A stretch of 34,290 nucleotides of DNA from a virus: the IMG/VR virus record IMGVR_UViG_3300001533_000603, positions 1-34,290 of that record. One strand, written 5' to 3'. The position numbers and the translations under genes are program-made. This document shows, piece after piece, positions 1 through 34,290 of the stretch; within the stretch, counting starts at the first letter, position 1, and every line of letters starts with the position of its first letter. A model generated the notes under the pieces. The model did not search any database. It was not told the DNA's origin and saw only the letters and a list, made by a program, of their open reading frames with translations.

Positions 1-1
1 T

Positions 2-370
2 GCATTGGACACCGGATTGTCTGAGTCGTACCTGTCGCAGTTAAAGCATGGGAAAAAGAACAATCCGTCTCGCGATGTCATAGCTAAGATATGCGGAGCG
101 CTTGGAGTGTCTTTCAATGAAATGGTCCAGAAGGGGCGCGGTACAACCACGCCCGCGCCAGACTCCGACCGGCAACGCTTACACGCTCTCCTGGACCAGA
201 TACTGACACACGGCTCCGATGCACAGAAGCAGCTCGTCAAGTTGGCGATTGAAGGGGCAACGCATCTTGGCACTCATTATGGACACGCCGGACACGTCGA
301 GAAACCACCGGGAGAACCAGGCCACCCGGCCCCTCTCCGGCGTGGCACGCGAGGACGGAAGGCAATCTGA
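2..370 (+). CDS. XRE-family (Cro/CI-like) phage repressor, N-terminus cut off by window edge
   Basis: The reading frame is open to the left window edge, so the first residues are missing; about 122 residues are visible. The N-terminal part has the helix-turn-helix pattern of XRE regulators: the recognition-helix stretch LSESYLSQLKHGKKNNPS, then DVIAKICGALGVSFNEM. The rest (about residues 45-122) is a hydrophilic tail with a short helix (DAQKQLVKLAIEGA) and a basic Pro/Gly-rich end. There is no peptidase-like LexA/CI cleavage domain, so this would be a short CI-type repressor or an antirepressor-type regulator. It is co-directional with the exported protein and integrase genes that follow, which fits a lysogeny operon. 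The role as prophage repressor is inferred from family and position; an operator region would lie outside the window. Confidence 0.75.
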   Translation, partial: ALDTGLSESYLSQLKHGKKNNPSRDVIAKICGALGVSFNEMVQKGRGTTTPAPDSDRQRLHALLDQILTHGSDAQKQLVKLAIEGATHLGTHYGHAGHVEKPPGEPGHPAPLRRGTRGRKAI

Positions 371-371
371 T

Positions 372-382
372 TATACTATACT
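372..382 (+). promoter_or_regulatory. Possible tandem -10 elements before the small exported gene
   Basis: Two overlapping TATACT hexamers (372-377 and 377-382) lie just after the repressor stop codon and before two AAGGAGG motifs (near 384-390 and 414-420). They match the bacterial -10 consensus well, but I see no convincing -35 box at the right distance. The first AAGGAGG has no start codon at a usable spacing, so it may be an orphan ribosome binding site or belong to a leader. Confidence 0.25.
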
Positions 383-426
383 AAAGGAGGAAGAAACGAC
401 GTTCGTACGCAAAAAGGAGGAACACC

Positions 427-705
427 ATGAGGTATATTACACTTTTTATGGCCTGCCTTTTTATCATGGCGGCGTCGCCGGTCCAGGCATGGGATGACGA
501 CTGGAACAGTACATACCGGCGCGGCACGTCCTACAGCAGTTCCAACGAAGATGAGCGGGACGGATACCGGCGCGGCATGCTCCACCAGCAACAGGAAGAT
601 GACCGGTTTCAGCGTGATCCTATGCGTATCAATCCCAGGGACGAACAAACCCTTGGTGATCCCGCAAAAGCAAAGCCGCGCGGAAGCAGGTCGTTACTGT
701 ACTAA
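427..705 (+). CDS. Small Sec-exported protein of the lysogeny module, function unknown
   Basis: This is a 92-residue protein with a clear signal peptide: a short positive start (MRY), a hydrophobic core (residues 4-16) and a signal-peptidase I site SPVQA|W after residue 21. The mature part, about 71 residues, is very hydrophilic and rich in Arg, Asp, Gln and Ser. It has no cysteine and no membrane helix, so it should be a periplasmic or secreted protein. The start is well supported by AAAAAGGAGG with 6 bases of spacing. The stop codon overlaps the integrase start by one base (TAATG), so the two are probably translated together. I recognise no family. Its place between repressor and integrase suggests it could be made in the lysogen, for example as a superinfection-exclusion or lysogenic-conversion factor, but that is only inference. 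Confidence 0.7.
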   Translation: MRYITLFMACLFIMAASPVQAWDDDWNSTYRRGTSYSSSNEDERDGYRRGMLHQQQEDDRFQRDPMRINPRDEQTLGDPAKAKPRGSRSLLY

Positions 706-1724
706 TGGCAATAACGTATGTCAGGGATGGTGACAAGCCCGGTGAGGCGGTCTGGAGGGTAGATTGGCGACCGGACGGGCGAAATGGTGTCCGTCGCCGG
801 AAGCTCTTTGAAGGTACTTATGATGAAGCAGTGCTGTATGAACAGGCGATCCGGGAAGAAATCGGCCTCAGATCGCATCGTGTCGAGGAATACAAACGCC
901 TGATCGACTGTTACCCCGAATACCTGATATGGCATAAACAATATAGGTCTCCCCGGACACACGCAGACTTTAAGTTGTCCTGGGAAAAGTCGCTCAAGGA
1001 CCACTTCGGGCTACTGCGGGTATCAGATATTCGCCCCCGGCACATTACGTCGTTTGTTTCACAACGTGATAAAAAGCGGGCGAACGAGAAAGACATATAT
1101 TATTTACGGGCTTTCATTCGATGGATGGTGGAACAGGGCTATGCGGCGCCGCTTTCGTTCCGGCCCCAGGTGCCGAAATACAACCGGCCACTGCCCCGGA
1201 CACCGACCCCGGACGAGGTCCGGGCGGTACTGAAGGAGATTAAAGACCCCCTGAAGCGGGCACTGGTCATTCTTATGTGGTCGTCGGGCATCAGAATATC
1301 GTCGGCCCTGGCCCTCCGATGGGAGCATATATATAAGGATAGTTTTGTCGTCACCCTGAAGGGCGGCCGGCAGTCTATTCTTCCCCTGCCGCCGGAGTTC
1401 ATGAAGCTGGTGGATCGGAAGGAAAGAGGGGTTGTGTTCCCCTGGAAGAGCATCAAGGGCACACTGAAGGGGGCCAGCAAGCGGGCGGGCATCGGGTACA
1501 CCATGACCCATCACATGCTTAGACATGCCTATGCCACGGATACCCTGTCGGCTACCGGGGATCTCCGGTTGGTCCAACAGGCATTAGGACACGAGCAAAT
1601 AACCACGACGACCATTTATGCTCAAGTACAACAACAGCGGTTATCCGAAGCGGCTGACCTGGTGCGGGCCCTGAGAAACAGGGGCGAGGTCCACGTGGAC
1701 CCTAAAGGCCAACAGAATACATAA
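705..1724 (+). CDS. int: Tyrosine recombinase, phage integrase
   Basis: This 339-residue protein catalyses site-specific recombination between attP and a host tRNA gene. The order is typical: an N-terminal arm-binding region (about 1-70), a SAM-like core-binding domain (about 75-155), then the catalytic domain (about 165-325). The catalytic set is complete: R197 in SSGIRISSALALRW, K219 in TLKGGRQS, H270-x-x-R273 in HHMLRHAYAT, H296 in LGHEQ and the nucleophile Y305 in TTIYAQV. The start overlaps the stop of the exported protein gene (TAATG). The gene ends 34 bp before a tRNA-Thr fragment, which is the expected attP position. Its last codons contain a 14-bp palindrome that shares GTCCAC with two repeats beyond the att core. 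Confidence 0.95.
   Translation: MAITYVRDGDKPGEAVWRVDWRPDGRNGVRRRKLFEGTYDEAVLYEQAIREEIGLRSHRVEEYKRLIDCYPEYLIWHKQYRSPRTHADFKLSWEKSLKDHFGLLRVSDIRPRHITSFVSQRDKKRANEKDIYYLRAFIRWMVEQGYAAPLSFRPQVPKYNRPLPRTPTPDEVRAVLKEIKDPLKRALVILMWSSGIRISSALALRWEHIYKDSFVVTLKGGRQSILPLPPEFMKLVDRKERGVVFPWKSIKGTLKGASKRAGIGYTMTHHMLRHAYATDTLSATGDLRLVQQALGHEQITTTTIYAQVQQQRLSEAADLVRALRNRGEVHVDPKGQQNT
1688..1701. repeat. 14-bp palindrome inside the end of int
   Basis: GGTCCACGTGGACC is a perfect palindrome. Each half contains GTCCAC, the core of the two GTCCACAA repeats on the other side of the att core. It could be an arm-type integrase or excisionase site, or a chance result of the codons for the protein stretch EVHVDP. 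Confidence 0.35.
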
Positions 1725-1758
1725 GACAATTCATATAGTTCTGGAGCAGAGAACATAA

Positions 1759-1803
1759 TTCGTAATCAGTAGGTCCGCGGTTCAAATCCGCGCATCGGCT
1801 CCA
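1759..1803 (+). other. attP: attP-like core: 3' half of a tRNA-Thr(CGT) gene
   Basis: The segment reads as the 3' part of a tRNA. It has an anticodon loop TTCGTAA (CGT at 1761-1763), the 3' anticodon strand TCAGT, variable loop AGGTC, a perfect T-arm CGCGG-TTCAAAT-CCGCG (1776-1792), the acceptor strand CATCGGC (1793-1799), T at the discriminator position and an encoded CCA (1801-1803). The 5' half is missing: no GCCGATG lies upstream, and the bases before the loop do not pair with TCAGT. This is the pattern of a phage attachment site that rebuilds the 3' end of the host tRNA on integration. Phage genes lie on both sides (integrase to the left, tail genes to the right), so it is attP rather than attL or attR. 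Confidence 0.8.
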
Positions 1804-1810
1804 TGAAATC

Positions 1811-1843
1811 AAGGGGTTAGGCATTACACCTAACCCCTTTATT
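1811..1843. terminator. Strong intrinsic terminator between int/attP and the late operon
   Basis: A perfect 11-bp stem, AAGGGGTTAGG (1811-1821) with CCTAACCCCTT (1829-1839), encloses the loop CATTACA. On the + strand it is followed by TATTA, so it suits termination of the integrase transcript. It may also stop the converging - strand late transcript, though no T-run follows on that strand. It sits directly after the tRNA CCA, where a host tRNA terminator would lie. Confidence 0.7.
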
Positions 1844-1854
1844 ACAGTCAAAAG

Positions 1855-1873
1855 GTCCACAAAGAGTCCACAA
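1855..1873 (+). repeat. Two GTCCACAA direct repeats, possible integrase arm sites
   Basis: GTCCACAA occurs at 1855-1862 and 1866-1873. The start-to-start distance is 11 bp, about one helical turn, so a protein would bind both on the same DNA face. They lie about 50-70 bp from the att core, the usual place for arm-type integrase sites. The last bases touch the end of the first - strand gene. Confidence 0.45.
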
Positions 1874-1875
1874 TT

Positions 1876-2244
1876 TTACTTATTCTTAATTCTGGCAATT
1901 CTTTCTTCAATCTCAGCTTTTTGAGATTCCAGGCTTGCCAGCTCATCCTCCGGCTTAGGTTCGGGAATCAGAGTGGCCGTGATTTCGGCATCAATCGAGG
2001 GGACGTCTATCCGTGGGTATTCCGTAAACTCATCCCCATCTTCGTTCTTGACAAGGCGCGGCTCTTTTGAAGTGTCCTCAACCGACGAGGGGAAGATGCT
2101 GCCTCCCTTCAGTTCCGGATATTTCCTTCTGATTATCCGCAATAGCGCCTTCTCCGCTGCCCTGATCGCTTCCTCTTCACTATTCGCTTCCTTCTGTGTT
2201 GAGGCAGTGATATTTTTGTACTTTATGGTTATATTATATTTCAT
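1876..2244 (-). CDS. Small coiled-coil protein after the tail genes, function unknown
   Basis: This is a 122-residue protein. I start it at 2244 rather than at the longer frame start (2403) because AAGGAGG sits just upstream and the longer version would run far into the preceding gene. That leaves a 14-bp gap to the preceding stop codon. The N-terminal part (KYNITIKYKNITAS) looks like a beta strand pair; then come a Glu/Ala-rich helix (about 18-40), a Pro/Glu-rich linker and a C-terminal coiled coil (ELASLESQKAEIEERIARI). It is the last gene of the late operon. A small coiled coil after receptor-binding genes could be a chaperone or accessory fibre protein, but no family is recognised. Confidence 0.7.
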   Translation of the reverse strand: MKYNITIKYKNITASTQKEANSEEEAIRAAEKALLRIIRRKYPELKGGSIFPSSVEDTSKEPRLVKNEDGDEFTEYPRIDVPSIDAEITATLIPEPKPEDELASLESQKAEIEERIARIKNK

Positions 2245-2258
2245 AAATGCCTCCTTCC

Positions 2259-3458
2259 TTATAATGAATCCCAATACTCCTGGAACGTAAGTAAACGCAT
2301 TAGGCGAATACGGTAATCGTAGTCCTGGTAAGCCGAGGAAGCATAGCCCGTACTCATCCTGGTGTAATATGCCATCATCGATGTAGAAGCAGTCGAACTC
2401 CAATACGTTTCTTCCTCGTATTCTTCACCAACAGGCAAATTAGCTTTTGTGGTGTACAACGTATTAAATTGATCCTTTGCCGGTATAAACCAGTCGTCAT
2501 ACCCGCCTAGACTTGCCGCGTTAGCGGCGGCGGAAAAGGCGCCGATTTCCGAATCAGCATGTGCTTCCAATGCCGCGGTATTTGCCGCGCCGTCGGTGCT
2601 GCTTGTCGGGTAACCACTGTCAAAACTTGGATCACTCCAATTTATCGCCGTGCTCTCTCCACCACTCTTTGGTGCTACGATCATCAGTGTATAGTTTTTA
2701 AACGAAAGATGCACCAGTGTGCCGCCGGCGGCAGCATCACCCAGTTCAGGAAGGGGAAAATCGGTAGCCCAGTCAGGAACCGCGGTCTCGATTTCATAGG
2801 TCACGGTAAGCTGCGCACCGCCGGGAACATTAACGGGGAGGTCCAGGAGGTCATAGGACAGGAGATATTTACCAGTGTCCAACTGATAGAAGATTCCCCC
2901 TTGCCAAACAAGGCCAGCGTTGGCAACCTCTATGGCGTCCCCGGAATTGTTATTGAATATCCGTGTAATGGTCTGTGTGTGTTTCCCGGTGATTGAATCA
3001 TACGACGTAACCGGCGCTGACTGAGCCTGATAGTAAAGCTGGTCAGCATCATTACCATGAGCAACCAGGTCCTCAAGCTCATATCGGTACGCATGAAAGG
3101 CACTGGTGCCTGTACCGACCTGAATACCAAATGAATTATTGGCTCCACTGTTGTAATAACCATCCCCAGCGAAAGAAATATCCCGAACCGGAGGGTAAGA
3201 ACTTGCCGTAACACTACCACTCGTAGTAACGCCGAACCTGTTGTATGCCTCGGTTCCACCATCGCTCACGCAATCCAGCATAACGCCATTCATCAACCAC
3301 CAGGCATTACGTGTCCACGAATGTCCTTCTTCACGACGATCTTCGAGTATGATCCCGTTCCGCTCGACTGTGATACTGAGCCAGAGTCTCGGCATGCGTT
3401 TGTTTAAATTTAAATGCAGTTTCTTAAATTCCTGTTCTTCTCTCGTATTTAACGGCAT
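2259..3458 (-). CDS. Putative receptor-binding protein with C-terminal DUF1566/C-type-lectin-like domain
   Basis: This is a 399-residue protein. The N-terminal region (about 1-230) contains GHSWTRNAWWLMNG, a pattern seen in other phage tail-tip proteins, and beta-rich sequence. The C-terminal region (about 240-399) has the marks of the DUF1566 C-type-lectin-like fold: TLMIVAPKSGGES, then GGYDDWFIPAKDQFNTLY, then YWSSTAS, and a Tyr/Ser/Asp-rich stretch ending YRIRLMRLL. This fold forms receptor-binding and, in some phages, retroelement-diversified tips. The start overlaps the stop of the LamG-like gene by one base (TAATG). The exact role is inferred from fold and position next to the tail fibre. 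The codons near 2282-2400 could be a variable region, but no reverse transcriptase or template repeat was seen here. Confidence 0.7.
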   Translation of the reverse strand: MPLNTREEQEFKKLHLNLNKRMPRLWLSITVERNGIILEDRREEGHSWTRNAWWLMNGVMLDCVSDGGTEAYNRFGVTTSGSVTASSYPPVRDISFAGDGYYNSGANNSFGIQVGTGTSAFHAYRYELEDLVAHGNDADQLYYQAQSAPVTSYDSITGKHTQTITRIFNNNSGDAIEVANAGLVWQGGIFYQLDTGKYLLSYDLLDLPVNVPGGAQLTVTYEIETAVPDWATDFPLPELGDAAAGGTLVHLSFKNYTLMIVAPKSGGESTAINWSDPSFDSGYPTSSTDGAANTAALEAHADSEIGAFSAAANAASLGGYDDWFIPAKDQFNTLYTTKANLPVGEEYEEETYWSSTASTSMMAYYTRMSTGYASSAYQDYDYRIRLMRLLTFQEYWDSL

Positions 3459-4606
3459 TATGTTCCTCCTTCTATTTCGTTGTCCGGAAGGCTCCCCTCA
3501 AGCCCCCATTTATGAGCAAGGTAGCCTTCAATTTTTTCATAATCATCAAAGGCAACAATAATCTCCGAGATAGCCCCTTCCCAATAGTTCGAAGATAGAG
3601 CCGATTGATACCCAATTTTATAAGTTCCGTCGGAAGTAATGGCGGCTATAGTCCCTGCAAACTCCCCTCCACTAAGCAGACTTGCGTTTTTTTCAATCCT
3701 TACATACGTATCTATTATCTTTTTAACCGCAAGAATACTTAGGGGCTCCCCTCCGGCAAGATCATAGGTATAATGATCCGAATGACCAGATACAGCCCCG
3801 TTTCTAAAAAAGAAATTCTGTCTGTCTGAACGAGGATAGGACGCCAAAGCAATATGGGAACCAAAATGGAACAAACCATTATAAACTACTTCAGATGGTA
3901 CTGCATCATGAGAAGCCACAACAAAAATACCAATAGATTTGTCGTGTATCCCAATCGGCTCACCTGAAAGATAATTATTACTAAACTCTATCGTTTTTAA
4001 TAGCGAATTATAAATAGGTTGCAGTGTATCAGTTAGTTGAACAGCATGATTATCATTACCGCTTTTATCATCCCATTGCTCAACATGATCCGATCCATCC
4101 AGTGTAATCGTGCTACTGTCAGACGCATCCAGCCACAGGGCAGTAGTAATGTCATCGGGAGTCCATGCTGCTATCTCCGTCCACTGATGATCATACAATC
4201 GACTACGACCCGAAAAAAGCAGGTGCCCCTTCTGATTAAGGTCGTACCCGAAGAATCTGTCTCGCAACCGCTTCATTTTATGAATCCGCACGTCTGCCGT
4301 TCCCGCGAACGCCTTCACCGTTGCCTCGTTCTGCAAGAGGAACCCCGGCACCACCGGCACAAGCCCTTCCTTCGAGGGAATCTCTATAATGATATTGTTT
4401 TCCGTATTAGCGTCCCCAAATTCAACGGTCAATGTCACTGCCTCGGTATGATTGTTCTGCGCCCAGAGCCAGACTTCATCAAACGTCCCTGCTGTAGTTC
4501 CGGCGACAGCGGTATGGATTGCCGTTCCTGGCGTTGCTGTAGCGGCAACCTCAATCCCTTTCCCGTCGGTGCTTCCTGATAATTTCCTCTTCACTGCTAC
4601 TGACAT
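3458..4606 (-). CDS. Tail-associated protein with LamG/concanavalin-A-like lectin domain
   Basis: This is a 382-residue protein. Residues about 1-115 form a beta-rich domain that resembles head- or tail-decoration modules (TPGTAIHTAVAG, DEVWLWAQNN, KEGLVPVVPGF). Residues about 150-382 look like a LamG or ConA-type lectin domain: DITTALWLDASD, VEQWDDKSGNDNHA, then YWEGAISEIIVAF and a closing YLAHKWGL, a common end in surface proteins of this fold. It probably binds glycans or contributes to adsorption. The start has GGAGG upstream and a 11-bp gap from the fibre gene stop. It overlaps the next gene by one base. The gene is somewhat AT-richer in its lectin part than its neighbours, which could reflect recent exchange. 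Confidence 0.7.
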   Translation of the reverse strand: MSVAVKRKLSGSTDGKGIEVAATATPGTAIHTAVAGTTAGTFDEVWLWAQNNHTEAVTLTVEFGDANTENNIIIEIPSKEGLVPVVPGFLLQNEATVKAFAGTADVRIHKMKRLRDRFFGYDLNQKGHLLFSGRSRLYDHQWTEIAAWTPDDITTALWLDASDSSTITLDGSDHVEQWDDKSGNDNHAVQLTDTLQPIYNSLLKTIEFSNNYLSGEPIGIHDKSIGIFVVASHDAVPSEVVYNGLFHFGSHIALASYPRSDRQNFFFRNGAVSGHSDHYTYDLAGGEPLSILAVKKIIDTYVRIEKNASLLSGGEFAGTIAAITSDGTYKIGYQSALSSNYWEGAISEIIVAFDDYEKIEGYLAHKWGLEGSLPDNEIEGGT

Positions 4607-4617
4607 TTTATGCCTCC

Positions 4618-6891
4618 TTAATCATCTGTGGCGAACAACTGGTTAGATAAAACGTCGCTCGAAGCGTCGTACAGCGGATCGAACGGATTAAATCCCCAAG
4701 CAACCCATTGTGAGCCTAAGAACGCCCACTGCGCGTATAAATACACCGGCAGGTCGCCAATGGTAAACGTATCATCTTCATCGTAGTGTGTACCACTCCC
4801 ATCCGGTATGGTATCCCACCCAGCAAATTCATAGGCAGATCGTGCGAGTGTATTCTCGCCAAGCACTGTGACGGTATCATCTTCGGTATATACGTTTGCG
4901 TCGGTCGGCGGATCGCCGCTTGTTGAATTGTTCCCCAGGTACGTAACCACAATATCGCCGTACCACATTGCGTAAAACGTTGTTGCCTCATTGATAGTGT
5001 ACTCTCCCAAAACAGCAACGACTGTCCCTGAACCATCAGTCTTTGTATTCCAATGCCCGAAAGAATAACCACTTTTTACTAGTGTCCCTGGCCCCTCCGC
5101 TGTTACTGTATCTCCCGCTCCATAATACCCGTCGTCGGTCGGCACATCTCCCCCCGTGTTGAAATGCCCGTCATACTTAACCCAATCGGGGTAGCGCAAC
5201 ATGGTTTCTACAGCTACGCTCGGTAGAGAAAGTACGGAAAGCTCAATCGGTCCTTCGGAAACGGGAGATTCAGCTATAACGCTGGTACTAGTAACCTCTT
5301 CAGAGGGAGGCTCAGGCACACTAAGGAAAAATATCGTCGGTACCCAAAGTGAGTATAAGGTGACATCATGCGAGGGCATCTCAAGCGTTTCTTCAGGCAA
5401 ATATAAATCTCCGCTCCCATCAGGCTCGGTGTTCCACCCGTTCCACCAATGGTATTCCTTTTCAAGAGTTCCCTGCCCCTGTATCCCCGCAGATTCACCG
5501 GCTGAATGACGTGTGTACTGCGTTACCGGCTCTCCCGAGTCCTCTCCGTTCCCGTCGTAGTACAAGTAATACAGCAGTTCTGCCATATTGCTTGACGGGA
5601 AGAAGAACATTACATGCTCGCTTATGACGTGTCCGACCGCTTGTGCGCGGGCAGGAGAAGGAGGAACACTTTGTATCAACCCTCCCGGAATTGCGGAATC
5701 AACATACAACATATTACTGTAGCCCTCTCGATGCACCCATGACCACGCTGCGTTGTAAACGAAACTGCCGGGGAGAATAAACTGGCCGCTCTCATTGCCG
5801 GCCATATTTGCCGCAGCGATCCACAAGCCCGGCAATGTGTACATCGACGAGGCATTGGCCTTATACAATTTTCCATCCTCGTACATGAAACAAATATCTT
5901 TAGCAGAAAGGGACTCTCCCGCCGTCATCATGCAGTACGGTCCATCAAAGCCCGAGGCAATAGATTCATTGTACCGGCGCATTTCCGAAACAGAACGGTC
6001 CTCATCGACCACAAGCGTCTTACCGCCAGCGGAAGCGGAAAAGCCCGATTCCAACGTGGTGAGCATCAGGTTGTGCGCTACTTGAATGAACGTAACGTCG
6101 CTGGTGTCTATAATGCCATCATCCGCGATGGAACATACCCACCCGGTATCACAATATGCGGTGCCTTGAGACACGAGGACAAAGAGCAGGACAAGTTTTG
6201 TCCAGGAATTAGCCTCGTCAGAACGCACCCACGCATTGTTAGATACGACATACACGCCGTTCTGTGAAGCCAGCGCCTGATTATGCACAAGGACAACATC
6301 GCCGGGAACAACGGAAACACCATCAACCTCCTGCGGCCCCCATAAAAATATATTCTCGGTAGTAGCAACGCGCGCAAAGGCCAGCCCCGGTAGACGCCCC
6401 TCGAGATTCACATTGTCAAGCCCCGACAAATCTTCTTTCCAGCGCATAAACCGCCCGGCCTGGGGGGTCGGAAGCGTTAAGCCCGTGAACGTGGAGAACC
6501 GTTCAAATTGTATCGTTCTGTCCAACGCGCGCTTTAACTGCTGGAGCAGCATCACAGCATGGTCAAGGCTATTTTCCACGGTCTGCGAAGGAAATGCGCT
6601 TTTGTACGACAGGTCTGTTTCCTGCGTGAAGTCTCTTTCCCTGATGATATGCAGGGTATAACTGCACCCATACGCCAGAGACGTAACAACATTCCCGCCG
6701 TCGGCCCACGATGCCCCGGATCGTTCCACGGTATAATCGTCGCCCAGGGTCAGGGTCGTTTTCGCTCCACTGACTTCTTCCAGGACAACGTCCAGGTCAT
6801 CTTCGCTCAACACGGCGAAGGAAAACGGGAATATGGATTGTTCCCCGTCGCACGCATAAGAAATAGTTGAAGTCTCTGACGTAACCGCCAT
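4618..6891 (-). CDS. T7-type tail fibre with C-terminal InlB-type B-repeats
   Basis: This is a 757-residue fibre. The N-terminal ~130 residues match the T7 gp17 N-terminal virion-attachment pattern (SIFPFSFAVLSEDDLDVVL, LGDDYTVERSG, RERDFTQETDLSYKSAFPSQTVENSLDHAVMLLQQL in pieces). The middle (about 135-430) is beta-rich. The C-terminal part holds three copies of the Listeria-Bacteroides/InlB B-repeat pattern, at about residues 441-515, 569-640 and 648-719. Each has YxGN or YDGx, then GxGTLxKxGYxFxGWNT, then DGSG and an ending LYxxW or FYAMW. A short tail follows. These repeats are known from bacterial surface adhesins. The start codon follows the spanin stop directly (TAAATG), with GAGGGG upstream. 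It should attach the virion to the host envelope. Confidence 0.85.
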   Translation of the reverse strand: MAVTSETSTISYACDGEQSIFPFSFAVLSEDDLDVVLEEVSGAKTTLTLGDDYTVERSGASWADGGNVVTSLAYGCSYTLHIIRERDFTQETDLSYKSAFPSQTVENSLDHAVMLLQQLKRALDRTIQFERFSTFTGLTLPTPQAGRFMRWKEDLSGLDNVNLEGRLPGLAFARVATTENIFLWGPQEVDGVSVVPGDVVLVHNQALASQNGVYVVSNNAWVRSDEANSWTKLVLLFVLVSQGTAYCDTGWVCSIADDGIIDTSDVTFIQVAHNLMLTTLESGFSASAGGKTLVVDEDRSVSEMRRYNESIASGFDGPYCMMTAGESLSAKDICFMYEDGKLYKANASSMYTLPGLWIAAANMAGNESGQFILPGSFVYNAAWSWVHREGYSNMLYVDSAIPGGLIQSVPPSPARAQAVGHVISEHVMFFFPSSNMAELLYYLYYDGNGEDSGEPVTQYTRHSAGESAGIQGQGTLEKEYHWWNGWNTEPDGSGDLYLPEETLEMPSHDVTLYSLWVPTIFFLSVPEPPSEEVTSTSVIAESPVSEGPIELSVLSLPSVAVETMLRYPDWVKYDGHFNTGGDVPTDDGYYGAGDTVTAEGPGTLVKSGYSFGHWNTKTDGSGTVVAVLGEYTINEATTFYAMWYGDIVVTYLGNNSTSGDPPTDANVYTEDDTVTVLGENTLARSAYEFAGWDTIPDGSGTHYDEDDTFTIGDLPVYLYAQWAFLGSQWVAWGFNPFDPLYDASSDVLSNQLFATDD

Positions 6892-7206
6892 TTATTCCCC
6901 TCTTGTCATCCATTCTCGTATAGCCGCTTTGTCTGCCTCTGCTTCCTTCCAAGCACGGCGATAGGCTTCTTTCCAATCGCGCCACCAGTCCAGCAGATCA
7001 CCTGTTGTCATCGTCTCCGGTACGAGGGGAGGCTCAGGTTCAGGGATCGGCTGTACCAGCATTTCCGGTGGATACATCCTGGTCGTCTGTGTCTGCGTTA
7101 CCACCTGTCCGCTCCCGCAACCACTTAAGATAAGCAGTGGGGGCAGGTATAGAAAGATAAGCATCAACTTCTGCGCTCGCTTTTCTAAGGCTCGCAATTT
7201 CCTCAT
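6892..7206 (-). CDS. Outer-membrane spanin lipoprotein (Rz1-like), nested in the Rz-like gene
   Basis: This frame lies in a different register within the Rz-like gene and runs past its end. It carries a lipoprotein signal: a basic stretch (MRKLRALEKRAQKL), a hydrophobic core (MLIFLYLPPLLIL) and the lipobox LSGC. The mature part is short and Pro/Glu-rich (PEPEPPLVPE), as in Rz1 proteins, then has a charged helix (WRDWKEAYRRAWKEAEADK). I chose 7206 because it gives the positive n-region; starts at 7164 and 7356 are also open. With the inner-membrane spanin it would span the periplasm and disrupt the outer membrane at lysis. This implies a Gram-negative host. Its last codons contain the ribosome binding site of the tail fibre gene. 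Confidence 0.75.
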   Translation of the reverse strand: MRKLRALEKRAQKLMLIFLYLPPLLILSGCGSGQVVTQTQTTRMYPPEMLVQPIPEPEPPLVPETMTTGDLLDWWRDWKEAYRRAWKEAEADKAAIREWMTRGE

Positions 7207-7474
7207 CCTTTCTATGTATTCTCTCTTCTGCCTCGAGTTCAATTTCTTTTTGCCTTTCAATTCGATTGGCAAGGAGTTGTTCGATCCTTTCTCGTTCTGC
7301 TCGTTCCGCCTGAAGAGAGTCAAGAATGCTTTGATTAGCTTGTTGAGCAATTTCATAGTTTCCCTCCGCTAAGTCTCGTTCTGCTTGTGCTACCTGCCCG
7401 GAGTACCAAAGCAGAGCGATAAGGAATAAAACCCCTACACCTACACCGATCTGGATGAGTAATTTGTTAATCAT
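7040..7474 (-). CDS. Inner-membrane spanin (Rz-like)
   Basis: This is a 144-residue protein with one N-terminal membrane helix (about residues 5-24, LLIQIGVGVGVLFLIALLWY). A long charged coiled coil follows (about 25-115, rich in ERxERERIEQLL and RKDEEIASLRKA), and the end is hydrophilic. This is the standard i-spanin layout. I place the start at 7474 because it forms an ATGA overlap with the preceding stop and has GGAGG 5 bases upstream; a longer frame begins at 7486. The o-spanin gene is nested in another frame from inside this gene. Confidence 0.8.
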   Translation of the reverse strand: MINKLLIQIGVGVGVLFLIALLWYSGQVAQAERDLAEGNYEIAQQANQSILDSLQAERAERERIEQLLANRIERQKEIELEAEERIHRKDEEIASLRKASAEVDAYLSIPAPTAYLKWLRERTGGNADTDDQDVSTGNAGTADP

Positions 7475-7686
7475 GGCTTCCTCCACTTGTCATCGAGCGT
7501 GGCAAAGCCTACATAAACTCCAGATAATCCACCAATAAAGATGTAAAATGGTCCTGCAATATCCACCAAGAGCTCACTCTTAGTTACCGCAACAAGAATG
7601 GGATAGGCTAACCCCGCTACTACAGACGCCCACGCCATTCGTCTGCGGTTTGTCCAGCGCAATGATGGGTTTGGATGCTTTTCCAT
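7471..7686 (-). CDS. Two-helix membrane protein, candidate class II holin
   Basis: This is a 71-residue protein with a basic N-terminus (RWTNRRR), two predicted membrane helices (about 17-35, MAWASVVAGLAYPILVAV, and 44-64, GPFYIFIGGLSGVYVGFATL) and a charged C-terminus. Size, topology and position between endolysin and spanin genes fit a class II holin, which would form pores that start lysis. The alternative is a small lysis-timing membrane protein with the single-helix protein at 8116-8352 acting as holin. It overlaps the spanin start (ATGA). Confidence 0.65.
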   Translation of the reverse strand: MEKHPNPSLRWTNRRRMAWASVVAGLAYPILVAVTKSELLVDIAGPFYIFIGGLSGVYVGFATLDDKWRKP

Positions 7687-7699
7687 TCCCGCCTCCTTT

Positions 7700-8116
7700 T
7701 TAAGGATACACTATGCGTATGCGATCAGGAATGTTCCGACAGTCAAAATGTACCCATGGAATCTCCCCCTCCAGACACGTTATCTGCGGAAAATACGTAT
7801 CTTTGTGCGTAAGTATCTCTTCTCGTACTGTCTCAGCCGTGAAACCCTTGACTGAAATATCAAAGGCCGCACCTCGCTTGTGCTGACTGAATTCCGCGCC
7901 TATCTTGCACCCCGGCGGCCTGAACCCCCGATATTGATTTTTCCCCCCGAACGGCCAATCATTCACCGTCACGGTTGTAGCGAAGTAATCCCTGAGCGCA
8001 TCAAGCATCCGGAGCGCCATCGGGTTGAAAAACATCCAGGCATCCTCACCAAACCGTGCAAAGGTCTTTTTGTCCACCAGTTCCTTAATGTTAAAATGCC
8101 TGCACTTATAGTACAT
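7700..8116 (-). CDS. Endolysin, M15-family peptidase
   Basis: This 138-residue peptidase probably cuts stem peptides of peptidoglycan (L-Ala-D-Glu or D-Ala-D-Ala type). It contains the exact M15 zinc motif SxHxxGxAxD as SQHKRGAAFD (H79 and D86) and a second zinc histidine in WVHFD (H123), with nearby acidic residues as the likely base. No signal peptide is visible, so it should reach the wall through the holin pore. I use the start at 8116, which makes an ATGA overlap with the upstream gene and has GAGGTG before it. A longer frame to 8230 would run through that upstream gene. Substrate specificity is not decided by the sequence. Confidence 0.85.
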   Translation of the reverse strand: MYYKCRHFNIKELVDKKTFARFGEDAWMFFNPMALRMLDALRDYFATTVTVNDWPFGGKNQYRGFRPPGCKIGAEFSQHKRGAAFDISVKGFTAETVREEILTHKDTYFPQITCLEGEIPWVHFDCRNIPDRIRIVYP

Positions 8117-8352
8117 CACCTCACCCCCTGAATCTCTTTGCGAATTTCCTTCAGTTCGTTGAATATCTTTTCTTGTGTGCGCCTCGCCTCGTGTAGTTCC
8201 TCTTTTAGGGAACCGTGCCGTTCGCGGCACAACCGTTCCGTGACATGCGTTCCATTCCCGGCACCATTTTCCGTAACTCGAGATTTAATATACATGGCGC
8301 CCCCCATCACCAAGAGCGTTGAAAGCGCGATTGCATCCGGTAAGTTCAGCAC
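8116..8352 (-). CDS. Single-helix membrane protein with coiled-coil tail, lysis module
   Basis: One membrane helix lies near the N-terminus (LPDAIALSTLLVMGGAMYI), followed by a hydrophilic region and a coiled coil (ERHGSLKEELHEARRTQEKIFNELKEI). This layout occurs in small phage holin or lysis-accessory proteins. Two starts are possible. ATG at 8397 overlaps the previous gene by 29 bases and makes 93 residues. GTG at 8352 lies just after that gene's stop and after an A7G9 run that can act as a ribosome binding site; I prefer it. The homopolymer run (8355-8370) is also a possible slippage or assembly-error point. No family assigned. Confidence 0.6.
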   Translation of the reverse strand: MLNLPDAIALSTLLVMGGAMYIKSRVTENGAGNGTHVTERLCRERHGSLKEELHEARRTQEKIFNELKEIRKEIQGVR

Positions 8353-8368
8353 GACCCCCCCCCTTTTT

Positions 8369-11300
8369 TTATTCCCCCATTTGTTCAAGTTCGTCATATA
8401 TGGCGTTCCCCTGTTGAGCCACCGCCACCATCTGCATAATCAACTGGTCGATCATTGCCCGCTTTTCATCGCCCGTCATGCTCGGAGCGATATATATAGC
8501 GTCAATCATGTCCCGGATATTTGCCAGAGAATCGGCGTATTTGTTCAGGCGAACGAGACTGCCTTCCATCATCAGTCCCATTGCCTTGTCATAATCATGT
8601 TCCTCAGAGATGAGATATTTCGCTGTGTTTTGCACTTTCTCTATCTTTTCATAATTGTCGTAAAAATCCCGGATGCTTTCCGCGTTCGTCGAAGGGTATC
8701 GGACCACAAAGGCACGGAATATCGGCCAATCGGCAAGGTGCCGCGTCGGTTCCTCATAGTCCTCTTCTTTAACTACTCCGGTTTTCCTCAGAACATGATC
8801 TATAAATCCCAGCGCATACTGACCTGAACCGCCCGTCCAACTGCGAACGACGTTTTCAACCATTGCAGGTGATGTCGGCGTTGCATCGGGCAGGATCGGG
8901 ATTTTCGAGAGATACTTCCCCAGGATTTTTGCCGTTTCCGTGGTGTACCGCTTATACTGGTATTCCGGCAGGATGTTTTCCATCGACTTCGGGAGGATGG
9001 GCCGGTCGAGGAACATTGACTTATTCGCCCAATTCTCGATCCATGGTGCCGCCGCCGTCGGTACAATACCAGGGGCCGCCCCGCGCCATATCGCGCCGAG
9101 AAGATCATCAAAGGCATGCGGGTCTTGCTCGCACAGATATTCAGTGATCCGCTCCGGGACTGTCCCGAAAAGAATTCCCAATTCAAACGGTTTCGGGATA
9201 TAATAGATATTATTATCGGTGAGCACTATCCAGAACAGGTCTTTCTTCCACTGCTCGATTTCTCCCCACCGCGGATCGTCTCGTTGTGACAGTGTCAACA
9301 AAACCGAAGGAAGTGTAATCGCCGTCAAGGTTCTGAGGCTGGTACGTACAGGATTATCCTTGAACGCCCGTACCATCCGGTCGGTCCCGTTAATCTGCGC
9401 CTGGAAAAAGGCAATCATCATATTGACCGCCTTTGTTTTTGCTCCCTTTTTCGCGAAATCAAGCGTCACCTCGCGGGAAGAGAACGCCGCCCGCTGTGCC
9501 GCCGCCTTTGCGTCGCCCGTCGCCGCCATTTCCTTTTTGACCCCTCGTTCAAATTCGCCCAGGCGCGACCCCGATTCTGCAATTTCAGACAAAACCCGAA
9601 CGGCTTCCAGTGGATGTTTAATGACGTTCTTCACTTGATATTTTTGTATCAAGTCGCCGAGACTATCCTTCAGGTATTGCCGATCCATTGAAACGAGCAT
9701 GGAGTGTTCCCCCCCGGCCTTACGCCACGTCCAGTAAAGATCGTCACGTTTCACCAGGTGGAACATCCCGCGCACGGTATCGACGACAGGCAAAAAGCCA
9801 TAATTCGAGTACACAAAAGCCGTCAAGGTGTCGCGCTCGAGATTCCGAATAATAAAATCTGGCGTCGTCGTCGCCCCGATCCTGAGCCATGACGCCGGGA
9901 CAGCGAGGAACCGGACCAGGGCACTTGTCATTTCTTCATCAAGCGCCTGGAATGTCCGGGCGATATCTTCATGCACTTCGTATAATTGTCGCTTCCCATC
10001 CCGCCATACGGTGATAACATTATCGCGCGGCACGAAAGCCGACGGCTGAAAGATTGCAACCATACTATTCAATACCCGTAAATCTTCCGGTTTCAGCCCG
10101 GCGGCCTCGATCATTGACTTAATGCCTTCTATCCCCTGTTCAGACATAAATTTCGGGTCGTTCATCTTTTTCAGGATTTCAGAGACCGTTTTCCCGTGTG
10201 CAATCATGTCATCAAGAAGAACCTGGAACTCTATCGCCTTATCACTCGGTAACAATTCCAGGGATTTCTTGATCTGCTGAAGTGCTTCAACGGCGGGCAT
10301 TTTTGCCGCATGTATCGGCGTCGGAATCTTGAAAACCCACTTTCCAAGACCTTCTTTCGCCCCCGCGAGCCGTGTCAACGCTTGACCGCAGGCGTTTTTC
10401 TCGGCCAGGTTGATATACAGGTACGTGTTTTTTACAATGGATTCGAGCGGATCAATAATTTCACGCTCAGATCCCTTAATGCTTTTAATCGGGTTCCGGG
10501 CTTCAAACCCCCGCCCTGTTCCCGGCCGGCGCATCCCCACTTCTTCAGGTTCAAAGACACGGTACAGCGGAACGTAATCTTGATTCAGCTTACGGATATG
10601 AGTGAGCATTTTATCACTCACAACGCCGCTGTCGCGCAGATAGGCCAACACATGATCCTGGTATTCCTTCAATTCTTCAAATGCCTGGCCGAAATCCTTG
10701 TCATACCGCGCGACGACCCGTTCCATTCGTTCCTTGTTGAGACCAATGTTCTTCTTTCGCTCAAATAATTCGAGTCCCCGTTTTGACACGATGTACGCTC
10801 GAAATTCATCAAGGCGGTCCCCCAGGGGTTTAAGAATATCTTGCAGGGATTTCCCCACATCCTCGTATGTACGAAACTTGAACGGTGAATGTCGAAGAAA
10901 CGCAGCGGGCTTGCCGTGCCACCCGCGCACAAGGCGTTGTAACTGGTAAGGATCGCGTTCCGTGGGAAGTTTCTCGCCCCGCATCATCTCTTTTACCGCT
11001 TTTTTCATGGGGTAAAGATCATCCACGCACGCGGTATAAAAATCCGTCCAGGTGGTTTTACGATCCCCGGTCTGGTCCGTGGATATCTGCCCCACCACCG
11101 CCTTCAGATCGTCCTGCTCCAGGTATCGCTTATACATCCGGCGCGCCTCAAGAAAAATGCTCTTGACTTCGGGCGCTTTCAGATTAAGCAATTCTTCAAA
11201 ATGGTCGTAAAAACGAGGGGCGGCCTTCCGCGCCTGTTCCGGTGCCGTAACATACATGCGAACAAACTCGGCAAAGCCTTCCGGTAACGGTGATTGTCCG

Positions 11301-14300
11301 GGCCGTGGTTGCGAGGCAATAGGGGTAAGTTCATCGGCGAATTGTTGCAGTGGTTTCGCGGGAAGGCCGCCCCGTGTACGTCCCCACAGGTACTTATGCA
11401 AAGCATGGCCGGCTTCGTGGCAAATCGTCGGCACATCGTTGGCCGACCGGGACCGGATCATTTCTTGTTCGATATAAAACAATCCCAGGGCGCTCCGGTC
11501 TCTATATCGGCCGGTCCTGATGGGAATTTCCAACTTCTCTCGCAGGAATTGAACAATCTCACGCCGGCCCATCGGCTCGCCCCTATCAGCCCCTTCTCCG
11601 GCAGGCTCAGTCTTTTCGGTGGTTCCCTTATATCCCTTTTGCGGTCTGAACCCCATTGCCGCACCTTCTTCCGAAGGTTCTTTCTCTGCTGGTTCTTTCC
11701 CTGCGGATTCTTTCTCGGGGGTTCCGAACAATGTTGATACATCTTTCTCTGTCAGGTGTCTTAAATCCTTGTTTTCTGCCAGAACTTCCCTCGCACGATT
11801 CACAACAAAATTGCGCGCCTCTTTAGGAATGGCACTGTCCGTCAACATTGCAACCACGCCGACCACTTTCCCGTCGGGATTCTCGAAAGCCACCATTTGC
11901 TTTTCATTGTGACCCGAAGCATCTATCAACGGCCGAGCCTTCGGGTACTCGGTCAGGATCACATCGACATAGCGAGCATCCAAAAACACACTCCGCCCTG
12001 TCTCGCTCACAACATGCGCAACGACTGTATCTATTGTACCTGCATGATACTCTGCGGCCAGGAACGCCGGTTCTGCACGATCCGGCACGAAGTCTTTCAT
12101 TGTTTGGGGCGGCGCCTTGTCTCCTTCAAGGAGGTCTGCTATCTTGAGCCTGGATTTCGATATCTTCACGATGTAATGACCGGTTGTGAAAGACCCATCT
12201 TTCAGATAATAATTATGTTCCTCTTCAATAATTTCCTGCTGCCGGGGCCGAAATTCATTGTAATACTGAACATCTTCGCCCGTAATGCGTTTCCCGGTGG
12301 GTTTCTGGCGGGGGGGCGCATGTTTCCCCGGCTTTGGTTTTTCAACTGTAGGGTATTTCCGCAGGGCTTTCCGAAATTCCTTCAGGCTTTCTTTGTTGAA
12401 TTTAACGGTATAGCTCCCATCATGCGGCACATGAAAGACAATAAACTCCTTGCCTTCCTCAAGGGCATCCGTTTTTCCCAGGTCCGAAGGGGCTTTTTTA
12501 AGCTCTTCGTCAACTTTGGCAATCAGGTACTTTTTTTGATCTATCAGCTTACGCGCATCTTCTGTCGGATGAACAATTTTATACTTCTTGTCGCGTTCAG
12601 ATAATTCCTTGTATAGCGCCGGATATTTTTCGCGGAAATAATCGGCAAAACCATACGGTATTTTCTCAATATATCCCGTATGTTCTTTTAAGAACGCTCC
12701 CATGTTGGATACGGCATCTTTGCCGTTGGCGCGGATTCGCCCAATTAACCCATAAAACTCTCCCTCGTCATACTGTTTGAGTATCCTGTCAGCCCACTCA
12801 CTGCCACGATATTCTTCTAAGACATGGCGAGGAACCTGTTCCGACCAAGCAGCCCAGCTCACTTCTTCCCCGTGCTTCCTCTTCCAGTAATCAATAGCTC
12901 CCTGGGTAGGTTGTTCCCCCTTTGTCATTTCGGCGATATATTCTGCCGAGGTCATTAACCAGGGAGTATCTTTGAGCTGCGGGGCCCCCCGTGGTTTATC
13001 AATCGTCACCACCCGCGCATTAACCCCGGTTTGCCTGAAGGCTTCAGCCCCCGTGAACGCCCCTTCCGGCAACTGTTCACTTTCACCGCCGACTTCCTCC
13101 AGCCATTGCCGGAACGCCGTCGCCTTTTTGTCGTTCCTGAAGAACGAACCTTCGCTCATGATGGCAACAAGACGACCGCCCGGATTCAAAAGGTCATACG
13201 CATGTTGTACATGGGCGATATCTTGAGACTTTTCAAACGGTGGATTCATTATAATCTTGTCATACTTCCCCGTTTCCTCAAGAAAATCTCCCTGTTTAAC
13301 GCTGTACCCCTTTTCTTCGAGAAGCGCCGATAGCGTTGTATTTATTTCCAGAACATCGGGTTCGTGTCCACGAGCACGAATGGAATCAGCTATATCACCC
13401 TTCCCCGCCGACGGTTCAAGGACTCGTTCACCTTCCTGAATATCTGCCTTCCCGACAATCTGTTCGGCTACTTTCTTCGGTGTCGGGAAAAAGCCCGGTA
13501 TTTTTGTTCCAATCAGTTCCCGTTCAAGCTCCTGGCGCCGTTTCGCCTGCAATTCTTCTTCCGTCGGCGGCCTGATATACCGTTCGCACTCAGCCCTAAC
13601 CGCATCAAGACTCGCCTGGTCAGTGATATTGAGCCGTTTTGCCCTTTTCTCGTCGAGATGACTTCTAGTAAGAACGGCTTCAACGTCCGCTTTGCTTTTC
13701 AGCCCCGTCAAGATACCCGGGAGCGTACCTGCTTCAATGTCGTCTGCCATGCCGCGAAGCACAGTCTGGACTTTCTTCATCCGTTCCCCATCCTGCCGCA
13801 TACCCTCTATTATGCGCGCCCGGCGCGGCGTCGGGTTTTGGTCGGCCGTAGCAGGATGAAGTTTGTTGTCAATCTGCGGTTGCATCTTGTCGGCGAGTTC
13901 CCGGAATTTCCCCGCCTGCTTTGTTCCGGCTGTTGGACTGGCGGGTTTTTCGGGGGCAGCGGGCTTTTCAGGAGTAGCGGGTTCTGTCTTAACCGCGTCG
14001 GATTCTCGTGTTAAGTCTTTATCCCGTGCATCGGTTGAAAGGTCGGCTTCTAAGCGTTCCGCCTCCGCTTCCGTATTTTTCAGGGCTTCCCTGAACTCCG
14101 GTTCGGGCATCGTGAATCGCCCTTCATCGGATTCCCGCATTATCTTGAGACGTGCCTGATTGATTGCCTTTCCAAATTCTTCTACATCCAGGTTATCGCG
14201 GATATAAACGGCTCCGGTGTCCTTGTCGTACAGCGTCAATTTCCCTTCCGGCAGGGCATTGGTCTTGAACACCTTCTTTCCCTGAACCTTCGTAAAGGTT

Positions 14301-15898
14301 TCCGCGTCATTCGTGGCAAGGTCTTTATATTCGGCATAATGGGCCTCGCGCGGCTTTTGCACCCCGGATATATCAGGGAACAGGTCTTGATATTCCTCAA
14401 TACTGCGTTGCTCTTTTATAATGCTTCGTTCTCGCGTGTTTGTTTCCAGCTTGATCCGCTCGTACAAATCATTCAGCCCGATCCGGCCGCCACGGGAAGA
14501 GGCACTATAAATCATGCCTGTTCCGAACCCCATTGCGATCTCCTGGGGCGTCCCCCCCTCTTTGGCCGACTGGAGACCGAATATACTCCCCATAACCGGT
14601 GCCCGCAGATATTGTTTCAATCCGTGAATCGAGCGAAAGACAAGCCCCAGGGCACCACGTTCAGCCGCCGCCATGAGCGAACCGATAAGGACATTGCCGC
14701 CCTGCTTGTGCGCTTCCGCAGCTCCCAACAAACCATAATAAGGAATGTTCAGCATAAATTCAGAGATACCCGGAACCGCACCGCCTATGGCGCTTCCGAA
14801 AAGCTCTTCCAGGAAGGTTGCCCCTACTTCATTCGCCCGTTTCTGCCAATACACCGTATTTTCTTCGTATGTTTTCGCACATTTTTCAAAGAACCCCCCT
14901 GCTGGAACCCCGGTTTCGGCTTCAATCATATCGGCAATTACATCAAGGTGTGTTGCGAAACCGGCCATTCCTGCGTTGAGTGCCATTGAAGCAGAAAAAC
15001 CAACAGCCTGAAACGGCTGCACCCAGGGAGCCAGCACAGGAACCAGAGCATCGGCAGCCTCTTCTGATTCCTCAAGACCGGCAAGCGGCGCACCAGACAA
15101 GAGATTGATAGTATCCGGGAACCCGGTAGACAGATCCGGCTTTTTGTCCAGATAAGGATAATCGTCAAGAAGGACGCCGGATAAGAGGTTGATATCGTCA
15201 GGCAAATGCGACGTTTGTTCTATGGTTGCCCGTATGTCGTGTGCTGCGGCTTCGGATGGTTCGACTTCGCCTGTCAGATGAGACAATTCATCAATGGACG
15301 AAACCGATCCCTCTACATTGTGCTGCATCCGCCTGAGACCGGCCTGTATAATGCCAATGATATTCTCTTCGGCTTCGGCATCACCCCGTAATTCGCGGGG
15401 CGCACCACCCAATATATCGGTTGAAACAGGCAATTCCCCCCACTGTTCAAGTGTGCGGGAACGTGTGATTTTATCCATGTGCTTCCGGCGCATCCGTTCG
15501 TATGCCGCCTTCCGCTTCATCATCGTGAGGTTAAACCGGGTTTCTTCGTCAATCCTTGGTTCTACAGGAGAAGCTTCCGGCCCCCCTCCGCCTTCCGGTG
15601 CCTCTTCGTACAGAGGGAACCCCGCAAGCGTATCAAGTTCCTCAAGCGATGCGGCGCGTAAATCCCGGCTCTTGAACCGGTCCATAATATCGCGGGCCAC
15701 ATCGCCATACGTCGCATCGTCATATTCACCAGTATCAACGCCAGAAAGAAGCGTGACATCCTCGGGCAATTTTTCTTTTTCTGTCAGCTTCGACGGCGAG
15801 ACCGGTATGCCCGACAAATCAAGACGCTCTGCAATAGCAGCCGGATCATACGGCAGGTCTGCCAGATTCAGCCTTTGCTTAATCTCTTCAAGATTCAT
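8369..15898 (-). CDS. Giant polyvalent internal virion/ejection protein with N6-MTase-like and metallopeptidase-like domains
   Basis: This protein has 2509 residues. (a) An N-terminal disordered part with three LPDDINLLSGV-like repeats (44-54, about 232-242, 260-270). (b) A hydrophobic helical region, about 288-470. (c) A Pro/Ala/Glu linker, about 632-660. (d) A methyltransferase-like domain, about 790-985, with SAM motif LEPSAGKGD (827-835) and catalytic NPPF (885-888), as in adenine-N6 enzymes. (e) Middle domains of unknown type, about 1000-1370, then a charged linker. (f) A zinc-peptidase motif HEAGH (1494-1498) with PEGFAE (1539-1544) as possible third ligand. (g) A long C-terminal region, about 1600-2400, resembling large polyvalent-protein-associated domains (possibly LPD38). 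Known polyvalent proteins are injected with phage DNA and counter host defences. The position after gp14- and gp15-like genes matches T7 gp16. Start overlaps the previous stop (ATGA). Confidence 0.85.
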   Translation of the reverse strand: MNLEEIKQRLNLADLPYDPAAIAERLDLSGIPVSPSKLTEKEKLPEDVTLLSGVDTGEYDDATYGDVARDIMDRFKSRDLRAASLEELDTLAGFPLYEEAPEGGGGPEASPVEPRIDEETRFNLTMMKRKAAYERMRRKHMDKITRSRTLEQWGELPVSTDILGGAPRELRGDAEAEENIIGIIQAGLRRMQHNVEGSVSSIDELSHLTGEVEPSEAAAHDIRATIEQTSHLPDDINLLSGVLLDDYPYLDKKPDLSTGFPDTINLLSGAPLAGLEESEEAADALVPVLAPWVQPFQAVGFSASMALNAGMAGFATHLDVIADMIEAETGVPAGGFFEKCAKTYEENTVYWQKRANEVGATFLEELFGSAIGGAVPGISEFMLNIPYYGLLGAAEAHKQGGNVLIGSLMAAAERGALGLVFRSIHGLKQYLRAPVMGSIFGLQSAKEGGTPQEIAMGFGTGMIYSASSRGGRIGLNDLYERIKLETNTRERSIIKEQRSIEEYQDLFPDISGVQKPREAHYAEYKDLATNDAETFTKVQGKKVFKTNALPEGKLTLYDKDTGAVYIRDNLDVEEFGKAINQARLKIMRESDEGRFTMPEPEFREALKNTEAEAERLEADLSTDARDKDLTRESDAVKTEPATPEKPAAPEKPASPTAGTKQAGKFRELADKMQPQIDNKLHPATADQNPTPRRARIIEGMRQDGERMKKVQTVLRGMADDIEAGTLPGILTGLKSKADVEAVLTRSHLDEKRAKRLNITDQASLDAVRAECERYIRPPTEEELQAKRRQELERELIGTKIPGFFPTPKKVAEQIVGKADIQEGERVLEPSAGKGDIADSIRARGHEPDVLEINTTLSALLEEKGYSVKQGDFLEETGKYDKIIMNPPFEKSQDIAHVQHAYDLLNPGGRLVAIMSEGSFFRNDKKATAFRQWLEEVGGESEQLPEGAFTGAEAFRQTGVNARVVTIDKPRGAPQLKDTPWLMTSAEYIAEMTKGEQPTQGAIDYWKRKHGEEVSWAAWSEQVPRHVLEEYRGSEWADRILKQYDEGEFYGLIGRIRANGKDAVSNMGAFLKEHTGYIEKIPYGFADYFREKYPALYKELSERDKKYKIVHPTEDARKLIDQKKYLIAKVDEELKKAPSDLGKTDALEEGKEFIVFHVPHDGSYTVKFNKESLKEFRKALRKYPTVEKPKPGKHAPPRQKPTGKRITGEDVQYYNEFRPRQQEIIEEEHNYYLKDGSFTTGHYIVKISKSRLKIADLLEGDKAPPQTMKDFVPDRAEPAFLAAEYHAGTIDTVVAHVVSETGRSVFLDARYVDVILTEYPKARPLIDASGHNEKQMVAFENPDGKVVGVVAMLTDSAIPKEARNFVVNRAREVLAENKDLRHLTEKDVSTLFGTPEKESAGKEPAEKEPSEEGAAMGFRPQKGYKGTTEKTEPAGEGADRGEPMGRREIVQFLREKLEIPIRTGRYRDRSALGLFYIEQEMIRSRSANDVPTICHEAGHALHKYLWGRTRGGLPAKPLQQFADELTPIASQPRPGQSPLPEGFAEFVRMYVTAPEQARKAAPRFYDHFEELLNLKAPEVKSIFLEARRMYKRYLEQDDLKAVVGQISTDQTGDRKTTWTDFYTACVDDLYPMKKAVKEMMRGEKLPTERDPYQLQRLVRGWHGKPAAFLRHSPFKFRTYEDVGKSLQDILKPLGDRLDEFRAYIVSKRGLELFERKKNIGLNKERMERVVARYDKDFGQAFEELKEYQDHVLAYLRDSGVVSDKMLTHIRKLNQDYVPLYRVFEPEEVGMRRPGTGRGFEARNPIKSIKGSEREIIDPLESIVKNTYLYINLAEKNACGQALTRLAGAKEGLGKWVFKIPTPIHAAKMPAVEALQQIKKSLELLPSDKAIEFQVLLDDMIAHGKTVSEILKKMNDPKFMSEQGIEGIKSMIEAAGLKPEDLRVLNSMVAIFQPSAFVPRDNVITVWRDGKRQLYEVHEDIARTFQALDEEMTSALVRFLAVPASWLRIGATTTPDFIIRNLERDTLTAFVYSNYGFLPVVDTVRGMFHLVKRDDLYWTWRKAGGEHSMLVSMDRQYLKDSLGDLIQKYQVKNVIKHPLEAVRVLSEIAESGSRLGEFERGVKKEMAATGDAKAAAQRAAFSSREVTLDFAKKGAKTKAVNMMIAFFQAQINGTDRMVRAFKDNPVRTSLRTLTAITLPSVLLTLSQRDDPRWGEIEQWKKDLFWIVLTDNNIYYIPKPFELGILFGTVPERITEYLCEQDPHAFDDLLGAIWRGAAPGIVPTAAAPWIENWANKSMFLDRPILPKSMENILPEYQYKRYTTETAKILGKYLSKIPILPDATPTSPAMVENVVRSWTGGSGQYALGFIDHVLRKTGVVKEEDYEEPTRHLADWPIFRAFVVRYPSTNAESIRDFYDNYEKIEKVQNTAKYLISEEHDYDKAMGLMMEGSLVRLNKYADSLANIRDMIDAIYIAPSMTGDEKRAMIDQLIMQMVAVAQQGNAIYDELEQMGE

Positions 15899-17430
15899 TC
15901 TTCCACCGTTATCTCGCCGATATCTCCCAGGTTCTTTAGTTGTTCAACGACAATGTTGATGGTTTTCTCGTTAATCAGTAACCCCTCAGAACGTAGGACT
16001 TCTTCCGCCACCTTGCGGTATCGCTCGTTTTGTTCCGCCTCCCGTTCCTTATTTTCTCGTATCCTTCTGAGACCTTCTGTTTCTTCCTTTAATTTTTCAT
16101 TCTGTCGCCTGATTTTTTCGGCCATTGATGGTGTATAAAGAGGCGCGATTTCCATTGCGGTACGGACAATCTCGTTCCCGTCAAGCGGCTTCCCCTGTTT
16201 TTCTGCTTGTTCTATGCGGCGGTCCAGTTCCAGTGTTGCCAGCATTAAGTCGTTTGCCTCTTCCGAGCTTTCACCCGCAAACATGCTTCGGCGCGGCTGT
16301 ATCTGTGATTTCAGATAATCCACCCCACGCTTGTAATACGGGTCTTTGATAATCCTGCCATCGCCTTTCCCCCGCGCAGTGTCGAGGTGCCCCACCAGCG
16401 TATTAAAGTCTGTCTTGGTCAAGTAATTTAACGAATAGGATTCTTTGATTTCCTGGAGTATGTCATGCGGTTCCTTCTCGCCTTCAAAAATATCGGTTCT
16501 ATGCTGAACATAGATATCCGGATCGGTTTCAAGTGACGTTTCTTTCTCCAGCGCGGAAAGGTAAAAGCGTCCATCTTCCAATGACAAGCTATCATTTTTA
16601 ATCGCTTCCAAAACCTCGCCGCGCGTCAAGGTGTCCTCGCCTAGCCTCGCCAGAAAATCGCGGTCTTGTGCGTCGTACCGTTTTATTTTCTCTTTATCGG
16701 CGATGCGGTCCCGGCGGGCCTGTTCGATCTCCGCGCGCCGGATCAGCTCAAAGCGCGTTTTCTCGTCGATATGCGGATACAATTCCTTATTATTGATTTC
16801 AGCTATCGCCACTTCGGGGTTTTCTATGATCCGTGCCGATGCTTGATATATCTCGCTTTGCGCCCGCCGTTTCGTTTGTTCAAGTGCCGCTTTATCGGCT
16901 GACATAATGCCGCCGGCGACCGCACCGGCAAGCAGTTCATCAATCAGCTTGACATCGCCCTGCTTCGTCGCTTCTTCGAGGTTTTCATACAGCCCCGCCT
17001 GCATGTGTTCGATTTCTTTCCGCTGAGCAAGTTTTTGGATAACGAAGGCGTGGTCCGTGGCCTTCTGGTCATACCACTCCGTAAAGGCTTCGCGGGCTTT
17101 CGGTTCCGTGATTCCTTTGAGTGTTTGTTCTTTCAACGTCGTGGCGTGCTTCCCGAATTTATCATTATACGCCTGATATTCAGGATCACGGGCGATATCG
17201 AGTTCAAACTGGTTAAAGGCTTTGCTAGCAGCGGTCTTGGCCGTTGAGTATTCATGCGCTTCGCGCGCTTCGCGCATCCGTTGGAGCATGTCCAGACCTG
17301 CCTGTGTCGCAACCTGCCCGAATTTCTGCAACCCGCCCCACTCTACACCGGCAGCCGCAACATTCCCCTGTACGCCCGGACCGTAATCGGGTAGCTTCTT
17401 GGTTGCCTGATATTGCGGTATTTTAGCCAT
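15895..17430 (-). CDS. Internal virion protein, T7 gp15-like by position
   Basis: This is a 511-residue, almost fully alpha-helical protein, rich in Glu, Lys, Arg and Ala. It opens with MAKIPQYQATKKLPDYGPG, a typical start for internal core proteins, and ends in a long charged coiled coil (about 420-480). There is no signal peptide or enzyme motif. It stands between the gp14-like gene and the giant protein, the place of T7 gp15, so it should help build the ejection tube that carries DNA across the periplasm. The stop overlaps the next start by four bases. Sequence similarity to gp15 itself was not tested; the call rests on layout and composition. Confidence 0.7.
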   Translation of the reverse strand: MAKIPQYQATKKLPDYGPGVQGNVAAAGVEWGGLQKFGQVATQAGLDMLQRMREAREAHEYSTAKTAASKAFNQFELDIARDPEYQAYNDKFGKHATTLKEQTLKGITEPKAREAFTEWYDQKATDHAFVIQKLAQRKEIEHMQAGLYENLEEATKQGDVKLIDELLAGAVAGGIMSADKAALEQTKRRAQSEIYQASARIIENPEVAIAEINNKELYPHIDEKTRFELIRRAEIEQARRDRIADKEKIKRYDAQDRDFLARLGEDTLTRGEVLEAIKNDSLSLEDGRFYLSALEKETSLETDPDIYVQHRTDIFEGEKEPHDILQEIKESYSLNYLTKTDFNTLVGHLDTARGKGDGRIIKDPYYKRGVDYLKSQIQPRRSMFAGESSEEANDLMLATLELDRRIEQAEKQGKPLDGNEIVRTAMEIAPLYTPSMAEKIRRQNEKLKEETEGLRRIRENKEREAEQNERYRKVAEEVLRSEGLLINEKTINIVVEQLKNLGDIGEITVEE

Positions 17431-17907
17431 TTACTTTTGCCTCGGCCTGTTTGTTGCCCGGCCATAATCAGCGGCACCACTCAACAGCGATGATCCCGCT
17501 TGCAAATAACCGCTCGTTTCACGTGCCTTTCCCTCCATCAGGGATAATTCAGCTTCAGACCGCGCCCGCGCCGCTTTTGTCGAACCGGTTTTCCGTATCG
17601 CCCATACATCAAGTTCTTCCTCTGCGGCCGCATCCGCCATCACCTCAAGAGGCGATCCCTCCATTGTAATGCCAGATTTCCCGTACAGCGCCATCATGCG
17701 CCCCCGAAGGCGGCGGGCCTCTTCGCGCGTCTGTAATTCCTCATGCGCCGCCGCCTCAACCGCCGCGTCAGCATTGGCCCGCGCCACCGCCGCGTTATAT
17801 TCCGCCATATCTTTTTGCGCCTGACCTTGCTGAATAGCGGAATAGGCGGTAACAGCCGTCGAAGCTGCGGTCATGGCCGCGACAACCCCCGGCGTCATGA
17901 ACGACAT
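17431..17907 (-). CDS. Internal virion protein, T7 gp14-like
   Basis: This is a 158-residue Ala-rich helical protein. A hydrophobic N-terminal stretch (PGVVAAMTAASTAVTAYSAI) is followed by QQGQAQKDMAEYNAAVARANADAA, a long helix, then RRLRGRMMALYGKSGITMEGSP, a motif common in podophage internal core proteins. The C-terminus carries GYLQAGSSLLSGAADYG. Proteins of this type are ejected first and make the outer-membrane channel for DNA entry. The start overlaps the GNAT-like gene stop by one base and its stop is followed directly by the gp15-like start. Confidence 0.75.
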   Translation of the reverse strand: MSFMTPGVVAAMTAASTAVTAYSAIQQGQAQKDMAEYNAAVARANADAAVEAAAHEELQTREEARRLRGRMMALYGKSGITMEGSPLEVMADAAAEEELDVWAIRKTGSTKAARARSEAELSLMEGKARETSGYLQAGSSLLSGAADYGRATNRPRQK

Positions 17908-18383
17908 TATGATTCCCCCTTTACAATCGCATAAATGTAATGATCCGCACCGTCCATCCCGAACTTTTTCAGTAACCCCTCACGGGCAAACCCGAGGCGT
18001 TCCGCAAATTGAATCGCCACGGCGTCATCTACCCGGACATGTGCCTGTATGCGGATCATATCCCCGCACACGTCGCGCAGGAAATCTCCTGCAATGGTAT
18101 AAGCCGCTTTCCGATAATGCTGAAACTGTTCGGTCGTCGATTTCGCGATAGCAGCCAGCGACAGCACTATCCAGGCTTCGCCCATACCCTGCCACTGCAC
18201 CCGCAGGCCGCCGCATCCCAACACTCGCCCGTCCTCGGTTTCAATAACGGCAATAGCCGGACCTTCATCGAGATATCGCGCCGCGTAATTGCGGTATGCG
18301 TCAACCGCCGTGATGCCTTTTTCCCGTGCGTCATCCCGTATCGCTATTAAGTGATCCAGCGTGCAGGGAACAGATTGCATCAT
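17907..18383 (-). CDS. GNAT-family acetyltransferase-like protein in the virion module
   Basis: This is a 158-residue protein with the GNAT fold pattern: DGRVLGCGGLRVQW (beta strands 2-3), GEAWIVLSLAA (beta 4), a helix with KAAYTIAGDFLRDV, then IQAHVRVDDAVAIQFAERLGFAREGLLKKFG, the usual acceptor-site end. The classic Q/RxxGxG/A acetyl-CoA loop is weak or missing, so catalysis is uncertain. It sits where T7 carries gp13, between the tail nozzle gene and the gp14-like gene, and similar GNAT-type genes are found at this place in other podophages. It may be a virion-assembly factor that uses the fold. Two adjacent ATG codons follow GAGGGG; I use the first. Confidence 0.7.
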   Translation of the reverse strand: MMQSVPCTLDHLIAIRDDAREKGITAVDAYRNYAARYLDEGPAIAVIETEDGRVLGCGGLRVQWQGMGEAWIVLSLAAIAKSTTEQFQHYRKAAYTIAGDFLRDVCGDMIRIQAHVRVDDAVAIQFAERLGFAREGLLKKFGMDGADHYIYAIVKGES

Positions 18384-18386
18384 ATA

Positions 18387-20795
18387 TCACCCCTCGTACG
18401 TTTCCATTCTTGGCATAATCGCCAGCACGGTGCAGGGATACGGCTTATCGTGCGTGATACAGACCTTCGCCTGCCGGTCGTACCCGCTCGGGAAAGCCAC
18501 CACTTTATCGCCGGTATACAACTCCGGAAGGGAATCCATTTCATCGCCCGTATAGGAAAAGGCGATTTCCTCTTCCAGAAGAACCTCGTTTTCGTCGTAA
18601 TATCCGACTGTCCCATGTATCGTTTCGTAAAATCGAATAATTGCCTTATGTATCCGCTTCATACGGCCCTGTGCGGTTCCCTGCTGTGCCCCTGATTCAA
18701 GGTCAATCGTCTGAAGTGTCGCGGTATAAGGCAGGCCAATCACGACGATATGAGCATATTCATCAATCGTAATTTCATTGTTTGAAACTTCATAATCGTC
18801 CCGGTAATACCCATCACCCAACACGGACACGGTACGTAATTCAAGATGATCCAGTCCCGAGAAGGTCTTTGCCACTTGATAGACATGCCCGCCCGACGTA
18901 TATGCCTCGACCGCCGATCCATCGGCAGGCGATTCTTCCAACGTGTACAGCTCAAACGTGTCCTCCGCCGGATTTTTCACAATAAAACATTGCTGATTAA
19001 GCGAATCGCCTTCACCGTCGCCGACAACATCCTCAAAACGCACGACCATATCTGCGGTAAAATCATGCCCGACCGCCGTGACCACAATAGGCGTGGCGTT
19101 GGTGTAGGATGTCAGGACATTGCTTTCTCCTTCCCATGTTAAGGCTGAATCCAGAAACACATATTCCTCGCCCGAGTCCGGCAAATCCCGCGACGCAAAG
19201 TATTCAATGTACCGTTCAGATGTGTATGTTCCGGTTTTCCGGCGGACAGAAACATATACCTCCGTTTCGTTCTCACCGGGAATAGTGGCAATACTTTCAA
19301 CAAGATCGTCGCCGCTCCCGGTGATGTGCCGATGCCAGCCAACAACGTCCTGCTCCCGTAAATAAGTCATCCCGAGCAGTTCACCATCGTTCGTAACCGC
19401 CCACAAAATCGAATCCGGGTCTTGCTGATAGGATACTTCAGTAATTCCGGCGTGTGCGATATGCTCAGCGAGCAGCGTCATGTCAGGGGATACATAGGCG
19501 TCCTTTTCAAAGTTATATGCCATTTCAAGTACTTTTCTCGTTGATCGTTGCACAAACAACACACATTCGTTTATAAGTAACGCCTGTATATTCGCCGATC
19601 CGTGCGTTGACTGCCGCTTACACAAAACATCCGTCGGCGTGATAGGATCGCCCCCCATCGTGGCCCCGATGATCCACTCATTGCCGGTCGTACCCATCAA
19701 TAGCTTGTTCTCAGGCACCAACCACAGGACCGCGTTGACGCCGTCCGAACCAATGGTATATTCAATGGAGTCATCATCATCCGGCCCCTGCGTAAAATCC
19801 TCATACGACGCCGTTCGCGACATCCACACGGTATGAGGCCGTTCATTCGTTCCCGCCAGGACAAGACGTTCTTCAAAGATTGCAATAGCCGCCGGGTAAT
19901 GGTCGGTATAGTCGAACTGTTCTGTAAATTGCCCGCAGGAAAAATCTTTCATTTCAGCAAATACGTAATCAGGTGTTGACGACGTGAACCGTATCCCGAC
20001 TTTGCCGGTAGTCGTATCGGATCGGCAGCGAAGATTTTTCCCGAAATTCTGATAGGTGGTATTCGGCGGCGTGAAAGGCGTACCCCAATAGGTTCCCGAG
20101 CTATCCTGCAAGAAAAACCGTCCGGTTACATTCGCCCCCTTCACCTTGCATCCGATATGGTACACATACCCTTTTTTTAATTCGATATTATCAAGGCTTA
20201 TCTGTCCGGGACTGGCAGACATCGTGGTAAAACTCTCCGTCCAGTCAGCGGTATCATCATTGGCCATATCATCATCAGCCACATTGCCGTAGGTCGTGCC
20301 GCCCACCTCGAACGTGACCGTCTCCAGTGTCCACGCATTATGATCCGTCCGCATGAGCTTCCGTGGCCGGTAATCGGGATGGACAATGTACATCACGTCG
20401 GCAGACTGCACATATTTCAGTTCAAACAGGTCAGTATAATTATAGGGTGTCTCAATTTCATAAATGGCGCCTGAGTCATCAAGCACCTGTCCATGATCCA
20501 TAAACACCCGCATCCGGTAATTGCTGAATTCAAGCACGTATGCTTGTTCCGTGGAAAAAATAAAAGGAATAAGCCGTATCGGAAAAGAATAATCATCTCC
20601 CGAGGATTCCCATTTACGAGCCGCCGCAATAAAATGAGTCCCCGGCCGCTTCGTCGCGCCCCCGTGAGGCATAATGATAAAATTCTCAAGAGTTTCACAG
20701 CCGTTGTAATACTTTTCCAGATCCACACGCCCGCGCAACCGTGGAGAGAATTCCCCGGCGGTGAAATTGGTTAGTATCGGTGCCGCTTTCGTCAT
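18387..20795 (-). CDS. Tail tubular protein B / nozzle (T7 gp12-like)
   Basis: This is an 802-residue protein. The opening MTKAAPILTNFTAGEFSPRL, followed by GRVDLEKYYNGCETLENF and MPHGGATKRPGTHFI, is the clear signature of podophage tail tubular protein B, also called the nozzle. The rest is beta-rich. It forms the distal tail tube and closes the DNA channel. I set the start at 20795 because it gives an ATGA overlap with the upstream gene and matches the family start; the frame stays open to 20897. It works with the gp11-like adaptor at 21382-21957, with a methyltransferase gene between the two. Confidence 0.9.
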   Translation of the reverse strand: MTKAAPILTNFTAGEFSPRLRGRVDLEKYYNGCETLENFIIMPHGGATKRPGTHFIAAARKWESSGDDYSFPIRLIPFIFSTEQAYVLEFSNYRMRVFMDHGQVLDDSGAIYEIETPYNYTDLFELKYVQSADVMYIVHPDYRPRKLMRTDHNAWTLETVTFEVGGTTYGNVADDDMANDDTADWTESFTTMSASPGQISLDNIELKKGYVYHIGCKVKGANVTGRFFLQDSSGTYWGTPFTPPNTTYQNFGKNLRCRSDTTTGKVGIRFTSSTPDYVFAEMKDFSCGQFTEQFDYTDHYPAAIAIFEERLVLAGTNERPHTVWMSRTASYEDFTQGPDDDDSIEYTIGSDGVNAVLWLVPENKLLMGTTGNEWIIGATMGGDPITPTDVLCKRQSTHGSANIQALLINECVLFVQRSTRKVLEMAYNFEKDAYVSPDMTLLAEHIAHAGITEVSYQQDPDSILWAVTNDGELLGMTYLREQDVVGWHRHITGSGDDLVESIATIPGENETEVYVSVRRKTGTYTSERYIEYFASRDLPDSGEEYVFLDSALTWEGESNVLTSYTNATPIVVTAVGHDFTADMVVRFEDVVGDGEGDSLNQQCFIVKNPAEDTFELYTLEESPADGSAVEAYTSGGHVYQVAKTFSGLDHLELRTVSVLGDGYYRDDYEVSNNEITIDEYAHIVVIGLPYTATLQTIDLESGAQQGTAQGRMKRIHKAIIRFYETIHGTVGYYDENEVLLEEEIAFSYTGDEMDSLPELYTGDKVVAFPSGYDRQAKVCITHDKPYPCTVLAIMPRMETYEG

Positions 20796-21382
20796 GGTCT
20801 CACCCGCGCGCAATAAAACTGATATGACGACCCCTTGTTTTCGGGATTTATGTCCACAACTTCCGGCCAATACCTGATAAGCATTGACGCCCACCATTCG
20901 CGGGGCTTCACGGTCAGATGCAGGGTTTCACCGATCAATCTTCCGCATCCATCAGCTACCCCGGAAATCTGGAAATAGGCCGAATATGCAAGACTCCGCA
21001 TGGCATCAAGGGCTTTCGGGATATCTTCGGTCGGTAAATGTTCCATAACATCGAAGCAATAAATGAAGTCGGCGACCGGAAGCAGCTTGCGAACACCATC
21101 AGAAAGATGTGTTATGTCCGCCCGAATGAATACGAGATCATCATTCAGCGATTTCCTGACTTCCTCATCCAGACAATTCCCGGCGATATCAAGCAAATAT
21201 ACTGTATGTCCATGATCGTATAGCCACTTCCCGGCGCGACCTGGGCCACAACCCACGTCGATAATTGTTTCTCCCCCCTTCAAAAACCGGTCCCGGAACG
21301 GCCGTACCCGTGAAAACCCCGGAGACACAACGCGGTATTCTTCGATGGAATACATTGCCTCGTATTTTTCTTGTTCAGTCAT
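20792..21382 (-). CDS. Class I SAM-dependent methyltransferase
   Basis: This is a 196-residue protein with a Rossmann-like methyltransferase core. Motif I is IIDVGCGPGRAG (40-51), followed by VYLLDIAGNCL (motif II), ADITHL, and FIYCFDVMEHLP (motif IV/post-IV). This is the small-molecule or protein type, not a DNA methyltransferase: no NPPY or PCQ motif is present. Tandem ATG codons lie at 21385 and 21382; the second has the better spacing to GAGG. It overlaps both neighbours by four bases. It sits between the two tail tube genes, where T7 has no such gene. It could modify a virion protein or a host surface molecule, but the substrate is unknown. Confidence 0.8.
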   Translation of the reverse strand: MTEQEKYEAMYSIEEYRVVSPGFSRVRPFRDRFLKGGETIIDVGCGPGRAGKWLYDHGHTVYLLDIAGNCLDEEVRKSLNDDLVFIRADITHLSDGVRKLLPVADFIYCFDVMEHLPTEDIPKALDAMRSLAYSAYFQISGVADGCGRLIGETLHLTVKPREWWASMLIRYWPEVVDINPENKGSSYQFYCARVRP

Positions 21383-21957
21383 CATATCCTCGACGTGAGC
21401 CAATCAAATTGCTGCTCGGTTTCGGCCCGCTGACTATCCTCGCGCCTGGAGGCGATCCCCCCTATACTCAGTATTTCCTGCAATTCTGAATAAATTAACT
21501 CCTTCATTTTTCGGGACTGCATAAGCGGGTATGCCAGTTTATACGCCAAGTTCAGGGCGACGGCTCGAGCGCACAACGGATCAAACTCGGTCATGTCTGT
21601 TACCCGCTTGATATACCGTAAATTGACGCTGTCCTCGTTGGTCAGCAGCACCCGTCCTTCAATAGCAAACCTGTAATGCCGGTCCTCGTTGATTTCTAGC
21701 GCCATGATGCAATACGGTTCGGAAGGAAGGGAATACTGATGGTCCCACTCGAAAGCAGGAGCATCTTCAAGTTCAGTAAGAGATTGACGTGCAATCGCAC
21801 AATTCCATTCGCTCATCCGCAAAACTTCATCCAGAGAGGCATCAAACAGCTCTTCACACAACCCTGCGGCCTTCGTCGTATCCTCCAGCGAAGAAATCAA
21901 TTTTTCGCCAAGCGTAACCAATGCCTCGTTGCAGATACTTACTTTTGTACGTGACAT
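21382..21957 (-). CDS. Tail tubular protein A / adaptor (T7 gp11-like)
   Basis: This is a 191-residue protein with the tail tubular protein A pattern: SICNEALVTLGEKLI, then AGLCEELFDASLDEVLRMSEWNCAIARQ, a middle beta part (EWDHQYSLPSEPYCIMAL) and YIKRVTDMTEFDPLCARAVALNLAYKLAYPL. It joins the portal to the nozzle and forms the upper tail tube. Length agrees with T7 gp11 (about 196 residues). It ends in an overlap with the methyltransferase gene and follows the MptE-like gene with a one-base gap. Confidence 0.88.
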   Translation of the reverse strand: MSRTKVSICNEALVTLGEKLISSLEDTTKAAGLCEELFDASLDEVLRMSEWNCAIARQSLTELEDAPAFEWDHQYSLPSEPYCIMALEINEDRHYRFAIEGRVLLTNEDSVNLRYIKRVTDMTEFDPLCARAVALNLAYKLAYPLMQSRKMKELIYSELQEILSIGGIASRREDSQRAETEQQFDWLTSRI

Positions 21958-21958
21958 A

Positions 21959-22666
21959 TTATTTCACCTCTAAAAACGGTTTATGGACTCGAGCATTACG
22001 AGCGCCCTTCCATGGACCAGCCTCTTTCTGTTTCCCTGTCGCCAGCCATTCAGGAGTTACATCACCGAGCCACCGTTGCGAGTTCCCGGAAAACGACCTG
22101 ACACGACCGGAAATATGCCGCGCGGCTTCCTTCCACGTTAATTCCTGGGTACGTGATCCGAACTGTGATTGATCGTTCGGCGGCGCGTAGCAATACCCCC
22201 CATTATCGAGCGGGACGCCGGCCAGCATGACATGATCGTATCCCAACGCGAGCGCGATAGAGACGGCAAAAAGCGATGATGTGCCGCCCGCGCCGGAAGC
22301 AATCTCCCAGGTAAAATCAATGGACGCGGGAGGCTTCGGCTCTCGCTGAGAATGAGTATATGTATGCGCCATCCGGCAAGAGTACGCCCGGCGCAGTTGC
22401 ATCCATAACCACGGCTCTTCGGGATGCAGAGACACGGCATGGTGCAACCGCCCGCGCCAGTAAAGCGACATACCGTTAACTGCCATCACATGACAATTCG
22501 CGGTTGCGTCATCTTCCGTGTCGAAGCCGAGCGTATGGAATATCGCAATATCATCCCATACGGACCAGCCCGTTGAGACAATCAGAAGGTTGCCTGTGTA
22601 TGATCCGGCGAGGGAAGGGGGCTTCCCCCTCCCCTCTATGCCGTTTATTTCCCAGGCTTCCGCCAT
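21959..22666 (-). CDS. MptE/DUF115-like Rossmann-type protein, possible nucleotide-sugar enzyme
   Basis: This is a 235-residue protein. It has a Rossmann-like start (NLLIVSTGWSVWDDI), then CHVMAVNGMSLYWRGRLHHAVSLHPEE, and a later SGAGGTSSLFAVSIALALGYDHVMLAGVPLD. The order, with a Gly/Ser-rich strand followed by ALALGYDHVMLAG, resembles DUF115/MptE-like and sialyltransferase-like proteins that occur in phage genomes with no proven role. No metal or catalytic motif is certain. It lies among structural genes between the decoration-like protein and tail adaptor. Start and preceding stop share one base (TAATG). A glycan- or nucleotide-modifying role is inference. Confidence 0.55.
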   Translation of the reverse strand: MAEAWEINGIEGRGKPPSLAGSYTGNLLIVSTGWSVWDDIAIFHTLGFDTEDDATANCHVMAVNGMSLYWRGRLHHAVSLHPEEPWLWMQLRRAYSCRMAHTYTHSQREPKPPASIDFTWEIASGAGGTSSLFAVSIALALGYDHVMLAGVPLDNGGYCYAPPNDQSQFGSRTQELTWKEAARHISGRVRSFSGNSQRWLGDVTPEWLATGKQKEAGPWKGARNARVHKPFLEVK

Positions 22667-23109
22667 TATTCCACCGCGATAAGCAAGTGAACTTCGATGG
22701 TTCCGGTTGCCTCGTTCGCCGTGGTAATGGTCAGGTCACAATCTTTCTGGACCTTGTAAGGCATCTTGTCGATGCACGTCGCGTCGTCGTTAAACTGAAT
22801 GACACCCGCAGAAGCGGCTGACGTTGCCTCGAGATAGCGGTCGGCATCGTCCGCGTCCGTATCGTCGTTGTCGCCCACTGCCAGCGTCACACCGGACCCC
22901 AGGGCGTCGTGAACGATGCAGGAGTTAGGAAGAACCACCGCCCCCTTCGGCAGCCGCGCCATTTTTATGACACTCGCCCCCGCAAGGCTCGCCGCCTCGT
23001 ACTTGTCGTAGATGTAGCGGACTTTCCCGTACTGAAGGTTCGCTTCCATCAGGTTTGATCCATACGGATCGTCACCCTTCGTATAGTTTACTGCTTTAAC
23101 CGTCGCCAT
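22666..23109 (-). CDS. Capsid-associated protein, probable head decoration protein
   Basis: This is a 147-residue beta-rich protein that follows the major capsid gene. It begins ATVKAVNYTKGDDPYGSNL and includes LAGASVIKMARLPKGAVVLPNS, a pattern found in small phage head proteins placed directly after the capsid gene. No signal peptide or enzyme motif is seen. It should be a decoration or head-stabilising protein, but the call rests on position and general composition. A good GGAGG lies before its start, in the short gap that also holds an 8-bp hairpin. Confidence 0.6.
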   Translation of the reverse strand: MATVKAVNYTKGDDPYGSNLMEANLQYGKVRYIYDKYEAASLAGASVIKMARLPKGAVVLPNSCIVHDALGSGVTLAVGDNDDTDADDADRYLEATSAASAGVIQFNDDATCIDKMPYKVQKDCDLTITTANEATGTIEVHLLIAVE

Positions 23110-23139
23110 TTTTACACCTCCAAAAAACTATGGTTAAGA

Positions 23140-23163
23140 CTCCCTGGCGCGACCACCAGGGAG
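23140..23163 (-). terminator. Hairpin between capsid and decoration genes, possible attenuator
   Basis: CTCCCTGG (23140-23147) pairs with CCAGGGAG (23156-23163) around an 8-base loop. On the transcribed - strand a run of six T follows about 14 bases after the stem, further than in standard terminators. It could reduce read-through after the capsid gene or protect the capsid mRNA 3' end. Confidence 0.4.
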
Positions 23164-23175
23164 CCGGGTTATCGT

Positions 23176-24048
23176 TTAGCCGATCCAGGTCTTGATCCGC
23201 GCTACCTTCGCTTCTTCCATGCGCGTCGCGCCGATTGACATGGAAAAATACACATAGGTCGAGAAACGCTTGTCTGACCGTTCCTCAATACGCGCCGTGT
23301 AGTCCTGGGCTACTGCCAGCAACATGCCGTCCTGCGCCCATACAGGACAGTACCGCTCGTTACCGTCGGAGCTTTCTTCGAGGCGATTCGACACGAGAAA
23401 ATGGAACCCGCAAAAATCGCTGATTTCGCCTTTTGCGAGTGCCTTCACCGTGTTGTAATCGGAGCTTGCTACCTCGGTCGTGTTCAGCAAATCCGTAATC
23501 TCCGTCGGAGACACCAGAATGAACCGGGGAATATCAGGGTCAACATCCCCGCCGTCGAGAACTTCCTTCGCTGAAAGAAGTTTGGCAACGGACATTCCAC
23601 TGGAGTCATGCACCACATCGTTACCGGTATCGTAGGACGTGGTTGTTCCGCCGTCCTGACCCGTGGAAGCATCCGCGAAAAATGCCTCAATCAGCAGGTC
23701 ATCTTTCGCCCTTCCCATTGCATGCGCGGCGTTAATGGCATATTCGTTCGTCGGATCGTTGAGAGTTTTGACTTTGTCAAGCTGGTCAACAAGATCGCCC
23801 CAGTCATAATCATAGGGCGTGACCCGACGCCGTGAATGAGGCGTTGAAATGAGCGGTGAATCCGCGTGCCGTGTCGTGACTCTCCTGGCCGACGTTGCCC
23901 CGATCTGGTCAAAGAACCAATGTTCGCCGACGCCCGTTTCCACGCGAACGGCATTGTTTTTCTGAAGGATCGAACCTTTCTGCTGCGAAAGAAGCTGTAC
24001 ATTCGACCCGTACTGTTTGACAAAACTGGTAGTAATATCGAAAGACAT
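23176..24048 (-). CDS. Major capsid protein
   Basis: This is a 290-residue protein at the capsid position, after scaffold and portal genes. It starts SFDITTSFVKQYGSNVQLL, with the later HSRRRVTPYDYDWGDLVDQLDK and GRAKDDLLIEAFF. The second half has RFILVSPTEITDLLNT, DFCGFHFLVSNRLE and a closing stretch VYFSMSIGATRMEEAKVARI, which fits the end of podophage HK97-fold capsid proteins. I start it at 24048, eight bases after GGAGG; a frame start at 24063 lacks a good site. A 184-bp leader with RNA-like structure lies upstream, and the gene is followed by a hairpin. Both suggest separate control of capsid amount. Confidence 0.88.
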   Translation of the reverse strand: MSFDITTSFVKQYGSNVQLLSQQKGSILQKNNAVRVETGVGEHWFFDQIGATSARRVTTRHADSPLISTPHSRRRVTPYDYDWGDLVDQLDKVKTLNDPTNEYAINAAHAMGRAKDDLLIEAFFADASTGQDGGTTTSYDTGNDVVHDSSGMSVAKLLSAKEVLDGGDVDPDIPRFILVSPTEITDLLNTTEVASSDYNTVKALAKGEISDFCGFHFLVSNRLEESSDGNERYCPVWAQDGMLLAVAQDYTARIEERSDKRFSTYVYFSMSIGATRMEEAKVARIKTWIG

Positions 24049-24063
24049 TGCTTGTACCTCCAC

Positions 24064-24247
24064 AAAAAGTTTTTTTTCACTCCATCAACTTTTCGCGCGA
24101 GCTACCCGCAACGTTGCGGACCCATGCTGCATTTAGCGTCTGTTCGACGGCCCGACTTACGGGCATGCAACCGGACCCCTTTCGAGAGCTACCCGGATTT
24201 CCTGTACAACAAAGGTTCAGGACTCGTAAGAGCTGCCCCTCCCCCGG
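24064..24247 (-). promoter_or_regulatory. Structured leader of the capsid gene
   Basis: No gene is visible in these 184 bases. On the transcribed - strand, 24128-24169 folds on paper into a three-way junction: TGCAT/ATGCA closing stem, hairpin GCCCG-TAAGT-CGGGC, hairpin CGTC-GAACA-GACG. A 14-bp palindrome, CCGCAACGTTGCGG, lies at 24106-24119. A 10-bp direct repeat, GAGCTACCCG (given as + strand), occurs at 24099-24108 and 24186-24195. A capsid-gene promoter or RNA control element is inferred; no consensus promoter was seen. Confidence 0.45.
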
Positions 24248-25084
24248 TTACTTCTTGAGCACCTCTTCATCCCCGTAAATAGCGGCGTTCAATTTCGCGA
24301 CATGCGCCACTGCTTCCGCGTGTCCAGACGCCTCTTTCCTGAAATAGGGATGTTTCGGATCGTTCATAATCCGTGTCAATTCGGAGCGGGCATCTTCAGG
24401 GGTATATGTACTTTGCGTCACACCCTTCAGCTTGTCCTCGCTCATTGCCTTGCCGATGCGTGCCATAAGCCTGATAAAGTTCGGGTTATTGCCGAACGAT
24501 TCGTCCAGTTTGGCAATTTTCGGATCATCCTCGGCAAATGACTTGAAGGCCCGAGTAGCGAGCCGTAACTGCTCGTCATAGGCCCCCTTCCATTCTTCTT
24601 TCAGCTCTTTCTGCGCGTCTGCAAGCTGCTCCTGCTGCTGCTGGTTCGCCTGAGTCGCGGCGGAAATGATCTTTCCGTTGTACCAATCATAAATGCCTTT
24701 TACTTGGTGCGGAAGAAGGCCCGCCTCGTGTGCCAGCGTCTGAAATTCCTTCAGCGCGGCTTCGTCTGCGACAACGCCCGGAGGAAGCTCTTCGGGCAGT
24801 TTCAGCCCGTACTCATCCGGTGTATCCGGCCGTCCCAGGCGGTTGAATACATCTTCCCACTCTTCGGGACCGGCGCCCTCCCCCGGCACCGGTATCTTGT
24901 CTTTCCCGACCATCTTCTGCGCGTTCACGTACTGCTTCACGAGGCCCGGTAAATCCTTCACCGTCTGCAACGATGGTTCGCTCCTTAAATCTTCAGGAAG
25001 CGCCTCGCTCCAGTTTTCCGGAAGGGCATACTGGTTCTCTCCACTCAACACGATCTCCCCGGTGTTCCCGGAATCGTCACTCAT
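24248..25084 (-). CDS. Scaffolding protein
   Basis: This is a 278-residue, acidic, mostly helical protein upstream of the capsid gene. It has an N-terminal LPENWSEALPEDLRSEPSLQTVKDLPGLVKQYVNAQKMVG-type start (in pieces), the standard phage scaffold opening, then RPDTPDEYGLKLPEELP and a Gln/Ala-rich coiled coil (QQQQEQLADAQKELKEEWKG). The C-terminal part is a basic helical region used in other scaffolds to bind capsid protein. It guides procapsid assembly and leaves before packaging. It overlaps the Bbp19-like gene by eight bases. Confidence 0.88.
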   Translation of the reverse strand: MSDDSGNTGEIVLSGENQYALPENWSEALPEDLRSEPSLQTVKDLPGLVKQYVNAQKMVGKDKIPVPGEGAGPEEWEDVFNRLGRPDTPDEYGLKLPEELPPGVVADEAALKEFQTLAHEAGLLPHQVKGIYDWYNGKIISAATQANQQQQEQLADAQKELKEEWKGAYDEQLRLATRAFKSFAEDDPKIAKLDESFGNNPNFIRLMARIGKAMSEDKLKGVTQSTYTPEDARSELTRIMNDPKHPYFRKEASGHAEAVAHVAKLNAAIYGDEEVLKK

Positions 25085-25346
25085 AATCTACCTCCTTTGT
25101 ATATTTTTGAATCATTTCGAGGGGTTTCCCCTCCAGCATATCCAGGATATGCAAATACACGCTGCGTTGGCCCAATGCGAAAAATGTTTCCCGATCCGTC
25201 GCACACAAACAATGGTTCCGCTCGTTGCAATACAGGCCCAGGTCTTTTAATACTCGGTCTCCGCCTTCGCCCCGGAACACCGTGCTATAATCGGCGGTCA
25301 GTTGCTTGTACAGTTCGATGTGCTCTTCAAGTTCGTCCTCTGTCAT
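25077..25346 (-). CDS. Bbp19-like small phage protein
   Basis: This is an 89-residue acidic helical protein with DYSTVFRGEGGDRVLKDLGL and FFALGQRSVYLHILDML. The GGDRVLxDL ... GQRSVxLxI pattern matches the Bbp19-like family, first named from Bordetella phage BPP-1 and located near portal and scaffold genes. Its role is not known; small head-assembly factor is the usual guess. The start overlaps the portal stop by one base, and its end overlaps the scaffold start. Confidence 0.65.
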   Translation of the reverse strand: MTEDELEEHIELYKQLTADYSTVFRGEGGDRVLKDLGLYCNERNHCLCATDRETFFALGQRSVYLHILDMLEGKPLEMIQKYTKEVDYE

Positions 25347-27013
25347 TATAATCCTCCGGCCACCTTCATCATTTCAGCAAGCGGGCTGCCCTCTTCGGCC
25401 TTTTTCCCCGCCTTTGGAAGCATATCCGCCGCTTGTCCGCCGGCTTCAAGTGCCTGCATTGCCTGTTGCTGTTCCAGTCTCTGCTTCCGTATTTCAGCGC
25501 GGGCGTCTGTATCCCTCAGCCACTTCGGATTGCCGCCCATCCGCTCGTATACGCCACGCACAATCGCATCGTCATCAAAGTTATCCATGACATCAGGGTT
25601 CATCTCGATGAACGGTTGGACCTGAGCAATGGTTTGAGTAACAGCGGACACCTCGATCATCCGCATGGCAAGCGCCAGTTGTGAGACATACTCAATCTCA
25701 TAGAACGCCACACCTTCAGGAACCGGCGGGAGTTTCCCTGCACGGAACAGGATACCGATACACCGGTCAATCAAGGGATTAAAGAGTTCTGACTGCAAGC
25801 GTCCGAGCATAGGCCCCAGGATCAACAGCTTTTCCTTCACACGCTCCAGTATTTCAGTCGCGGTTTTCTGGTTCTGGTCCAGTTGGTCCAGGAGCAAAAA
25901 CAGGTCTAAGAAGAAGGCTTCTTTAATCCGCTGCCGCCGTTGCTCCTTCATCTTGAGGATGGTTTCAACCGAACCGCTGATTTCCATAGGTGTTACGCGG
26001 CCCTTCGCAAAGTCCCGATAATAATTTATCCCACCGGGACCGGTACGCAGACCGAAGGGATAATTACCCTCGGGGACATCCAGCGGCGGGTCCGCACGCT
26101 TTTCCTCGGCAAGCAGGGACGCCCGTACCATTCGATTGAGCACCTTAATCTCGGGAAGAACCTGCATCGCCGGCGACCGCCCGTACACCTCTGTAGGCTC
26201 TTCGCAGTCCAGCCGGTGACAGATGATCGGCATTTCTTCATAGCCGCCTTCTTCAATCAGTGTTTTGTGCTTCACGTCCACGTAATACGAGGCATACGGC
26301 ATGTTCTGATCGTCACGCTTTTCCTCGTTGCGATCCCTGCGCGGCTCCACCAGGTGTATAAACTGCCAGCGCCGGGATGCTTTCTGCGGATCGGCTTGGC
26401 TGCCGGTAATCTCCGGGTGCAGGTTCATCTCGCCAAACTCATCTATCGCCTGCGACGCAGTGAAGGACAACAGCCGGAACGCCCGATCAATCTGTACCTG
26501 AGCGTTTTCGATGGGAATGTACTGCCGTATGTGCATTGTTCTGAAGCGTAAAGTCGGTTTGCCAGGATCGCCCTCTTCTACCGTCATCCCACCGGTGCCA
26601 CACCATCCCAGGTCTTTGAAGTCCTCATGTATTGAGAGTCCGAAATTCGATATTGCCAGCTCTTCGTGCAAGATGCGGGTCGCTTCGGAGTACCAATGGC
26701 GCTGTTCTTCTGCAACCTCCAGGTCGGGGGCGGGGGCGCGAAGTTCAAACCATCGCTGGTCTGGAGGGCATAGATTGCCGTACAGACCGGAGGCAAACTT
26801 CGAGCATGACTGTATTGCGGTCGAGTCATACACCCGCGTCATACGCTTCCCGCCGACAGTCGGTGCCTCGAATATACCGGCCTTCCGGGGAGCAACATAC
26901 GTCGCAACGTCGTTCCAGTGACCTTCCCACTGCCCCCGGTTCGACTTCAGTGTTTCCCATTCGCGACAGATACGTTCCGCCCGCTTTTGCGTCTGCTCGT
27001 CTCTCTCTTCCAT
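25346..27013 (-). CDS. Portal (head-tail connector) protein, T7 gp8-like
   Basis: This is a 555-residue protein, close to the size of T7 gp8 (536). It has the connector pattern: WETLKSNRGQWEGHWNDVATYVAPRK, then KRMTRVYDSTAIQSCSKFASGLYGNLCPPDQRWFEL, CHRLDCEEPTEVYGRSPAMQVLPEIKVLNRM, and the C-terminal LLILGPMLGRLQSELFNPLIDR with NPDVMDNFD (stretches given in pieces as they occur in order). It forms the dodecameric ring for DNA passage at the capsid vertex. The C-terminal tail is Gln/Ala/Gly-rich. Lies directly after a 76-residue protein with a one-base gap. Confidence 0.93.
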   Translation of the reverse strand: MEERDEQTQKRAERICREWETLKSNRGQWEGHWNDVATYVAPRKAGIFEAPTVGGKRMTRVYDSTAIQSCSKFASGLYGNLCPPDQRWFELRAPAPDLEVAEEQRHWYSEATRILHEELAISNFGLSIHEDFKDLGWCGTGGMTVEEGDPGKPTLRFRTMHIRQYIPIENAQVQIDRAFRLLSFTASQAIDEFGEMNLHPEITGSQADPQKASRRWQFIHLVEPRRDRNEEKRDDQNMPYASYYVDVKHKTLIEEGGYEEMPIICHRLDCEEPTEVYGRSPAMQVLPEIKVLNRMVRASLLAEEKRADPPLDVPEGNYPFGLRTGPGGINYYRDFAKGRVTPMEISGSVETILKMKEQRRQRIKEAFFLDLFLLLDQLDQNQKTATEILERVKEKLLILGPMLGRLQSELFNPLIDRCIGILFRAGKLPPVPEGVAFYEIEYVSQLALAMRMIEVSAVTQTIAQVQPFIEMNPDVMDNFDDDAIVRGVYERMGGNPKWLRDTDARAEIRKQRLEQQQAMQALEAGGQAADMLPKAGKKAEEGSPLAEMMKVAGGL

Positions 27014-27014
27014 A

Positions 27015-27245
27015 CTACGACCCCAGGAGTTTCTTTCTCGCGACGTTCGCCTCGTCGGTAACGCCTGAACCGCCTGTTAGAACTGTGCCCGACCGTGACG
27101 AACGAGACGCTAGTAATTGCTTTCGCTTCTCCTCTGCCGCTGCCGTCTTGATCCGCTCCTGCTCTTCGGCCAGCTCCCGAGCACGCCGGGCAATTTCCTC
27201 AGACGACGGCTGCGGTACTGATGGTGCTCCCCCTCCGAAGCTCAT
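27015..27245 (-). CDS. Small podophage head-tail region protein, function unknown
   Basis: This is a 76-residue hydrophilic protein. It begins SFGGGAPSVPQPSSEEI, continues as a charged helix (ARRARELAEEQERIKTAAAE) and ends RSGTVLTGGSGVTDEANVARKKLLGS. The T-V-L-T-G-G ... ARKxLLG end is common in small proteins between terminase and portal genes of podophages. It may be a virion or assembly factor. It lies 12 bases after the terminase stop. Confidence 0.6.
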   Translation of the reverse strand: MSFGGGAPSVPQPSSEEIARRARELAEEQERIKTAAAEEKRKQLLASRSSRSGTVLTGGSGVTDEANVARKKLLGS

Positions 27246-27257
27246 ATAACCCCTCCT

Positions 27258-28868
27258 TTATAGGCTGAAATCGTTCTCCGCGTATTCCTGCCGCGGCCTG
27301 AATCGACGGCCACCCGCCCCTGCTGCAATGTTGCATCGTGACGCGGCCATCAAAAAGTAATTCGTGGCGTGCCTGTAATGATCCGCGCCCAGCTTCCGGT
27401 AGCGGTACAGGCGTGATCCCGTCTCCTGATCCTCTTCGAGCACCTTTGCAATGTTGCACATCTCCGTTGCGTACTCATCCACCTCGTCGCATCGTCGCGG
27501 TATTTCACAGCGCCCGGCGGTGGTGATGAGTGCGTGCGTCTGGTCACACACCTCGGTCCTGTTGGCCTGCACAATGCCCGTGTCCAGGTTCCACTTCGGC
27601 CCGGTTGCTTGGTGCTCGTTGTATTGGCACAAGAATACTTCATAGGGTTCGGCCGCCCTGAAGTCCCGGACCTTATGGATCTCCGGCAAGGCGTCAATAA
27701 CTGCGTTCGTCACGTTGAACCGTGCCGCCAGGTCGTGTAAATCCTCGAAGGAAGATAGTCGCTCGGTCCGTACAATACTGTATTGATCCTCAGAGACCCG
27801 GACACCGATCACTGCATGCAACACCTTCCCGACATCCACGCCCATCGCGCAGGGGCCTGTGTGCCGCGTGTACATTGGATAATTGCCGCAGCACGCCAGG
27901 ACATCACGTATTGTCAGCCGGTCCTCTGCGGCGATGTAGGGCATACCGAGTTTAGAATTGTAAACCTCTTGAAGGTTGCCGTTCGGCGGGAACTCATAGG
28001 CCCGCAGGATGTCACCGGGATCGACGTAAATAGAATTGAGCTGTGAAATCCAATGACCAATCCTGTCGCGACCAGGCTGCCGGGCTACCCACCTACCGTC
28101 GCGCGGGTATATCTCCTTGCCGCACTTGCTACACTTTCGGAACACTGACCCGTCGGCCCGGATACCCAGGCAATCGGGGAACTCGGTCTCTAAGCAGGTC
28201 TCGTGGTTGCAGTGCCGGCACCGTATCATCCACACGCGCTGGTCCGAATCGTCGTAACGCTTTGCGATCCCATAATCCGGGATCGTCGGCGTGGATAAGT
28301 CGGTATACTCCTGTACGTAACTGTGCGCCATCCGCTCCGTCGCCATCTCAATTGCGGCATCATCCATTAAGTCGCGCTCATCGCATACAACGCAATCGAC
28401 CGGGATTGATCGGAGCTTCGACGAGTCCTTCTTGACGCCCTGAATTGTTTGGGTAATTCGCGCGCCGCGCAGGTAAAGAAACCCGGTGCCGACCCGCTTA
28501 ATCGCCGCGCTGTCTGTTGACCTTACGTGCGCCGCAATACTCGGATTGTCGCGTATCAGCGGGTTAAACCGGGCCTTTGAGAAGTCCGCCACGTCGTCGG
28601 CAGTCGGGAAGAGATAGAGCACGCCGGCGGGGTATCGGCCGTAAATCATGCCGTGAAGATTCCGTATGACCTGCCCCTCGGTCCATCCCATTTGCGCGGC
28701 TTTCATGGCGCACCGGTCCCGCCCGTCAATCTGCATTGGTTCGATCTGGTATTCGTGGCCAGCTAGGGTAAACGGCCCTGACTGGAGCCGCAACCCGATT
28801 TCCGTCGCCCAGTACCAGGCATCCACGGCCATCATTTCATCGTATGTCGCCAATTCCGCCGCTTCCAC
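27258..28868 (-). CDS. Terminase large subunit, lambda GpA type
   Basis: This is a 536-residue packaging motor and nuclease. The ATPase part has the GpA-type variant Walker A KAAQMGWTE (56-64), with no classic GKT loop, and Walker B CVVCDERD (159-166; D163, E164). A zinc-ribbon pair follows: CRHC (217-220) and CSKC (246-249). The nuclease part begins with AMGVDVGKV (D345) and later has VIDALPEIH. These are features of the lambda GpA family, which cuts cos sites. It starts at GTG 28868, with GGGGGA 5 bases upstream and a TAGTG overlap with the small subunit. A GpA-type enzyme combined with a T7-like head and tail shows mosaic origin. Confidence 0.9.
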   Translation of the reverse strand: MEAAELATYDEMMAVDAWYWATEIGLRLQSGPFTLAGHEYQIEPMQIDGRDRCAMKAAQMGWTEGQVIRNLHGMIYGRYPAGVLYLFPTADDVADFSKARFNPLIRDNPSIAAHVRSTDSAAIKRVGTGFLYLRGARITQTIQGVKKDSSKLRSIPVDCVVCDERDLMDDAAIEMATERMAHSYVQEYTDLSTPTIPDYGIAKRYDDSDQRVWMIRCRHCNHETCLETEFPDCLGIRADGSVFRKCSKCGKEIYPRDGRWVARQPGRDRIGHWISQLNSIYVDPGDILRAYEFPPNGNLQEVYNSKLGMPYIAAEDRLTIRDVLACCGNYPMYTRHTGPCAMGVDVGKVLHAVIGVRVSEDQYSIVRTERLSSFEDLHDLAARFNVTNAVIDALPEIHKVRDFRAAEPYEVFLCQYNEHQATGPKWNLDTGIVQANRTEVCDQTHALITTAGRCEIPRRCDEVDEYATEMCNIAKVLEEDQETGSRLYRYRKLGADHYRHATNYFLMAASRCNIAAGAGGRRFRPRQEYAENDFSL

Positions 28869-29341
28869 TACTTCCCCCGATGCAGGTCTGCCGCCATTTT
28901 CGCGGCGAGTTTCGCCAGTTCCCGGCGCTCTGGAGTAATCTCATCTATCTTCAGCACGCCCGGCATAGTGATCTCGTGGCGCTGCGGCTGCGTGTATCCC
29001 GCCAGGTCAACGCCCAGCTTGAGCGCCGCTAGTTTGTCGTGCATTACATATTCAACCTGACTGTGTTTTGATATCGTGGCGCCGTCGGCAGACTCTTTTA
29101 TTGTTGTTTTTTCCCTGATCCACTTTATTGCCCGCGTCTTTTTCTTCGGCCGTATATCTTCGAGGGCCTTCGCTTGCATTTCGCCGCCAGGACCGATCTC
29201 AACATAATCGGCCACATCAGAAAACGCGATTCTCCGTAATTCCTCTGCTGTTTTCCGCAGGTTAAAGGCCGCACGAAACACGCGCTCGGTATCACTTATT
29301 GCTTGTTTCGCAGCCTCGATGGATCTCTCTTTTTCTTCCAT
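28868..29341 (-). CDS. Terminase small subunit, N-terminal DNA-binding domain apparently missing
   Basis: This is a 157-residue protein. It matches the second half of XtmA/Terminase_2 small subunits: RIAFSDVADYVEIGPGG, RAIKWIREKTTIKES, and YVMHDKLAALKLGVDLAGY, which is the family's HDKLAALELLGR-type end. The usual N-terminal part (LTPKQ..F..EYL.. helix-turn-helix that binds pac or cos) is replaced by about 30 residues of plain charged helix (EEKERSIEAAKQAISDTERVFRAAF). No longer reading frame exists upstream. It would join the large subunit at the genome start, but needs another way to bind DNA. It overlaps the terL start. Confidence 0.8.
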   Translation of the reverse strand: MEEKERSIEAAKQAISDTERVFRAAFNLRKTAEELRRIAFSDVADYVEIGPGGEMQAKALEDIRPKKKTRAIKWIREKTTIKESADGATISKHSQVEYVMHDKLAALKLGVDLAGYTQPQRHEITMPGVLKIDEITPERRELAKLAAKMAADLHRGK

Positions 29342-29550
29342 GATTCTATTTCACCTTATATTTCGGGGGAGTCAATCAGCCTATATTATCCCTATATTAT
29401 CTCTGTATTATCTCAATTATTGCCTAACCCCCCGGAATCACACGTAGAAAAAAAATAAAAAATAATTGCAGTTTTTTTAATGAAATAAGTGGCGTTCACG
29501 ATGAACAGGAAGGGCTATTAACAGACCTGAACTAAAATCATATAGCTGAC
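29342..29550. promoter_or_regulatory. AT-rich control region upstream of the terminase genes
   Basis: These 209 bases contain no gene. They hold three TRTATTATC repeats with 11-bp spacing (29382-29412), a C6G2 block (29427-29436), A- and T-runs (29450-29478) and a 13-bp inverted repeat GTTCA-CGA-TGAAC (29494-29506). This is the largest gene-free stretch inside the - strand gene series and divides early from late genes. It is the best place for a late promoter, an activator site, or the cos/pac site next to the small terminase. None of these can be decided by sequence alone. Confidence 0.5.
29382..29412. repeat. Three 11-bp phased iteron-like repeats
   Basis: TATATTATC at 29382-29390 and 29393-29401, and TGTATTATC at 29404-29412, begin every 11 bp, one DNA turn. 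A fourth weaker unit (CAATTATTG) follows. The - strand reads GATAATATA. The spacing suggests a protein bound repeatedly on one DNA face. Confidence 0.6.
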
Positions 29551-29784
29551 CTATCGGCTATGTCCCCTAGCCGGCCTGGGCTTTTTCCCCGCGCGGATCA
29601 TCCATTGAGCAGCCTCGTTCGCAACGATAAATGGGCGCCCGTTCGCAGGATTGCGGTGAAACAACATCCCGAACCCCGGATCATTCGCCCGGCGCAATCG
29701 TATAGTATTCCACGACGCAACGCCGAAAAACCGGAGGATCGCCGCCCGCCCCTCAATGATCCCGACATCCTCGAGCGTCATCAT
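29551..29784 (-). CDS. Small winged-HTH-type DNA-binding protein
   Basis: This is a 77-residue protein with the pattern of small MerR/excisionase/Nu1-like winged helix proteins: AAILRFFGVASWNTIRLRRA (helix-turn-helix), then DPGFGMLFHRNPANGRPFIVANEAAQWM, where a beta wing leads to the closing helix. The C-terminus is basic (RAGKKPRPARGHSR), useful for DNA binding. Two adjacent ATG codons follow GGGGGAATAC and overlap the stop of the helicase-loader-like gene. It could be an excisionase, a late-gene regulator or the DNA-binding partner missing from the small terminase; lambda Nu1 has this type of N-terminal fold. Confidence 0.6.
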   Translation of the reverse strand: MMTLEDVGIIEGRAAILRFFGVASWNTIRLRRANDPGFGMLFHRNPANGRPFIVANEAAQWMIRAGKKPRPARGHSR

Positions 29785-30134
29785 GTATTCCCCCCAATCT
29801 CACGCAAGAGCGCCCGAACCCGCTCCTGGTTCCGTTTCCGCTCATGGTCCGATAATCCCACCGGTCCCGTATCCTCTGGTAAAAACTGGCGCTGTCTCTG
29901 CGCGCGTTTTTTTTGTTCCTCACACCGTTGAACGATCTCACTCACGGTCGGCCACCACTGCGACGATCTCCTGTGTTCCTGTATAGCCTCCACGAACTCG
30001 GTGTCGGATATGCCGGCCATGTCCTGATTCCATATTTTCGCTAGTTCCTGAAGTTCATCTGCGCCCCGCTGCGGGACCGGATATACGAGCGACAGCCGGA
30101 GCACCTCGCGCTGTATCGTTTTCAATGTCGCCAT
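29781..30134 (-). CDS. Replicative-helicase-loader-like protein
   Basis: This is a 117-residue helical protein: LKTIQREVLRLSLVYPVP, DELQELAKIWNQDMAGISDTEFVEAIQEHRRSSQWWPTVSEIVQR (in pieces). The pattern of a first helix pair with a later WWPTVSEI(V) resembles G39P-type and other phage helicase-loader N-domains that follow DUF1376 replication proteins. The rest is a charged tail (EEQKKRAQRQRQF). AGGAGG lies 7 bases before ATG 30134, so the 80-base overlap with the DUF1376 gene appears real. It probably helps load the helicase encoded at 33220-34290. Confidence 0.55.
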   Translation of the reverse strand: MATLKTIQREVLRLSLVYPVPQRGADELQELAKIWNQDMAGISDTEFVEAIQEHRRSSQWWPTVSEIVQRCEEQKKRAQRQRQFLPEDTGPVGLSDHERKRNQERVRALLREIGGNT

Positions 30135-30879
30135 CGTCAGCCTCCTGTAATAATTTCACAAGTTTCCGCCGCTCTAAGTCCTGTGCCTGCCGGTATGTTG
30201 CCGGTTGCGGCGATGCCCGAGATGATTGTCGCTCTTTGTCGCGCTTGTGCCAGTTCCTAACGGCGGCTTTCCAGTCCTTCATTTTATTTTTGCCTATCAT
30301 CCAACCCTTCGACGCATAGAAGTCGATAAACTGTTGCACGTCGATATAGTATTCTGACTCCTGGCAGTAATTTTCAACCTCGGTGGGTGAGGGGGGAGCG
30401 AAGCGGGGGGTTGTACCCCCCTCTCTCTTTTCTTTTGTTGGTAATGGAGATGGAGATGGAGATGGAGATGGTAGGTTGCCTTCCGGTTGGTCCCCCGGTT
30501 GAACCCCGGTTGAACCCCGGTTGGCTGTTGTTTTTTCCTCTTTTGCCCTTTCTACTCGTATTTTCGCACTCTTACGCCCTTTTTCACGTTGTGATTCGAT
30601 AAATACCTGCCGGTCACTTATTTCCTGGTCGGCCTTCCGGTTATGTAGCCGGTTGCCGTCCGGCTGAAAATATCTTTTAACCACGGTTGCAACCGCGGTT
30701 CGTTCTTCATCCGAGAACGCGCGGCAAATCCGATATAAACGATCCGGATTCGCGGGGAGTGATCCTTGCATATAGTAATGGTCGAGCAGCACACGGTACG
30801 CTCCATGTTCCACCAGGGTCAAATCGCCCGTGTCGCGCTGATAATCGCCCGGAAAAAATCTATAATATGAGTCAGCCAT
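30055..30879 (-). CDS. DUF1376-domain replication protein with Ser-Pro repeat linker
   Basis: This is a 274-residue protein. The N-terminal ~85 residues have the DUF1376 pattern (SYYRFFPGDYQRDTGDL, LVEHGAYRVLLDHYYMQG), a winged-helix domain in phage replication initiators. A basic linker includes PSPSPSPSPLP, coded by four TGGAGA units on the + strand, and VQPGDQP-type sequence coded by 11-base tandem repeats. The C-terminal part (about 165-215, FIDFYASKGWMIGKNKMKDWKAAVRNWHK) is the usual second domain of these replisome organizers. It likely recruits the helicase/loader to the phage origin. It overlaps the loader gene by 80 bases. Confidence 0.75.
   Translation of the reverse strand: MADSYYRFFPGDYQRDTGDLTLVEHGAYRVLLDHYYMQGSLPANPDRLYRICRAFSDEERTAVATVVKRYFQPDGNRLHNRKADQEISDRQVFIESQREKGRKSAKIRVERAKEEKTTANRGSTGVQPGDQPEGNLPSPSPSPSPLPTKEKREGGTTPRFAPPSPTEVENYCQESEYYIDVQQFIDFYASKGWMIGKNKMKDWKAAVRNWHKRDKERQSSRASPQPATYRQAQDLERRKLVKLLQEADDGDIENDTARGAPAVARISGPAAGRR
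30445..30523. repeat. Simple-sequence repeats inside the DUF1376 gene
   Basis: TGGAGA occurs four times in tandem (30445-30468). Nearby GGTTGAACCCC occurs twice in tandem with a half copy (30497-30523). The 6-base unit keeps the reading frame for any copy number (Ser-Pro pairs), while the 11-base unit does not. Both lie in the disordered linker. Confidence 0.8.
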
Positions 30880-30913
30880 TATCCGACCACCTCCATAAGT
30901 AGTAGAAAATCCT

Positions 30914-31111
30914 TCATTCTCCCTCGCCTATCTCTCTTTCTAAATCATCCAAAACGAGCCGGATCAGTCTCAGAGTTAGTTCCGGCACTTTAATGGAATC
31001 TGTGTTTATAATATTTTTAATCTCTCCTAGTGCCGCATCACACAATTTTTTGCGTTTTATAAGCCCCTGCGTTACGCAGAAAGCCTCTTCTGGAGTGTCG
31101 TAGTATTCCAT
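30914..31111 (-). CDS. Small early protein, function unknown
   Basis: This is a 65-residue protein starting MEYYDTPEEAFCVTQGL, followed by helical sequence LCDAALGEIKNIIN and LRLIRLVLDDLERE. The frame stays open upstream (to 31576), but GGGAG seven bases before ATG 31111 marks a good start. It overlaps the end of the methyltransferase C-terminal frame. No family is recognised. Confidence 0.6.
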   Translation of the reverse strand: MEYYDTPEEAFCVTQGLIKRKKLCDAALGEIKNIINTDSIKVPELTLRLIRLVLDDLEREIGEGE

Positions 31112-31604
31112 GATATTCTCCCTCACTGCACTTAATGAATTCTGCCGCGACTTGCGGGACAATCGCGTTACCCGCTCCCCGCAAAATGCCCACTCGATTG
31201 GGTAGCCCATCAGCCAAAGGGAAAAGCGCGGGTTCAATTTTCCAGTTGCCGGCGGCGTCCAGCCTGGCGGGAACACGCCGCAATTTTCCATCCCGGCAAG
31301 GCCACCAGACGGCATTGTTCCAGTCAACTGCGCCGCCCTTGGCAACTGATCCAGCCTGTTGCGCGTCGTGCCGTCCGGGTTCGTGCCGGTTGTCGCCATC
31401 CCCGGCGTGTCCTTCCAATCCCGCGTTGATGCCGTCGGCCAGCCGGCCATTTGCGCCATCAGCGTCAGCGGCATTGTTGCCACCTTGCCGGCGTCGTTGC
31501 GCTTCTGCCATGATTCCTGATTCTCGTCCGTCGTCTTTCCCGTGCGCGGTGTTGCCCAGCCGACTAATTGCGCCACCGCTTCCGGGTTCGTCCCCTATTT
31601 TCAT
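31038..31604 (-). CDS. C-terminal part of the cytosine-5 DNA methyltransferase, separated by a -1 frame change
   Basis: This is a 188-residue frame. Its end carries the C-terminal signature of Dcm-like phage methyltransferases: GAVDWNNAVWWPCRDGKLRRV, FPLADGLPNRVGILRGAGNA and IVPQVAAEFI (motif X region). The first part is low-complexity (NTAHGKDDGRESGIMAEAQ), as in the variable region of these enzymes. It begins with ATG at 31604, overlapping the stop of the N-terminal part (ATGA), where the run CCAAAATGA allows a -1 slip or one-base deletion. So the enzyme may be made by frameshift, by two-subunit translation coupling, or be broken. Another frame in the same DNA also resembles methyltransferase tails. 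Confidence 0.7.
   Translation of the reverse strand: MKIGDEPGSGGAISRLGNTAHGKDDGRESGIMAEAQRRRQGGNNAADADGANGRLADGINAGLEGHAGDGDNRHEPGRHDAQQAGSVAKGGAVDWNNAVWWPCRDGKLRRVPARLDAAGNWKIEPALFPLADGLPNRVGILRGAGNAIVPQVAAEFIKCSEGEYHGILRHSRRGFLRNAGAYKTQKIV
31112..31576 (-). other. Alternate-frame methyltransferase-tail-like open frame (downstream half)
   Basis: In the frame overlapping the C-terminal methyltransferase part, this DNA codes for LVGWATPRTGKTTDENQ, LMAQMAGWPTASTRDWKD, LDQLPRAAQLTG and LNPRFSLWLMGYPIEWAFCGE, then LSRKSRQNS. These phrases (LAGWPTP, NPxFSLWLMGYPxEW, SRKSR) are a second well-known tail type of phage cytosine methyltransferases. It starts with GTG in an unbroken frame and has no clear ribosome binding site. 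The frame runs on into the small gene at 30914-31111. Confidence 0.5.
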
Positions 31605-31959
31605 TTTGGAGAATCCAGCCGGCCATCATCGCCGCCGCCTGCAAATCCCCGCCGCCGCTCGTCGTCCTGCCGAGTTCCTGCTTGCGTTCTGCGCTCTCCG
31701 CACCGCCCGTTGGTGTCCTGGGCATCGGCCATCCCGCCAGCGGTGCCTGATCCCGTAGCTTCAACTTCGGGTGCAATCCTTCCCATTGCGCCCTGATTAC
31801 ATCCATTGTCCCGCCCTCCCCGTCGCTCTGGTTCGGACTCCGCCACCCACCACAACCGCTGCCTGATGTGCGGCGACCCGATGCCCGCAGCGTTGGTATC
31901 ACACGTTTTCCCGGAGTTATGATTTCTTTCCATTGATGGTTGTATTCTGGGGACATCAT
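31564..31959 (-). other. Alternate-frame methyltransferase-tail-like open frame (upstream half)
   Basis: This is a 131-residue frame that starts directly after the HNH stop codon (TAAATGATG), with GGAG nine bases upstream, so translation is possible. It contains KLRDQAPLAGWPMPRTPTGG and LQAAAMMAGWIL, the repeated LAGWPTP pattern of the second tail type. It overlaps the methyltransferase N-terminal frame. A shift of the same sign as in that gene, near 31590, would join it to the frame at 31576. Confidence 0.45.
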
Positions 31960-33001
31960 TTATTTTTTCTCCAATAGTTTTTTTGCTATCATCCTTAAGA
32001 CATCCTCCCCCCATGTTCCCAGCGCACAATTTACCGCATAAGACACTATCCTCACGTTGTGGATAACATACCCTTCTTTTGGATTTATCCTGTCCAGCGA
32101 AGGGCTGTTGAATGTTTTTTTCGCTGTCGGGTCGAGTGGGATGCCTGTCAGTTTGCATTTCATGCGAGAAACCAATTTCTTTATTTCCTCCCTGTATTCG
32201 TCGAGATTGAATGGGATGTTTTTTTTCGCCGCTCTTGATCTCGCCGTGTTGATAAGCCAACTTGCTACATTCCTCTCTCGATGTTTTCTGTTTTGATAAT
32301 TTACTTTGTCTTTGTTTTTCATATACCACTTGCGTCTCCACGCATTTATTTTTTCCTTGTGTGTTATTGTATATGCTCGATGTAGGTCTGCGTCGCAAGT
32401 TTTGCAAACATTGCGCCTGCCATCCACTTTCGCGTAATCTCGATGATATTGTGTTTCCAAAAAGGTCTTTTTGCATCTCCTGCATATTTTCATTTATACC
32501 TCTTAACGATGCTGTGAAATAAATACGGCTGCGAATATGCGGCGCACCAACAAAAGAAGCTGGCAACACAACCGCAAATGTAGAATACGACAATTTTTCA
32601 ATATCGTTAAATACTCCATCAAGCCATCCCAGACGGATAGCACCCTCTACCTGTTCGCCAAATATAGTCTCTGGGCGAATAGCGTCTATTAAGCTAAACC
32701 AAGCGGGCCATAGGTGCCGTTCGTCATCAAGTCCTTTGCGTTTGCCGGCAACGGAAAACGGCTGGCAAGGGCAGCTTCCCGTCCACACTGGCCGGTCGTC
32801 TGACCATCCAGCCAGCCTAAGTGCGTGCGCCCATCCGCCAAGGCCTGCAAAAAAGTGACATTGTTTGTAGCCGGCAAGGTCGCCGGGTTTGATTTCTCTG
32901 ATGTCTCGTTCGTCAACGTGTCCATTTGGTATTAATCCTTCCTTTATTAATTCGCGTAACCATGCCGCCGCGAATTTATCAATCTCGTTGTAGTAGGTCA
33001 T
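31601..33001 (-). CDS. Cytosine-5 DNA methyltransferase, N-terminal part, interrupted by an HNH gene
   Basis: This is a 466-residue frame. Motif I is FFAGLGGWAHALRLAGW (50-66), motif IV GSCPCQPFS with catalytic C79, and motif VI appears as GEQVEG (E116), the variant usual in this phage family. A motif VIII copy is VGAPHIRSRIYF (151-162). Residues about 166-340 have unusual composition and overlap the HNH gene in another frame. A second motif VIII copy, IGSPHIRQRLWWVA (about 373-386), then resumes family-like sequence up to DSPK and a TGA stop. The missing C-terminal half is in the overlapping next frame. Such enzymes protect phage DNA from host restriction. Start at 33001 follows GAGGG. Whether it is active is doubtful. 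Confidence 0.8.
   Translation of the reverse strand: MTYYNEIDKFAAAWLRELIKEGLIPNGHVDERDIREIKPGDLAGYKQCHFFAGLGGWAHALRLAGWSDDRPVWTGSCPCQPFSVAGKRKGLDDERHLWPAWFSLIDAIRPETIFGEQVEGAIRLGWLDGVFNDIEKLSYSTFAVVLPASFVGAPHIRSRIYFTASLRGINENMQEMQKDLFGNTISSRLRESGWQAQCLQNLRRRPTSSIYNNTQGKNKCVETQVVYEKQRQSKLSKQKTSREECSKLAYQHGEIKSGEKKHPIQSRRIQGGNKEIGFSHEMQTDRHPTRPDSEKNIQQPFAGQDKSKRRVCYPQREDSVLCGKLCAGNMGGGCLKDDSKKTIGEKINDVPRIQPSMERNHNSGKTCDTNAAGIGSPHIRQRLWWVAESEPERRGGRDNGCNQGAMGRIAPEVEATGSGTAGGMADAQDTNGRCGERRTQAGTRQDDERRRGFAGGGDDGRLDSPK
31960..32493 (-). CDS. HNH-type endonuclease inside the methyltransferase gene
   Basis: This is a 177-residue protein. It begins with a zinc-ribbon pair CRRC and CKTC (residues 4-7 and about 30-33), then a basic helical region (HKEKINAWRRKWYMKNKDK), and ends with the HNH/His-Me finger pattern KCKLTGIPL, NSPSLDRINPKEGYVIHNVRIV and SYAVNCALG. 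It has its own AAGAGG site five bases before the ATG, so it is a separate gene. It lies wholly within the methyltransferase frame, in a different register and with lower GC than its surroundings. This is the behaviour of a free-standing homing endonuclease that settles in conserved genes. A host-defence or phage-competition role is the alternative. Confidence 0.8.
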   Translation of the reverse strand: MKICRRCKKTFLETQYHRDYAKVDGRRNVCKTCDADLHRAYTITHKEKINAWRRKWYMKNKDKVNYQNRKHRERNVASWLINTARSRAAKKNIPFNLDEYREEIKKLVSRMKCKLTGIPLDPTAKKTFNSPSLDRINPKEGYVIHNVRIVSYAVNCALGTWGEDVLRMIAKKLLEKK

Positions 33002-33007
33002 ATTCCC

Positions 33008-33223
33008 TCAAAACGGCGGGTTGTCTATCGGTTCGGGTTGGATGTTTGAGGCGATGGTGGAAAACGCTTTGACTTGCGCCTTGCGTTGTTTGTCCATATC
33101 CCGCGCCAGCTTTTTCATTTCGGGCAAATAACTCGTTTTTATTTTTTCAAACTGCTTATCTGATTTGTGGAATGCTTCTTGTAGCTTGTTATACAATTCC
33201 ATGTATTTTTTCTCTTGTGTCAT
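33008..33223 (-). CDS. Small charged helical protein, function unknown
   Basis: This is a 71-residue protein made almost wholly of charged helix (EKKYMELYNKLQEAFHKSDK, LARDMDKQRKAQVKAFSTIA) with a Pro-rich end QPEPIDNPPF. The acidic-Pro-Phe end recalls tails that bind single-stranded-DNA-binding proteins or partners, but no family is recognised. It overlaps the primase-helicase stop (ATGA) and stands six bases before the methyltransferase start. Confidence 0.65.
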   Translation of the reverse strand: MTQEKKYMELYNKLQEAFHKSDKQFEKIKTSYLPEMKKLARDMDKQRKAQVKAFSTIASNIQPEPIDNPPF

Positions 33224-34290
33224 AACATCCCCCTCTCTGGTGCTAACTCCGTTATTCTTTGCCTGTGACCGTCAAATTTACATTCAATTTTATGTTCCCC
33301 TGCTCGCTTGGTTTGCTTTAACAATTTAATTGTCATCCGGTCAACGTCTGGACGCCATGCGCCCATGACAAGCTGCGCGCTGTTTTCGATTGCTCCGCTA
33401 TCGCGGGCATCATGCAAATCCACCTCCGTCCGGTCTGGGTCACGTCTGACCTGCGAAGCCATAATAACCACTGTGCCTGTTGTCCGCGCCAAAATCTTCA
33501 TACCCTCGGCAATCGTGGACATGCGCTCGTATCGTTTCCCGGCCCCGCCCCCCATTAATCCAACGTAATCCACAAGTATCAATCGCGGCTTGGCTTGGAT
33601 TTTTAACTCCGCCCTAGCGATTATTTCCTCCATCTTTTCAATTGTCATGCGGCTTTCTGGACAAATAAACACATGATCCCAACCGTGCACGTCGAATTTA
33701 TCCCCGTCTATTGTCCGCCGTTCCACCGCCAAAGTTTCAACTCCTGTGTCTCGCGCGATAAACCTCTCACACATTGCCTCCGGGGATAGCTCCAATTCAA
33801 AAAATATTGTTGGTATTGGACGCTGGCTGTATGCAATATTGGTTAAACAGGCCGTCTTACCGACTCCGGTATCTGACAAAAATACGGCTAGATCGCCCGG
33901 CAACAAAACCCTTGCATGATGACGCAATGACGGCAGCCATTTCCCTAAGTCAATCGCGTGTTCGTTCACGGCCTGAACTGACCGTTGATAAATCTCGTAA
34001 CACTCCACCGATGAAAGCAACGGAATATGGACTCCGCGTGTAACCCGCGCCTCTTGAATTAAAATATCTGTTATCGTCCCGGTTGCCATCTCATCGCCTT
34101 GCGCGTCTATCAAATCGGCAATGTCCCCGTAAATCTTCGGGACGCGCACCACGCGCAGACTGGCAACCTTGCCCTCAAGCGATTTAAGGACGGCTTGCAG
34201 CCACTTCTCCCCGGGAGCGTCATTGTCCGGCCATACATCCACATGTTTATTTGTCAGATAACAGGCATACGCATCTAACCACGCGCTTGA
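33220..34290 (-). CDS. Primase-helicase (Toprim plus DnaB/T7 gp4-like), N-terminus outside the window
   Basis: The frame is open to the right edge, so the N-terminal part is missing; about 356 residues are visible. It begins inside a Toprim domain: VDVWPDNDAPGEKW holds the DxD metal pair. The RecA-like helicase part follows, with Walker A SDTGVGKTA (near 33850-33880), FFELELSPEAMCERF, Walker B LILVDYVGLM, then VVIMASQVRRD (sensor) and DSGAIENSAQLVMG, the DnaB-type arginine-loop region. It unwinds DNA and probably makes primers at the phage fork. A GTG at 34242 exists, but the Toprim sequence continues upstream of it, so it is not the true start. Confidence 0.9.
   Translation of the reverse strand, partial: SSAWLDAYACYLTNKHVDVWPDNDAPGEKWLQAVLKSLEGKVASLRVVRVPKIYGDIADLIDAQGDEMATGTITDILIQEARVTRGVHIPLLSSVECYEIYQRSVQAVNEHAIDLGKWLPSLRHHARVLLPGDLAVFLSDTGVGKTACLTNIAYSQRPIPTIFFELELSPEAMCERFIARDTGVETLAVERRTIDGDKFDVHGWDHVFICPESRMTIEKMEEIIARAELKIQAKPRLILVDYVGLMGGGAGKRYERMSTIAEGMKILARTTGTVVIMASQVRRDPDRTEVDLHDARDSGAIENSAQLVMGAWRPDVDRMTIKLLKQTKRAGEHKIECKFDGHRQRITELAPERGML

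Follow-up and report, generated by a model that had tools for sequence, protein, structure and literature searches.

A 2509-residue phage polyvalent protein combining a probable DNA-adenine methyltransferase and a zincin fold with an LPD38 core

What would a single chain of 2509 residues, encoded at the genome position of T7 gp16 and bearing both a methyltransferase and a zinc peptidase motif, do for the phage that carries it? The question is raised by a 34,290-nt virus sequence, IMG/VR record IMGVR_UViG_3300001533_000603, the whole of which (positions 1 to 34,290, hereafter the window) was analyzed. The original prediction placed an open reading frame of 2509 residues at 8369–15898, which is present as claimed and lies on the minus strand, the prediction having given none; its ATG start codon and the stop codon of the gene before it (15895–17430) overlap. 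The gene and its upstream neighbors are as follows:

8369–15898, minus strand: polyvalent, putatively ejected protein, open for 2509 codons (2509 aa)
15895–17430, minus strand: gene in the gp15 position, 511 aa, placed by gene order
17431–17907, minus strand: gp14-like internal virion protein (phrog_418 internal virion protein, E 2e-28)
17907–18383, minus strand: GNAT-fold protein in the gp13 position (Pfam Acetyltransf_1, E 8e-5; phrog_308 internal virion protein, E 1.6e-7)
18387–20897, minus strand: tail tubular B-like protein (phrog_376 tail, E 3.5e-199)
21382–21957, minus strand: tail tubular A-like protein (phrog_394 tail, E 1.6e-47)

Along the minus strand, the head and tail part runs from terminase, portal, protease/scaffold-like and capsid genes to tail tubular A and B, and the order continues with the GNAT/gp13-like, gp14-like and gp15-position genes, the gene under study, endolysin, spanin and tail fibre. 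Because head, tail and core genes follow the T7 late order, the position of T7 gp16 is assigned to the 2509-aa gene, and the synteny agrees with the placement originally predicted, the tail tubular A and B, GNAT/gp13-like, gp14-like and gp15-position genes all coming before it. The gp15 equivalent is assigned by position only, and its 511-aa product has no tblastn match in the phage collection. Elsewhere in the window, a small class I methyltransferase gene (Methyltransf_23/25; 20792–21403, minus strand) lies between the tail tubular A and B genes and overlaps both, and two further minus-strand genes, for a C5 cytosine DNA methyltransferase (Pfam DNA_methylase, E 5e-20; 31601–33001) and for a second PHROG DNA methyltransferase match (30914–31576), adjoin the replication genes. 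An integrase is encoded on the opposite strand (705–1724, plus), which suggests that the phage is temperate. Rfam and tRNA scans of the whole window were empty. LQBH01000030.1, a contig assigned to the bin delta proteobacterium MLS_D, is 98.6–99.9% identical to the record and lacks about 0.7 kb of it (3486–4178), inside the gene at 3458–4606 near the tail-fibre genes, a difference that reflects either variation or assembly.

Within the chain, the following parts can be distinguished from the N- to the C-terminus:

13949–15898, minus strand: residues 1–650, N-terminal region without relatives in searches of phages and viral contigs
12986–13651, minus strand: residues 750–971, predicted SAM-dependent amino-methyltransferase fold (model, structure matches, profile matches)
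13478–13492, minus strand: FFPTP, residues 803–807
13397–13417, minus strand: EPSAGKG, residues 828–834
13235–13246, minus strand: NPPF, residues 885–888
11579–12961, minus strand: residues 980–1440, long low-confidence region (pLDDT mostly <60)
11168–11569, minus strand: residues 1444–1577, predicted zincin metallopeptidase fold (model, fold match, profile match)
11405–11419, minus strand: HEAGH, residues 1494–1498
11267–11281, minus strand: EGFAE, residues 1540–1544
8372–11131, minus strand: residues 1590–2509, helical core of many phage polyvalent proteins (Pfam, model, BFVD)
8783–9277, minus strand: LPD38, residues 2208–2372 (Pfam E 6e-42, score 144 against a cut-off of 27)

By domain content and gene position, this protein is a phage-type polyvalent protein: at least two unrelated domains share one chain encoded in a late gene cluster, and LPD38, found where a polyvalent-type C-terminal region had been foreseen, is a large polyvalent associated domain of the phage type only. 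The class was published in 2017, already with combinations of methyltransferase and metallopeptidase, and methylation of the entering DNA before restriction was already proposed for it (Iyer et al., 2017; PMC5512222). The class, LPD38, the pairing of an adenine methyltransferase with a zincin and the idea of an antirestriction role are all published, and VvAW1 gp1 already bears the annotation 'DarB-like antirestriction'. Of most interest here are the helicase-free branch to which the protein belongs and its canonical NPPF motif.

Regarding the methyltransferase, the model of residues 690–1440 (alignment of 59 rows) shows pLDDT values of 86–98 from residue 750 and of about 95–98 over roughly 780–960. 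Its top match by VIA-align is M.TaqI (Z 19.0, rmsd 2.3 Å over 158 residues, 27% identity); M.BseCI, CamA and type I HsdM proteins follow closely. Profile matches of residues 750–971 to TaqI reach E 3e-4, those to Pfam are weak and all to methyltransferases, with N6_Mtase above its cut-off, and those to PHROG are very strong, several of the families being named DNA methyltransferase and one reaching E 6e-89 (best stretch 699–974). Motif I precedes motif IV in a Rossmann-type fold, as in the gamma class of N6-adenine DNA methyltransferases, and the TP (FFPTP) and NPP(Y/F) motifs of EcoKI/TaqI-like methyltransferases are present. Relatives retain FFPTP, EPSAGKG and NPPF. Of 93 methyltransferase matches, 92 have NPPF/Y, a figure partly built in because NPP formed part of one of the two search patterns. 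The modeled domain thus supports an adenine amino-methyltransferase of gamma-type fold, and the NPPF and EPSAGKG motifs, read from the outset as of the adenine-N6 type, do lie in a high-confidence matching fold nearest M.TaqI.

The fold alone does not separate DNA from RNA as substrate. Indeed, the rRNA adenine methyltransferases METTL5 (Z 18.4) and KsgA (Z 18.1) tie with M.TaqI, and no target recognition domain was recognized, the region after residue 971 being poorly modeled. Both observations would suit an early host-takeover effector that methylates host RNA or protein after entry instead of phage DNA, and host-directed enzymes are numerous among polyvalent proteins (Iyer et al., 2017; PMC5512222). 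Such a role nevertheless appears quite unlikely to us, since identity is higher to M.TaqI (27%) than to KsgA and METTL5 (about 14%), FFPTP points to the TaqI/EcoKI group, counted among the DNA adenine methyltransferases by Iyer et al. (PMC5512222), and the PHROG families containing the domain are named DNA methyltransferase. A DNA-adenine methyltransferase is the probable assignment.

The metallopeptidase motifs, HEAGH with a downstream PEGFAE, had been proposed to be of the zinc peptidase type, and both are found in a confidently modeled zincin fold. The model of residues 1440–2509 (alignment of 51 rows) has a mean pLDDT of 86, exceeding 90 in most of the zincin, and residues 1444–1577 match the zincin fold of the lethal-factor/Pro-Pro endopeptidase group (Z 9.2, rmsd 3.4 Å over 126 residues). 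In a profile search (E 0.002), HExxH and EGFAE aligned with their counterparts in this group, and the metallopeptidases of polyvalent proteins have been linked to the same superfamily (Iyer et al., 2017; PMC5512222). All 18 peptidase representatives obtained by other means than the peptidase scan keep HExxH, and they include the records from which the peptidase profile was built. HExxH and the glutamate of a downstream helix are conserved in the zincin fold, a statement on the fold only. With HMM searches and structure prediction placing both motifs in matching folds, the original prediction withstands this comparison; the chance occurrence of two motifs in a structural protein was rejected, as both are conserved and in confidently modeled folds.

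As for what the zincin may cleave, its place in nearly all proteins is at the edge of the core (median offset −25 aa), as for the C1 HExxH domain of N4 gp50. Because of this adjacency, we favor processing or regulation of the chain itself over cleavage of a host protein, as Iyer et al. (PMC5512222) do for polyvalent peptidases, although the same authors report that N4 gp50 is packaged unprocessed. An effector cutting a host protein after ejection would be in line with the fold, which secreted host-directed zincins and Pro-Pro endopeptidases also have, and with the presence of the peptidase in some short proteins without recognized enzymatic cargo. This alternative, which concerns the peptidase step only, is made doubtful by the position at the core border, by the preference of Iyer et al. 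(PMC5512222) and by the longer upstream parts of proteins with the peptidase (median 890 vs 444 aa, p 0.003, 10 vs 69, a comparison that ignores descent).

The C-terminal core recurs across many phages, whether or not cargo is attached to it. Many BFVD matches to the 1440–2509 model are named 'large polyvalent protein associated domain', and others are named RelA/SpoT or LT_GEWL, that is, for other cargo. Phages of Vibrio, Bacillus, Pelagibacter, Escherichia, Shewanella and others encode proteins related to the core by sequence. Short forms of about 1200 aa, devoid of both enzymes, are frequent; those of Pelagibacter phages and of Manatee Spring phage follow gp14-like genes. Foldseek gave no credible PDB match for the core, which is not evidence of a new fold. 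LPD36, the N-terminal domain of DarB-type dyads, was absent among Pfam matches up to E 1, in a Pfam copy that may not include its model. A further phage protein (MW202898.1, 6795–10637) is named 'type I restriction enzyme methylase' and yet has no detected methyltransferase domain, its name having probably been carried over from longer relatives.

At the other end of the chain, residues 1–650 match nothing in phages or viral contigs, either in the scan or in a phage search with the region, and hydropathy indicates hydrophobic stretches at about 285–303, 367–385 and 403–421. By eye, the region seemed possibly homologous to the N-terminal part of short gp16-like proteins, an idea rejected because 69 of 490 shuffles scored equally well. 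Four copies of a motif of the form LPxDxxLLSG(V/A) lie in the first 280 residues (residues 38–277, about 15068–15787, minus strand; LLSG at 50, 162, 238 and 266), at most one copy appearing in 5000 shuffles for a motif picked after being seen; the gp14-like protein has a similar LLSG stretch, and the motif is possibly a packaging or partner-binding signal. The long linkers of the original prediction hold for about residues 980–1440, of low pLDDT.

No relative of the whole protein was found in the scan of viral contigs, and domain alignments were therefore used to follow its architecture. As the loci were fetched with profiles built in this analysis, the fractions below describe the helicase-free branch, not all polyvalent proteins, and the ORFs counted are not independent, some being near-identical or fetched twice. 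The order methyltransferase-peptidase-core holds in 31 of the 31 ORFs having all three, and the methyltransferase lies upstream of the core in all 39 having both. Iyer et al. (PMC5512222) describe fusion of the methyltransferase to a helicase in nearly all cases. Of these 39 core and methyltransferase ORFs, one has a detected DarB-type helicase, and in the other 38 none was detectable; the DarB-like helicases found mostly accompany another methyltransferase type, as in VvAW1. In the 2509-aa protein itself, we found no Pfam helicase, no GxGK(S/T) Walker A motif and no DarB-like helicase, so that the SF2/SNF2 helicase expected C-terminal to the methyltransferase in a DarB-type methylase-helicase dyad is absent. 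Unlike the near-constant fusion described by Iyer et al., the protein, judged by sequence, is thus a member of a helicase-free branch.

Among its relatives, the large proteins of phages BA3 (Thalassomonas), X14 (Shewanella) and FGH (Vibrio) present the same order of methyltransferase, zincin and gp16-like core, with a methyltransferase 48–55% identical and LPD38 confirmed in BA3. They differ by an identity of 23–25% in the peptidase-core part, by an N-terminal region without match and by a methyltransferase-to-peptidase spacing of about 77 aa vs about 490. The two closest relatives, L180 (IMG/VR 3300011118_000054) and L031 (3300031365_000163), are 47–48% identical over residues 660–969 and 43–44% over 1118–2509 (from residue 1118 on, about 43% is conserved in both), and differ in having the N-terminal part of short gp16-like proteins. 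In these two, the enzyme part is inserted between the short-gp16-like N-terminal region and the core. For the 2509-aa protein a similar insertion is a guess, because its N-terminal region has neither relatives nor a significant match to the short-gp16-like region.

How would such a chain serve infection? On balance we lean towards its being packed in the head, ejected with the genome and methylating the entering DNA. Its delivery with the DNA is indirectly supported, the analysis drawing on gene position, on a virion-annotated homologue and on the polyvalent/Dar literature. The homologue is H66 gp60, whose methyltransferase is 47–55% identical and whose record notes mass-spectrometric verification as a virion component; virions of podovirus JC1 were also found to contain gp69, a DarB-like protein that may be related to the present one. 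After ejection, the N-terminal and core parts may form the inner-membrane/cytoplasmic end of a DNA channel, as is thought for T7 gp16 and N4 gp50. The methyltransferase would be held at the cytoplasmic mouth of this channel, a placement chosen because T7 gp16 reaches the cytoplasm (PMC11784390); with SAM supplied by the host, it would modify adenines of the incoming DNA and so blunt restriction of the first genome copy, while the zincin would process or regulate the chain. Several points weigh against this proposal: the absence of a recognized target recognition domain, the equal standing of rRNA adenine methyltransferases on fold, the lack of a helicase, which Iyer et al. (PMC5512222) thought DarB-like methylation requires, the lack of significant homology to T7 gp16 or N4 gp50, and the C5 DNA methyltransferase and perhaps another of the phage, by which progeny DNA may be modified anyway.

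The separate DNA methyltransferase genes also fit a chiefly structural chain that shields DNA by binding it or building a channel, its methyltransferase acting in the producing cell or modestly, and so do the core-only versions common in related phages and the case of P1 DarB, the archetype, which has NVPF instead of NPPF and yet is reported to act in antirestriction. We judge this unlikely, the strong conservation of NPPF and of the SAM motif in the subfamily arguing for a working enzyme. Beyond methylation of the entering DNA, a wider and more tentative possibility, to which we give limited credence, is that a helicase-free virion adenine methyltransferase acts as a toll gate at the channel mouth and that the LPD38-zincin core is a shared chassis for enzyme exchange with an N4 gp50-like layout, the cargo being a methyltransferase here and RelA/SpoT or lysozyme domains in related proteins.

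Finally, the protein can be set against known systems. M.TaqI shares the methyltransferase fold, motif I before motif IV and the NPP motif, and differs in being a free-standing enzyme that carries a target recognition domain at its C-terminus. T7 gp16 shares the genome position, with no significant sequence or fold match to the 2509-aa protein, among whose Pfam matches there is no transglycosylase family. N4 gp50, the virion RNA polymerase, is similar in layout, with an N-terminal region, an enzyme, an HExxH domain and a large helical C-terminal domain (PMC12633501), and differs by an RNA polymerase where the present protein has a methyltransferase; there is no significant sequence match between the two, and no single-chain RNA polymerase family appears among the Pfam and PHROG matches. 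P1 DarB is likewise a large virion protein with an adenine methyltransferase-like domain and acts in antirestriction in P1 (PMC5512222; PMC12810830). It differs by its SNF2 helicase, lacks an HExxH motif, and matches neither the zincin profile nor, by blastp, the 2509-aa protein; it scores 22.7 bits against the methyltransferase profile, for which members score about 240–397. Its methyltransferase domain (residues about 93–271) has NVPF at motif IV vs NPPF here, and with such a non-standard motif in the archetype, conclusions on DarB should not be transferred without test. The helicase-free subfamily, simpler than P1 DarB, occurs in cultured phages of Vibrio, Shewanella, Thalassomonas and Pseudomonas, and, if its methyltransferase does act on entering DNA, it would explain how the first genome copy of such podoviruses is protected before gene expression.
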